64,000 bases of DNA from Bedellia somnulentella (taxonomy: Eukaryota; Arthropoda; Insecta; Lepidoptera; Bedelliidae). Position numbers and translations under genes: made by a program. Each line of letters opens with the position of its first letter. The stretch's first letter is position 1. This document shows, in pieces, positions 1 through 64,000 of the stretch. The stretch spans positions 3,794,501 through 3,858,500 of the forward strand of contig OY755197.1 of assembly GCA_963576735.1 (NCBI GenBank), in the 5' to 3' direction. The notes under the pieces are model-generated. The model did no database searches, had not been told where the DNA came from, and saw only the letters and a list, made by a program, of their open reading frames with translations.

Positions 1-80
1 CACGAACAACCTTTACAATCAACTTCCAAAAGTAGCTCAAGAATTTTGAGATTTTTAGCCGTGAGTTTAAGTATGAATGT
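1..80 (+). repeat. family B repeat, tail
   Basis: aacttccaaaagtagctca through tagccgtgagtttaagtatg is the 3' part of the common family B repeat. The rest of 81-820 holds nothing I can recognise. Confidence 0.6.
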
Positions 81-824
81 ATTAACTAAATAAAAGACAA
101 CACTAATAGTACTACTTACAACACTAATAGTAGTCTCGATATCGTTCCTATTAGTCGGCAACGTTATTCTCGACCGCGGTTGTAATTCTGGAAGTCGTCG
201 CAAAGTGACCACGTACTGGTCTAAAGAGTTATCGTACTCCATCGGTTGACGCCATTGGAGGTACAAGAGTCCTGGGAATTGAGAATAATTTTAAGTTTGA
301 AGTAAGGACCTGTTGAATTATAGTTAGGAGGATATTTCTTAAGGACACTATAACAATAATTATGGAAGGCACGACATTACAATTTCAAAACAACATTTAA
401 AACTTTAAACACTGTTTTCCAATTAATAATGTACAAAACCTAAGAAATAACGAAAGGAAACGGGCTAGCATCCTATCTCCTAGCAACTATAATTTATTGA
501 TAACAGTTACGTTTACTATGATTATCACTCATTTCTGGTAAAAACTTGAAACGTCTACAGTCAGACAAAGGTACGTAAGTACGGCACCCTTATCTGACTA
601 ACCATTATGTTCTGCATGTGGCTGCAACGTAATTGCTTCCAATGGGTCCTTTTCACTCGATCCAGTTGTCGTTGACCTGGTGATCAACTGTGCCAGTCCG
701 TATGAAGGCTAATGAACATAGCAATACATTTCACTGCGTACAGGCCGTTTCCGGCTACCCGGTAACCTTTGCGTGGAAATAGGCTCTTAGTCTGAGCCTT
801 AGAGTAATAAACACTTCTACTTAC

Positions 825-1004
825 GGTTCTCCAAATCGCAAGTTAAATTGAGTATAATAGGCGGCGAAGGAGGCCGCACGTCGGTGAGCACGTAAAGAGG
901 TTCCGACGATGGGCCGACGCGCTCGAACAAATCTGAACTTTTAACGCCATCTAGCGAGAAGTTGTAGAACGCGCGCACCCAGATCTTGTATGGAGTGAAG
1001 GATT
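825..1004 (-). CDS. FN3-domain receptor-like protein, internal exon
   Basis: Internal coding exon of a minus-strand gene, 60 codons' worth. It reads SFTPYKIWVRAFYNF followed by an acidic/serine stretch and PSSEPLYVLTDVRPPSPP, which is the typical E-F-G strand end of an FN3 domain and the linker into the next. It begins after an acceptor (tttttattttag) and ends at a GTAAGTA donor. The phase matches the donor of the exon at 1318-1980: one base from that exon completes a lysine codon and gives LRNLKSFTPYKIWVRA, a continuous FN3 core. The downstream exon, which should lie further left, could not be found in positions 1-820. The protein family is not certain; Sevenless/ROS-type receptors are one candidate. 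Confidence 0.75.
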
Positions 1005-1317
1005 CTAAAATAAAAACGGACTTAATATTTAACAACTTATATGTTAAAAAGTAGTGTTAGAGATATTTTAAAGATATTTTATACAGACAAACAAAGTACA
1101 AGATCGTAAAAAATATAGCCTCAAATTCAGAATTGAATTGAATCTATAAGCCAATGTCAAATTGGGTATTATTTGTAGAAAAGACATCAATTAATTATAC
1201 CTACAAATTAGTAGGCAACCATGCAAGAAATGATTCGCTTTGTTTAAGTATATTTATCATATAACATTATGTATAATATAAAAGTTTCTTGCAAATCATA
1301 GCTTTATTTATACTTAC

Positions 1318-1980
1318 TCAAATTTCTCAGTCTGAATGCGACTACTTTCGTCTGCACCCCAGCATTGTTGAGCAGCGTCAGGTTCCTCGCACTCCTAGGA
1401 TATTCGTCCATACTGAGATCGCTAGGAAACACATTCATGCTTTTGACAACCGACGACGACGGTATGCCCACAACCATTGCCGTTTCTATATTATGTTTCC
1501 CTTGCTCATAGTACATCACGTACGAAATGGATGATGCACTTTTATGAGGAAACGGCGGAGAAGACTTCTTCACGATCTCTTTCGTTTCATCTTTTCTTGT
1601 GTCATTCGCAGTCTCTATCGGCATCTCTTGCCGTCTCTTTCTATGTCTATGAGAATATTTTATGTCTCGTTTCATTCTATCGCTAAGCACATCTGACGCG
1701 TATTCGTTGTTGTAAAAATCTCTAAAAGATGATTGGTATTCTTGGTCTTGCGGGGTGTCGGACATTACGTCTATTGGTCTTTTGGATACCGCGTCATTCG
1801 CTGGTTGGTCGGATAGGATCGGGTCTCTCGGTTTGTATTCGGGTATCTTCGGCGGGTCAGGTTTTGGTTCGGGGACGATCGGCCGGTTGTGCAGCATAAA
1901 GGTGGTGGGGGGAGCCCATGATAGGTATATCTCATCAGCTGTTACTCTGATTGCCGTTAGATTTTGTGGCGCGGACGGAA
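1318..1980 (-). CDS. FN3-domain receptor-like protein, exon with long basic insert
   Basis: Large coding exon of the same minus-strand gene. It starts after a ctattttccag acceptor with PSAPQNLTAIRVTADEIYLSW, the A-B strands of an FN3 domain with the conserved tryptophan. It ends near LRNL at a GTAAGT donor. Between the B strand and the apparent C strand (SYVMYYEQG) lies an insert of roughly 120 residues. It is rich in proline and charged residues and contains a run R-H-R-K-R-R, a good furin-type processing motif. A split FN3 domain with a basic cleavage motif is compatible with a Sevenless-like receptor, but no kinase is visible here, so the name is withheld. Phase at the start requires one base from the preceding exon, which fits the signal-peptide exon at 13050-13146. 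Confidence 0.75.
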
Positions 1981-2704
1981 CTGGAAAATAGAAATATTTG
2001 ATTAATAACTTACTCCAATTAAAAGTTTAGGGGCTGTTAAAATCGGTACTCTAAAACCAGGTCACGAAAATTTCACGAGAAGTTGAGTTATATCAGCAAA
2101 TCAGTGTCAGTACTTCTGACACCCCATCCCGTTCGGTATATACGGTAATAATGCCTTAAAAAATCTAACTTCCTCTTACCATTCAGCAAGTCATCAAAAT
2201 AAATACCGAATTATATTCATAGTCAAACCTATTTATAGCTATATTGCATTACATTGTAGTCTTATAGTAATAAAAATACCAGTTTTTATTACGTCGTTGG
2301 AACTGTTTGCAACGCACTGCACAGGGAGCTAATGTAGGAGTATCTGGGACATCATTTATTTATTTATTTACGGAAAACAAACAGCTTTAAAACAACAATT
2401 AGCAAAAAACAGTAAAAATTAAAACATAGCCAAAAACAGTTTTCACATATTGGTAACGAACATGTGCTTGAATTTATGGATCCAAAAATTTTGGATTGAG
2501 TTTGGGATTCAGCCAAATATTATTGAATGTGCATTGTTTAGCATTTATTCTGCCAATGCCTTTAGTAAATTGTTGTAATTTTGCTAATGACTTAAATACC
2601 GTAAGACCGAAAAGCAACTTTATGATGAAGTGTTATGTATTCTTCGTTTAATATACTAAGGGAAACTAATTATTTCATGTAGTATGCCGTTCCCGAGTAA
2701 ATGT

Positions 2705-2980
2705 TTTTTTTTAAGTAGGCACTGGCTGAAAATCGGCGCTGTTGTCGATTTATGCGACAATAGCAAAATACCGAGTCAGGTACCTTTTTGCCAAATAAGG
2801 GGACCTTGTATAATTTAATTTGCTGTTGTTTTAATTGTAAGGTTTAAGTTCTCTGTTTTTTTCTTTTTGTTCTATTGATTGTGTTGTATAAGTTGATTAA
2901 GTCTGTTTTTTATATTTTTTATGTATTGTGTCCTCAAGAGGAAAATAAATTCGTTTCTTTCTCTTTCTTTCTTTCTTTAA
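2705..2980 (+). repeat. LINE 3' UTR remnant
   Basis: cactggctgaaaatcggcgc, hairpin TTGTCGATTTATGCGACAA, gaggaaaataaattcg and a (CTTT)n tail. Rest of 1981-3060 shows only AT-rich sequence. Confidence 0.5.
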
Positions 2981-3077
2981 AAACTAAAATTAAAAAGGGT
3001 TTATAGTTTGTACAAAATGCTTAAAGAACGAAGAAGAAGAAAAGAAGAAGGTTTAATTTATTATACAGAAATATACT

Positions 3078-3260
3078 TACGGCTATAAATCCCTAGAAGG
3101 GGAAGCCAGAGCTTCGAAAATCAGACATAACTTAACCACTATTGGAAGAAGAGGTAGAAAATATTGTAAAATAAAGGTTGTTGTTGATGGGTCTCCAATC
3201 GAATTGCCCAAAAATTATTTGAAATGCCCCAATACCCTTCGTCGCCTATTACAATCAATT
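3078..3260 (-). repeat. family B repeat
   Basis: acttacggctataaatccct through gatgggtctccaatcg and aatacccttcgtcgcc, on the minus strand. Confidence 0.75.
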
Positions 3261-3429
3261 GGGAAGAATAACTACGTTTTTTTCAATCTCGCTAAAATTA
3301 AAAAAAATAAAACAGATTTTATAGCTAGCTTCTCATTTTAACTAACTATTCTTGACCTGACTTTCCCGACTTTCCAGATTGTGGCCACCTACATGGCTTA
3401 TAAATTTCTAACTACTCATTTAGTTATAA

Positions 3430-3669
3430 TAACATAAACGTTCACGCCGAATATATTATTATTTATATTGTATTATTTGATAGATATATAGTATTGCGTT
3501 AGAGCAAATCTTAGCCAACAGTCACTAAACTACATTCAGTTAACAACCATGACAAATTAACCACACGTATGTCTTTAGAAAATACAAATTGGTGTAGGCT
3601 CCACCCGGGATTTAAACCCTCAACGTATAAACGATAAGCGGTGTTCTATCCACTGAGCTATCACGGTTG
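3430..3669 (-). repeat. family A SINE, internally deleted
   Basis: The tail acgttcacgccgaatat at about 3438 and the head ending gagctatcacggttg at about 3669, with the tRNA-like boxes, match the SINE at 9983-10315; the middle is missing. Confidence 0.7.
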
Positions 3670-4021
3670 CTGAAGTATCACACTCTTTTAGATTCACACA
3701 ATTCAGTAAGTAATCAACTTTTGTCTTGAAAGAAAAAAACTCACAATACTTGGATTTACATTAACGAAAAACATTTCAATTTTAACTTCACAAAAGTTTA
3801 TCGAATACGCCTACTCAAATAAAAGCCTCTTATCTTAAACAAGCAAACAAAGCTTTTATCATCCTAAATAGAAAGACGACCTTAATATCTTCCCCTCGGG
3901 TAGACATCTTTGTCTGCAGTGAATGGCGTTGCCAAGCCGACCAAACTTTATGTTAACGTCTAAGTTGTTTTTTAGGTATGTTTATTTCTGTTAAGGCTAG
4001 AATAATATTTTTATATTTAAT

Positions 4022-4300
4022 TGTGCACTGAGCTATTTAGTATCAGCTTAGAATAGCACTAGCTGATTTGTTCTCGCTGTGTCGAGTCGAGAGAGGCTGT
4101 TTAAGAATTTAGGGGCTTTTTAAGTGATTTGGTTTAACCCATCACCAACCCATCTTTATTTTAATATCTTTTCGCCAACTAAAGTAACTGAGGTAGTATC
4201 TTTTCGTCAACTATAAGTAGTTGAGGAGTTTTTAATCCTGACTCCCAATATTAATATTTATAGTCGTGAATATATGTACGAATGTATGTATGTTTTTTTT
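4022..4300 (+). repeat. family B repeat, diverged
   Basis: tatcagcttagaatagcact, cccatcaccaacccatcttt and a (TATG) tail, with an internal duplication of the cttttcgccaactaaagta segment. Confidence 0.65.
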
Positions 4301-4445
4301 AATTTGATATAGTTGTAACATTACACTGCATGCCTCGAAGGGGACAGCAGATGCACTGTCACACATCCTCAACATGACGTAAAGTTTTACAAAAGAGGCA
4401 GTAAATCTACCTTACGATAGATTGTGTTGTAAAAATATTGTTATA

Positions 4446-4590
4446 AACAATAGCCTAACCTACGGCTGTAAATCCCAAAAAGGGATAAGGATAGGGTAAA
4501 AGGGTACCCAGAGCTTCAGAATAAGCAATCCTCACACACTCTTGAAGTTCTCACTCCAGTCGCCTCGTATGATACCCATGATTGAGGTAT
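4446..4590 (-). repeat. family B repeat fragment
   Basis: acctacggctgtaaatccc and acccagagcttcagaataag mark the tail half on the minus strand. Confidence 0.6.
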
Positions 4591-5024
4591 CAACTATCAA
4601 TACTATAAGCTTAGAAATCCAATTTATCTTAATCCGTAATAAATTACAATTCCTTCCACAACACGTAACATATAAACACACAGCCCTAAGTGTTTACCAC
4701 TAAACCAGAAAGTCGTAAAACAAAGCCATTGTCCAGAACTAAAATGTAAGATAATGGAGCACACTAATCAGGGTCAATGAGGTGACGCGGCTCCTAATTG
4801 TTTAGCGACCGCTCCGGCGGATGTCATGGTAAATTAGAACACAATCAAAGGAAAGGCGGGAAGTTAATGTCTATCTTTTCTATTGTGCAACTGTCATGAT
4901 TATTAAAATCGACTAAGTGCAAGTTGGTCTTATAGTATCATTAAAACGGTAAAAATACATAACTGTTTTATAGAGTTATATTTGCTGAGAATATTTTCCT
5001 CGTAGTCAAATTCATAAGAACAAT

Positions 5025-5245
5025 ATATAAAATGGTGAAAGGGATACATAGAGCCATATGGATGGTAAATATAAAATGGTGAAAGGGATACACAGAGCCA
5101 TATCGATGGTAAATATAAAATTTGCTCAATAATAGAAGAGCCGTATGATTAGATTTATAGCTGAAAAGGTTTGCCAGGAAGTGCCGATCAATGTTCTCTG
5201 CCTACCCCAACGGGAGTTTACTACGTGAGTATATTCCTGTATGTA
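5025..5245 (+). repeat. RTE 3' end fragment with internal duplication
   Basis: ggtgaaagggatacatagag (matching the VKEIYRA segment of the RT at 55466) occurs twice, 53 bases apart. It is followed by gtttgccaggaagtgccg and ctctgcctaccccaacggga, the RTE 3' end. Confidence 0.7.
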
Positions 5246-5364
5246 TCCATTACATTACAGTATACCTAACTAATCACTGAACTTATTCGGAATATAGTTA
5301 ACCATAACACAAGATCATACGGGAATCGAATTTTGGGGCAGCCTTCCGATACAAAAGTCTAGCT

Positions 5365-5540
5365 GTGTAGGCATCCAGCTTAGAATAACACTAACGTATT
5401 AGTTTCCCCGGGCGTCTTAAGAAGCGACTTATAGCTTGGGGCTATGAAAGTGATTGTTGGGCGAAGTGGCTAGAGACCAATCACTAACAATATTATCTTG
5501 CCTTTTACTATGCAACTTGAAAAATTGGCTTATAAATAAT
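5365..5540 (+). repeat. family B repeat, diverged
   Basis: cagcttagaataacactaac, tggggctatgaaagtgattg and gagaccaatcactaacaat follow the family consensus. Confidence 0.6.
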
Positions 5541-5564
5541 GAATTCTGTAGCTCTGGCTACTAC

Positions 5565-5910
5565 TTATGTGTTGTCGATACTGTTGGCGCTGACTGAAAA
5601 TCAGTGTTGTGAGGTAAAACTCACAACGTTTGCTGAGTCAGTGCCTTTTTGCTGTTGGAGGGCACAAAACTATATAAGTTATATTTTTTTGATGTGTTCT
5701 TTTTATAGTGTTTTTTTATCTTTTGTTTTTAATCTCTTTGATATTTTTTGTTTAATTTATTGTTTTGTGTTGTTAATTATTTTAGTGTTATGTTATTATT
5801 TTTGCTGTATACTTTTACTTTTTTTTATTTCATATTGTCTTATTGCATATTGTTAGTTTTTGTGCCTTTTGTGCAGCGAATAAATGTCTTTCTATCTTCT
5901 ATCTATTTGA
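5565..5910 (+). repeat. LINE 3' UTR remnant
   Basis: gcgctgactgaaaatcagtg, a hairpin GTTGTGAGGTAAAACTCACA (and C), then T-rich sequence, AATAAA and a cttctatct tail. The same layout occurs at 2705-2980. The 105-codon T-rich frame here is not a gene. Confidence 0.5.
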
Positions 5911-6502
5911 GATACGCGACCGTAATTATGCATGTTATGAGTGTTAAGTACTAAATTAACACAATCCAGTTTATGTTCTCATAGATAAGTTAAGACAAGT
6001 GTGAGGGCAAACAAGTATGAGTTGCATCGAGTATGTGGGTCCGGTAAGGTCAATTTCATTACACCAATATAGTCGAGTGCTGACGGTACTGTGGGCAATA
6101 ATGATCAAGGAAATTAGTACTATTAGATGCATAAACGATCTTGTTTTAAGGCATAAGTGCCTAAGGAAGTGATTAGAACAAAACCAAGCTTAAGACATAA
6201 TTATTAGTGACTCGGATGGCCAAGTATGTAAAGCTTATCAAATTAAGCAAAATCGTTTTTCTCTTCCTATGTATTTAGAACAGGTCAGTCACAAAATGTT
6301 TTTTTGAAATATCATTATGTTGTATCAGAACCGAATGAATATTATTTTAATATAATTACTTATTTTAAGTGAATGATATAACTAAATATTTTAAGCGTCT
6401 TATTGCTACCGTTATAAAAAAAATGTATTGGCCGAAAAATAGCGGTGATGTTTTGAGGTCTCCATTAATTTTTTTGCATTAATTAAACTATTATCTGCAC
6501 TA

Positions 6503-6628
6503 GTAGCATGAGGCTTGTGAGAGCGAGTATGTCACATGAGAAGTCAGAAATTGATAGATTGCTCATACAAAATCTGTCAGTATCTCACTTCTCATATGAC
6601 ATACTCGCTCTCACACATCTCATGCTAC
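6503..6628. mobile_element. small inverted-repeat MITE
   Basis: Arms GTAGCATGAG...TGTGAGAGCGAGTATGTCA and the inverse TGACATACTCGCTCTCACA...CTCATGCTAC enclose about 40 bases. Noncoding. Confidence 0.75.
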
Positions 6629-6762
6629 GGGGGCTGTAATGACTAAGAGTATTGATATTTTTTTAAGTAATTATTGGGCGACGCTGCAGAAAACCCATCA
6701 CCAACAAATCTTTTCTCCACTGAACTTCCAAAAGTGGCTTTGGTATTTATTATTATAAAGCT

Positions 6763-7840
6763 TGCAACCGTGATAGCCCAGTGGGTAGAACACTCGGTTA
6801 TCGTGCAAACGACTAGTGTTCAAATCCTAGGTCGGGCCTACACCAATTTGTCTTTTCTAAAGACATATGTGTGGTTAATTTATCATGGTTGTTAACGGTG
6901 AGGGAAAACATCGTGAGGAAACCCACGTGGCTGAGTTGTACTTAGTCATGTGACAGTGTATTCGTACAAAACGGCGATAGGCCTGCCCCCTATCGGCTTA
7001 TTCCGTTTATCCACCCTAAAAAATCCTAAGTCGGATATTCGGAAACGCATGTCCGATTATCCACCCTGGACGGGGTGGATAATCGGAATTCATAATAAAA
7101 TGTTCCGATTTTTTACCCAAAGTACAGTCATTCACAGAAACATACTCACAACCTGGTCCAAGAAACTTCAACAAAGATATACATACCTACTTTCCTACTT
7201 ACAGTCTGAAAAAAATTATCCTGGTGGAAAGTTTGTTAAAGTAACGTATGTATATGTACGTATGTTTTCTTAAAGTGATATTGATAACCATTATGTAAAG
7301 CTACTCGACCCTTACCCCTGGTCAAAATGTTTATTTTATCAATTAAAGACATTTTAAAGTTTAAATCTAACTATGGTTAATATTAAAACCAACAACTATA
7401 ATAAATCAGCAATTGAAATTAATAATTGCAATGATTTGTGTCATTACAAGATACGTCTAGAAAGACGTAAATGGTAGATGAGTAAACAAAACTATTTTCA
7501 GCTCAAACAAAAAGGTAAGTAGGAAAGTAGGTCTGTATATCTTAGTATTTTAATGTTCACGATGTTTCTTGGACCGGGTTTGTTTTGTGAATGTCTCTGT
7601 AAATGACTGTACGTAGGCAGGGTAGAAAATCGGAAGAAACATTTTATTATGAATTCCGAATATCCGACTTAGGGAGGATTTTTTAGGGTGGATAAACGGA
7701 ATAAGCCCCCCTATCACGTGAGTACACTGTCCATGCGAAACGTGGGTACTCTGAACACCAGGTGACAAAGTCACGTGATGTTCAGAAGTATTAGTACCTC
7801 TGCCAACCCCTTCGGGGATATTTGGCGTGAACGTTTATGT
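6763..7840 (+). repeat. tRNA-headed SINE (family A), interrupted by a hAT MITE
   Basis: Head aaccgtgatagcccagtggg and gtgttcaaatcctaggtcgg resemble Pol III A and B boxes of a tRNA; the body ends ggcgtgaacgtttatg. Flanked by the 13-bp duplication TTATTATAAAGCT (6750-6762 and 7841-7853). Net length without the MITE is about 357 bp. Confidence 0.85.
6995..7707. mobile_element. hAT-like MITE inserted in a SINE
   Basis: 713-bp element with inverted ends GGCTTATTCCGTTTATCCAC, extending for several tens of bases further, and an 8-bp target duplication CCCCTATC (6987-6994 and 7708-7715), the hAT size. No transposase. Its removal restores an uninterrupted SINE. Confidence 0.85.
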
Positions 7841-7999
7841 TTATTATAAAGCTCTGGCTATAGCATATAGCCGTGAGTATATGTATGTATCTGTTTTTAC
7901 AACGACGCCATCATCATCAAAACCATCGTCAAGATGTCCAGTATACAAGCCTAAACGGCTGAATAACAAAGATATTCTGACTAATCTATCAAAGAAAGA

Positions 8000-8150
8000 A
8001 AAATTTCGACACAAGCAGGACTAGAATCCGTGATATCCCGGTCTATGCCCCGGTCAATCGGCCGGCAATCGCGGGTTCAAATCCTGCTGGTTCCGAAATT
8101 TTTCCTTTCTTAATTGATTTGTAAAATAATCCCCACATGAATTTTTAACA
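8000..8150 (+). repeat. family TM, diverged copy with tRNA-like core
   Basis: aatttcgacacaagcaggac, tcgcgggttcaaatcctgct and aataatccccacatga. Acceptor arm lost. Confidence 0.5.
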
Positions 8151-8197
8151 CAACCAAGTCTAACTAAGGATATTCTTGATCGGTTGATCTTACATTA

Positions 8198-8337
8198 ACG
8201 CCCGATTTCTGAATTGAGTATTCAAGATGACAACGACTTAAGTATCGTTTTGTCTCATTCAGTTGTTAAGATTTTAATGCGGCAGAACGATACTTAAGTT
8301 GTTCTCAGCTGGAATACTCAATTCAGAAATCGGGCGT
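8198..8337. mobile_element. 140-bp inverted-repeat MITE (family M140)
   Basis: Ends ACGCCCGATTTCTGAATTGA and its inverse, with nearly palindromic interior (cttaagtatcgtt / aacgatacttaag). A second copy of the same length is at 61173-61312 and a single end at 62153. Confidence 0.85.
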
Positions 8338-8654
8338 AAGTCTTTAAAACAAAAAAAAACAATGTGAATAAACTGTGCGAATGACCATCAATGTTCTAAT
8401 CAGAATTCAATTTAATGTAAATCGCTACCCAGTCTAACGTACACTTAGTGGAACGGTGTCGTGAGACCGCCATCCATCTTATCTCGTATTCTGATTGATT
8501 GAATATCAATGAGTTACTCTTCCGGTAGTTGTTTCTCAAATGAATAATAGATCTATGCATCGCAACTATCGAGTACTACGACACACGTTTACTTAAATAC
8601 GTCATGGCATTTACTATGAGTATGAGAAGAACTGAGATAAAAACTCAAACGATC

Positions 8655-9115
8655 AAGCCGCAGATTCCCGAAGGGGTTCAAATCAAAGGCAGAGGTACTA
8701 ATACTTGTAAAGATCACGTGACATTGTCACTCGGTGTTCAGAGTATCCACGTTTTGCTTGGGCCGGTATACTCACGTTATAGGAGGCAGGCCTATTACCG
8801 TTAATAAAATAATAATAAAAACTGCTTTATTTACGAGAACAAGAGTTTTAACAAGTTCTTATTTCAAATTATGTCCTGAGCTTGTTCTGCCATTAAGCGT
8901 GTAAATATTCAAGCCGTTTTGTACGAATAAACAAAACAAAAGTACAACTTAGCCATGTGGTTTTCCTCACGATGTATTCTCTCACCATTAACAACCATGA
9001 TAAATTAACCACGCATATGACATGAAAAGACAAATTGATGTAGGCCCGAACCGGGATATGAACCATCATCGTCAGCACGATAAGCAGTGTTCTTCCCACT
9101 GAGCTATAACGTTTG
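8655..9115 (-). repeat. family A SINE with A-rich insertion
   Basis: Tail half at 8655-8800 and head half at 8910-9115, same orientation, separated by about 110 bases of A-rich sequence that may be another insertion. Confidence 0.65.
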
Positions 9116-9374
9116 TTTAAAAGCTGAGATAAAAGTTGTGGCCAAATGAGAATCCGCAGTTTAATTAAGGATGTGATTCTACTAGTGAGATAATGTGTTT
9201 TTAATAACCAATAGAATAGCTTTATTAACTACCCCTATAATACCTATCTATGTAATAATATATATAATATAAAATTGGTATCTAAGGGTATGAGTATCTA
9301 CAGTACAACTTTTTTTCTGGACGATAATAACAAGCATATTTAGACGCTTTTAATAACCTCAGAAATACATACAT

Positions 9375-9480
9375 ACATAGGTCACAAATCACTTAAAAAA
9401 GCTCCAACACCCTTAGTCGCCTCTTACGAAAACCCACGGGATTAAAGGGGTAGTATTATTTTAAGCCGACTCTACATACC
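9375..9480 (-). repeat. family B repeat fragment
   Basis: caaatcacttaaaaaagctc, cacccttagtcgcctcttac and attttaagccgactctac are the head half on the minus strand. Confidence 0.65.
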
Positions 9481-9751
9481 AACCACCTCGAAATGTTGAG
9501 TTATATTATTCTCTTCAAAATTTGGTATAATTATATAAATATAAATGCGAGCACAGCAAACAGATCATTGTACGTCATAACATAACTGTACTTCTAAGGG
9601 CTAACCCATTAGTAAAGCACACTTTAATGACTTGTGATAATGGTTATGGATACTAACTCAACTAACTAAAAAGTAATTAATAAAATATATGATACAGATA
9701 TTAATGATATCCAAGACTGAGATACAAACTTCTATATTCATCATTAAAAAA

Positions 9752-9825
9752 ATGCCCTGAGTGGGGATCAAACCCACAACGCTGGATTTGAAGCTAGTCT
9801 CCTAACCACCAGACCACGGACACCA
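9752..9825 (-). repeat. tRNA-like sequence (family T)
   Basis: Reverse strand reads GTCCGTGGTCTGGTGGTTAG, GACTAGCTTCAAATCCAG and GTGGGTTTGATCCCCAC. D- and T-arm-like, but the anticodon arm is poor and the acceptor stem does not pair. Related copies: 11119-11194 and 62666-62741. Confidence 0.55.
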
Positions 9826-9982
9826 TAACAAAAAACAAAAAGGTATTATTATTATTATGCTTAAAAAGGTATGCATCGCACCACACTTTTAATAAAAGGA
9901 GCGAAAGGAATAATTGTGCGCACTCTTTGTTTACAACTCCAAATGTACCGACAAGGAGAACCTTGAACAATTCATAAACATA

Positions 9983-10315
9983 AAACATAAACGTTCACGC
10001 CGAATATCCGTAAGGGGTTGGCAGAGGTACTTATACTTCTGAACATCACGTGACTTTGCCACCTGGTGTTCAGAGTACCCACGTTTTGCATGGACAGTGT
10101 ACTCACGTGATAGGGGGCAGGCCTATCGCAGTTTTGTACGAATACACTGTCACATGACTAAGATGTTTTCAATCACCATTAGCAACCATGATAAATTAAC
10201 CACACATATGTCTTTAGAAAAGACAAATTGGTGTAGGCCCGACCCGGGATTTGAACACTAGTCGCTTAACGGTGCATGTTAACCGGTGTTCTACCCATTG
10301 AGCTATCACGGTTGG
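9983..10315 (-). repeat. family A SINE, near full length
   Basis: Continuous copy on the minus strand from gagctatcacggttg (head, right) to aaacgttcacgccgaatat (tail, left). B-box-like gggatttgaacactagtcg at 10247-10265 read in reverse. Confidence 0.8.
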
Positions 10316-10550
10316 TTTTTTAAAATTATTCCTCAATTGTTAATCACTTTTTATCATTATTGTTTTCATTATTTCATGATGATTCTTGGAAATATACAAT
10401 ACTTGCCAAGTTTGGTCACTGTACAGTCTAGGAGATATAATAGAAATAGGAATATGAGTATTTAGTAATTTTAAAAAAATATACTTAAAAGAAAACCCAA
10501 ACATCAGTGATTCTTTGAATGTTAGTTCATTAAATTGGGTTGAATTTAGT

Positions 10551-10791
10551 TCATGTGGGGATTATTACTAATAAATAAAGGATAGATAAAGGAAAGAAAA
10601 ATTTCGACACAAGCAGGAATCAAACCCGCGACCTTGGGTATACGCCCCCGTCGCTCTGCCAATTGAGCTACCGTGTCAATGGCTGCCTGAGCGAAATTCT
10701 TCTATCCTTTGTTTGTTTTACACTTTTTAAGTAGCGTTTGCGTTCTCTACCTCCTTCCTACCTTTATTTATTAGTAATAATCCCCACATGA
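10551..10791. mobile_element. MITE carrying a tRNA-like gene (family TM), copy 1
   Basis: Inverted ends TCATGTGGGGATTATTACTA and the complement at 10772-10791 enclose, on the minus strand at 10609-10681, a tRNA-like sequence. Acceptor GACACGG/TTGTGTC pairs, D-arm GCTCAATTGGCAGAGC and T-arm GCGGGTTTGATTCCTGC are present. The anticodon stem is defective. Confidence 0.65.
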
Positions 10792-10879
10792 GGTTTTCAT
10801 GAACAAAAACATTTAAATCATGTGATAGTTAGGCGTTCTCAACATTTGCATTCTATCTGAAAAGGTAGAGAGGTGGCCT

Positions 10880-11080
10880 TCCGAATTTGTAAAAAAATTG
10901 GAGGTGGGGAACGCAAACACTACTTAATAAGTGTAAAACAAACAAAGGATAGAAGAATTAAGCACTGGCAGACATTGACACGGTAGCTCAATTAACACAG
11001 CGACGGGGGCGTATACCCGAGTTCGAGGGTTTGATTCCCGCCTCAGTCAAATTTTTCTTTCCTTTATTTATCAGTGATTC
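10880..11080 (+). repeat. family TM, copy 2 (inverted relative to copy 1)
   Basis: ggggaacgcaaacactactt, aaacaaacaaaggatagaag, then the tRNA-like part gacacggtagctcaatt...gggtttgattcccgcctc at about 10977-11047. Opposite orientation to copy 1, so the two form a large inverted repeat. Confidence 0.65.
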
Positions 11081-11118
11081 TAGCGGTTTCTTAACGGTTT
11101 CTTGAAAATTCATTTAGA

Positions 11119-11194
11119 TGACAGCCATGGCCGAGTGGATAGGGGACTAGCTTTTCAGTCTGTAGGCAGTGGGTTCGATACCCGCTAGAGCATC
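11119..11194 (+). repeat. tRNA-like sequence (family T)
   Basis: GCCATGGCCGAGTGGATAGG, GACTAGCTTTTCAGTC and GTGGGTTCGATACCCGC. T-arm is good, anticodon loop has eight bases, acceptor ends do not pair. Probably a SINE head or dead tRNA. Confidence 0.5.
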
Positions 11195-13049
11195 ATTCTT
11201 ATTTACTTGGATAGAAAATTACTTTGGATACCATTTTGTATGGACTTTGATGTCAAAATTCAAATGGATCAACTTGAACTCTATGAATTTACATCTAATC
11301 AGATAGGTGTACTTCCAGCTTCATCATTAGTGCTTTCTGTGCTCCAAATGTTTAAGGTTCACATATAAAACACATATTGAGTTATCGCATGTGTGGTGTA
11401 CAAGGTTGGTAGGAACATAAGGGAATGTGACAAGTTATAGCTAGTTCTCAAGATTTGTTGCAGTCACATAAGTTTGTAAAATATTGCAATACATATTTAT
11501 TATATTATTTACAAGATGATTTATAAGGAATAATGGCTTTGCTAAAAGTAATATTCTTTTAATTACTTTATAAATAAAGACAGAACTTCATTCATAAAAA
11601 AATACTACAACAGCAATTTAAGATTCTCTTAAATATTTGAATTAGTTATACAATACCCATACCTGTTGTAACTAGGATAATTTAAAAAGTAATTATGCAC
11701 TCTTGTAAGGGTAACAATCTGGCACCATTTTTGGTCCATCTATAACTATTTTTGCTGTAATTGTAATTTGTTTAGAGAACATAAATAAATAAAACTCCAT
11801 ACTTATAATGGTAGTTAAATTTAAGCGATATACAGAGAAGATTTACAGACAAACAGGGTGTGTTATTGAAATGATAAGATACTTCATGTGTAGCAAAAAT
11901 TTCACTATCAAACATACATTCTTTGGAAAGATGTCCACCGTATGAGATAGCTATGAGGCTGTTGCTGTCAAACTAAAGACCTACATAACACAGATTTCTT
12001 CATTACAAAATGTTTAAATATGTTGTAAATTGCTATTGTAATCAATTATGAATACTGAATATCAAAACCAATAAATTAAAAGTGCTCAATCCTTTCAAAC
12101 ATCAAATCAGATTGAGTTCTATGAATTGATAGAGCAGTGGCGTAACAATAGGGTGGCAGGGCGGGCAGCGTAGTGACATTCTAATCTTGCACTACACTTC
12201 AAGATAATTCATAAGAATGTACTTTAGGATGCATACTCAAACTCTGATCAAGAAAAGCCTGTCTTTACAAAGGCTGGTTCAATATCTCAGAACTCCAGTA
12301 ACTTAGCATTATGGGGAGCCATTGATTTGTGTTTACTCATACTCAAATCAGATATTACTGATTGTGAAATACTGTATATGTGTGCTAAATAAAAAAAATA
12401 TTTTCTTTTCTTTTTTATATTTTATTGAGAGACCACTGGTATCTCAATTAGGTGACAGGGCTCTCACATCACTCATGCTTGCAAAAATAAAATAGCTGTT
12501 CTATGTGAGATGTAAAGTGCTATGGTTCAAACTTTCTATTTGAGTATTTATGCTATAGTAGCAGGATTTTTAAATTTAGCGAAACATTGTAAGGACATTA
12601 TTATCATTGTAAGGACATAATAAGTGATATGTGGACTTAATGATTTATAAAATAAAATAATATCATGAGATACTTTCACATACAGGCTGTGATTCAACTG
12701 TCCGATAAAAAGGAATTTGATATAAATATTAAGAAAAACACATTTGAAATATTGTAAATAAACAATAAATGATAATTACTTAATAATGACAATAATGTAG
12801 TATTTTTGGTTTCAAAGTAGTGTCTGATCTTCTCATTCTCATGATACAAAAAAAACAGAAATAAACAGATAACAATTGAATCACGAGAGATCACTTGCTT
12901 GGCTTAGCTCCAGTTTAGCTTCATTCATATTTATTGGCAAGTAGAAACTGACAGTAGCATGGGCGTGTTTATATATGCAATAGGTAACTATACTTCTTAT
13001 TTGGGCATCTCAAAATGAGAATATATAACCAAAAACATAGTTTACTTAC
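11195..13049. other. AT-rich spacer or intron without recognised features
   Basis: No coding pattern or repeat of the families listed here was recognised. It lies between the candidate signal-peptide exon and the FN3 exons of the minus-strand gene and may hide short exons. Confidence 0.4.
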
Positions 13050-13146
13050 CATATATCTTCTTTGATTCGTTGTAATTAACCCCAATATCACAATGAACAC
13101 ACAAAATAAATATGAAAATGGCTCCTAGCGTGCACTGTACGTGCAT
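13050..13146 (-). CDS. signal-peptide exon, probable first coding exon of the FN3 gene
   Basis: On the minus strand an ATG opens MHVQCTLGAIFIFILCVHCD, a hydrophobic signal-peptide profile with a likely cleavage near CVHC-D, followed by IGVNYNESKKIY and a GTAAGT donor. The exon is 97 bp and ends in phase 1, exactly the phase needed by the FN3 exon at 1318-1980. A direct join would give a mature N-terminus followed closely by the first FN3 domain. The 11-kb intervening stretch could hide further exons, so the join is inferred. The start codon is about 2 kb from that of the phosphatase gene on the other strand. Confidence 0.55.
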
Positions 13147-13697
13147 TTTAAGGGTGATACACACGACAAAAGCGTGCGCGTCAGGTGTGAATTCAAATAA
13201 ACAATATCATTTTAAAGTAATTTCACCGATTTATTACTGAAAATTATATTTCCGAATTAGAAATTCGCGTAAATTATTGGAAGCTTCCCCTTTACAAAAC
13301 ACTTCTGTCAATTTGTTTTTTTTTATATATTTCTACCAGTTGGCAGTTGGGGTGGTGAGAGTAAGATAATCTAATGTCCAGTTTCTTGAGTAGCATCTAT
13401 ACTACCAACAGAGAATCAGATGTAGTTGATACTTTTATGTCTGAAATGTCTTATTTTAGTAATTTCGAGTCGTTTATGTTTTATTGCATAATTGTTACGG
13501 TGGCTCTGTGATATATGTAATATTAAAAGAGACTTCGCTGTATCTAAAAAAGTATTCGAAATGTATTAGTACTCTAAGAACACAATGTTAATAAATTACT
13601 ATCTCTAACACGACAGAGACCATCGATCGATCATCACTTTTTATGATCTTTGCAAACCTCGGGCTTCCTTGCATTAAACAAAAAGTTCATTATTAGC

Positions 13698-13960
13698 CGT
13701 GTAGTGTCGGCCTAGAATAACACTACCCCATTTCTACCCGTGGGTGATCGTAAGAGGCGACTAAGGGTACAGGGGCTTATTAAGTGATTTTTGGGTGATG
13801 TGGTTGGAGACCCGTCACCAAAAACATTTATTATTACCATCTTTTCCCCAATCAACTTCCAAAAGTGGCTGAGGAATTTTTCATTCCAAAGCTCTGGCTA
13901 ACCTGTTAAGGGATTTATAGCCGTAAGCCGTGAGTATATGTATGTGTGTATGTAATGTAT
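13698..13960 (+). repeat. family B repeat, full length
   Basis: From gccgtgtagtgtcggcctag through gtgggtgatcgtaagaggcg and acttccaaaagtggctgagg to ccgtgagtatatgtatgtgt. A good reference copy of the family. Confidence 0.85.
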
Positions 13961-15148
13961 GTATGTTCATTATTATCTGACTTTCTGTTTCAAGATTACC
14001 CTTTTGGGGCATATGACTTAGATGTCAATAATATAATATTTATGTGAAAATATCACGCATGTATATTATGTAACTGGGCAAAAGATGAGGCTGGAATTTT
14101 TTTTAAGAACAGATTTTTATTACCAGTATATCAATAATTTACATTATTTGAAAATTAATACTTTTAGAAATCTACCATGCTTTGAAAATATATCAGAGCA
14201 AAAGGCCAGTTCCATAATTCTTTATTTGCATTCCACATGTCATAATGATCTTACAAAGATATTTTAGTACCAATGTGGACCCTGTAGAGCACAGCAATAT
14301 AAACGTAATAAAATATAATTAAGAGAGGGCTAGCTTATAGAATGTAATGAAAATTATTAAAAACTTAAAATAATTATATTAAAACTTTAAATATTAATTT
14401 AGAATCATTAACTAAACATATAGACTTAAAATTTAGACATAAAAACAATACTGTGAACCCATGATAGTAATTACTTCCATGATTTCAACATAGAGCTCCT
14501 ACTATATTATTTACTCATGTATTTATGAACTTACTTTCCTAATAGAACTTAATAAACGAATAGAAAGAAGAATTTTCACCTTCTTTGTCAATATAAGTAG
14601 CCCGCTGGATATACTAGAGATCTCGACAACGACCTGTCCTGTACCTGCCCTCATACAATAGCTACCCGATAACTTTAATCAAGTCGTCGGTTCGGTTCAT
14701 CTTGTGACACTACGCAGTCTACATTGCTGTTGCTGAAAAGAGATAATAAATCGCAAGATGTAGAGTGTTGATCTTTAGCGTTCGTTCGGTGAAGTTTTAA
14801 TTGTTGAACTGATTGCGATCAATAGGCTGATATCACTCACAAAAAAGGGGCTGTCAACATATCGCAAAAATAAGCTAAGCGAATAAAACAATCTTAAAAT
14901 CTTTACAGGATGGATGAAAGATTGGTAGTACATTTGATAAAAAGCTGGTATCATTTAGTAGAAGAATTTGTTTGTTCGGCTTCGGGTTGTAGGGTGGGTG
15001 TCAGCCGCTTTGTGATTTTGTGTAATATTTATAGAAATATCAATATTTGTTGTGCAGAAAGTGAGCAGAAAATGATTCAGTGAAGCAGCAATGTGTTTAT
15101 TATTACACTGTTTAGTTAACTCTATTTGAAAAATAGCCACATTCCGCC
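13961..15148. other. intergenic region between two divergent genes
   Basis: Lies upstream of both the phosphatase start (15149, plus) and the candidate FN3-gene start (13146, minus). AT-rich to about 14560, then more mixed composition to 14850, which may be promoter or 5' UTR. No TATA box could be assigned. Confidence 0.35.
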
Positions 15149-15236
15149 ATGACAATGGGTCTGTCGGTCAGGAAGTGCTCCATACTTTATCGTGCTGTAT
15201 GTTTTGTATATTTCGTGTCAAATTACACAGTATTAG
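15149..15236 (+). CDS. Ptp69D: Ptp69D-like exon 1 (signal peptide)
   Basis: ATG in the context ccgccATGaca opens [20 protein letters not shown] and continues into a short hydrophobic stretch ending NYTVLG, then donor GTAAGT. A second in-frame ATG follows two codons later. The exon ends in phase 1 and joins exon 2 as VLG-QNLPK. This start was chosen because it gives the only secretory leader whose donor phase fits exon 2. Upstream noncoding exons cannot be excluded. Confidence 0.75.
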
Positions 15237-18200
15237 GTAAGTCAATGGTATTCGTTCATATTTTGCAGAGTTATATATAGTAATACTGCTAATTGTTAAT
15301 GTGCAGGCAAAGTATGTGACAAACAAAACCCACTTGACATACGACAAAGTAGGTGCAAGTCGGCTGCGCATAATTTTTGTATCACAAATGCATATCCTGG
15401 GCGCAGAGTGCAGACTGCATACATAAATAGTATAGCACTACCGTCAACATATCTTCTCTTTATTTTGATTTACGATTTTCCATAATTGGTCTGAATTATG
15501 TTAGCTTTTATTGTATTGTGTACATTTGTATAAGAAATATGTTTTTATAATGGTTTCCTATGAGAATGTAATAATTTGTTTATAATACTTACTTTTGATC
15601 TTATGAGTAATACTGAAATCACATCTAAAGCTAACTTTCTTTTCTTAATTTTAATTACAAACAAACATGTTTTATTGTTCTTATCAGTCATTGAACTCTA
15701 CCTTTATTCATGAATATGTTTTGTATACAAAAATATCATATTTTTTATAGATTTAGATTTTATAAGACATTCATACTATGTACTATGATTTGATGCTATA
15801 CCTTGATAAGTACTTGGAAGGCCTTATATTTTCAAAGTACATGTAATAATTTTTATGTGCACTTTCATAGATGTGATTTCTTGTAAACAAAGCTAAGTTT
15901 TTTTAAAAACTGTTGTATTGACTGCTGCTGCTGTACAATGTTTAAAAGGTTACCTTATTTTCATTGAAGGTTTACTGCCAAGTTTCAGTTGTTTGCCTTA
16001 TCACTGAGAATTTTTTACCATTAGCAAATGAGGTAAAAGATCATTGATTCTGCTAAGTAGCAGTAAAAATACAAATACTGATAAATTGGCTGATTTTTTC
16101 AGTAGACTGATATATTAATATGAATAATTTGGGGAGCTAATGAGCTGATGTTTCGTACTAGCAAAAGAGGAAACTTGTGTTTTAAATTTTCTAAGTAAAT
16201 TGAGCATTTTATTTGAGACTATAAATTCTAGTAAAACTCAGCATATGTAATGTTATTAATTTATACCTTATAATTACTTCCATACTTCTAATATAATTCC
16301 AAACGCAACACCCACACCATTTAGTCTGCCCCACGTTGACTCTTCTGTCTGCCAGAAACCTTACAGTGCTGTACAATGTTCCAAATTAAACAAAAACTCA
16401 GGAAAAACATAATGTAATACTCATTTTTACAATAATCATTGATAATCACAAATTGACTGTCCAATATTGTTGACAAACCTACTTATTATTATTATTAGAT
16501 GGGTGGTAAACGACACGGGTTTCCGCACTGAACCCAGCATGGCAGGCCAGATCAGACGAACCCACTTGTGAACACATGTAAATTAAAATTAAATTGAAAT
16601 TAAAATTTCCAGTTCATAGAATTAGTGATTGGTTTACAGCCACATCCCCACTAATAACTTATAAACCTCTATTACCCTTATTCATCTTGTATCACCACAG
16701 GAAGAAATGTGTTATGGTGCTGTGGGAACAGCAAAGATATACTGGCCAGTATACCCCACTGTGTACCAACTTCAAATTTGTATTTATTAACATTTAGATA
16801 CCTCAATGTAGGATTATGCAATGCTGCTCGTGTGCAAGTAAGCTCATGTGGGGATTATTACTAATAAATATAAAGAATAGATAAAGGAAAACAAAGAAGG
16901 GTTGATTCCCGCCTGTGTCGAAATTTTTCCTTCCTTTATTTATTCTTTATTTATTAGACATCTCTTAGTTCTGGAGTGTACATATATGTTTAAATTCGAT
17001 AGATTGCTATACAACGAAAAACTCTTAAATTATATTTATATTCATGATTTACGAGTTTTACTCTTGAGTACAGTGATTACTGAATTAGTCACGAACAATA
17101 TTATATTTTGTTTTGCTATGATTGAAATGTCGTAAAATTTGTAAACAAGATATACTTAGCCATTAATTTTCATTAGGGAGAGGTATTATTTGCCACTGTG
17201 TACGATCGCCGCAAAACACTTGCGTACTTTGGAGCACATACTCTATTCGCTCTTAATGTGGTCCATTCATTCACTGACAACCATTATTTGTAAACAAGAA
17301 GATAATATTTCACATAAAGAGTGGCTGTTATTGACGTCATTAAGAGCGTCAGTCTTAGCGCCCACTATACAATAATTTAACCTTGTTTTTAATATTGTTT
17401 ATCTCAACGAATCTCATACGTTCACGCCGTATATCCTCGCAGGGGTCGCAGAGGTGCTACTATTTCTCAACTTCACATGAATTTATTGTCTCAATATCCA
17501 CGTTTTGCTTGGACAGTGTAGTCACGTGGTGGCACCCACCGTTTTATAATAACACTTACATTCACGTTATTTGTCATCTTTTCAGGTCAAAATCTACCCA
17601 AGATTCTTAACTTGTCGGCGAAGGGTGAAGTCGGTAAAGATGCCAGGATTGTATGCAGTTTACTTCCAGAGAACGCGACTGTGGAGTGGTACTGGAATGG
17701 AGCTCCTATTGCTAAAAATGATAGGTAATTTCTACTTATGTAACTCATCATTGTACATACATATATGCTCACGGCTATTGATCCCAATAAATATAGTTTA
17801 AAAAACTAGTAAACACGTTTAAGAGGCACTTCTAACAAAAAGTGAAAAATAATTCATAACCTGAAAAGGAAATGATCAAAAATACTAGTAATATTGTGAA
17901 AAGCGTAGGGCGCTCTGTGCTATATTTTTCGTCTATCGGGCAATATAATATTCCTGAATCAACTGAGAATATTTATACCTGGCGACTCGAATCAGAATAA
18001 TTAGATAAACCTTTGAATTTTTAAATTATTCCTGATTGTTGATAAGTGTACAAAGTTTAAATTAAATTGGTCCGTTTAAAGTGGATCAAAATCGAGTTCA
18101 AAGGAGTCGGTTACATACATACAGGTAAAGCCAATATAAGTGTGTTAAAAAGGGTTCAGCCAGGGCTTCGGAATAAGGAAATCCTCAGCCACTTTTGGAT

Positions 18201-21200
18201 GTTGAGTGTAAAGCCCCAATCCTAAGGCTCTCTCTTACAACACCCACGGAAAGAAATGGGTTAGTAACCTTGCTTAGCTTTAAAAACCATATTTCGATTT
18301 ATATTATGTTTATCATTAAATTAAATTATTTACAGTATCAATGTTAATAGAATAAATACCCCTAGGATTTACCCTGTAAAAGATTTTATGTTTAATAAAT
18401 AAAAATGCGTGTGTCGTAAAATAATTATTGTTTTTCTTCGCAAAAAGCCCATAGCGCTGCTCGTCGGCTCGTCAATAAATTAATCGGCTTCCTACAAACA
18501 TCAATTATAATATCAATAATGTTCTCGACTTATCTTTCAGAGTTAAAGAGACCGCAGAAGAAAAGTCCTTAGACGAGAAAGATCTAGATGGCAATATTAA
18601 GAAGTACAAAGTGTCGAATTTGACGATAACCAATGCGACTTCAACTGACGCTGGCAACTATACGTGCGTCTCCAAATGGATGGCTGATGATCTAGTTAGT
18701 GCTGATCAACAAATAGTTAATTTGGATCTCAGTTTTCCAGCGAAACTGCTCAAGAAGACTGAGGGCCCGATCAAGAGGAATGCTACGGAATCGACTCAAG
18801 TTATTCTGCAATGCGGATTTGAAAGTAAGTGTTGAGTTGGGACCATAAATAAAAGGGGTGGTCGAAAGTGGAGAGTCGGCTGGATTGTCTTATAAGTGTT
18901 GTTTCAAGTAATAGTTTCAATATCCGATGCATGTCATATTATTTACAATTCTGTTATCTATTTTGGAGATATCTTTCCCCAATAGAGAGTAGCTAGAGCT
19001 TCACAATTTGTGTTCAATCGCCGAACAATCACTTAAATAGCCCAAACCCCAAGTCGACATATTGTGTCAGTAATATAGTTGATTTGAATATCTTACTAAT
19101 TAGCCTACATCTAGTGCCGGTAAAAACTAATAAATTAACCAAATAATACCGTTTTAGTAACAAGTCATCAGTCATTCTCTCAATACATACAGGCACATTA
19201 AAATTCATATTATTCACATCCTGAAATCCAATTTAGCGCAACATTCATAATACCTATCGAGCAGAGATCAGTTGAATACTGATGTGAACTTTTACGATCT
19301 TCACCTTTAGAATGTTTTGTCCCGAAGTGCGTCATTGTCTGATAACTATAGGAGTGTCAGGAGATATTGGAAATTTCCATCGTTTTGTAAAGTTTGTTTG
19401 CATGGTATTACCATATATACATACGATATACGAGCAGGGTCGGTTAATAAAGCATAATATAGAATCCAGATGAATCTCTTATCCCAAAGATCTTTAGTTG
19501 CTTTAATTTACTGAGAAGGAACTGAAGGTTTGGGTCCGTTTTCATAATACAAAAAATGGTTGTATAATCTGTAGGGATGTAGAGATTCTTCATAACTAAT
19601 GTATAGTTACCATTAAGGTAGGCAGAGACTATCGATCGCCTCTTTATTCTATCCTGGCAAATATCTCAAGCTTTATTAACTACCATCAATTGTTTCCTTC
19701 CCCATGCCCTTTATTTTTCACAATACTTAATGAACTTTCAAATTCAGCTTTCACACGGTAATTCTCCGAACGGGGTTGCAGAGGTATTAAAACGTGTTCT
19801 TTCTTTACATACTTTATACAAAGAACATCGATGGATAAGTCTTTAGTAATACATATATTCATAACAGTAACAAATTTTAAGCTTATAAAAGAAAAAGGCA
19901 TAAGATAATATGGATGATTTCTTAGTAAACTAGCATATGTTGTAAGTTATATAGAGTCTAGAACTCATTGTTTTTCAAATGTCAACAAATGGTTTGTTGC
20001 ATCATTGACCATAATATTTTACTGCTTAATTTCATTACATTGTGAGTAATGGCAAAGCTACAACATTTTATTGTACATAAAAAAATAATGTTCTTAATGC
20101 GCCATTCTAGTTTTTTTACATAGCAAAGATTGGGTTCATTCTGGGTCCTCAATAATAAAGTAACACCACTGAGTAGCTGCCCATTCATGTTATTATTTTT
20201 AAATCCGGTATATGTGTGTAATTTATAAATCTAGTTTGAACCTTTAAAGCTAACAATATGTCTGCGTGAACAAAGATATTTACGATAATATATTGTTGGC
20301 TTAATAAAATCAATTTTGAATTATAGAAACTTTTCAAATGATGTATTAAGTTGAAAGGCTAAATCACGCTTATATATCATGATCGACTTTGACTGGACTC
20401 TGGAACCAAGTATTCATCATTCAAATTATCATTTAATTCCTTAGTATCGTAAAATTTTAGGGCATCCTATATATATGACTCATATTTTACATCTGATCTC
20501 TAAGTTCCTTCTTCCTATTTCAGTTTACAACACAACTGAAGTTAAATGGCTGAAGAGATTGAAAGACGAAGAAAGCACAGAGTTAGAAACAAAAGCACCC
20601 AAACAAATCAACCTCAAAACTGTTGAAAGCAGCTATGAGTTTACAATCAAACGACCAGAGGACAATGGCACATACGTTTGTCAAGTTTGGGACTCTGTTA
20701 CTCAGAAAAATATAACGGGAGAAGTTGATGTATTCGTCTATGCTTCTCCCAAAGTCATAATAGACACAGTAAAAGCGATAAGCGCAACACAAATTTACTT
20801 AAACTGGACTGTACATGCCTACAACTTGCCAATCAGAGGCTACACATTGATGTACAGAAAACTACCCTCTTCAGACTTCAGTCAGTATACCAGAGAAAAA
20901 ATTGGTACTAAAAACACGTCCTTCGTAATGGAAGGTTTGGATAACTCTACAGAGTATCAGGTGCGACTGGAAGTAGCGACTACATATGGTTCAAGTACTC
21001 CTTACATATATCCCCAAACTGTGAAAACGTTGGCCAAAGACCCCATTTTTGTGCCAAACATATCTATCAATGGATTTTCTGCCACTTCAGTGACAATTGG
21101 CTGGATTCCACCACCTGAAGATATCGCGGAGTTCATACATTACTATTTGTTGGAGGCGAGGAAGTTTGATGAAGTTGCACCGAAAAGAGCGTATCATTCT

Positions 21201-24200
21201 AGGGACAGCAGAAATTTGCCGTACATGTTTGATGATTTGGAGCCTCATAGTACTTATGTGTTTAGGGTGAGTATTTTAAATCTTCGCATGCTTAATTTGG
21301 AGATTCAGAGTGAGATATAAAGTAGTAAAGACAAAGGATTTTTCAAATTGTATATTAGTGTAGAGACAAAATACTTACTGTATACTGTATAAGTTTTACT
21401 TCATTCGTGTGATCGAAAGCATGTTTTTTTAAATGTCTAGAGTTTCTGAAGCATTCTCAAGAATACACCTTTCATATCCAAAGTGGGTTAAAAATTTTAT
21501 AAGGGTTAATGTGATTTCAAAAAAACAATAAAATGGTTTTTATTTCGTCATATTTATTTTTTGTTATGTATCCTATCCTACTAACTAATACATATCCATT
21601 CTACCATACAGGTATGCGCCTGTTCAGAATTTACAAAGAAATGCGGCAATTGGTCCTTAGAGATGGAAGCGATAACTCTAGACGGTGTTCCGACGAAACC
21701 GAGCAACGTTACAGTGAGGTGTATCGACGGGGATCAACATAATAGGTTTATTAATGTCACGTGGGAAGCGCCGTTGAAACCTAATGCTGAGATAAAGGGT
21801 TATAGTGTAAGTTGTTTTTTATTTTTGCTGAGAAACAATATTTTTGTTATTTGTAAATATTATGCTTATTATGGCTTCGGGTAAACCATCTTTAGTCATG
21901 ATATACGTAATGGTGACGGGGACCAAATTTAATCTTATATGTAATGTCTTTTGAAACAAGGAGGTTTGTTTTACTTAAAAAAAAGCACCTCGTATAAGCT
22001 AGTTTCTTCTATATAAGAGCAGTTTCACGTAAATAAAATCCAACATTTTCCCTTACAGATTGAACTAACCGGCAACGCAACATACCGCGACCGCTACGGA
22101 CAACAGAAAGTGGACACCTGGGGACCGCTCTCCAAGTTTGTTACTAATGTCTCAAGGACTGTAAGGTTAGTATATATGTCGTGGCCATATCTTAGATTTG
22201 AAGACATCATGAAATGATGGATAATATCATGAAATAGTCACATTTCATGATGTGGCCAACTTAATTTGACCAGATCATAAAATCGTTAACGTGAAACAAT
22301 TTAGTTATCCTCGTCTGGCCAGATTGTAGAAATAGGGTGATCTGTAAAATGAAATCTAAACTCTACGCTTTTTTAACATATTTTTAACATATTGCTCAGT
22401 TTTTGCGTGATTTGCATAGTACTCGAGAATCTTTTCGTCGTTAACTCTTTTGTTATCACTTTCTTCCTCGTTTAATAACAAATTATTAACTTTTTTTCGA
22501 GAGAGACGATTTCTTAACATTGATCTGCCCAAACCACATCATGATGTGGCCAATAAACAGTTAAACATTTCATGAAATACGACTTAAAAGCGGAGTGCGG
22601 CGGAGCGGATTTCAATATGGCATGTATTTAACGCGGCGACAAATTGATACCATTCCGGGTCGTAAAAAAATGAAAATGTGTAGTAAATAATCTACTTTGG
22701 CGACTAATTAGAGGTAGCATCTTAACTAGAAAGCGGCGGCTTTTTAATGAGTTTTGAGGTTTTATTTAAATTTTATCTGGCAGTGATTTTTTTTGTGGCA
22801 ATTGAATTTCTTCTAAGGCGACAAATAATTGGCGGATAAAAAAGTTAAAATAGGCTTTCATAAATTCTAAAATGGGGTTGTCTATAAACATGACCAAGGT
22901 CTGAAATAAATACAAACAAGATCTTTAAAAAATACTGTTGGCTACATTTGCAGGGATCTAAATTAACCAAATTGTGACATGCTATAAAACTATTCTTGGT
23001 CTATTTTATTAACCTTCCCTCTTTTAAATGAACCTACCTACTTTGAGTAACTAGAGTTGCCTACAATACTTATGTAAGTTTTGTAATGGGTCTGTAATGA
23101 TCGGTATAAAAATAAATGATATAATTTCATTCGATATAAAAACTTTTGATCTATTGTCAAAGGGTACAATCAATCAATAGTATATACTAAACGTTTGATA
23201 TTATATCAAAATTTACTACGAATCTTAGTTTTAATATATGGTTACAACTTAACCTAACCTAACAGCGTGTCGACGTCACCCGCTTCGCGGGGTTCCTATT
23301 TCCGCTATAAGGGACACAAGCTAACCCTAACCCTTTGACTATGAACACTATAGACAGAGTCATAATGCAACGGGAGAGTACCTCTTTTAGATAGCAATAC
23401 TTTTCCCTGTAATGTTGCGATCACTAGAAAACAATTACCCCAAAATACTATAATCACCATTCTAAAAGCGACTTTTTAATTTAAAATTGATTACGTCAAT
23501 TTATTGTTTAATTAAAGGTTTACTGTTTACTATATTATTTCCTGCAATCATATAATTATACATACTTGCTCCTAGTATTATACAATCTTTTTTGTTTAAT
23601 TTTACCATTTATACTGATATTTAATACACCGTGAAATCTAAAGCATTGTACTATCAGGGATGAATCTTCCCATGATTACCAATAAATTTTTGTACGGGAC
23701 TAACTTTGTTACTGGACAAAAAAAACAGCTGCTCCATAAGTGCAAGTTATGTAAATATCATACGGGTCATCATGGGTATAGTGGGGTCTATGTTTGTATT
23801 TTGAAAAATAAAAGACAGCACTGTTTTGTACATGAGTTTTATTGCATTACTTACTATTGACCTTTAAACAAAATCAGTTTTGTGTGAAAATTTCGAATTC
23901 ATTCGTCTATTTCAGTCACATTTTTCAAAAGATAATGTATTCGTACATCTAAGTATTTTAAAGCCATAGCCTTTATTAACAGCACAAGGTGGTTTTCGAA
24001 CGGATTTTGCTCTCTGATGTGGTCGTTTAATGTCGGAAATATTCTTTTACCTAAATTCTTTTTCAAAACAACTGCGACCATTTGAGCCAAAGCTTAGTCT
24101 TTGGACAAAAACGAGGTGCCTTTCAATTTTATAGTATGCCTCAAAACTTTGGTTGATTTCCAATTGCATCTTCCAGTGGCCGCAATCCATTTTTCTCGTA

Positions 24201-27200
24201 GATTCGGGTCTTTAGGAAAACTGTAATGAATACGAAGAAATTAAATAAATATAACAAATTTATTACTTACTAATTCCGTAGATAACAATTGGAAATCATT
24301 CAGCGTCGCTATAGCGCGACGAAATACATAATATACTCACTCATTAACATCAGTTTACTAATTTGAAAATTTTACCCTAACGACAGGGTAGGATGAAAAC
24401 GTGAACTATGGGAACACTGAGATACTGCATATTTTTAGGTTATGCTATTAAAAAATTGCTCAAAATAACTAAAGAAAACGCTAGTAATCTAGTTCAACGT
24501 AATTAACATTTGAATCACTTTTTTTCTGATCGCGCAATGTATTTATTATGTATTTATCTGTAGAAAAACATTAAAAAACTCACTCACTTGTGGAAAGTCA
24601 ATCCTTCGATGTGTTTTTCGCTGCGGCTTCCGCAGCCAAGCACGCTACACCCAACCATACCTCACTAAATAATAAGTTTAACTAATGGAGTCTCTTTTAT
24701 CACAATAACAATATTCATTTGTAAATGAATAAAATCTTTCTCAAAATCAAAAGAAAACCAAAATCGCTCACAAGTCGACGCTTTGTTTGTCACGCTTTAA
24801 AAGTGTGCCATCAACAAAACGGGTTACGCGATAGAGATGACAATAAAGTTTTGTGTCTCTTTTTAACATATAAGAACTTAAATAAGGGCTTCTCTTTTTA
24901 AAATGGATGACGTAACATCGCTTTGTCTATAGTGTCCATAGTCAAAGCCCTAACCTAACCTAGCACAAATACAATTGTAGTGATTAATTGTTTTTTAATG
25001 CGGGAAGCTTCGCCCCCCGAGCCCCCTTTCTGGGGGCTTCGCTCCCCCGTCCCCCTTTTGTTTTCCTTCTCTAACTTAATTGCATCTGATAAATAAAGAA
25101 TAAATAAAGGAAAGAAAAATTTCGACACAGGCGGGAATCGAACCTGCGACCTCGGGAATACGCCCCCGCCTGAGTCGAAATTTTTCTTTCCTTTATTTTT
25201 CTTTATTTATTAGTAATAATGAGGTTTTCATGAACAAAAAGATTTAAATTAATTGCATCTGCCCATTAGGCTGGGTGAAGCAACTTTTAACCTAACCTTA
25301 TTTATTTAATTTTTATAAATTTTTACTACAATACACAAAATATGTAATTTACTTAATATTATAATCACAAAAACAAAAAAGTGAGCGAGCGCATTTGCCG
25401 CCTTTTCAAGAATTTACGAATCAAACAATATTCCAATATCTAAATACATTATTATAAGACCCATTTTCAGTTTTAAAGCTACCTAAAAATCGCTGCCAGA
25501 TGTGTATTTTTATAATGAAATCCAATAGTTGCCTGTGAAGAATGTATGATATCCACTCGGAAAATTTGTTGCCACATTAGGTTTTATAATACCTTAACCA
25601 GTTTTACACTGATCCCGCTTGATATATTTGATACCTTACAGTAGCAGCCGTTTTTCACTGCAAAGTTAGTGTTTTTGTGACTTAAAAGAAAGTTGCCTAA
25701 AAAGGATTTCAGTTACCGTGTTAAAAATTTGGATTTCAATATTGTATGTAAGTTTATGTACATCGATTAGTATAGAAAAACACTCGGTACAACACACTAA
25801 AACCCCCGACCGCGCGGAAGAGCGGATAGCCGCAGGGTACCACTCACTATGCTCCGCACTAAGGCGCTTGTTTTTGTGCTTAAGGGACTGGATCACTTGC
25901 AAAAATATAGGTTCCGGCGAAAATTTGTGTCCGTTCCAGTATTAGTCTGCCGAATTTCTCTCAATAAAAAGTCAAAAGATTCAGTTGGCATTCGTGTAAA
26001 GTTATAAAACTTGTCTTCATGTTTTCTTTTCTCCATTTAATAAAGAACAAATTAGCCATTCCTAGATCTGTTTCGTAGAAAAGGATGTATCCAATATAGA
26101 TAGATAAAGATAAGATAAAAAAAGATAAAAATATTTATTAATTGTCAAGAATGTTTTGAACAATAATTGACCTTGTCCTTTGCACTAGGCTCAGCCTGTA
26201 TCGCAAACGGACAACTACATTACATATTTATTTTCACGTATCATTCTTACACAATACTAAGAAAATTGAAATTATAATTCCTTATTTAGAACACAGCGAA
26301 AAAATAAATAAAAAGAAAATGCAAAAGAAATTAACTATAAAAAAAATAATAAAAAAAAATAAAAATAAAATAAAGATAGATAAAAACTTTATTTATGTTA
26401 ACATAACGATCACATACCACACATTAAACACATTAAAACACGTTATAATTATAACACATAGACACTTTAAAACACATACAAAAATAAAAGTAAAAAAAAT
26501 AAGAAAGTGAAAAGTATACAATCTTCTAGGCCTGCTTATTCGCTGACACATAAACCATATTGCTAATACAATTGCAGCGTTTTGAATGAGTGAACTCATA
26601 TTGTTCATTGTAAAGTGCTAACGCCACGACGGCAAAATAGAAAATGAACCTAAAGTTTGGTGCGGGCCGCGCGGAATGCGCTCCTCGCCTCGGCGCGGTG
26701 GAGCGTTTCCAGTGGGATAGCCGCCTAAGAGCTATCCGACGGCCGGCCCTCCCTCGAAAACACCGTTCAAGGTCTTTATCGAGTGGGTATAAAACCCGCT
26801 GGAAAATTTATTCACGTAATAAGAAGCAAACCTATAACAACCCTAAACGATCACAATTACTAACCAACACGTTGCTTTACAGAATGGACGAACTAAAACC
26901 GAACACCCGCTACACGGTCCGCGTGAGTGCAATGACCCGCACGCGACGGCGCGGCGAGGAGGAGGTGAGACATTGCAGTACGAGTGCGGCCGCGCCCGAC
27001 TCGCCGCCGCGCCCCCGCTGGAGGAAGGTGTGTATCTATAAGAACTTTCCCACGGTGGTGGATACTTTGCCGTTAGCGTAAATTTAGTACATTTAATGTA
27101 CGTTTTAGGCCTCGCATGTACGATGTACGACGAAGTGCTCGACTTGTACTATTTTTATTCTCAGCTGCGGCAACACTGGATACTAATGATCATCACGTAC

Positions 27201-30200
27201 AGTGTACGTACTTTTTCCATAGTGCCCTTAATTTTGAAAAAAAAAGTGAAAGAGAACGTATAGTCCCTGCAGCTGCGGCTTTGGTATTCTTGGTATTTGG
27301 CAAGGCTCAACACGCAACGAAAGAGCGTTAAAGCGCAGAGACCAGCTCGGTAGAGAATGTGCGTAGATTCCTGCGACTGCTCGAGAAGTCGCTGGAATAC
27401 ATAAATTTTGGATCACTCTATGCGCAGTAAGCTTTCAACAAAACTCGAGGAAACTACGGGACGCGGGCGCGAGGGGCGGGATATTGCTCGTGACTGCTCG
27501 AGTCTCCTCGCGCTCGCACAGTAGCAGGCCTCGTATATGAAATTCGCCGGAATTGGTCTAGACCTCGTTTTTACAACCAACCCTTTTTATATTTTAAATT
27601 GATAAAAGACGTCAAACTAAACAACTTTGCCTATGGAATGCTTATCTACATACATATACTTACGCCGTTAATTCCCATTGGGGTAGGCAGAGACTGAGAA
27701 AAATAAAAAACATGGTCAAATCACATGATGTTTTTTTTAAAATTTCAGCTGAGGCTAAGAACCTCATTATACTTTCACAGTTTGATCTAGGTACGACACT
27801 TTTTATGTATTAATTATTTTGAAAATTACAAGATTTTAGATAAGCATAGGCTGGAGAGACCCGCTTCAGTACGTTGAATGTGTGTGGAGGGATGCATGAA
27901 AAATTTTAGATATGCATTCCATAGGCAAAGTTCATCAGTTCTATGTCCTTAATCGATTTAAAATATATTAAGAATATGTTTTAAAAACAAGGTCTAGGCC
28001 AATTCCCGCGGCGCTGCAGCCATCCGAGCGACTCGATCGAGTCTCCATGCGATAATATGCGGTATTAGTAATGAAAACAGAGTTAAAATTCTTATGACAC
28101 TAAACTGCGCTCCGCTTCGCTGCCCTTCACCGCTCGGTGTGTGTTGAGCCTAACAAGCTTGGTTCGTGCCGCACTATACTTTTGAAGATACCGCGTTGCG
28201 CCTTTCTTACGGTGAATCGTCGTGAGAGCTGGTGATATCCGCGATATAGCGCAACATGGGAAGGCTCTTTTACAAATACACACACATACTAGATTGCCGG
28301 CTCCAGGCGCAGCACAGTTTTTTTAAATAGTTTAACAGCCTACGTTAGATATATATCAATACATAGTATAAAACAAAGTCGCTTTCGCTGTATGTCCGTA
28401 TGTATGCTTAGATCTTTAAAACTACGCAACGGATTTTGACGCGGTTTTTTTTAATAGATAGAGTGATTCTTAAGGAAGGTTTGTATGTATAATAAATGCA
28501 TAATATAGTAGAGAAACACTGATAAATTTAAAGGTTTCTAATGTGATGTCGTAAATAAGCACGTTTTTTTGCGCTTATATTGCAAACGCTGGCTGAACCC
28601 TACGAGATAGACCAAAATAATGTACTACATTATTGTTCACCTTAAAAAGTTCAACAAAAAAGTCCGCGATGGTATATGTCTATCTTTTAGGGATAACCCA
28701 GAATAACCATTTTTATTCTTTACTAAAAAATGGATTTTTACGAAGTGATTTTAAACAATACGGCATTAATCCTTATCCAATTAAGTACCTTAAATAAATT
28801 GTGTATTTATTATAGATCAATATGCTTTTTACAGCATGTAATTTAAGTGAATATTACCGAAGATATTACAAATTTAAAATGCAGGGTCGTAGTTGTTTGC
28901 GCCGGGCGGCGCGTGCCTGTAAATAGCGCGTCGCGTCACTTTATGATTTGCGGCGATCGCACGCGTTTATCGGAGCTCTCTAGCGAGGAAAATATCAAGA
29001 CTTAATTAAACTGAATAGAATATGTATCTTTTGTTGTTGATTATCTTTTAATTTTTATTGAGAGTGTGAAAGTAGGTTGTCCTGTTATTTTATTAAGAAA
29101 TCTGAATCCTCCTAAGCTCTGCAATGGCACACGTTTGCTGGTAAAATCACTAAAAAAATTCATAATAGAGTACAAAATACTCACCGGATGTGGTACCGGA
29201 GAAGATGTACTAATTCCCCAAATTCTTCTGATACCATCAGATTTACCGTTCCAATTTAAACGCCTACAATTTCCGGTAAAGATATCTTTTGCAATGACCA
29301 TTAATAAATCGCAGGGCCAAACTTTTAACGTTGCAGGATTAGACTTGAGTGTTGAGTGTTTTTCACATGGCCAATTATATGTCGCGCTGTCAAGAGTAAC
29401 GTCTAAGCAAAACATGTTTGTATTGGCTAATGACAAAAAAGCTGTGAACGTTGTGTATAAGGACATTCTGTAGTAGGTATATTTTACATTGCACCCGTGC
29501 GAAGCCGGTGCGGGTCGCTAGTATATAATAACTAGCTGACCCGGCAATCGTTGTTTTTCCATATTAATTATATTTAGAGAAGTTGTAGTCTACAAAATAA
29601 AAATATGATTTTCGGGGTGGACCACCCTTATAATTAGAAGTATAATAAATGGTTATAAACCTATTCTCAGACACACCGAATGTGCATGAAAAATTTCATT
29701 TAAATCGGCTTAGCCGTTTCGGAGGTTTTTGGTGACTAATACTGTGACACATGAATTATACAGGGTGTCCCAAGACCCCAAGATCCCAGGGTGCTATTGT
29801 TCACCTATTTCAGAAAAAAAATCAAGCTTGTATCTCAACAATTGATGTCTCTGTGACCAATAATGTCAAAAAAGCCAAGGTTTAACAAAAAAATATGAAA
29901 AAAAATCCTATCTCGAAAACTACAAAAAGTAGCAGAACATACATGGGGTAATTCGAGTATCCCTAGGGGTATTCTGTCCTTGGATTTCCGCTTGACACTA
30001 TTTCTTGGGACACCCTGTATATATTAGATAATAAAATAGTTACTAATACTTGATTAACAATAAAGTTACAAACATAAATTACCTTTCTATTAATTATTGT
30101 TTCAGATCGTCGAAAATGAGAAATACATGTTCAAAATGCTACTACAGAGGATATCTGAGAGAAACGGACCTATTTGTTGTTACAGGTAGGTTGTGAGGAC

Positions 30201-33200
30201 AATTTGCTTAGTATTTGCCCAAATCTGCCCTTTAATAGTAGTATCGGCATGACTTCGCAAGAATTCTATAATCGAATATAAAAGAAATTCAGTGAAATTC
30301 ATGCTTAACCCCAAATTTATATAGATATACAAATGGCATTAATTAGATTTTCATTATAAAATAGGCGACTAAGGGTATATGGGCTTTTTAAGTATATTGG
30401 AAATCCGTCACCAACAATTATTTATTATTACCATCTTTTCCCCACTTAACTTCCAAAAGTGGCTGAGGAATATTTTATTTCCAAAGCTCTGGCTACCCCG
30501 TTTAGGGATATATAGCCGTGAGCATATGTATGTATGTGTGTATTATAAAATTGTATAATATTTTTAACAATGATAGCTGTTTGTTTTCCATATCACCCAT
30601 TCCATGTTACGGGCGTAACCGTCCATACGCTTTCTGACGTGAATTTTGATAACTATTAATACTGTAAAAGAATTAAATAATATTAATATTATCGGCTAGT
30701 TTGAAGTAAACCACCAGAACCAAAACTAAACAAATCAGTTACGTATTAAATATTTTTTATTTAATTACTTATATTCATTCTGTGTATTTGTATTTGTTTT
30801 TCCATATTTGATGTACAATAAAGAGTTTTCTATTCTATTCTATTCTACATTTATAATGTACATACATACATACATATACTCACGGCTATAAATCCCTAGA
30901 AGGGGTAGCCAGAGCTAAGGAATTAGAAATTCCTCAGCCACATTTGGAAAATTGAGTGGGGAAAGGATGGTAAAGTAAAGGTTGTTGGTGATGGGTCTCC
31001 AACCGCATCGCCCAAAACTCCCTTAAAAGCCCCAATACCGTTAGTCGCCTCTTACGTACACCCACCGGAAGAAATGGGGTAGTGCTATTCTAAGCCGACA
31101 CTACACTACAAGCACACACTATAATGTTTTTAATAAATTTTATGTGTAATGGCTTTGTAAAACAACAAAAAAAAAGAGCATTGAGTAGCGTTTGTCATGG
31201 AATGAGTGATATGTAAATATAATAAATTGGTGAAAACGAAAGGCTTTGAAATGTATACATTTATATTTTATATTATTTTTTGCAAAAGCTGTTGTTTTTC
31301 ATAAATGAATAAATATGAAATAAGAATAACAACTAAAAATTATCTTTTCCAGAGTATACATGGTCCGCCTGCCTCCAAACATGTTCCTGAACAACCTCCC
31401 GCCTCCGAAGGACATCAACGTGATCAGTTACGAACAGGCGCATGCGCAGCCGCCGCTCGTGGGCGCTTATATTACTGATGTGTTTTCTAAGTAAGATAAT
31501 ACTTTTTTTATTTATGTACACATACATACATATACTCACGACTATAAACCCCTTAACGGGGTAGCCAGATCTTTGGAATGAGAAATTCCTCAGCCACTTT
31601 TGGAAGTTGATTGGGGAAAAGATGTCAATAATAAATAAATGTTTTTGGTGACGGGTCTCCAACCACATCGTCCAAAAATCACTTAAGAAGCCCGTATACC
31701 CTTAGTCGCCTCTAACGATCACCCACGGGTAGAAATGGGGAAGTGTTATTCTAAGCCGACACTACACGGCAATTAATGTATCTAATAAATTTATTCTAGC
31801 AACTAACAACGAAGACTACAATGGCTTTGTGCTTAAACTTATTTTTTATATATCTAATGTGAGATATGGATACAACATTGTATATGTGACAAATATGTCA
31901 CGTGATATTGAGAACTATTAACATCTCTGTCACGTTGGAATTATTTGTTCTCCTATGGTCCTTAAATTTGCTATCATTATTATTAGCATTAAGTTTTGGT
32001 CTTATAATTTTCGATTGACACATTTAAAGGTCCATAAGACATCTTAAGAAATAATAATACTTAAATCATTTTTCTATATTCTAGCGAGAAGTTCCCCCCG
32101 GAATCCGAATTGGTGATGGGCGATTCAAAAACCATGGTAGTCAACGCTTTATGTCCTCAATGTATGAAGAAGCCCAAACGTCCTTACCAAGAAATAACCA
32201 CACCATCACCAAAAACCACAACTTCTACAACCCCATCTACAACGACTAAGGAGGATGTATATGACCTGTTTGAGGAAGACAGCACGGCGGAACCGGAAAT
32301 CGAAGTGAAGGATAAGAGGGAAAAGCGCGCGGGGAAGTTTGAAAATAGAATGCCGACGTACTTTTTGAATGATGCGTAAGTTGAAATTCTTATTGTATTA
32401 GAAGGAAAGATGATTAATGAGAGTTTATTTGCATTACTTTGGCTAGCTATTATTTTGGTTAGCTGAATTGTGATGCGATTTTGAGTTTAATTACGATCTA
32501 AAGAAGGTATATTTATGTTTACAGATCTAACTTAATTGTAGAATAATAAAATCCTTTTTTGCTACGGTTTACATTCGTGAATATAATTTCGGAAGGAAAA
32601 ATTCCCATTTCAACTATTTGATTTGAGCAACTTAGTAACTATCGCGACAGTTTCATTATTTATTTATATTTTATATTTATTATATTCAATTATTTACGAC
32701 TTAGTTACGTTTTGTACACTCGTGCGATGAAAGATAGCAACCATTTTTGTTTCTTGCCTGTCAAAAAAAAAGTCAAGAAGTTTATTTTTCAAAATTAAGT
32801 TAAAAACTATCATTTTTGGAATGCCAAACTTTTTATAATTATCATTAGTCCGTTGCTTCGGAAGGTGTTCGTAGAGAGAAGAAGCAACAAAGAAACTCTT
32901 TACATTCACATTTTTTCAAAATATGGTCCGTACAATTTTGGGTCATATTTTTTCTTTATAAAAGATTTTCTATGCGACCAAACAAGTTTGACATAATTAA
33001 ACTAAATTGTCCATCACTAAAACCAATCACATAACGTAAGAAAAAAAAATCCTCACCAGACAGCCTGTTATTTATGTCAAATAGAAAACAAGTGTTGAAA
33101 CTTAGTAACATTTGTTTTTATAATTGAAACAACTATTGATTTTTCGGATATTTTAATCGCGTGTTATTACATTATTTTTAAAGCCCGACGTTTCGAAAAC

Positions 33201-36200
33201 TTTTCAGTTATCATGGTCACGGGAAGACTGATAATAACTGAAAAGTTTTCTAAACGTCGGGCTTTAAAAAAATGTAATAACACGCGATTAAAATATCAGA
33301 AAAATCAATAGTTGTTTCAATTATAATGTGCAATCGTGAAAATCTTAGAAAATACTATTTGTTTTTATGTTTTAATGTTATTTCAGCGGTGATTACTGGA
33401 GAAACCCAATGATGATGGACAGTCCAGCGGCTTTGATAGAACTTGAGGAGAATATCGAGATCAATGATGGACCGCTCGATACCAAATCCAATTACACCAT
33501 GTTCGTTGAGCTTATATGTAAGTACATACATACATACATACACATACATATACTCACGGCTATAATTCCCTAGAAGGGGCTTCCTCAGCCACTTTTGGAA
33601 GTAGAGTGGGAAAAAGGCGGTAAAATAAAGGTTTTTGGTGATGGGTCTCCAACCGCATCGCCCAAAAATCCAATATAAAGCCCCAATACCCTTAGTCGCC
33701 TCTTACGACACCCTTGGGTAGAAAGGGGTAGCGACATTCTAAGCCGGCACTAAACGGCAAATGTAGTTCAGGCTAATTAAGAAATCTAAACCGGGATCAG
33801 TGACATGACGTCAAGAGATGGAATATTTATCATTATGATCTTTGGGGAGGAATATTTCTGCTGTAGTATTTTTTTGTACGAAGTGACTAGGCTATTGCAT
33901 CTAGTTAACTGTATACTTGTACATTTGAGTATGTAAGCGCACTGAATTGAGTATTTCAACTCACGCGTCCGGCTAAACAACATTTTGAGTTAATAATTAA
34001 TAAATAATATACATTTCCTATTCTTTTTTTTTCTAATTTGTTTAGCATATCGAGAAATGGTCTCCAACTATTTTACTATCCTTCTCGTCTTAGTAATATA
34101 ACCATTAACTTTCTTTGCAGCCGGTGTTGAGAACGAAGATCCGATGTACAGCAATTACCTGAACGAGCTGATGCCAGCCCCTAGTCCCCCAGTGCCGAGA
34201 CCGTTCAACATATTGGAAATTATACTACAAGTTAGTTTATTTTATATAAATTGAAACTAGTGATCTGGTATCATGATTGTTTAGAGGATGAATTTCATTA
34301 AATGTATAAAAAACCCGTTGGATAATGTGTTTAGTAAGTTACGTCGGGGTCACCACTGTGGGAACAGCAAAGATATACTGGCCAGTACACCCTGCTGTGT
34401 ACCAACTTTGAATTTGTATTTATGTTTAGCTTGAGAAACATTTCGATACCGCGATGTACGATTTTTTATGACGCTGCTAGTGTGCGAGTGAGTTCGCCGT
34501 CTAGCGGTCGCCACAATATCATTCAGTTATGTTTGGAGCATGATATGATTTCAAAGCTAATTTAGTATGGAAATGTTAAAGAATATGAGTTCCGCTTTAG
34601 TTTTATTATAATAATATGAATGAATAAAATGAATGACTAAAACAGATCTTCAAAAAGCCTGTAGGCATTAAAAAGCTTAAAAGTCTCTAATTTACAAAAC
34701 AGGTCCTTTCTATGTTTAACAGTTTTAGTGTTTACCAATATTTTAAGTATAAAATATATATTTTTTTACTTTTTTATACAAATATTTGCAGGTAACATGC
34801 GGCATCCTAGCAGTAGTGTTGTTGGGCATGTTCACATTCTGCGTGATGCACAGCAGGAGGTCTCGCAAGATGAACCCGATACATGCGCACGTCGAAATGA
34901 ACCCGATACATGCCGCTCTTAGGTTTGTTTTACTAGGAATTATAATATGTGTAATTAATTTATAAACATGTGGTATATTAGTAATAGTGTTGTTGGCCAT
35001 GTTCACAATCTGCGTGATGCACAGCAGGAGGTCTCCCAAGATGAACCCGATACATGCGCACGTCGAATTGAACCCGATACATGCGGCTCTTAGGTTTGTT
35101 TTACTAGGAATTATAATATGTGTAATTAATTTATAAACATGTGGTATATTAGTAATAGTGTTGTTGGCCATGTTCACATTCTGTGTGATGCACAGCAGGA
35201 GGTCTCGCAAGATGAACCCGATACATGCGCACGTCGAAATGAACCCGATACATGCGGCTCTTAGGTTGGTTTTACTAGTAATTATAACATGTGTAATTAA
35301 TTTATAAACGTGTGGTATATTAGCAATAGTGTTGTTGGCCATGATAATATTCTCAAAAGATGCCGGCGCATGCGCCGCCGAAATTAACCCGATACATGCG
35401 GCTCTTAGGTTTGTGTTTTTAATTGATAGTTTAACCCTTAAGCTGTAGTGGTGAAAAAATATCACGGTTCTATAGTGGTGGGTCCATTGGACCCAGCAAT
35501 TTTTAAATATAAATAAAATAAGTTGCATGTACAATTTAGACCTTTTTTTATTATTTTAAACTTTAATCATATGTAGTTAACTAACTGTTACATGTAAACA
35601 ACAAAAGGAACATATTTTTCTTAGGTAATTGGCACTTAGAGGAATCAGTCTCATTTTTCTTAATCATTAAAACAAGGTTACAAAAAAATATATTAAAAAT
35701 ATAAAAGAAATATTAAAAACATAAACTCTTATTTTTTCTTAAACTTAATAGAGTATTCTTTCACAAACAAAAAAAAAATTAAAAATCTTCTTAGGTAAAA
35801 AAAATGACAGGCCTCCAACTTAGCCAATTATAAACAAGAATTGCAAATAGTTTTGGCACAAGTCATGCAGACAGGCTGCTGACATTTGGCACATAGGTGC
35901 ATAGTCTTTGCTCTCTTGGCAGGAGGACATGAACCACACCTTTTTCTCTTGTTCCTGTCCAATTTCATTTGGATTGTAAGGTGCAACAGGTTTTGACTGA
36001 GATGTGGTAAAAGGCAATCTGAGAATATTATGAGATCTAGCGTGACTGTTTTTTGCTGGCGGTGTTTTAGCCCATTTATATCGGTTTTTCCCTTAGAAGT
36101 AGTCAGAAGAATTAACAATTTCATTCATTTCATTAGCTTCTGTGTCAGAATCGTCGCTGGCTGATATTTCAGAGTCCGTGTCATGGTCACTAGCAACAAC

Positions 36201-39200
36201 AAAGTCTTCATCATTGTCAGAGAATTCATTACCTGAATGTGTTGTAAAATCTCTTTGCATAGACGTCGAACTTTCACCAATTTCTTCATTATTACTGCCC
36301 ACTTCTTCATTCACCCACTGTTCTATTTGAGATTCATTTGCCATGGTAAATAACTGAAAAAACCCAAAAACATGTAAAACACCTATCGAAAAAATAATAA
36401 CGTTACTATAGTGGTGGGTCCAATGAACCCAGGCACGTACCTTTCCAGTAGCAAGCGCACCACGTCCGTCCCACACAGCGCACTTCGCCCTACTGAGATA
36501 CGGGGGGCGTACCTCACTCCTATAATTTTCTACGCCTTAATTAAAATGTTGGCTGGGTCCATTGGACCCACGACTACAGTTAAGGGTTATAGGATTTTTT
36601 CCAAGTGTGTTTTAGTATTGATTTAAAGTTTTATTTCAATGGTAGCTCATCGGGAATACTACCACTTCATATACAGAGAGACGTGAGTTCTGATCTCGAG
36701 TCAGTCCTACACCAATGTTTCTTTTCTACAAGTGATAGGTGCGGTTATTCGATCTAGGTTGTGACCAGTGAGGCAGTGACTTAAACTATTGTGAAAACAC
36801 CCACATAGCTAAGTTGTACTTGGTCATGTGACATTGCATTCGTGCAAAATGGCGTGCCGCTTATCACGTCGGTACTTTGAACATCAGGTGATAACACTTT
36901 CACGCCATTCAGAATTATTAGTACCTCTCCTCCAGCAGGGCAAGCACGAGCCGTGTTTAAACTAGTTATCGCGTGGGATAAAGCAGCCATCTCTTACACA
37001 CTTACTTAGTATCGTATACTGCCATCTCATTCTAACCGTTATCGTGTCGTTAAATTGCGCTCGTGTTTGCCCTTCAGGGATATAGGGCGTCTCTAGCTGG
37101 GCCTTTATTTACTGTCACAGAATAGATTAACAATATAACAACTAAAGTTTTCTAGGTTATTAATTCTCATATCGCTAATATCTATTCACCCCTTCAGCTC
37201 CATCTGGCAAGTCCTCTCCTCTAGGCGCAGCTCTCACCCTACGCCCCCCGAGCTGCCGACCAGTTTTATTTACTCGCGTAATAGAGGGCAGGCCTATCGC
37301 CGTTTTTGTACGAATACACTGTCACATGGCTAAATACAACTCGGCTATGTGGGTTCCTCACGATGTTTTCCCTCACCGTTAACAACCATGATAAATTGAC
37401 CACGCATATGACTTAAGAAAAGACAAATTGGTGTAGGCCCGACCCGGGATTTGAACTTACGCCTGTCTGTTTACGGGCGGTTGTTCTACCCATTGGACTA
37501 TCATGTCGTAATTATGAGTGTTAACGTAATTTTCGTCCTCGTTAGATACATCGAGCAAGTGCTCTCGTCCGGGCGCGGCACCCCCCCGACGCCCCCCGAG
37601 CTGCCGCCCATACCACGTGACCAGCTGGCGGCCGCATATGCTGAAAGAGCTGCGGACTCGGATTATGGCTTTCAAAAGGAGTTTGAGGTACATATATTTG
37701 GATGTTTCTTGTATGATAGTTGAGGAAAACATGGATACATATACTCACGTACATATTTAATTACATTATACAAGTACTCTCCTCCGGAGGTTGAGGTTCT
37801 TACGATATGATGTTGTTTGAAAACTTTCATATTAGCATTTTACCCCCGATATTGATTCCCATTGCAACTACACACTTTCTTAAGGTACAAAACATATTAT
37901 GTGTATTGTAATCTGTTATATTATACATGTGCGCAAACTTTCATCAAAATCGGACCAGCAGTTTAGGCGTGATTTAGTAACAAAAATCCAAAAAAATTTA
38001 ATAGATGATGGCAACCGAAGGCCCCTCGACCCTATGCGGCCCATGGGCTATCTCAGTAGCGCGCAAGCGACTTACTTATCCAAGACTATTATGTTATGGA
38101 AAGTCGATGCTTTTCTGTTACGTTAAAACTTGGTTAAACATTGATAATCTGGCAATAACAAGCCCTGCAGGGTTGCCTGTCCCTGCTATTGAATTCTATA
38201 AATCCCTGTGACCACAGTGACCCCTCAATGGACTTGCGTAGCATGCTCATGATTTCAGTAAGAGTTAGAGTTATATTTATATCATCTAAATTTATTAATT
38301 TTTTGTTCGAGTATATTTATAAGTTACCAGTAGATATGCACCAGATCCAGAATAGAATTAAAATACAATAATAGTATATGTGTAGTAATATACCCACGGC
38401 TATAAATCCCTAGAAGGGGTAGCCAGAGCTAAGGAATTAGGAATTCCTTAGCCACTTTTGGAAAGTTGTGTGGGAAAAAGATGGTAAAATAAAGGTTGTT
38501 GGTGATGGGTCTCCAACCGCATCGCCCAAAAATCCCTTAAAATATAGTAATAAAATAAAATACCAACCAATCTCTTTACGTTGGTGATGTTCAGGGATGT
38601 AACTTAAGGATTAAGAGATATATGGGCGACATGATCGACCTGAAACCAACAACCCCACTCCCCTCACAATTCATACCAAAAAGGTATAATACATTTTTTT
38701 GCCCATTTCCAATTCCAGGTACTCTGTCAGTTTTTAAGATAAAAGCCGTGAGTTTAAGTAAAAGCAAAGATAGAAAAAAAACAATACACCATTCACTCAT
38801 CCACCCGTTCAATACCTAACAAATCCAACGAAACTAACAAACAAATTGTACAAACGCAAAACCAATGCGAAGTTGCTACAGATGCTCCCCGAGTGCTTCC
38901 CCGACCGCACTACGCACGCTTCGGACGCACGCGAAAATCAACCTAAGAACCGCTACCCGGATATCAAGGCTTATGATCAAACTCGCGTGAAGCTATCGCA
39001 GATCGACAGCATTGTGGGATCCGATTATATCAATGCGAACTTCGTTATGGGATATAAGGTATGTAGTTTGGTTTATGTTGTTAATTGAATCGTTTAGCCA
39101 TTTTTTACTATGTCTATCTCACTTGCTCTTACAGTCCTTATAGAGCTTAAAATGAAATAGTATTTAAACTCGATAAGTAAGTTTTTAATCGATAACAGTT

Positions 39201-42200
39201 CACAGCCTATTCTTGTATCCATTCACATTTATGGTATCTTGACTCAGTTTATAACATGCCTACTGTAGTTTTAAGGACTGTTTTGGTGGTTTGATTAAAG
39301 AAACGTTATTACACTTACATCGTATGTAAATCACTGGATTTTAATTACGTTCGAATGAAATGTTAATTCCAGTTAGTAAAATTCCGTGATTTTAAAATAA
39401 GCCAAGTTTCCCGAATTCTAGTAGGTTAAGAAAATACTTATTGTTCAATGGGTTTAGCTATTATGTCGGATTGAAATATATTCCTGCGATATACTATTAT
39501 GAAAATTATTTTTTTTCCTTTGATTAAATATACATTCTTAAAAACAACTTTTTTGATTTTTACTATTCTTTCTTTAAACCTTTTTACCATATTTGTTTTT
39601 GGCTATCATCAATTGGTAAATATCGTATACATAATGTGTTCATATCTAGGTATGCTGTTAATGAAAATATACCAGGTAGTAAGATATATTCTTTGAATCA
39701 TTATTATCTGAAAAATTGGAAATTATAAACAGCAAATTTAAAGAACTTAGAGTTGATATTAACATGTAGAGTTGGGGAGCAAATAAAAATAATCCTATTT
39801 TCGTGGGATGCCTCCAATTTGACCTTTATGAAAGCAACAAGTAACAACAAGTAGTTTACAAAGGTATTTCTTGTTTTACTCAAGTTTATCTTTGTTTAAG
39901 ATAGTCAATCTGCGTGATATCTTAGTGTTTGTCTAATTTTGCTTATTTCTGTCTATGCTTTCCTAGGACCCTTCGGATACTAATCAGGTACTATTATTAT
40001 TTTCAAAATTCTAATGTTAAGTTCAACCTACAATCATTGTCTTTATTTTTCTTTTTTCTACTATTTTCGTAGCTTCCCCGATTGTTTTTAATATGTACGC
40101 GATAAAGACCCATAAAGCAACGAAGGATATATTTATCTATAAAATTTTGTTATCTTTCCATTTACTCATGCACCATCAAAACATCACATAAAGTACAAAG
40201 CAATCATTTTAATGTACCATTCACTCATAGCAGTCATTTAAGTGTACCATTCACTCATTCGTTCTACAGTTCACTCAACTAACCAGTCCTATCCAATAAT
40301 AAATAACAATCAAAATACATATATATAAATTATAATACATATCCATAGGAACACAAACAATTCATATGCGCGCAAGGCCCAACGGACGCCACAGTCAATG
40401 ACTTCTGGCGCATGATATGGGAGCACGGTCTAGAGCTGGTGGTGATGCTGACCAATCTTGAGGAGTACTCCAAGGTCAAGTGTTCAAAGTACTGGCCGGA
40501 TGAAGTGAGGGGGACCAGGGTGTTCAACAATATTAGTGTGCAGCATGTTTCGGAGAAACGGTGAGTATTTTTTATGGAGTTGATGTGGATGGTAATTTGA
40601 GTAGGAGAGTGGGGAGTTAAAAAGCATGTATGGAAAAATTGATGTATATCGGATAGGATATAATTTTGAGAGATTTGCCAGGATCGATAGTCTCTGCCTA
40701 CCCTAAAGCTTGAGAAATCTTATGTATCTAGATTATGGTTTTACCATAATATTCGAGAAGATAGGGCGCAGAGCTCATTCTCGAAGTTGGCCCTACCAGT
40801 CGGTCCCAGGTAAACACCAAAATAAAATAATAAAAATAAAATAAAACAAAGATTTATTTAAAAATAAAAAGATAAATCTTTGTTTTTTGAACGTCAGTTT
40901 TAACTTAATACTAAGTTTACTTCGGATTCGGAAGGTGTTTTGTTGAGAGAAAAACCCGTGAGAAACTCGTCAACACACATCTTTTTTTACGTCCATTACA
41001 ATTTTGGTGTTAGCCCGGAAACAGCCTGCACAGAGCCCTGATGACACCAAGCCACTTCATCGGCTTTCGAACTAAGATTTCTTTTAACTGCTGCTTTGAA
41101 TTTTGTTTCTGATAAATTTAAAATGTCCTCAGGTATTTTATTATACATTTTTACGCATAACCCCATGAAAGATGTATTTACTTTTGGCCGTGACCATGTA
41201 TAGAACTACTAGTATATAGTCTCCAAGTTCAACAGGAGTGGGCACGATTAGAAAATTTGAAATGCTTTTTGTCGTGTCCTTGTTCCTTATGACTCTAAGA
41301 CCTTATGTGATTGTGATAAGTGTTAAAATTATATATACTTCCTTCCTAAATGTTCACTACAAATTCCGCAGATATTCGGATTACATCGTTCGTGACCTGA
41401 AGGTAACGAAGCTGCAAACGACGGCCGAAGGACAACCTATAGTGGAGAATAATGGTGTCAAAAGGAATGGAGGTATGGAAAATAATGTCTTGTTTAAGGG
41501 TTTATGGTTATCGAATGTACTGTTTAAAAACTTAGTATCGGTGTCCGTATACTAGAAGATCGTGATAAAATAAAATCAAAATCTTTAAATGCAATATAAT
41601 GTATACAGCGGGAAAGATAACGATTAATGATATTAAGAAAAAAAAGTCCTGTAGTGATGGCTTACAATATCAGTACCCCAATTCTTCCCGCGGGTGTCGT
41701 AAGAGGCGATTAAAAGTATGGGGCTTTTTTAAGTGGGTCTTGGGTGATTTTTATTTCTACCATCTTGTCTCCTATCAAGAGGAGTTTCTAGCTCTGACAC
41801 TCTGGCTACCCCTTTTTGGGATAAATGGCAGTGAGTTTATGCATGAATGTATGTAAATCATATATCTAACAATTTTTCATATTACAGATATAATAGAAAG
41901 CCACAGCGTACCAACGTCCCCGCGAGAAAACGGCTCGGTGTCACCGCGATTAGTCCGCCAGTACCACTTCTTGCAGTGGAAGGATTTCGCCGCGCCAGAA
42001 CATACGCATTCTATATTGGCTTTTATTAAGGTAATGTAGCGTATACAAGTTAAAGTCCTTACGATAGTAGTAATGCAATAAAACTGTGTTAAGCTTAGTG
42101 GGTATATAAACGACGCGTGAAGTCGGAAACATGTGATTTTAAGTTACATTAGCTTCCGTCTTTTTATGCGCTCTTAGACTTTGCATACCTTTGTATGTAA

Positions 42201-45200
42201 TTTATGCAAAATACAGATCAATATATCAATATCAATAATATCAATAAATTTTATTAAGCATAAAGTTTACAATGGTACATCGGACTTATAGATGGTATAT
42301 CGTACAGATACAAAATTAGAAGTTACTTTATGATCTACAAATGCCAACATAGTATTGAAAGTAATACACGTACTATGTTGAGCTTAATTTATAATCTAAT
42401 AAATAATAAGAATGTATAAATACTATTGGGAACTATCTCCGGTCCGGTCCGGCAGTACCACTTCTTGCAGTGGAAGGATTTCGCCGCCCCGGAACATACG
42501 CATTCCATATTGGCTTTTATTAAGGTATTGCAGCATATAACATAGATATGTAAGTTGTAATCATTATGTAGTGTTAAAAGCAAGAAACGAGAAGCATTCC
42601 GAATTGTCTCAGACATTGGATCATTTTATACATATTTTTTACAAAATATGGAATTAAGCTTTTTTGATCTTGATTGAAAACAAACTGAATTTCATTGTTC
42701 ATAAATTCGTAAGATTTCATATACTGACCCATTCTTTCAGACATTAGATTGCTGCAATTGGGCTAAATTTTAAAACCTCTTTTCCCTTGCCCTCCGTCTC
42801 ATTTACGCACAGAAAATCCATATTGAATTGATTTAACTATTATACCTGCTAATAAAATAACCTAATTTCCCCCTCAGCGTGTAAACGAAGCTCACGCCCA
42901 GCTATCCTGTCGTCCACTAGTAGTCCATTGCTCAGCCGGCGTGGGCAGAACAGGAACGTTGGTAGCGTTGCACTGCCTCATACAGCAGCTGACGACTGAG
43001 CAGCACGCGGCTGTGTTCAGTACGGTGGCCGAGCTGAGGAGGCAGCGGAACTTCTTGGTGCAGTCTTTGGTGAGTTTAGATGTTACTAGAGAGATTTTCG
43101 ATGTGTTTTCGATTACTAAAAAAGCTGCAACAAAAGAACAGCGGTGAAACACGTTGAATTCGACTTTAAAATAAAAACAGAAAGTGCCAATAGGTTATGA
43201 ATGAGTTTGTATTCTGCTCTCTAGCGGACCTGGATTGGACAAGGAAAAACATGGTTCAGTCTTTTACATACACACATATACTCAGGCCATTAGCTTTCAT
43301 TGGGGTAGACTGTTTAGATACACACATTAGATACACACATATAGGTACGTGTTACATAAAGGAATTTCCTGGTGCATTCTTTGGTGTTTAGATGTTATAA
43401 GGGAATTTTTGAAATGTTGATCCCATGTAATACTGCTATACTTGGAATGGAAAACAAACTACTATGAAGTACTGGAACTAAGCTGCAGCAAATAAGAAAG
43501 ATATAGCAACTTGATATGTTCCTCATACAGTCTTGGTAAGTGACTTGATTCGCTTCTAGATTTAAATATGACTAGTGGGTAAACCTGGCGCGACTCGACG
43601 TCGCGTCCAATAAAATGAGTTTATTTTGTAATTTTCCGACCAATCACAGCGCAGCTCTTTTGAATTTCTAGTGATATTTTCTAATTGGCCGGTTTGAAAA
43701 AAATCCGACCAATCACAGCGCATCTCTGATCGACTAAAGTTTGCGCGCGCTTATGACACTCAAGCAAAGTCTATGGGCTAAAATCGAAACTTTGAAATTC
43801 TGTAACTATTAACTTAATCCAGTTACTTCAGATGTCTGTTTTCTGATTTTGTGCACACCACGGCCGCGAACTGTACAAAACGATACCTGAACCAAATTTC
43901 TAGCTTAACTCATCGCGTCACAGGCTTCCGGGCAAGAAAGAGGCTTACAGTAATAATATATAAAGATTTTCAAGTGCAAAGAAACCAAGTCAATCAAGGT
44001 CATGCATCTATATTCAGCTCTGTAGTGGAGCTGTGGGGATAAGGAAATTTCTACGTTTAATATTTTATGAGTACCTCAAAATACTACAGTGGCGAATTGT
44101 ATGCTCCAACTAGTTACTTAAAGTGTAGTAAGTAAACGTGTAATTAAAAATACCCCATAGCAATCTTCAATACTTCTTCTTCGTACAGGTTCTGAGTACA
44201 ATCCTTGGTGATCCAGTAAATATGCCTCGGATGGCGAAATAATCCAAATAGGCTATATCTTAGTCTGAAACCAAAATGAAGAAGTACTTCATGCAGTTTT
44301 TAGAATAAAGTTTTAATATTATTTCATAAGTTAATTTTTTAACTATTTTTAACTTAAACTTCCAGAAACAATACATCTTCGTTTACCGCGCGCTTGTCGA
44401 GTACGCCCACTACGGCGATACTGAGATTCCGGCGTCGAAACTGAAAACTGCGGTAGACCGATTGAGGAATACACCGGAGGGGGCTGATAAGTGTCTTATG
44501 GAACATGAGTTTGAGGTTAGTATGTCGTATGTTTTGATTTAATTTTGCATATTAAGACTTAACAGAAAACAATCGAATGATAACTTAATTCGCATTCATG
44601 CTTTACAGTTACATGATTTCAACGGATTTTATAATAACTATCTTAAAATATAAATGAATTCAATAAATTTTATATATTGTTAGAGTATATTATGTATCAC
44701 GGACTAAGTTTTATTTTTTTATTTGGGTACTGCTTGTATGAACTTTGATTAGGATTCTTTTCATTGTGTATCCCACATTTTCTAAGGTACGTGGGTAGCC
44801 GATGGATGAGGGCAGCACAGGATCGGTCGTAGTAGAGATATTTGGGGGAGGATTATATCCATCATTGGCGTCTATTGGCTGATGAAATATTTTTTGTTGA
44901 AAATTTCAATGACAGTTGTGGGGACTGTACCTAAGTTGTTTTGCTTTAATTTTTAAACAAACTGCTGCTTACGAAAAAAGCGCAGAAATATGGCCCTGCT
45001 AGGTTCACAGAATCTTCAGCTTCAGTCTATATAAAATATTTGTTATTATTGAAGTACTCGGATATTGTCGTTTGCCTTGGTTGGGTTTGCAATTTCTAAT
45101 GAGATATATTCTAGATTTAGCTGTCTATTTTTTATAGCACGTCATATATCTAGTCACAACAATTAAACTAATAAATACAATATTCCTCCCCAGAAAATAA

Positions 45201-48200
45201 TTAACAGTCCTCTCCCGGAGATAGTAAAAACCTCGACCGCCGGCGAAGAGGTCCGAAACAAGAATCGAAGTTCGGACTGCGTGCCCTACGACAGGAACAG
45301 AGTGTTCCTGGCACCCCTGACCGGGAAGGATTTCTCTACTTATATCAATGCGTCTTTCATTGAAGGTTAGTTAATATAAATACTGTAATAAAAATTGCTG
45401 TGTAGTGTCGGCTTAGAATAACACTACCCCATTCCTTCCGGTGGGTGTACGTAAGAGGCGACTAACGGTATTGGGGCTTTAAAGGGATTTTTGGGCGATG
45501 CGGTTGGAGACCCATCACCAACAACCTTTATTCCACCATCTTTTTCCCACGCAACTTCCAAAAGTGGCTGAGGAATTTCTGATTCCCTAGCTCTGGCTAA
45601 CCCTTCAAGGGATTCATAGCCGTGATTATATGTATGTATGTAATAAACAGTGTCGTCTTAGAGATAATAAAGACAGCTAATGAGGATGTCTATAACAAGA
45701 ATCGAAGTCCGGACTGCGTGCCCTACGACAGGAGTAGAGTGTTCCTAGCACCCCTGACCGGGAAGGATTTCTCTACTTATATCAACGCGTCTTTTATTGA
45801 AGTTGAGAACACCAAATAATTGCAACACTACGTTAAACTTGGTGTATAATTTCTCTCCTATGGGCAATTGTTGGCAATTGATCAGTCATCGACATAAAAT
45901 TCCAAATATTTTATAGTTTTTTAGGAGGATATTACTTTCAATAATGAAACTGAAAATTATACTTCCGTTCTCAAACATAATTTTTAAGAGACATATTTAT
46001 TAGAAATACCTGAACAAACATGATCCTGTCCTGCATATTTTTTATTGACATATAAAAAACTACTGAATAATTATAATTGCGCTGCGATTTTGATACAACG
46101 TAAATGTGAGGTATCCTATATGTTTGCTTTATATCAGTTATAGCATTAAAATATGTTATACAATAATAGGTTTCTGAATTCTATTATATATCTTATGCTA
46201 TGTATTTGTCTTGAATGCATGTACCATATGTTAATTGTTTGTGTATTCTAACTCAACATTTATCTATTCGCAGCATACGACCACACAGAAGGTTTCATAA
46301 TAACGCAAGATCCGCTGCCGAATACGATAGGCGATTTCTGGAGAATGGTCGCCGAGCATAACGTCTCTACTATAGTCATGTTGAGTGAGGTATGAAATTA
46401 ATAGAAAAGAATATCTTTATTTGCCTTTATAACACGGTACAATAAGTTTTTTTAGTTCAATAATATAGACAATTCGGTATACTATTAAAATATCTTTTCA
46501 AACATTATTTTAAAATCATAATTTATCAAAGCAATGTCAAAGTTTTTATATTATAAATATGTTAAATTAAAAATAACAATATGTCATGAGCAGTCTGTAA
46601 TGCAATATATTAATATTTTGAAACATTTAATTAATGCAACCAACATTATCAATTTTAAAATAGATACGTTTTTTCTGTCCTTAAAGACTAGACTAGATTC
46701 TTCCGACATATGCAACCATAAAGTATAAAATACTTTTTTTATTCTGCCACTCTCGCAAGCCGTACAGTAATCTTTTCCCAAATTAAGTTCGAAAAGTGGC
46801 TGAGGAATTTCTTATTCTGAAGCTCTGGCTACCTTTTCTAGAGATTTGTAGCAGTGAGTACCATTCCCACCTAACTGGTCAGTAGCCATTGCCAAGCAAT
46901 AACTAGTAATTTGTTTATGTCCATGAAGTTGTGTCCAGATGACGAACTTACGAGCCAGTAAAAATTAAATAAAAAGAGGAAATAAATTTTAAAAATATTC
47001 CTAACATATTGTACCAAATTTCATCAACCATCGTCCTTACAGGCTAACCTTGTGATAAAATATCATGTTAAGTCGTCTGCAGTTATAGGATATTTGTGCA
47101 TAATCATTTAATTAATTTTTCATTCTTACCAACAGCTCGGCGAAGGCAAATGCCCTAGATACTGGGACGACGAAACGGCCCACTACGATCATATATCAGT
47201 ACATTATGAAGAGAGCGAGTCGTGTCCCTATTACACGAGACGGCAGTTTAGAGTTACTAATAACAAGGTAATATTACGTTTCTTTATATACTTTATTTCA
47301 ATATTTTACTACACATAACTCATAAAAGATCAATTTAGACGAATCTTAGTAGAAAGTATTCAGCGCACGACGTCATATATCAGTGCATTACGAAGAGAGC
47401 GAGTCGTGCCCCTATTACACGAGACTGCAGTTTAGAGTTACTAATAACAAGGTAATATTGCGTTTCTTTATATACTTTATTTCAATATTTTACTACACAT
47501 AACTTATAAAAGATCAATTTAGACGAATCTTAGTAGAAAGTATTCAGCGCACGACGTCATATATCAGTGCATTACGAAGAGAGCGAGTCGTGCCCTTATT
47601 AAACGAGACTGCAGTTTAGAGTTACGAATAAATCTAAAATATCAGAAGTTATATATGAACTTTATTTCGACATCTTTTCTAAACTTAACTTATAAAAGAG
47701 CAATTTAGAAGAATCTCTCTTCCGCTTAACTTTAAAAAAAGGGTTTTAGCGCATTATATCATATATCAGTGTAATACAAAGAGAGGGAGTCGTTTCCGTA
47801 CTTCCTAGTTACTTATAACAAGGTTATGTTAAACTCTTTTATATCTTTTTTCACAACTGAACTCAGCAGTAACAAGATCTTGCTTAGAGTGTGCTTTAGT
47901 CACTGATTCCTCTTCAGTGGACCAACATAACTTTTGTATCAATTTAAAATCCAAACTTTCTCGCCGTATATCTCTTAGTCATGTGGGTTTCTCACGATGT
48001 TTTACGTCACCGTTAAAAACTAAGATGAATTAACCATACATAGGACTTTAGAAAAGAAAAATTTTGTGTGAGTCTAACTCGCCTCTCTGCATAATAAGCG
48101 CATGTTCTAACCACTGAGCTATCTTGGTTGTTGTACTATCCAATAGTATAACAAGACCATGCTTAGAGTGAGTCTTTAATTCGCTTATGCTGATTTAATT

Positions 48201-51200
48201 GACCAATCTAAAACTCGTGCACTTACAACTCTTTTCGCTTAATCCATCAATTTACTATCCAACAGTATAACAAGACCTTGTTTACGGTGGGTCTTTAATG
48301 TCATTCCAATTCAATTGAACAACCTAAAACTGAGGCATTAAAGACTCTTTACACTCTCTGTACCATTACATACATACATTTATTTATTTATTTTTATAAG
48401 GAACATCAACAGCGACATAATAAGTAATAATACACAGTTAATAATAGAAATCAAGTAAGGCCAATAACAGATGTTCACAGATGTACAGAAAACATATCTA
48501 ACAATAATCTTGTTTTTAGGTTACATTTGATTTTCAACACATGTACATATATACTCACACATACATATTCTCACGGCCGAAAATCCCAAAAAGGGGTAGC
48601 CAGAGCTTCAGAGCTAGAAACTCCTCAGCCACATTTGGAAACTAATAGGGGAGAAGATGGAAAAATAAAGTATCGTTGGTGATGGGTCTCCAACCGCATC
48701 GCCCAAAAACCTCTTAGGAAGCCCCACACCCTTAGTTGCCTCTTACGACACCCTCGGGTAGAAAGTGGTAGTGACATTCTAAGCCGGCACTACAGGGCAA
48801 AGCCGGCACTCTGTACCATTCTAATGTTATAATGTGTATTAATCCCGTGTTTCCGTTTCACAGAGTTCGTGCTCGTCGCTAGTGTCGCAGCTGCAGTACC
48901 ACGGCTGGCCGACGGCGCGCGGCCACGTGCCCGAGGTGACGCGCGGGCTGGCCGAGCTGGCCGACGAGGCACGGGAGCGGCGCGTCATGCTCGTGCATTG
49001 CCAGTACGTATTGTACTTACATCTAGAATGTTGCGTGGTACAAACAGTAGAGATACATACATATACTCACTACATACACATTATACCGACACGTGCCCGA
49101 GGTGACGCGCGGGCTGGCCGAGCTGGCCGACGAGGCGCGGGAGCGGCGCGTCATGCTCGTGCATTGCCAGTACGTATTGTACTTACATCTAGAATGTTGC
49201 GTGGTACAAACAGTAGAGATACATACATATACTCACTACATACACATTATACCGACACGTGCCCGAGGTGACGCGCGGGCTGGCCGAGCTGGCCGACGAG
49301 GCGCGGGAGCGGCGCGTCATGCTCGTGCATTGCCAGTACGTATTGTACTTACATCTAGAATGTTGCGTGGTACAAACAGTAGAGATACATACATATACTC
49401 ACTACATACACATTATACCGACACGTGCCCGAGGTGACGCGCGGGCTGGCCGAGCTGGCCGACGAGGCGCGGGAGCGGCGCGTCATGCTCGTGCATTGCC
49501 AGTACGTATTGTACTTACATCTAGAATGTTGCGTGGTACAAACAGTAGAGATACATACATATACTCACTACATACACATTATACCGACACGTGCCCGAGG
49601 TGACGCGCGGGCTGGCCGAGCTGGCCGACGAGGCGCGGGAGCGGCGCGTCATGCTCGTGCATTGCCAGTACGTATTGTACTTACATCTAGAATGTTGCGT
49701 GGTACAAACAGTAGAGATACATACATATACTCACTACATACACATTATACCGACACGTGCCCGAGGTGACGCGCGGGCTGGCCGAGCTGGCCGACGAGGC
49801 GCGGGAGCGGCGCGTCATGCTCGTGCATTGCCAGTACGTATTGTACTTACATCTAGAATGTTGCGTGGTACAAACAGTAGAGATACATACATATACTCAC
49901 TACATACACATTATACCGACACGTGCCCGAGGTGACGCGCGGGCTGGCCGAGCTGGCCGACGAGGCGCGGGAGCGGCGCGTCATGCTCGTGCATTGCCAG
50001 TACGTATTGTACTTACATCTAGAATGTTGCGTGGTACAAACAGTAGAGATACATACATATACTCACTACATACACATTATACCGACACGTGCCCGAGGTG
50101 ACGCGCGGGCTGGCCGAGCTGGCCGACGAGGCGCGGGAGCGGCGCGTCATGCTCGTGCATTGCCAGTACGTATTGTACTTACATCTAGAATGTTGCGTGG
50201 TACAAACAGTAGAGATACATACATATACTCACTACATACACATTATACCGACACGTGCCCGAGGTGACGCGCGGGCTGGCCGAGCTGGCCGACGAGGCGC
50301 GGGAGCGGCGCGTCATGCTCGTGCATTGCCAGTACGTATTGTACTTACATCTAGAATGTTGCGTGGTACAAACAGTAGAGATACATACATATACTCACTA
50401 CATACACATTATACCGACACGTGCCCGAGGTGACGCGCGGGCTGGCCGAGCTGGCCGACGAGGCGCGGGAGCGGCGCGTCATGCTCGTGCATTGCCAGTA
50501 CGTATTGTACTTACATCTAGAATGTTGCGTGGTACAAACAGTAGAGATACATACATATACTCACTACATACACATTATACCGACACGTGCCCGAGGTGAC
50601 GCGCGGGCTGGCCGAGCTGGCCGACGAGGCGCGGGAGCGGCGCGTCATGCTCGTGCATTGCCAGTACGTATTGTACTTACATCTAGAATGTTGCGTGGTA
50701 CAAACAGTAGAGATACATACATATACTCACTACATACACATTATACCGACACGTGCCCGAGGTGACGCGCGGGCTGGCCGAGCTGGCCGACGAGGCGCGG
50801 GAGCGGCGCGTCATGCTCGTGCATTGCCAGTACGTATTGTACTTACATCTAGAATGTTGCGTGGTACAAACAGTAGAGATACATACATATACTCACTACA
50901 TACACATTATACCGACACGTGCCCGAGGTGACGCGCGGGCTGGCCGAGCTGGCCGACGAGGCGCGGGAGCGGCGCGTCATGCTCGTGCATTGCCAGTACG
51001 TATTGTACTTACATCTAGAATGTTGCGTGGTACAAACAGTAGAGATACATACATATACTCACTACATACACATTATACCGACACGTGCCCGAGGTGACGC
51101 GCGGGCTGGCCGAGCTGGCCGACGAGGCGCGGGAGCGGCGCGTCATGCTCGTGCATTGCCAGTACGTATTGTACTTACATCTAGAATGTTGCGTGGTACA

Positions 51201-54200
51201 AACAGTAGAGATACATACATATACTCACTACATACACATTATACCGACACGTGCCCGAGGTGACGCGCGGGCTGGCCGAGCTGGCCGACGAGGCGCGGGA
51301 GCGGCGCGTCATGCTCGTGCATTGCCAGTACGTATTGTACTTACATCTAGAATGTTGCGTGGTACAAACAGTAGAGATACATACATATACTCACTACATA
51401 CACATTATACCGACACGTGCCCGAGGTGACGCGCGGGCTGGCCGAGCTGGCCGACGAGGCGCGGGAGCGGCGCGTCATGCTCGTGCATTGCCAGTACGTA
51501 TTGTACTTACATCTAGAATGTTGCGTGGTACAAACAGTAGAGATACATACATATACTCACTACATACACATTATACCGACACGTGCCCGAGGTGACGCGC
51601 GGGCTGGCCGAGCTGGCCGACGAGGCGCGGGAGCGGCGCGTCATGCTCGTGCATTGCCAGTACGTATTGTACTTACATCTAGAATGTTGCGTGGTACAAA
51701 CAGTAGAGATACATACATATACTCACTACATACACATTATACCGACACGTGCCCGAGGTGACGCGCGGGCTGGCCGAGCTGGCCGACGAGGCGCGGGAGC
51801 GGCGCGTCATGCTCGTGCATTGCCAGTACGTATTGTACTTACATCTAGAATGTTGCGTGGTACAAACAGTAGAGATACATACATATACTCACTACATACA
51901 CATTATACCGACACGTGCCCGAGGTGACGCGCGGGCTGGCCGAGCTGGCCGACGAGGCGCGGGAGCGGCGCGTCATGCTCGTGCATTGCCAGTACGTATT
52001 GTACTTACATCTAGAATGTTGCGTGGTACAAACAGTAGAGATACATACATATACTCACTACATACACATTATACCGACACGTGCCCGAGGTGACGCGCGG
52101 GCTGGCCGAGCTGGCCGACGAGGCGCGGGAGCGGCGCGTCATGCTCGTGCATTGCCAGTACGTATTGTACTTACATCTAGAATGTTGCGTGGTACAAACA
52201 GTAGAGATACATACATATACTCACTACATACACATTATACCGACACGTGCCCGAGGTGACGCGCGGGCTGGCCGAGCTGGCCGACGAGGCGCGGGAGCGG
52301 CGCGTCATGCTCGTGCATTGCCAGTACGTATTGTACTTACATCTAGAATGTTGCGTGGTACAAACAGTAGAGATACATACATATACTCACTACATACACA
52401 TTATACCGACACGTGCCCGAGGTGACGCGCGGGCTGGCCGAGCTGGCCGACGAGGCGCGGGAGCGGCGCGTCATGCTCGTGCATTGCCAGTACGTATTGT
52501 ACTTACATCTAGAATGTTGCGTGGTACAAACAGTAGAGATACATACATATACTCACTACATACACATTATACCGACACGTGCCCGAGGTGACGCGCGGGC
52601 TGGCCGAGCTGGCCGACGAGGCGCGGGAGCGGCGCGTCATGCTCGTGCATTGCCAGTACGTATTGTACTTACATCTAGAATGTTGCGTGGTACAAACAGT
52701 AGACATACATACATATACTCACTACATACACATTATACCGACACGTGCCCGAGGTGACGCGCGGGCTGGCCGAGCTGGCCGACGAGGCGCGGGAGCGGCG
52801 CGTCATGCTCGTGCATTGCCAGTACGTATATATCATTGTAACTAAGGGTATACATTGGTCAAAAGCTGCCGCAACCCGGCATTCGCTCCCGATAGTCACA
52901 CTGCTTTGTTGAGATTTGTATGACACACCGTCTTATACGGGCGGCTGAGTGGAACGGCCTGCAAGTGACTTCAGTAGCGCTGCTCCACATTTAATAGGAA
53001 TTGCTAAATGCCGTATAATAAGGTTTGGATAACTGCCCTTTAAGCTCTGAACGTATATAATTCTATTCCAACCCTCTTTGATGAAAGATTATCTGCACCT
53101 TCGTCTGAAGCAGTTGCTACACAAGTTTTCGCTTTCCCATATGTAAATTGTCAGAAATCGTTTTTTGTAATAATCCGATGTGATGCTCCGCTGTCTGGTC
53201 TGGTAACTCATGAAAAGACTAGCTGTAGACTGTGACTCCGTACCCTTTCATAATATCACCATATTCGCTGACCACAGCTGTCTTCTGCCTTATAATTTAT
53301 TAACTCGTCTATATTTAAAACAGATACGGTACGGAACGATCAGCTATGTTCGTGGCGCTGTGCATCCTAATAAACCAGTTGCGGTCTGAGAAACGAGTGG
53401 ATCTGCTCACCGTGGCCAGGACTTTGAGGGCGCAACGAGCCAACACTATCAATACCTTTGTAAGTATTTATTTGGAGACTAGTATAATAAGTAGACTAGT
53501 ATAGTATTAATAATGTCATGGTTTTTGTGGAGTCCTTTCTTGTTAAAACTATTTCACAGAGACCGGTCCTTAAAGATACTATAAAAGTTCTCATAAACAT
53601 ATATTGTTATTTTACATTATTGTTAAAAATGTAGACTTTTTTTTGATAGTGTTATTGGGAAAATGTGCCCTCGCGAATAACATATGTTCTAATAAATAAT
53701 GGTATTTATATCAAGGCAAAGGTTTTCACATTAATATGAGTATCATGACTTGGATATGCCGATTTGTGAAAATGTTAAAAAAGTGAAGAATAGTGAAGAT
53801 GAATATAAGAGAGTTAAGAATGAGGTTAAGAAGAAAATAGAAAAGAAAAAGCGTGATCTGATAGAATGGTGTGAGAGGAAACTCTCTGATAATTTCCGGA
53901 ATAACCAAAAGTTGTTCTGGAAATATATCCGGAAAGAAAAGGGAGTTTCCCAAAACACGAGAGTGAATGTTGTGAGAGATGAACAGGGTGAATTGGCGAC
54001 GGATGAAAGTAGCATAAGACGAGTATGGAAGAACTATTTTGAGGGACTCTTTGAAAAAGAGGATTCATCCATTTCTTCGCCAATCAGCAGTAATGTTGAT
54101 TGGAACGACGTTATGGGTGACTTTAGTGACAGTGAGATCAGTATGGAAGAAATAATGAAAGCAATGAAAAGTATGAAACTAGGGAAAGCGGCAGGGTATG

Positions 54201-55874
54201 ACAGGATAAACACTGAAATGCTGAGGGCTGGTAAAGGGGTGGTGGCTTCCTGGTTGTACTTCCTTTTCCAAAAATGCTGGTCGAGTGGCAAAGTGCCACA
54301 AGACTGGTGCAAAGCGGTAATTGTGCCTTTATATAAAGGAAAGGGGTCACACCAGGAGGCTAGAAACTACCGTGGAATTAGCCTACTCAGCATTGTCGGT
54401 AAATTGTATGCAAAGGTTTTGATTGAAAGAGTGATGAATGAAACGGATGATAAAATTTGGGATGTGCAAGCAGGATTTAGAAAGGGAATGGGATGTATGG
54501 ACCAAATCTTCTCTTTAAGGAGCATCACCGAAAAGTTCTTAGCTAAGAACCGAAAGGTGTATTGCTCCTTCATTGATTTAGAGAAGGCGTATGATAGGGT
54601 GGTAAGAAAGTGTTTATGGGAGGTGTTATCCAAGTTCGGCTTGGGGAGCCAACTTATACGTGCACCGGTATCACTCTATGAGGATTCCAGTGCATGTGTG
54701 AGAGTAAAAGGGGAAAATACTGACTGGTTCGGGATCTCTCGGGGTGTCCGACAGGGTTGTGTAGCTTCCCCGTGGCTCTTCAATTTGTTCATGGATGACT
54801 GTTTAACAGAGTTGCGTGAAAGTGATTATGGATTGAGAATGGGTGGATTCATCATTAAATGCCTCTTATATGCCGACGATCAAGTGCTACTTGCATCATC
54901 GGTGGAAGAGCTGCAAGAGATGATGAATATTGCATGTGCGTCTTTTGAAAAAAAGGGAATGAGGGTGAATGTGGATAAAACAAAAACTATGGTTTTTGAG
55001 AGAGAAGTGAATATGACCGAATGCGTGATTGAGATTAATGGTAAGAAAGTGGAACAAGTGAAAGAGTTTGTATATTTGGGAAGTTTGTTTACTAGGGATG
55101 GAAAGTGTGATGAAGATATCGAGAGAAGAGTGAAAAAGGGTAATGCGGTAAATGGAGCACTGGATAGTCTAATGTCTAGTCAGTCGGTGTCTGAAAAGGC
55201 CCGAATGGCTGTGCATGATGCTGTCCTCGTTCCTACGCTTATGTATGGCAGTGAATGTTGGGTGTGGCAGAAGAAGCATGAAAGTAGAGTGAATGCAGTA
55301 GAAATGAGATCCCTCAGAAAAGTGTGTAATGTAAGGTTATGTGATCGTGTGAGGAATGATGTGATTCGTGAAAGGTGTGGTGTAAAAGATGATATTGTAA
55401 GAAAGATAGAAAAAGGAATGTTGAGATGGTTTGGGCACATAGAGAGGATGGATGACAGTAAATTGGTGAAAGAGATATATAGAGCCAATGTGGAAGGTAA
55501 TGTTAGTAGAGGACGACCTCGGAGGACACATTTGGATCAAATAGAAAATGTGCTCAAAAAGGCAGGTGTCCGCAGTATGAAGAATAAAAGAGCATGTATG
55601 AAAAGATTGATGGATGTAAACGAAGCCAGAGAGGTTTGCCAGGATCGTACAAAGTGGCGATCGATAGTCTCTGCCTACCCCAATGGGAACTAACGGCGTG
55701 AGAATATGTATGTATGTATGTATGTATGTTAAAAAAGTATTCATGAATCTAGTTTATAGTCAAACTCTTAACTATTAGTTTTTAACATTTTTTTTATTGC
55801 AGGTACAATACGAGTTTCTATATCGTGCCATATTGAATTACGCGGAGCTCCACAACTTGATGGATGACAGCTAA
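15149..55874 (+). CDS. Ptp69D: receptor-type protein tyrosine phosphatase, Ptp69D-like (whole gene, 26 coding exons)
   Basis: Complete coding span, 4467 coding bases in 26 exons, 1488 residues; all junctions have GT/AG borders and compatible phases. Predicted order: signal peptide (1-29); Ig1 with Cys53/Cys118; Ig2 with Cys167/Cys223; three FN3 domains (about 247-560); membrane-proximal region (568-817) with R-E-K-R at 718-721; transmembrane helix (about 818-836); PTP domain D1 with [10 protein letters not shown] and catalytic Cys1137; PTP domain D2 with Cys1419 in a CX5R loop. Two Ig plus three FN3 plus two PTP domains at this length is the Ptp69D plan; other insect RPTPs differ in ectodomain make-up. 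In flies this family removes phosphate from tyrosines in growth cones during motor and photoreceptor axon guidance. D2 is probably inactive (WPT in place of WPD). Introns are crowded with repeats and partial copies of the gene's own exons. Confidence 0.88.
15237..16700. other. intron 1, first part, nothing recognised
   Basis: AT-rich intron sequence with short ATT runs near 16488. No gene-like frames. Confidence 0.4.
16712..16846 (+). repeat. family D repeat
   Basis: gctgtgggaacagcaaagat, atactggccagtataccc and tgctgctcgtgtgcaagt. A second copy is at 34348-34512. A TM element follows directly. Confidence 0.65.
16846..16960. repeat. family TM, deleted copy
   Basis: tcatgtggggattattacta at left, a fragment gggttgattcccgcctgtg of the tRNA-like part, then tttatttattctttatttat at right. 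Confidence 0.6.
17405..17540 (-). repeat. family A SINE tail fragment
   Basis: acgttcacgccgtatatcc, then ccacgttttgcttggacagt, matches the tail half of the SINE. It ends only about 45 bases before exon 2 of the phosphatase. Confidence 0.65.
17586..17724 (+). CDS. Ptp69D: Ptp69D-like exon 2 (Ig1, first half)
   Basis: Acceptor ttttcag; reads [20 protein letters not shown], then [18 protein letters not shown], giving the first Ig cysteine (Cys53) and the core tryptophans. Ends in phase 2 at AG|GTAATT within an arginine codon that exon 3 completes. Confidence 0.88.
18112..18260 (-). repeat. family B repeat, diverged
   Basis: cagccagggcttcggaataa, aatcctcagccacttttgga and acaacacccacggaaagaaa. 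Middle deleted. Confidence 0.6.
18541..18824 (+). CDS. Ptp69D: Ptp69D-like exon 3 (Ig1 end, Ig2 start)
   Basis: Acceptor tctttcag. Contains [16 protein letters not shown], the classic D-x-G-x-Y-x-C end of an Ig domain (Cys118), then the linker and the first cysteine of Ig2 (ILQCGFE, Cys167). Several N-x-T sites suggest glycosylation. Donor GTAAGT, phase 1. Confidence 0.92.
18825..20523. other. intron 3, mostly unrecognised
   Basis: AT-rich. A short SINE A-like tail (gtaattctccgaacggggtt) near 19756-19775 on the minus strand. No coding evidence in either strand. Confidence 0.35.
20524..21266 (+). CDS. Ptp69D: Ptp69D-like exon 4 (Ig2 end, FN3-1, most of FN3-2)
   Basis: The longest exon. It completes Ig2 with the core tryptophan (VKWLKR) and [10 protein letters not shown] (Cys223). 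It then encodes FN3-1 ([13 protein letters not shown], with [15 protein letters not shown]) and most of FN3-2 ([24 protein letters not shown]). Acceptor ctatttcag, donor AGG|GTGAGT, phase 0. Confidence 0.95.
21612..21806 (+). CDS. Ptp69D: Ptp69D-like exon 5 (FN3-2 end, FN3-3 start)
   Basis: Acceptor ctaccatacag. Begins [15 protein letters not shown], finishing FN3-2 with three cysteines, then [15 protein letters not shown] and [19 protein letters not shown], the first half of FN3-3 with its tryptophan. Donor GTAAGT, phase 0. Confidence 0.9.
22059..22165 (+). CDS. Ptp69D: Ptp69D-like exon 6 (FN3-3 middle)
   Basis: Acceptor cccttacag. Reads [19 protein letters not shown], then [16 protein letters not shown], and ends AG|GTTAGT in phase 2. 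It continues the C strand begun in exon 5 (KGYS-IELTG). Confidence 0.85.
22190..22580. repeat. sequence with repeated CATCATGATGTGGCC-type ends
   Basis: Motifs catttcatgatgtggccaac (22240s) and ccacatcatgatgtggccaa (22534-22553) bracket about 290 bases; related tcatgaaat motifs recur at both ends. Possibly a MITE with subterminal repeats; borders unclear. Confidence 0.35.
23333..24947. repeat. 1.6-kb segment bounded by inverted repeats
   Basis: ctttgactatgaacactata (23333, 28 bases) and its inverse tatagtgtccatagtcaaag (ending 24947) bound the segment. Short AACCT/TTAGG-like runs lie outside both ends (23252-23266 and 24950-24962). The interior has no transposase. Confidence 0.4.
25088..25240. 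repeat. family TM, deleted copy
   Basis: aataaagaataaataaagga, cacaggcgggaatcgaacct and cctgagtcgaaatttttctt around a shortened tRNA-like core, ending attagtaataatgaggtttt. Confidence 0.6.
26090..26520. repeat. A-rich low-complexity tract
   Basis: Dominated by agataaaa- and aaaaataaa-type sequence, resembling old poly(A) tails of retroelements. Small frames here reflect base composition only. Confidence 0.5.
26883..27027 (+). CDS. Ptp69D: Ptp69D-like exon 7 (FN3-3 end)
   Basis: Acceptor ttgctttacag. Reads [20 protein letters not shown], a typical E-F-G end of FN3-3, then an arginine- and alanine-rich GC-rich linker ending PRPRWRK. Donor GTGTGT, phase 0. The exon is strikingly GC-rich compared with the flanking introns. 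Confidence 0.85.
27549..28006. mobile_element. foldback element with long diverged arms
   Basis: The left arm from GGAATTGG(T)CTAGACC to TTTGCCTATGGAATGC and the right arm (27905-28006) are inverted copies of about 100 bases. The spacer contains an RTE 3' end on the minus strand (cgttaattcccattggggta). Confidence 0.7.
27655..27705 (-). repeat. RTE 3' end fragment
   Basis: acttacgccgttaattccca, then ttggggtaggcagagactga, is the reverse complement of the 3' terminus of the RTE at 55660-55700. Confidence 0.65.
28356..29521 (+). mobile_element. Helitron remnant or non-autonomous Helitron
   Basis: The 3' end has an imperfect hairpin (ACCCGTGC, loop, GTGCGGGT at 29492-29514) followed by CTAG at 29518-29521 and a T, the Helitron terminus. 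The likely 5' end begins TC at about 28356, followed by the ACAAAGTCGCTTTCGCTG leader often seen in insect Helitrons. The interior holds the C-terminal end of a Pif1-like helicase. The exact 5' border is uncertain. Confidence 0.65.
29066..29473 (+). pseudogene. Helitron Pif1-like helicase, C-terminal fragment
   Basis: Frame reads [20 protein letters not shown], later [20 protein letters not shown] and [20 protein letters not shown], ending at TAG. The INKSQGQT and YVALSRV motifs are the last helicase motifs of the Pif1 family as carried by Helitrons. The Rep nuclease and most of the helicase are missing. Confidence 0.88.
29531..29758 (-). mobile_element. Helitron-like terminus or insect repeat in opposite orientation
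   Basis: Begins actagctgacccggcaatcg; its reverse complement ends in a GC-rich stretch and CAGCTAGT, resembling a Helitron 3' end on the minus strand. It continues with aaatcggcttagccgtttcg, a sequence common in insect repeats. Only 10 bases from the end of the plus-strand Helitron. Confidence 0.4.
29761..30017. mobile_element. Tc1/mariner-like MITE
   Basis: 257-bp element with inverted ends CAGGGTGTCCCAAGA and TCTTGGGACACCCTG, flanked by TA on both sides. Noncoding. The ends match the CAGGGTGTCCC type seen in many arthropod mariner-like elements. Confidence 0.85.
30106..30185 (+). CDS. Ptp69D: Ptp69D-like exon 8 (membrane-proximal region)
   Basis: Acceptor ttgtttcag. Reads [20 protein letters not shown] followed by GPICCYR, 80 bp, ending in phase 2. 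The [13 protein letters not shown] block marks the start of the membrane-proximal region that separates FN3-3 from the membrane. Confidence 0.88.
30360..30540 (+). repeat. family B repeat, 5' shortened
   Basis: ggcgactaagggtatatggg to tagccgtgagcatatgtatg. Confidence 0.75.
30730..30846 (+). repeat. LINE 3' end with (ATTCT)n tail
   Basis: gtacaataaagagttttcta followed by repeated ttctattctattct; the same end occurs at 62598-62620. Body not recognisable. Confidence 0.4.
30868..31115 (-). repeat. family B repeat, full length
   Basis: From atactcacggctataaatcc to ctaagccgacactacact on the minus strand. Confidence 0.85.
31353..31490 (+). CDS. Ptp69D: Ptp69D-like exon 9 (membrane-proximal region)
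   Basis: Acceptor tcttttccag. Reads [20 protein letters not shown], then [15 protein letters not shown] and [10 protein letters not shown]; donor GTAAGA, phase 2. It continues a beta-rich ectodomain segment without a recognised fold. Confidence 0.88.
31520..31775 (-). repeat. family B repeat, full length
   Basis: From catatactcacgactataa to ctaagccgacactacacggc, only about 30 bases after exon 9's donor. Confidence 0.85.
32085..32375 (+). CDS. Ptp69D: Ptp69D-like exon 10 (linker with basic processing motif)
   Basis: Acceptor atattctag. Holds a CPQC pair, a threonine/serine/proline-rich mucin-like run ([18 protein letters not shown]), an acidic stretch, then [14 protein letters not shown] at residues 718-721 fits a furin-type site and could yield a two-chain receptor; cleavage is inferred. 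Donor GTAAGT, phase 2. Confidence 0.88.
32690..32910 (-). repeat. LINE 3' fragment
   Basis: gcttcggaaggtgttcgtag and gcaacaaagaaactcttta resemble the 3' UTR of the LINE at 40820-41310 (ttcggaaggtgtt, gagaaactcgtc). Confidence 0.4.
33118..33326. mobile_element. 209-bp foldback palindrome
   Basis: Arms of about 90 bases (TTATAATTGAAACAACTATT through GCCCGACGTTTCGAAAAC) return in reverse with few mismatches around a spacer of about 30 bases. It lies 60 bases before exon 11, in intron 10. Confidence 0.85.
33387..33517 (+). CDS. Ptp69D: Ptp69D-like exon 11 (membrane-proximal region)
   Basis: Acceptor ttatttcag. Reads [20 protein letters not shown] followed by [20 protein letters not shown] and ELI. 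Contains an N-Y-T glycosylation site. Donor GTAAGT, phase 1. Confidence 0.85.
33530..33765 (-). repeat. family B repeat
   Basis: From tactcacggctataattccc to ctaagccggcactaaacgg, starting just after exon 11's donor; a short deletion near the tail. Confidence 0.8.
34121..34230 (+). CDS. Ptp69D: Ptp69D-like exon 12 (juxtamembrane ectodomain)
   Basis: Acceptor ctttctttgcag. Reads [20 protein letters not shown], then [16 protein letters not shown]. The final ILEIILQ is the start of the hydrophobic segment completed by exon 13. Donor GTTAGT, phase 0. Confidence 0.88.
34348..34512 (+). repeat. family D repeat
   Basis: cactgtgggaacagcaaaga, gtgtaccaactttgaatttg and cgctgctagtgtgcgagtga. Shares about 140 bases with 16712-16846. 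Confidence 0.65.
34792..34922 (+). CDS. Ptp69D: Ptp69D-like exon 13 (transmembrane helix)
   Basis: Acceptor aatatttgcag. Reads [20 protein letters not shown], a single membrane span, then the basic stop-transfer SRRSRK. This is followed by an internal 8-9 residue duplication ([17 protein letters not shown]). Donor AG|GTTTGT, phase 2. Three further partial copies of this exon follow in the intron. Confidence 0.9.
34813..35411 (+). repeat. 171-bp tandem array of the transmembrane exon (4 copies)
   Basis: Copies start near 34813, 34984, 35155 and 35326. Each carries the 3' four-fifths of exon 13, its donor AG|GTTTGT and the first 60 or so intron bases. Copies 2 and 3 still read [20 protein letters not shown] spans, but after a possible upstream AG the required frame meets TAA. 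Copy 4 has lost an internal segment. Confidence 0.9.
35828..36010 (-). pseudogene. piggyBac-like transposase, C-terminal cysteine-rich fragment
   Basis: Ends [20 protein letters not shown], then [19 protein letters not shown] and stop. The C-x2-C pairs form the C-terminal zinc-binding domain that recognises piggyBac ends. The DDE-type core that should precede it is deleted. Confidence 0.78.
36093..36344 (-). pseudogene. piggyBac-like transposase, N-terminal fragment
   Basis: ATG at 36344 gives [20 protein letters not shown] and an acidic serine-rich run ([20 protein letters not shown]), the usual disordered N-terminus of piggyBac transposases, then stops at SSDYF. About 83 codons. Confidence 0.75.
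36640..36930 (+). repeat. family A SINE, diverged
   Basis: Head ggtagctcatcgggaatact, then cctacaccaatgtttctttt, agctaagttgtacttggtca and a tail with acatcaggtgataac. Follows the piggyBac remnant. Confidence 0.6.
36940..37070 (+). repeat. family C repeat
   Basis: gcacgagccgtgtttaaact, agttatcgcgtgggataaa and gtatcgtatactgccatctc. Further copies at 59497-59625 and 61040-61165. Confidence 0.6.
37199..37263 (+). pseudogene. truncated copy of exon 14, acceptor side
   Basis: After ccccttcag the sequence reads [20 protein letters not shown] in the phase required by exon 13, against [20 protein letters not shown] in exon 14. The copy keeps acceptor and frame but is cut off by the SINE at 37270-37507, so it lacks a donor. 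Confidence 0.75.
37270..37507 (-). repeat. family A SINE truncating the exon 14 copy
   Basis: Reads tactcgcgtaatagagggca through ggtgtaggcccgacccggga to cattggactatcatg. It lies between the truncated exon 14 copy and true exon 14. Confidence 0.75.
37546..37687 (+). CDS. Ptp69D: Ptp69D-like exon 14 (cytoplasmic juxtamembrane)
   Basis: Acceptor ctcgttag. Reads [20 protein letters not shown], then [20 protein letters not shown] and GFQKEFE. The closing KEFE is the usual lead into a PTP domain, and the proline-rich [10 protein letters not shown] could bind SH3 domains. Phase 0 at GAG|GTACAT. A diverged copy of its 5' half lies at 37199-37263. Confidence 0.88.
38385..38540 (-). repeat. family B repeat, tail half
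   Basis: From acccacggctataaatccct to accgcatcgcccaaaaatcc. Confidence 0.8.
38882..39058 (+). CDS. Ptp69D: Ptp69D-like exon 15 (PTP D1 start)
   Basis: Acceptor gttgctacag. Reads [20 protein letters not shown], then [18 protein letters not shown] and [12 protein letters not shown]. It includes the KNRY substrate-loop motif and the DYINAN motif of classical PTPs. Donor GTATGT, phase 0. Confidence 0.93.
40349..40560 (+). CDS. Ptp69D: Ptp69D-like exon 16 (PTP D1 core)
   Basis: Acceptor atatccatag. Contains [20 protein letters not shown], then [20 protein letters not shown] and WPDEV. These are the conserved QGP...FWRM and KC..YWP motifs. Donor GTGAGT, phase 2. Confidence 0.95.
40660..40715 (+). 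repeat. RTE 3' end fragment
   Basis: gagagatttgccaggatcga and tagtctctgcctacccta match the last coding part of the RTE at 55630-55680, with a short deletion. Confidence 0.6.
40820..41310 (-). pseudogene. LINE reverse-transcriptase ORF, C-terminal fragment and 3' UTR
   Basis: Reverse strand reads [20 protein letters not shown], then [11 protein letters not shown] and a stop (40996-40998), the usual C-terminus of Jockey/CR1-type LINE ORF2. It is followed by a 3' UTR with an A-rich end. Upstream residues to about 41300 are recognisable but diverged. Confidence 0.7.
41372..41472 (+). CDS. Ptp69D: Ptp69D-like exon 17 (PTP D1)
   Basis: Acceptor aaattccgcag. Reads [20 protein letters not shown] followed by [13 protein letters not shown]. 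This is the IVR.L.V strand of the PTP fold followed by a variable loop. Ends G|GTATGG in phase 1. Confidence 0.85.
41655..41857 (+). repeat. family B repeat
   Basis: cccgcgggtgtcgtaagagg to ggcagtgagtttatgcatga, with middle shortened. Ends about 30 bases before exon 18. Confidence 0.7.
41888..42030 (+). CDS. Ptp69D: Ptp69D-like exon 18 (PTP D1, WPD-type loop)
   Basis: Acceptor catattacag. After a serine-rich loop it reads [20 protein letters not shown], then ILAFIK. W-K-D occupies the WPD-loop place, so the general-acid aspartate is present although the proline is replaced. Donor GTAATG, phase 0. A partial copy follows at 42445-42524. Confidence 0.92.
42445..42524 (+). pseudogene. partial copy of exon 18 with donor
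   Basis: Repeats the second half of exon 18 ([20 protein letters not shown]...) with few changes, mostly silent, plus donor GTATTG and the start of the intron. An AG just before TACCAC would put it out of phase, so it is probably not spliced in. Confidence 0.8.
42878..43069 (+). CDS. Ptp69D: Ptp69D-like exon 19 (PTP D1 catalytic loop)
   Basis: Acceptor ccccctcag. Holds the PTP signature [12 protein letters not shown] (Cys1137, Arg1143), then [20 protein letters not shown] and [11 protein letters not shown], the approach to the Q-loop. All catalytic residues expected of an active D1 are visible. Donor GTGAGT, phase 0. Decayed copies of its 3' part follow in the intron. Confidence 0.96.
43265..43325 (-). 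repeat. RTE 3' end fragment
   Basis: acatatactcaggccattag, then ctttcattggggtagactg. Diverged RTE terminus, in intron 19 next to the exon 19 relics. Confidence 0.45.
43361..44215 (+). pseudogene. decayed copies of exon 19 3' end and donor
   Basis: At 43361-43420 the sequence follows the exon 19 end and intron start (cctggtgcattctttggtg, tttagatgtta). A shorter match is near 43519-43540. At 43985-44060 a match to the [14 protein letters not shown] segment is seen, and another to the donor region near 44188. All are diverged and carry stops or lost donors. Confidence 0.55.
43637..43735 (+). repeat. duplicated CCAAT-containing 20-mer
   Basis: ccgaccaatcacagcgcag (43637) recurs as ccgaccaatcacagcgcat (43708), about 70 bases apart, in a stretch with CpG-rich ends. 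Could be a promoter-like element of a repeat; no transcript start is visible. Confidence 0.45.
44366..44515 (+). CDS. Ptp69D: Ptp69D-like exon 20 (D1 end, D1-D2 linker)
   Basis: Acceptor aacttccag. [20 protein letters not shown] completes D1 (QY.F.Y.A..E). The linker ends HEFE, the usual entry to D2. Donor GTTAGT, phase 0. Confidence 0.93.
45194..45365 (+). CDS. Ptp69D: Ptp69D-like exon 21 (PTP D2 start)
   Basis: Acceptor ctccccag. Reads [20 protein letters not shown], then [20 protein letters not shown] and the TYINASFIE block. K-N-R followed by serine stands at the KNRY position. Ends in phase 1 at GAAG|GTTAGT. A diverged copy lies at 45676-45802. Confidence 0.93.
45402..45645 (+). repeat. 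family B repeat, full length
   Basis: From gctgtgtagtgtcggcttag to agccgtgattatatgtatgt. It sits between exon 21 and its partial copy. Confidence 0.88.
45676..45802 (+). pseudogene. partial copy of exon 21
   Basis: Reads [20 protein letters not shown], then [16 protein letters not shown], nearly the same protein as exon 21. The donor GGTTAGT has become GTTGAG and no acceptor in the right phase precedes it. It is separated from exon 21 by a family B repeat. Confidence 0.8.
46274..46389 (+). CDS. Ptp69D: Ptp69D-like exon 22 (PTP D2)
   Basis: Acceptor tattcgcag. Reads [20 protein letters not shown], then [18 protein letters not shown]. The usual QGP has become QDP. Donor GTATGA, phase 0. Confidence 0.93.
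46755..46862 (+). repeat. family B repeat, tail half
   Basis: cgaaaagtggctgaggaatt, gaagctctggctaccttttc and gtagcagtgagtacc. Confidence 0.65.
47136..47267 (+). CDS. Ptp69D: Ptp69D-like exon 23 (PTP D2)
   Basis: Acceptor taccaacag. Reads [20 protein letters not shown], then [20 protein letters not shown] and TNNK. KCPRYW stands for the usual KC.QYWP. Donor GTAATA, phase 0. Three more partial copies follow. Confidence 0.93.
47371..47823 (+). repeat. three partial tandem copies of exon 23
   Basis: Copies at about 47371-47453, 47555-47640 and 47757-47823 (spacing 184, 184 and about 202 bases from the true exon). Each repeats [17 protein letters not shown]...FRV. The first keeps TNNK and donor GTAATA; the second has lost the donor; the last is badly decayed. 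Confidence 0.85.
47960..48130 (-). repeat. family A SINE head fragment
   Basis: Contains tcacgatgttttacgtcacc, gaattaaccatacatagga and ccactgagctatcttggttg. Diverged head half. Confidence 0.65.
48545..48805 (-). repeat. family B repeat, full length
   Basis: From tatatactcacacatacat and cggccgaaaatcccaaaaag to ctaagccggcactacagggc. It ends about 60 bases before exon 24. Confidence 0.85.
48864..49003 (+). CDS. Ptp69D: Ptp69D-like exon 24 (PTP D2 WPT loop and active-site Cys)
   Basis: Acceptor gtttcacag. Reads [20 protein letters not shown], then a charged helix and VMLVHC. W-P-T (1388-1390) replaces W-P-D, so the general acid is lost. Cys1419 is kept. Ends CA|GTACGT in phase 2. The 3' part of this exon with its donor is the first unit of the 166-bp array. 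Confidence 0.92.
48924..52829 (+). repeat. 166-bp tandem array of exon 24 3' end (about 23.5 copies)
   Basis: Each unit holds the last 80 bases of exon 24 ([12 protein letters not shown] through VHC), the donor CCA|GTACGT, and 86 bases of intron ending tataccgacacgtgcc. Units appear identical on reading, except that copy 1 has A at 48971 where the others have G and copy 23 has C at 52704. The last unit stops just after its donor. The unit length is not a multiple of three and contains no acceptor, so only the first unit can be exon sequence. Repeated 114-codon open frames here are products of the array, not genes. Confidence 0.95.
53324..53459 (+). CDS. Ptp69D: Ptp69D-like exon 25 (PTP D2 end of loop)
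   Basis: Acceptor tttaaaacag. Completes the loop as HCQYGTER (Cys1419, Arg1425), then [20 protein letters not shown] and [16 protein letters not shown]. The CX5R spacing survives but the last glycine of GxG is glutamate. Donor GTAAGT, phase 0. Confidence 0.93.
53750..55693 (+). CDS. RTE-type reverse transcriptase ORF (partial, N-terminus lost)
   Basis: Open frame of 647 codons. The first dozen codons are host intron sequence and target duplication; element sequence starts at about residue 13 ([20 protein letters not shown]). RT blocks: [43 protein letters not shown] (palm A), [19 protein letters not shown] (palm B) and [10 protein letters not shown] (catalytic YADD). The C-terminal domain has [20 protein letters not shown] and [15 protein letters not shown]. 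No stop or frameshift, so the insertion is recent, but without its endonuclease and 5' end it cannot move alone. Confidence 0.9.
   Translation: MDMPICENVKKVKNSEDEYKRVKNEVKKKIEKKKRDLIEWCERKLSDNFRNNQKLFWKYIRKEKGVSQNTRVNVVRDEQGELATDESSIRRVWKNYFEGLFEKEDSSISSPISSNVDWNDVMGDFSDSEISMEEIMKAMKSMKLGKAAGYDRINTEMLRAGKGVVASWLYFLFQKCWSSGKVPQDWCKAVIVPLYKGKGSHQEARNYRGISLLSIVGKLYAKVLIERVMNETDDKIWDVQAGFRKGMGCMDQIFSLRSITEKFLAKNRKVYCSFIDLEKAYDRVVRKCLWEVLSKFGLGSQLIRAPVSLYEDSSACVRVKGENTDWFGISRGVRQGCVASPWLFNLFMDDCLTELRESDYGLRMGGFIIKCLLYADDQVLLASSVEELQEMMNIACASFEKKGMRVNVDKTKTMVFEREVNMTECVIEINGKKVEQVKEFVYLGSLFTRDGKCDEDIERRVKKGNAVNGALDSLMSSQSVSEKARMAVHDAVLVPTLMYGSECWVWQKKHESRVNAVEMRSLRKVCNVRLCDRVRNDVIRERCGVKDDIVRKIEKGMLRWFGHIERMDDSKLVKEIYRANVEGNVSRGRPRRTHLDQIENVLKKAGVRSMKNKRACMKRLMDVNEAREVCQDRTKWRSIVSAYPNGN
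53785..55727 (+). mobile_element. 5'-truncated RTE-type non-LTR retrotransposon
   Basis: Reverse transcriptase element in the last phosphatase intron, sense strand. It ends in a (TATG)n microsatellite, typical of RTE-clade tails. The 13-base ATGTTAAAAAAGT is present at 53772-53784 and 55726-55738, a target-site duplication (a few bases ambiguous with the tail). The endonuclease half is missing, so this is a 5'-truncated insertion. Confidence 0.88.
55803..55874 (+). CDS. Ptp69D: Ptp69D-like exon 26 (C-terminus)
   Basis: Acceptor tttattgcag. Reads [20 protein letters not shown], then DDS and stop TAA, the normal QY.FLY.A..NY end of D2. Ending straight after D2 is usual for this family. Confidence 0.93.
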   Translation, partial: VQYEFLYRAILNYAELHNLMDDS

Positions 55875-58870
55875 ACATCGCGCAAATAGGTGCAGTTAAA
55901 TAATTTTACTATTCTACAACTACGTATGAAATAATTTTGTGAAAAACAGCTTCTTGTTGTAATTTAACTTATTATTTAATTCCATGAACTGTTTTTGTGA
56001 CCGTATTGGAGAACTGCCTGTACGAATTGTTCCTTTTTTATTCGAATTGACCGAACTGATTACATTGAATTAACTGATGAATGAAGTTTTTCAATTGAGT
56101 CACCAAATCGAATGAATCTTTATTTATTAAGAATTTTATTTAAGTTGTTTGATAAGGTGCTTGGTTTTATTTATGCTCAGTTATGCTTTTACTAATAATA
56201 ATATCTGTGTCATTCGGCCTTTAACTAGTATTTTATAGTTCTTTCATTGACTGATTTATACTATCCAATATTATTATGATAATATCGTGTTTATATACTC
56301 CCCATTATTTTTATGTAACTGGGGGGCTTTAGATTTAAATGAACCAATTTTATGCAAAGTTGTAATATTTTTACTTTTCATTGTATAATAAATAATGTAC
56401 AACCAATTTCGCACAATAACTTTTTGTAAAAAAAAACAGTATTTAAGACGTAGATAGGTGTTCGGGGACTTGTAAAGTCGCAAAATTTTACTTATAACTT
56501 GGCATAAAATTGATTTTAAATTAATCATAGATCTGACTTTAAAGTTAGACGTTGTAATATAAGATGTTTGTTGTAAGAATGGCAAACCCTGTCCCAAAGA
56601 GGCGAATTAATTTTATGGATGTAAATCTACTTAAGCATTAGTCATGGATGTGTTTTTAAAAAGCTGATGTTTTTCGCTCTACGAAAATGATTTTAATTCA
56701 TAATCAATTTTGGATGTAATACTCTTAAAAGTGCCAATATGGATCTTGTCGTTGGATAATTATTTATGTGCAGTATTTCCATTAACTTAAAAAAACTGTT
56801 ATCTTTTAAATCAGGTTTTTCACTAAAACTAAACATAACGGGTTAATTAAATCACTTATTGCTAAAATCTATGAAATAACATGGTTGTTGTTAGTAACAA
56901 GCATAAAACAATAAAATCCTGGATTTATTCTTAAATACTTATTTTCAGGCAAGACTCTAATTTACAAATATGTGTTCTTGATGTTGTGTTATAGTTTTTA
57001 CCAGTGTAAGTTCGTCGATTTCACACTACAGTTAAACGCCATTTTGAAGGTTTGTTCATAAGCAAGCCAATTCACAAAGATAACTGAAATCTTTTTACAA
57101 CGTATAGCCATATTGATATAACTTCATAATGCATTTTAAAGGTTGTGTTACGATAATGTCACAAAAATTCCACTCCCAATTTTAAGTTTTGTGAATTATT
57201 TTGATATCGGGTTGTGACCTTTACTACTATCATTTTATTGCAATAATACATAAAATCCATACTGGCTTGATTTAATAATTGTTCTCCGTTTTCTCGAGCC
57301 TGCACATATGTTTTTGAACTCATACTTAATTCATTTATCAAAGTTGTTAATGATGAGAAATAGTTACGTGACTATACACCCATTTCTATTGATGAGAAAA
57401 TTGGGTCTCACAGTACCAATTTTAGAGACAAAATACACTTGATGTTCATATTTATTACTTATTCTAATCGGGTGTTAAGTATACACCATATGTCGATATC
57501 TAATACTAGCGATTAATCCAGGTAGAATACTTGTTTCTGTGTAAAGACAAGATAAGCAATCGACAAAGATATAAATACTTTTCGAGAACGGTGAGTAAGA
57601 TAAAGGTGTTTCTAGAGAAATCACTGTTTATCTATAGTTTTATTTATACTACAGTTATCTTTGAAATGTACAATTAAAGGTGAACGGTAACAAAAAGATA
57701 ATGGGTTCATTAAGAAAATTTGATTTGTTTAGTTTCGATGAATGATGCACTTTATGATAGAGTATTTTAATTATATACAATTAATTTACTTTGATGAAAA
57801 AGTTAAAATTATTTTTTAGGGAGTGGATTTATTCAATGCACAATATTATTTAAGTTTCAATTTGAAAACCGTGTCTTTCGCCATCTCAATGATTTTGTAT
57901 TTTTCTATGAATTGACCAAGCAAACTAAATTGGATATTTAATTTCTAATACTGTTCAATTTTAACCCAAAAGTAAGTAAAAATAAATTTTGAATAACCTT
58001 TTACTTGCACACGAACATTTTGTATACCTTTTTGCAAACATTTTGTCCTTTTAAGAATATCAAATGTCATTATATACCAACCTCGTAGAACCAGTAAAAT
58101 TAGAATAAATGAATGTTAATTTACTGTAGAGCGAGTTTTTGAATGTATTTATGTATCTTTTCGAAATATATTTTATGTAATAAGAGCGAGTGTACATACA
58201 TTAACAAAACTTTTGGGGTATTTTAATTGAGTAGGGTTTTGCACGACTTTCTACAGTTCTTGCTTATGTTTTGATTCTACCAGCTGCATACTTCAAAAAT
58301 GGTTCTTCTTGTTCTTTCAATGTAATATGTCTGTGAACTAATCAGGGATATAGCCGAACATAAAACCAATTTCTAAAACCAGCCCAACATGATAAGTAAT
58401 ATATAGTATAGAAAAACCTTTGAAAAATGAAATAAATATAATAATTGAGTCCAACTAAAATGTTCAACATATCAATAAAAATATTGAGTACACTCGCTCT
58501 CAATACAAATAACCGTATTATCCATGACTGTGTTAGGTTACTAATAGGATAAACTAGTATAAGCGTCATTTGTAATACATAAGCGAAGTTAGCCCTATTG
58601 TTATAATATTCGTACTGCTGTATTAAAGTGTTTACTATACGTAGACAGAGGCTAATGATCTGAACTACGAATTACATACACTTTGCCATAAATACTTGGC
58701 CAATATGTAAAGAATAATTAATGATTATTTAGAGTGAAACATATATTGTATTTTTAATATTATTCGTAATGTACTAATGGGCTAAAACTTGAGGCATGCT
58801 GCCATAGGTTGCGTATTGGGTTGCCAGGTCCAAAATAAAAAGCGAGAGCTGTAATATACCTCTTTCACTA
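55875..58870. other. 3' UTR and intergenic AT-rich DNA
   Basis: The first part is the phosphatase 3' UTR. Beyond it no coding pattern or known repeat was recognised. Confidence 0.4.
56387..56392 (+). promoter_or_regulatory. candidate polyadenylation signal
   Basis: First AATAAA after the phosphatase stop codon, giving a 3' UTR of about 0.5 kb. A second AATAAA is at 56910-56915. Which one is used cannot be told from sequence. Confidence 0.35.
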
Positions 58871-58877
58871 AATGTAT

Positions 58878-59009
58878 AATTTCTTCAAAGAAGCGATAGT
58901 TATACTTTTTTAAGGTTCATATTTTATAGAAAAAGTTCTAAGATAATTTCTTCTAAGAAGCCAAAGTTATACTTTTTTAAGGTTCATATTTTATAGAAGA
59001 AGTTCTAGT
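58878..59009 (+). repeat. two-copy 67-bp tandem duplication
   Basis: aatttcttcaaagaagcgat (58878) and aatttcttctaagaagccaa (58945) start two units that share agttatacttttttaaggtt and tcatattttataga. Confidence 0.8.
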
Positions 59010-59496
59010 TTTTTTTTTATTTCTTTTTTTTAAGTCTTCTCTGCAAGCTAATCGGCCAAAAATGAGAAAATCAATCAAACGTATGTGCCCAAAACAGATT
59101 TTTGTATTCCACAAATTCGTACTCCTTGAAAATATTACAAAGATACAAATTAGAGAACTGGCAAAAAATGTAGGTGTATGATTCAAATTTACTTACTGTT
59201 TCGATTCTTAATAATCATTAATTATTCTTATGCCATTACCTTAAGTGCTTGTTAAGTGCGATTTTTTAAGAATCTTTATACATATGTGATTAGTTTTTGT
59301 ATGAGAGATAATGGGATAGTTTTAATGTTTTTTACCAAAAATAATAAATATATGGTTTAGATATGATAGTGGTAGCTTTTTATTATATTAGGTTTAGCAT
59401 GATATGGCGAAGTTGCGACAAAATTGTATGTATTTTTTTGTAAATATTTATTTTAACCCATGTTTGTTTATTCCTACCACTCCTGTTATGTTTATC

Positions 59497-59625
59497 ATGG
59501 CTAGCACGAGCTTTTAACCAGATATCGCGTGGAATAAAACAGCCATCTCTTTCGCACTCACATAGTATCGTATTCTTTTATCTCATTCTAACCCACACAG
59601 TCACGATTAAATAACGCTCGAGGAC
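59497..59625 (+). repeat. family C repeat
   Basis: gctagcacgagcttttaacc, agatatcgcgtggaataaaa and cacatagtatcgtattcttt. Confidence 0.6.
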
Positions 59626-61039
59626 TTCTGGTTTAATCCAACACCAACAAATTTATCGTGAATGAAGGAATACATAATTTAAGCATCATAAATAGAATAT
59701 CTTATATCCCCATTTTGTATATTTCTGGCGTTTTAAGAAGTGTAAAATACTTGAAGGATCATCTAGAAAGAAAGACAAAATGTCGGAAAAGTCTGTTTTA
59801 CTAATTTTTTTATCGGAACAAATTAGGTATTTGATTTCGTGAAAAAGACGTGCTATATTATGCTAAATCTACTAAATAGATAAAAATTTTGGAACTGATT
59901 GTATGCGACGCTATGAAAATGCCTAAACGTTAAAAATGACGAATTACAATGAAGTGGATATTCTAAGAAGAAAAACTTGGTTATAGTATTCAATTTGTCA
60001 CGAAAATTGCGGTTTTTTAAAACTTGACTTCCGAATGTTTGAAAATTACAAGTGTTAGTCAGAAATTCTTCTGCTTGAGAATTACAATTCCTTTCAGTTT
60101 ATTGCAATTTATGTACTATGACTATAGTAATAAAGCTTTATTTAGTGAAAGGCAACTTTGTTCCTAGAACATCAATAACCTTAATTATTACCCTAAACCG
60201 TATTGCAATATCAACTTAATCAATCGCTAAAAGTGTCAAATTGAATTACTATATACAGTTGGCTAAATAAGAAATTTTGTATGGAAATCTCATCCACTTG
60301 AAAACCATGATAAAGTTTTGTACCGTATTTCATCATGTTTTATACGTAAATAAGCTAAATGCTTCTGTAGTCTCAAGTGTGGAAACCAGCTTTGAGTTTT
60401 AAATAGAATGTTCTAGAATTTCTATATGTTTGTATTGAGTAATAACACGGTAGAGCAGTAAGGAGTTTTCAATACACACTGACCGTTATAAGAGGTTTTA
60501 AAAAAGTTTTATCGCATGAGCTGTTAGTAAAAGTATCCTTAATTCCTAAGTCATTAAAAGTTATACCTGTTAAATTGTCTTGTAAAAGGACCGCCACCCA
60601 AAATATGGTTGATTATTATTTGTTATTATCATGGAATAATATACTGAAAATCGGTCATATGGGTGGCCTTACAGCTTCTTGGTCATATCTATTAACAACA
60701 CTTATTTGTGGTCCTCTACTATGTACAACCAGAAGGAAATCACTTAAGTCGTTCTAACACAAAATCTATAAATCATGACAGTAAATCATGATTCATGCAT
60801 GATACTAAAACAGCGATACGATTTTTATTATATGGGTACTAGAAGTACTTATGTGTTTAATGAATATATTCAGTATTCAACAGTGTATTTTTTTTCTACG
60901 ATCATAAGGCGTTAAGCGAATTTTAGAAACTATTTTATATTAAGTCGGTGTTGTGTTAAATTCCTTAATCAGTCATCGTTATATATCCTATATGTGACTG
61001 CTCTTAACAGCCCGTGTTTCCCCAAAACTTATTATTTTA
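59626..61039. other. intergenic, nothing recognised
   Basis: AT-rich sequence without long open frames or repeats of the listed families. Confidence 0.4.
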
Positions 61040-61165
61040 TTATATGTAACAACTCGGCAGTGGTAGCACGGTTGTCATTTTACATTTTTAGACATCTCGT
61101 GGTTCAAAACAGCTATCTTTTTCGCACTTAAGAGTGTCTCAAATCTTTATCTCTTTCTAACCGAC
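61040..61165 (+). repeat. family C repeat, diverged
   Basis: agacatctcgtggttcaaaa, cagctatctttttcgcactt and ttatctctttctaaccga. The M140 element at 61173 follows directly. Confidence 0.5.
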
Positions 61166-61172
61166 GAGACTA

Positions 61173-61312
61173 ACGACCGATTTCTGAATTGAGTATTCCA
61201 GCTGAGAACAACTTAAGTATCGTTCTGTCGCATTGAAATCTTAACAACTGAATGAGACAAAACGATACTCAAGTCGATCTCAGCTTGAATACTCAATTCA
61301 GAAATCGGGCGT
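61173..61312. mobile_element. 140-bp inverted-repeat MITE (family M140)
   Basis: Same ends and length as 8198-8337, with the interior in the other orientation and first end mutated (ACGACCG). Confidence 0.85.
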
Positions 61313-61569
61313 ATGACATTATCACAAGCGTGCTACAGCCCCAAGTTGATGCTTCGTGTGTAAATATGAATGTACACTGTTTTGATCTATGTGACTTATG
61401 TATTATTTTTTACTATAATGAAAATGTCGGCTTTTGTACGAGTATAATTTTATTCTTTTGTTTTTTTCTTTTGTAAATAGATAGGTAGCGCAGGTCATGT
61501 AATACAATATTAATATTTTTGAAAATATACCGATATTTAGAATTTCTGTGTTTCATTTTACTTGTCTCG

Positions 61570-62000
61570 CCGCGATCTCAGTATTTCTATAAGCTAGTTT
61601 CAGCAACTTTTGAAAGTTAAGTGCACGCGCTGTTTTAATAAAATATATAAAATGTTTTTAGTGATGGGTCTCCAACCGTATTGCCCAAAAATCACATAAA
61701 AAGCCCCAATACTCTTAGGGCCAGTTTTTTGATCCGTGGTTAACTCAACAATTTGTTAAATATCGTTACTATTAGTTAGATATCAGCAAAATGCATTTTT
61801 TGACCCGTGGTTAGAGTAACTAATGGTCAAATATCGAACCAAAATGGATTTACGATTTAACTACTGGTTAGTCATTTAACTATAGTCAATGTAACAAATG
61901 GTTATATTTTTAACTCCGGATCAAAAAACTGGCCCTTAGTCGCCTCTTACAATCACCAATGGGAAGAAAAGGGTAGTGTTATTCTAAGCCGACACTGCAA
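61570..62000 (-). repeat. family B repeat split by a Harbinger-like MITE
   Basis: Left part to gccccaatactctta and right part ttagtcgcctcttacaatca to ttctaagccgacactgca join cleanly across the MITE at 61718-61935. Confidence 0.82.
61718..61935. mobile_element. Harbinger-like MITE with TTA target duplication
   Basis: 218-bp element with ends GGGCCAGTTTTTTGATCCG and CGGATCAAAAAACTGGCCC, flanked by TTA at 61715-61717 and 61936-61938, which fits the PIF/Harbinger TWA target. Interior noncoding. Confidence 0.85.
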
Positions 62001-63056
62001 TAGCAACTATTTGAAGAAGTTTATTTCGATCTCGTGCCTTATTCTATACGATCTATCATCAGTCGAAATATTCTTTCTTCTTTTCTCAAGTGACAAAGAA
62101 TCTATCTTGATATTTTGGTACATTTTACGAACCCTTTACATTAGTCAGCTTACGCCCGATTTCTGAATGGAGTATCTGAAAGCAGCCATAGAGTCAATTT
62201 TAACGCAAATTTACCACATGAAGCTACAAAATGCAATAGTAATATCGTTACCTAAACGTGTTGAAAATTATATTGAAAAAAATGGTGGTCACTTCGAACA
62301 CCTACTTTGAGAAATAAGTATGTCAAAACAATGCATTTTATTCTTTTTGGACATCATATTTTATGGAGACATTTACAGCTTAAAACCTACACAATCGATA
62401 TCAAAATAGAAAAAGTGTAAGTTTATTTTTTCAAAACAACCGGGTTCGATTCCCAAGCTGAGTATAGTTTTTTTTTTAAAGTATGATTGCAGTTTTTCTT
62501 TTTATCAAAATCGGTGACATGGTTCCCAAGAACAAATCTTCATATGTTTTATAGTTTCAGACTTTCCCATACTGACCGATTTGAATGAGTCACCCACAAT
62601 AAAGAGTTTTCTATTCTATAAATAACATCCAAGACTAAGAAACAATTAATGCTCATCACACAAATGTTGCTCTCAGCGGAGATCGAACCCGCAACCTCGG
62701 ACTGAGAAGCTAGTTACTTATCCACTCGACCACGGACGACGTAACCATAATTACCTCACCATGGCTTCCTATCATTATAATTAGATGCATGTACTGAAAC
62801 TAAAAACTCTCTTTGATATAAATGTGTCCTCCGTGGTCATCATCTTATACCAAATTGGATGTTTTAATCTTTTTCACCAATTCACATACATCCATCCTCT
62901 TTATGTCGTGCCCATATTTTCCTAACATATCCATTTGCATATTTTTACAATAACTCATTTTCAAATACCACAATTGATCACATGACCGAACATTAGATTA
63001 TAAATTATGCACAAGTTTTGTCCCTTGCCCCATGCGAGGGGCCTGGGGACTCGATA
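62001..63056. other. intergenic, minor repeats only
   Basis: Contains one M140 end (62153), a LINE-like tail (62598-62620) and the tRNA-like sequence at 62666-62741. No gene. Confidence 0.4.
62666..62741 (-). repeat. tRNA-like sequence (family T)
   Basis: Reverse strand reads CGTGGTCGAGTGGATAAG, AACTAGCTTCTCAGTC and GCGGGTTCGATCTCCGC. Same family as 9752-9825 and 11119-11194. Confidence 0.5.
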
Positions 63057-63335
63057 GTTCTAGCGATGTTCTAGCGATTTTATTTTATCAAGTATGTTTT
63101 GCTAGCCTATGATTGCCTAAGCATCGAGCTAGCTTCAGAAGCCATGTCGTCTTTATTAATGTTTAGTAAGTTTTGTTAGTAAGAAAGACAAAACGGGTAA
63201 AATAGGGTACCATTTGCATAATTCAACTAAATTTTAATTGTTATTACATCAGTATTTGTGTTAAAAATTCGATAATTATCTGGAGAGGTCCACCGAACGC
63301 TTGCGTGGTTCACTGTCGTTGGGCCACGTAAACCT

Positions 63336-63343
63336 TTCTAGAA
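63336..63343 (+). promoter_or_regulatory. candidate heat shock element
   Basis: TTCTAGAA is a perfect inverted nTTCnnGAAn pair, 30 bases upstream of the TATA box, the usual place for HSF binding. Further TTC or GAA half-sites lie nearby, for example in the repeated TTCTAGCG pair at 63057-63077. Confidence 0.5.
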
Positions 63344-63372
63344 TCTACTCGCCGCTAGATGGCTGCACTGGA

Positions 63373-63402
63373 TATATAAACCGCGCCGTTTTGCTTTTCA
63401 GT
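63373..63402 (+). promoter_or_regulatory. core promoter of the sHSP gene (TATA box and initiator)
   Basis: TATATAAA at 63373-63380 is followed by TCAGT at 63398-63402, the arthropod initiator consensus. The initiator A is 27 bases from the start of the TATA box, which is normal spacing. The 5' UTR would be about 127 bases. Confidence 0.75.
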
Positions 63403-63526
63403 CAGAATTATTTGAACAAGCGCAAAGGAAACAAGTGGTAAACAAACTTCGATTGCGAAATACCTATCTATACTTAATTTTATTTAAGCTGATATTGTGA
63501 TAAGTTATAATAAAAACACAACAAAA

Positions 63527-64000
63527 ATGAGAACTCTACAAAGATCTTTACTCTTAGCTATAAGCATCGCACTATTACATAGTGTGGCTGCCGCCGATGA
63601 GAAATGTGTCGAAAAAACGGAAGGTCGAAGAAATAGATTATTTGACCAGGACTTCGGTTTGGCTTTGACACCAGATGACTTCCTCACATCTATGTTTTCA
63701 CCTTTCTCACTCCGCTCAGGATTATCACCATGGATTATGAGAGACTACTTTAGACCTTGGAGACAGTTATCAGCACTCGCCAAGGATTATGGTTCATCCA
63801 TAAAAAGCGAGAAGGATAAGTTTCAGATCAACTTGGATGTCCAGCACTTCTCTCCTGACGAAATAACGGTGAAAACTGCAGATGGATACGTTGTTATTGA
63901 AGGGAAGCATGAGGAAAAAGAGGATGAACATGGTTATGTTGCACGGCATTTCTCTAGAAGATACGCTTTGCCAGAAGGTACAACGCCAGAATCTGTCGTC
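63527..64000 (+). CDS. small heat shock protein with signal peptide (N-terminal 158 codons, cut by window edge)
   Basis: Uninterrupted frame from ATG (context caaaaATGag). Residues 1-23 (MRTLQRSLLLAISIALLHSV, then AAA) form a signal peptide. Residues 24-95 are an N-terminal arm with phenylalanine- and tryptophan-rich motifs (DDFLTSMFSPFSL, SPWIMRDYFRPW). From about 96 the alpha-crystallin domain follows: FQINLDVQHFSPDEITVKT, VVIEGKHEEKEDEHGYVARH and FSRRYALPEGTTPESVV. These are holdases that bind unfolding protein without ATP. Most insect sHSPs are cytosolic; a leader implies ER or secreted location. The gene is intronless so far and has a heat-shock-like promoter. The C-terminal part of the domain and the tail lie beyond the window. 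Confidence 0.92.
   Translation, partial: MRTLQRSLLLAISIALLHSVAAADEKCVEKTEGRRNRLFDQDFGLALTPDDFLTSMFSPFSLRSGLSPWIMRDYFRPWRQLSALAKDYGSSIKSEKDKFQINLDVQHFSPDEITVKTADGYVVIEGKHEEKEDEHGYVARHFSRRYALPEGTTPESVV

Follow-up and report, generated by a model that had tools for sequence, protein, structure and literature searches.

The gene and its donor array

The window, which is the whole 64,000-nucleotide stretch of DNA analysed, contains a phosphatase gene on the forward strand (Table 1). Thirteen exons from 34792 to 53459 join in consistent phases and encode 648 residues. The model comprises two Y_phosphatase stretches (Pfam) and is a good match to PTPRA chain 6uzt. The two phosphatase domains lie in tandem after a transmembrane segment, the latter recognised by reading only. 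A Loxostege sticticalis protein, named only protein-tyrosine-phosphatase, is the best relative, with 76% identity over 100% of the length. Proteins named 69D come next, including a Sergentomyia 69D-like protein at 52%. Judged by these comparisons, in which the closest relatives are Ptp69D proteins, the gene is a Ptp69D orthologue. Upstream exons of a putative Ig and FN3 ectodomain were found by tblastn with the Leptidea sequence P0020, and their list is approximate, being made of tblastn ranges. That the reading frame is intact speaks for a functional gene.

The exon whose end opens the array (140 bp) was labelled the D2 active-site exon in the preliminary description, and this label stands only in part. 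The exon does reach the Cys of the D2 signature, but it ends there, so the intron splits the signature, and it carries GWPT where WPD is expected. Loxostege P0001 also has GWPT. Because the WPD aspartate is replaced by Thr, the main catalytic role in the protein probably does not fall to D2.

The array occupies 3.9 kb, from 48924 to 52829, with a period of 166, 23.5 copies, and 99% matches (TRF). Its unit opens with the last 80 bases of the coding exon 48864-49003 and continues with 86 intron bases. The + strand of the window has 24 occurrences of the sequence CCAGTACGTAT, which comprises exon end and donor, spaced by 166 bases. The 166-bp unit in about 23.5 copies and the 24 identical donors in series, as first described, are borne out by these two counts. 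Units 2-22 (21 full units, 3,486 bp) are identical, with zero differences. Unit 1 has a single difference at 48971 in the exon part, unit 23 has a single difference at 52704 in the intron part, and unit 24 is a partial copy of 88 bp. Beyond the array, the intron lacks the sequence that makes up the intron half of the unit. The array can therefore be written as (exon end + insert)n + exon end. Provided that the copies are real, the zero differences among units 2-22 place the last homogenisation no more than about 2.1-3.0e5 generations ago (95% upper limit), at the insect mutation rates given in PMC10048334, 0.29e-8 (Heliconius) and 0.41e-8 (silkworm). Folding of the unit as DNA or RNA was no better than that of shuffles (z -0.63, -0.58), and a hairpin of either kind was rejected as the cause of expansion. 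A second source for the open frame of the unit was also rejected, as no protein-database match was found at E 0.001.

It is unlikely that a real short array of at least 2.5 units was drawn as 23.5 units by the assembly. The sequence variants alone demand just 2.5 units, and their confinement to the first and last full units is what an assembly loop gives. However, identical inner units are also expected from recent homogenisation. Against inflation stand, too, the array's length of 3.9 kb and the contiguity of the assembly, whose 549 Mb fall into 486 contigs. Several fetched contigs exceed 10 Mb, and the window (C29:3794501-3858500) sits on a contig of 11.8 Mb. A query with the unit found no second site in the assembly besides this locus, match counts being lower bounds. 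The long contigs, together with the diverged sister duplications described below, make this kind of array credible.

Table 1. Features of the Ptp69D locus (positions in the window).
Feature	Position	Strand	Remarks
Transmembrane/juxtamembrane (TM/JM) exon	34792..34922	+	
Donor-side copies of TM exon, 171-bp unit	34965..35417	+	93%, 93%, and ~80% identity; GT kept in each
Acceptor-side copy (77%) of start of exon 37546-37687	37189..37262	+	Upstream of that exon
D1 loop exon (QWKDFAAP)	41888..42030	+	
Donor-side copy (92%) of exon 41888-42030	42447..42539	+	GT donor present
Donor-side copy (80%) of end of exon 42878-43069	43361..43418	+	
Donor-side copy of exon 45194-45365	45641..45807	+	81% over 173 bp, 94% over 109 bp; dispersed element between
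Donor-side copies of exon 47136-47267	47363..47853	+	94%, 79%, and 67% with growing distance
D2 exon ending at donor 1	48864..49003	+	GWPT loop and Cys of D2 signature; orthologue match
Tandem array, 166-bp unit x 23.5	48924..52829	+	First donor 49003/49004, last 52821/52822
Head motif ACATACATATACTCAC of dispersed element, intron half of unit 1	49055..49070	+	Also in following full units
Intron remainder after array	52830..53323	+	Differs from intron half of unit
Next coding exon	53324..53459	+	Acceptor common to all 24 donors in simplest model
Last coding segment, 23 protein letters	55803..55871	+	

Reading frames and splice sites

Splicing from donor 1 to the acceptor at 53324 keeps the frame and gives an orthologue-like protein. 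From donor 2, translation runs into the next exon and stops about 70 bases before its end (TGA at 53387, by reading), whereas every one of donors 3-24 stops at 49269. Donors 2-24 all give premature stops, and therefore all uses except that of donor 1 are unproductive. This agrees with the proposals of the preliminary description that donor 1 yields the normal protein and that donor 2 shifts the frame into an early stop. The value seen there in the array as a test of donor choice is upheld. The second donors of three older edge-copy cases were translated and likewise give stops.

One acceptor before the array and one after it, as initially proposed, is still the simplest arrangement. On the acceptor matrix of the gene, the best AG within the unit reaches 0.79, below 12 of the 14 used acceptors (leave-one-out scores from -4.0 to 9.3). 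Judged by this score, acceptor use inside the array is unlikely, and to that extent the single downstream acceptor is probable rather than settled. The AG has a pyrimidine-rich context and recurs 23 bases after every donor, and 143-nt pseudo-exons could run from it to the next donor. That the units serve in this way as cassette exons, or as new introns, is nevertheless highly improbable for so weak a site. One of the two weaker used acceptors, at 38882, may be a misplaced boundary, the first base of its exon perhaps being 38873.

The donor of the array, CCA/GTACGT, ranks lowest among the 14 donors of the gene on the leave-one-out matrix (2.75, the next being 2.86), the splice-site matrix being built on few sites. 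It is the second weakest of 14 by U1 duplex energy.

Exon-edge copies in Ptp69D and in other genes

The array was at first treated as single, which does not hold. The same gene has two further donor-straddling arrays, at 34814 (171 bp x 3.1) and at 47181 (184 bp x 2.4) according to TRF, and four single exon-edge copies. Exon edges were compared with the adjoining introns by local alignment at a cut-off of z >8. Same-strand donor-edge copies were found in 5 of 24 downstream introns of Ptp69D, same-strand acceptor-edge copies in 1 of 24 upstream introns, and opposite-strand copies in 0 of 96 tests. Copies of their own edges accompany 7 of the 25 Ptp69D exons scanned, including the 24-donor exon, whose array was masked in the scan and which was added by hand. 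The donor side of FN3b (z 5.4) was left out of this count.

The identity of the edge copies spans at least 99% down to 67%, and falls with distance from the exon in the two older series, those of exons 34792 and 47136. Copy 1, not the later copies, matches Loxostege at YYTRRQF (exon 47136) and VLLGM (exon 34792). The third copy of exon 47136 contains a stop codon, and its donor is lost. Later copies sometimes keep the older state, which counts against the reading favoured below: the fourth copy of the TM exon has MIIF like Loxostege where copy 1 has MFTF, and the 45641 copy retains a Pro that is absent from copy 1. Cassette exons among the copies were considered and rejected. The 45641 copy has an open frame, yet its donor is shifted or lost (by reading), and the changes in the copies of exon 34792 are mostly at amino-acid sites (also by reading). 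Also rejected was the idea that intron-only local duplications are as common as those of exon edges. Four of 7 non-element loci in the window are donor-straddling, with binomial tails from 4e-5 to 0.008 by assumed length and region; this automatic count is post hoc, and its filter mistook both the 24-donor array and exon 45194 for element-like sequence and dropped them.

Other phosphatase genes: A search of the assembly gave 45 phosphatase-domain matches, of which 38 are in other genes. Clear edge copies accompany 4 of these 38 exons, and opposite-strand copies were found in 0 of 152 tests. Two of the four are donor-side copies in L040, and the others are acceptor-side, in L050 (61 bp x 4, with 4 acceptors) and L048. 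Three matches with z >8 were left out of the four, namely a 26-bp match confined to the intron flank (C356:10094), an upstream match taken as D1/D2 homology (C15:5573259), and an acceptor-side match of 32/40 (C14:12966800). Beyond the 38 exons, there is a 109-bp array with 9 donors in L039 and one more donor-side copy in L040. The upstream-most copy in L039 is only partial, which makes the coding copy ambiguous and counts against the reading favoured below.

Myosin, kinesin, and further genes: Myosin and kinesin gave 79 matches each. Five neighbouring repeat matches were fetched and all five have edge copies; the cases were chosen by eye, with the myosin cluster C16:12162794-12164158 left out, so no rate follows. 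The myosin locus L061 has 8 acceptors ahead of one exon, in a 969-bp compound repeat in which the full exon comes last. A single clear donor-side copy is present in each of L062, L063, and L065, and three are present in L064. L066, taken from a table that lists other neighbouring pairs as well, was rejected as an edge copy, as it consists of two diverged potassium-channel exons, and no neighbouring pair was seen among the 20 ABC matches. Eight other genes have edge copies, counting L061 and L063 as one. Donor-side copies lie downstream of the exon and acceptor-side copies upstream. The 24-donor array is the largest of the local direct exon-edge duplications met in this genome. The outward direction of the copies is partly forced by the demand for an intact gene.

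Dispersed element: The intron half of the array unit contains the head of a dispersed element. Motifs of the element lie at most 100 bp from 8 of 11 duplicated exons versus 8 of 51 others (4e-4 by one-sided Fisher test, 0.002 by Mann-Whitney test), with motifs and thresholds chosen post hoc and one motif of the 24-donor exon lying inside the unit itself. The element also sits between two exon copies at the 45194 exon and in L065. A role for it in the origin of the copies is plausible. That an element landing beside an exon made the edge copies, either as long target duplications or through template switching, and so seeded the arrays, is possible but rather doubtful. Permutation of the head motif in the window only gives p 0.03 to 0.11, and no head motif lies within 400 bp of the TM, JM, D1-loop, and 47136 copies. 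Direct flank repeats are present at 8 of 73 element clusters, and only two of the 8 are exon-edge pairs; on the count of clusters, long target-site duplication was rejected as the general habit of the element. An element-driven origin is compatible with the reading favoured below, as its starting event.

Interpretation and relation to known systems

The array is, with moderate confidence, an expanded exon-edge duplication of a recurrent class that straddles splice sites and is tolerated by exon-proximal pairing. A first duplication would have copied the exon end and donor into the intron, and unequal exchange or replication slippage would then have amplified and homogenised the unit. The upstream acceptor would pair with the exon-proximal donor by exon definition, so that donor 1 gives the normal mRNA, and the array would be tolerated because of this pairing. 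Donors 2-24 are probably mostly silent. Leakage to them would give premature stops and decay of the mis-spliced mRNA. The product would thus be lowered, not altered, and copy number would be a mild dose modifier at most. The weakness of the array donor could favour leakage, and this counts against the favoured reading.

In the donor-side cases, a conserved protein requires the acceptor of the exon to pair with the nearest donor. In L061 and L050, it requires the downstream donor to pair with the nearest acceptor. Such nearest-site pairing is the rule of exon definition, and follows from the intact genes, not from a measurement. The simplest reading of the Ptp69D copies is repeated birth, near expansion, and distal decay, in which edge copies would be born again and again, expand near the exon, and decay farther out. 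More tentatively, and somewhat short of probable, there may be a genome-wide class of splice-site arrays in which exon edges are copied outward into introns again and again, often from a start near a dispersed element. Such arrays would expand and decay in turn and be tolerated by exon-proximal pairing.

The tuning of phosphatase output through nonsense-mediated decay, raised in the preliminary description, may occur, and the human CBS repeat offers a donor-straddling parallel. A different proposal is that the number of competing donors sets the productive fraction of Ptp69D mRNA, with copy number under selection, donors 2-24 appreciably used, and their products decaying. The premature stops from all 23 alternative donors, the low matrix rank of the array donor, and the precedent of the human CBS repeat, in which lower activity is reported with more units, are consistent with it. 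The decay of older copies in Ptp69D, as in the third copy of exon 47136, speaks against it, and the proposal is distinctly unlikely.

Most work on competition between identical splice sites has used artificial constructs with two sites. Here, a native gene presents one and the same donor, in an unchanged local exon context, up to 24 times, and elsewhere in the genome there are shorter series, of differing age and on either exon side. If the genome-wide class exists, it would be a natural experiment, run across the genome, in how competing splice sites are chosen. Such series could tell exon-proximal and intron-proximal choice apart in vivo and show what each added site costs in productive mRNA. 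If copy number varies, there would be heritable expression differences that short reads would miss.

CBS: A donor-straddling VNTR and an acceptor-side duplication are already known from CBS. Human CBS has a 31-bp VNTR, c.1444_1467+7(16_21), at exon 13/intron 13, with 16-21 copies and the lower activity already mentioned (PMC2630376, PMC5188458, PMC1395315). By this notation, its unit comprises the exon end, the donor, and 7 intron bases. The Ptp69D array likewise has a unit of exon end, donor, and intron start, in many tandem copies (23.5 in the assembly). In contrast, the CBS units carry substitutions and the repeat is polymorphic in people, while the 166-bp unit of Ptp69D takes in 86 intron bases, its copies are near-identical, and the genome contains many sister duplications. 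In CBS 844ins68, a 68-bp intron 7/exon 8 junction is duplicated, two sites compete, and the distal one is strongly favoured, giving normal mRNA (PMC2630376). It is the counterpart of the acceptor-side cases here, with one extra copy as against the 4 acceptors of L050 and the 8 of L061.

Intron gain and test constructs: In intron gain by tandem duplication, the duplicated segment spans an intron-exon boundary and brings splice signals with it, as it does here. There, however, the new intron is spliced, whereas the array implies none, and a candidate new GT-AG intron in it would have to use the weak AG of the unit. Duplicated-donor test constructs of Eperon and colleagues are cited in PMC8724738. 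Duplicated donors compete there, as they would in the array, but the constructs were designed with two sites, while the array is natural with up to 24. The intron-proximal site can reportedly win in the Eperon constructs, which would run against the exon-proximal reading. No genome-wide class of exon-edge arrays was found in searches of the literature on splice-site and exon-boundary duplication, which is weak evidence of absence. Compared with these systems, the apparent novelty is the recurrence of edge arrays across the genes of one genome.

Exon-edge arrays in other genes

Exon-edge copies elsewhere in the assembly (G000) lie on the donor side in a different receptor phosphatase gene (L039) and in a kinesin gene (L064), and on the acceptor side in a myosin gene (L061). 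Every unit of the L039 array may contain a whole small exon, and the functional copy among them is ambiguous. The myosin copies form a 969-bp compound repeat with an identity of 99.8% over 2.5 kb.

Loci and frames
Feature	Position	Composition
Receptor phosphatase	L039 8016-8921	109-bp unit x 8.3, 9 donors
Kinesin	G000:C5:17489350-17490200	exon end, then 3 partial copies, each closed by a GTAAGT donor
Myosin	G000:C21:3030300-3034300	seven copies of the exon's own start and acceptor, upstream of the exon
Myosin pair	G000:C9:18063683; C9:18083685	nearly equal, 20 kb between them
Potassium channel (L066)	G000:C69:4128250-4128950	two adjoining diverged pore exons, 76% over 68 bp
Frame	1304-2026 (-)	240 codons
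Frame	29015-29473 (+)	152 codons
Frame	53735-55693 (+)	652 codons, open
Juxtamembrane coding sequence	34842-34922	short internal duplication (15 protein letters, not shown)

Matches of other kinds

The myosin pair on contig C9 is probably a recent gene duplication, and the potassium-channel pore exons are probably alternative exons.

Frames in the window

The minus-strand frame has, by reading, an FN3-like start and is perhaps a second receptor gene. The 152-codon frame resembles a Pif1/Helitron helicase end, and the frame within the last intron of the Ptp69D orthologue resembles a non-LTR reverse transcriptase. The internal duplication lies in the Ptp69D orthologue itself.
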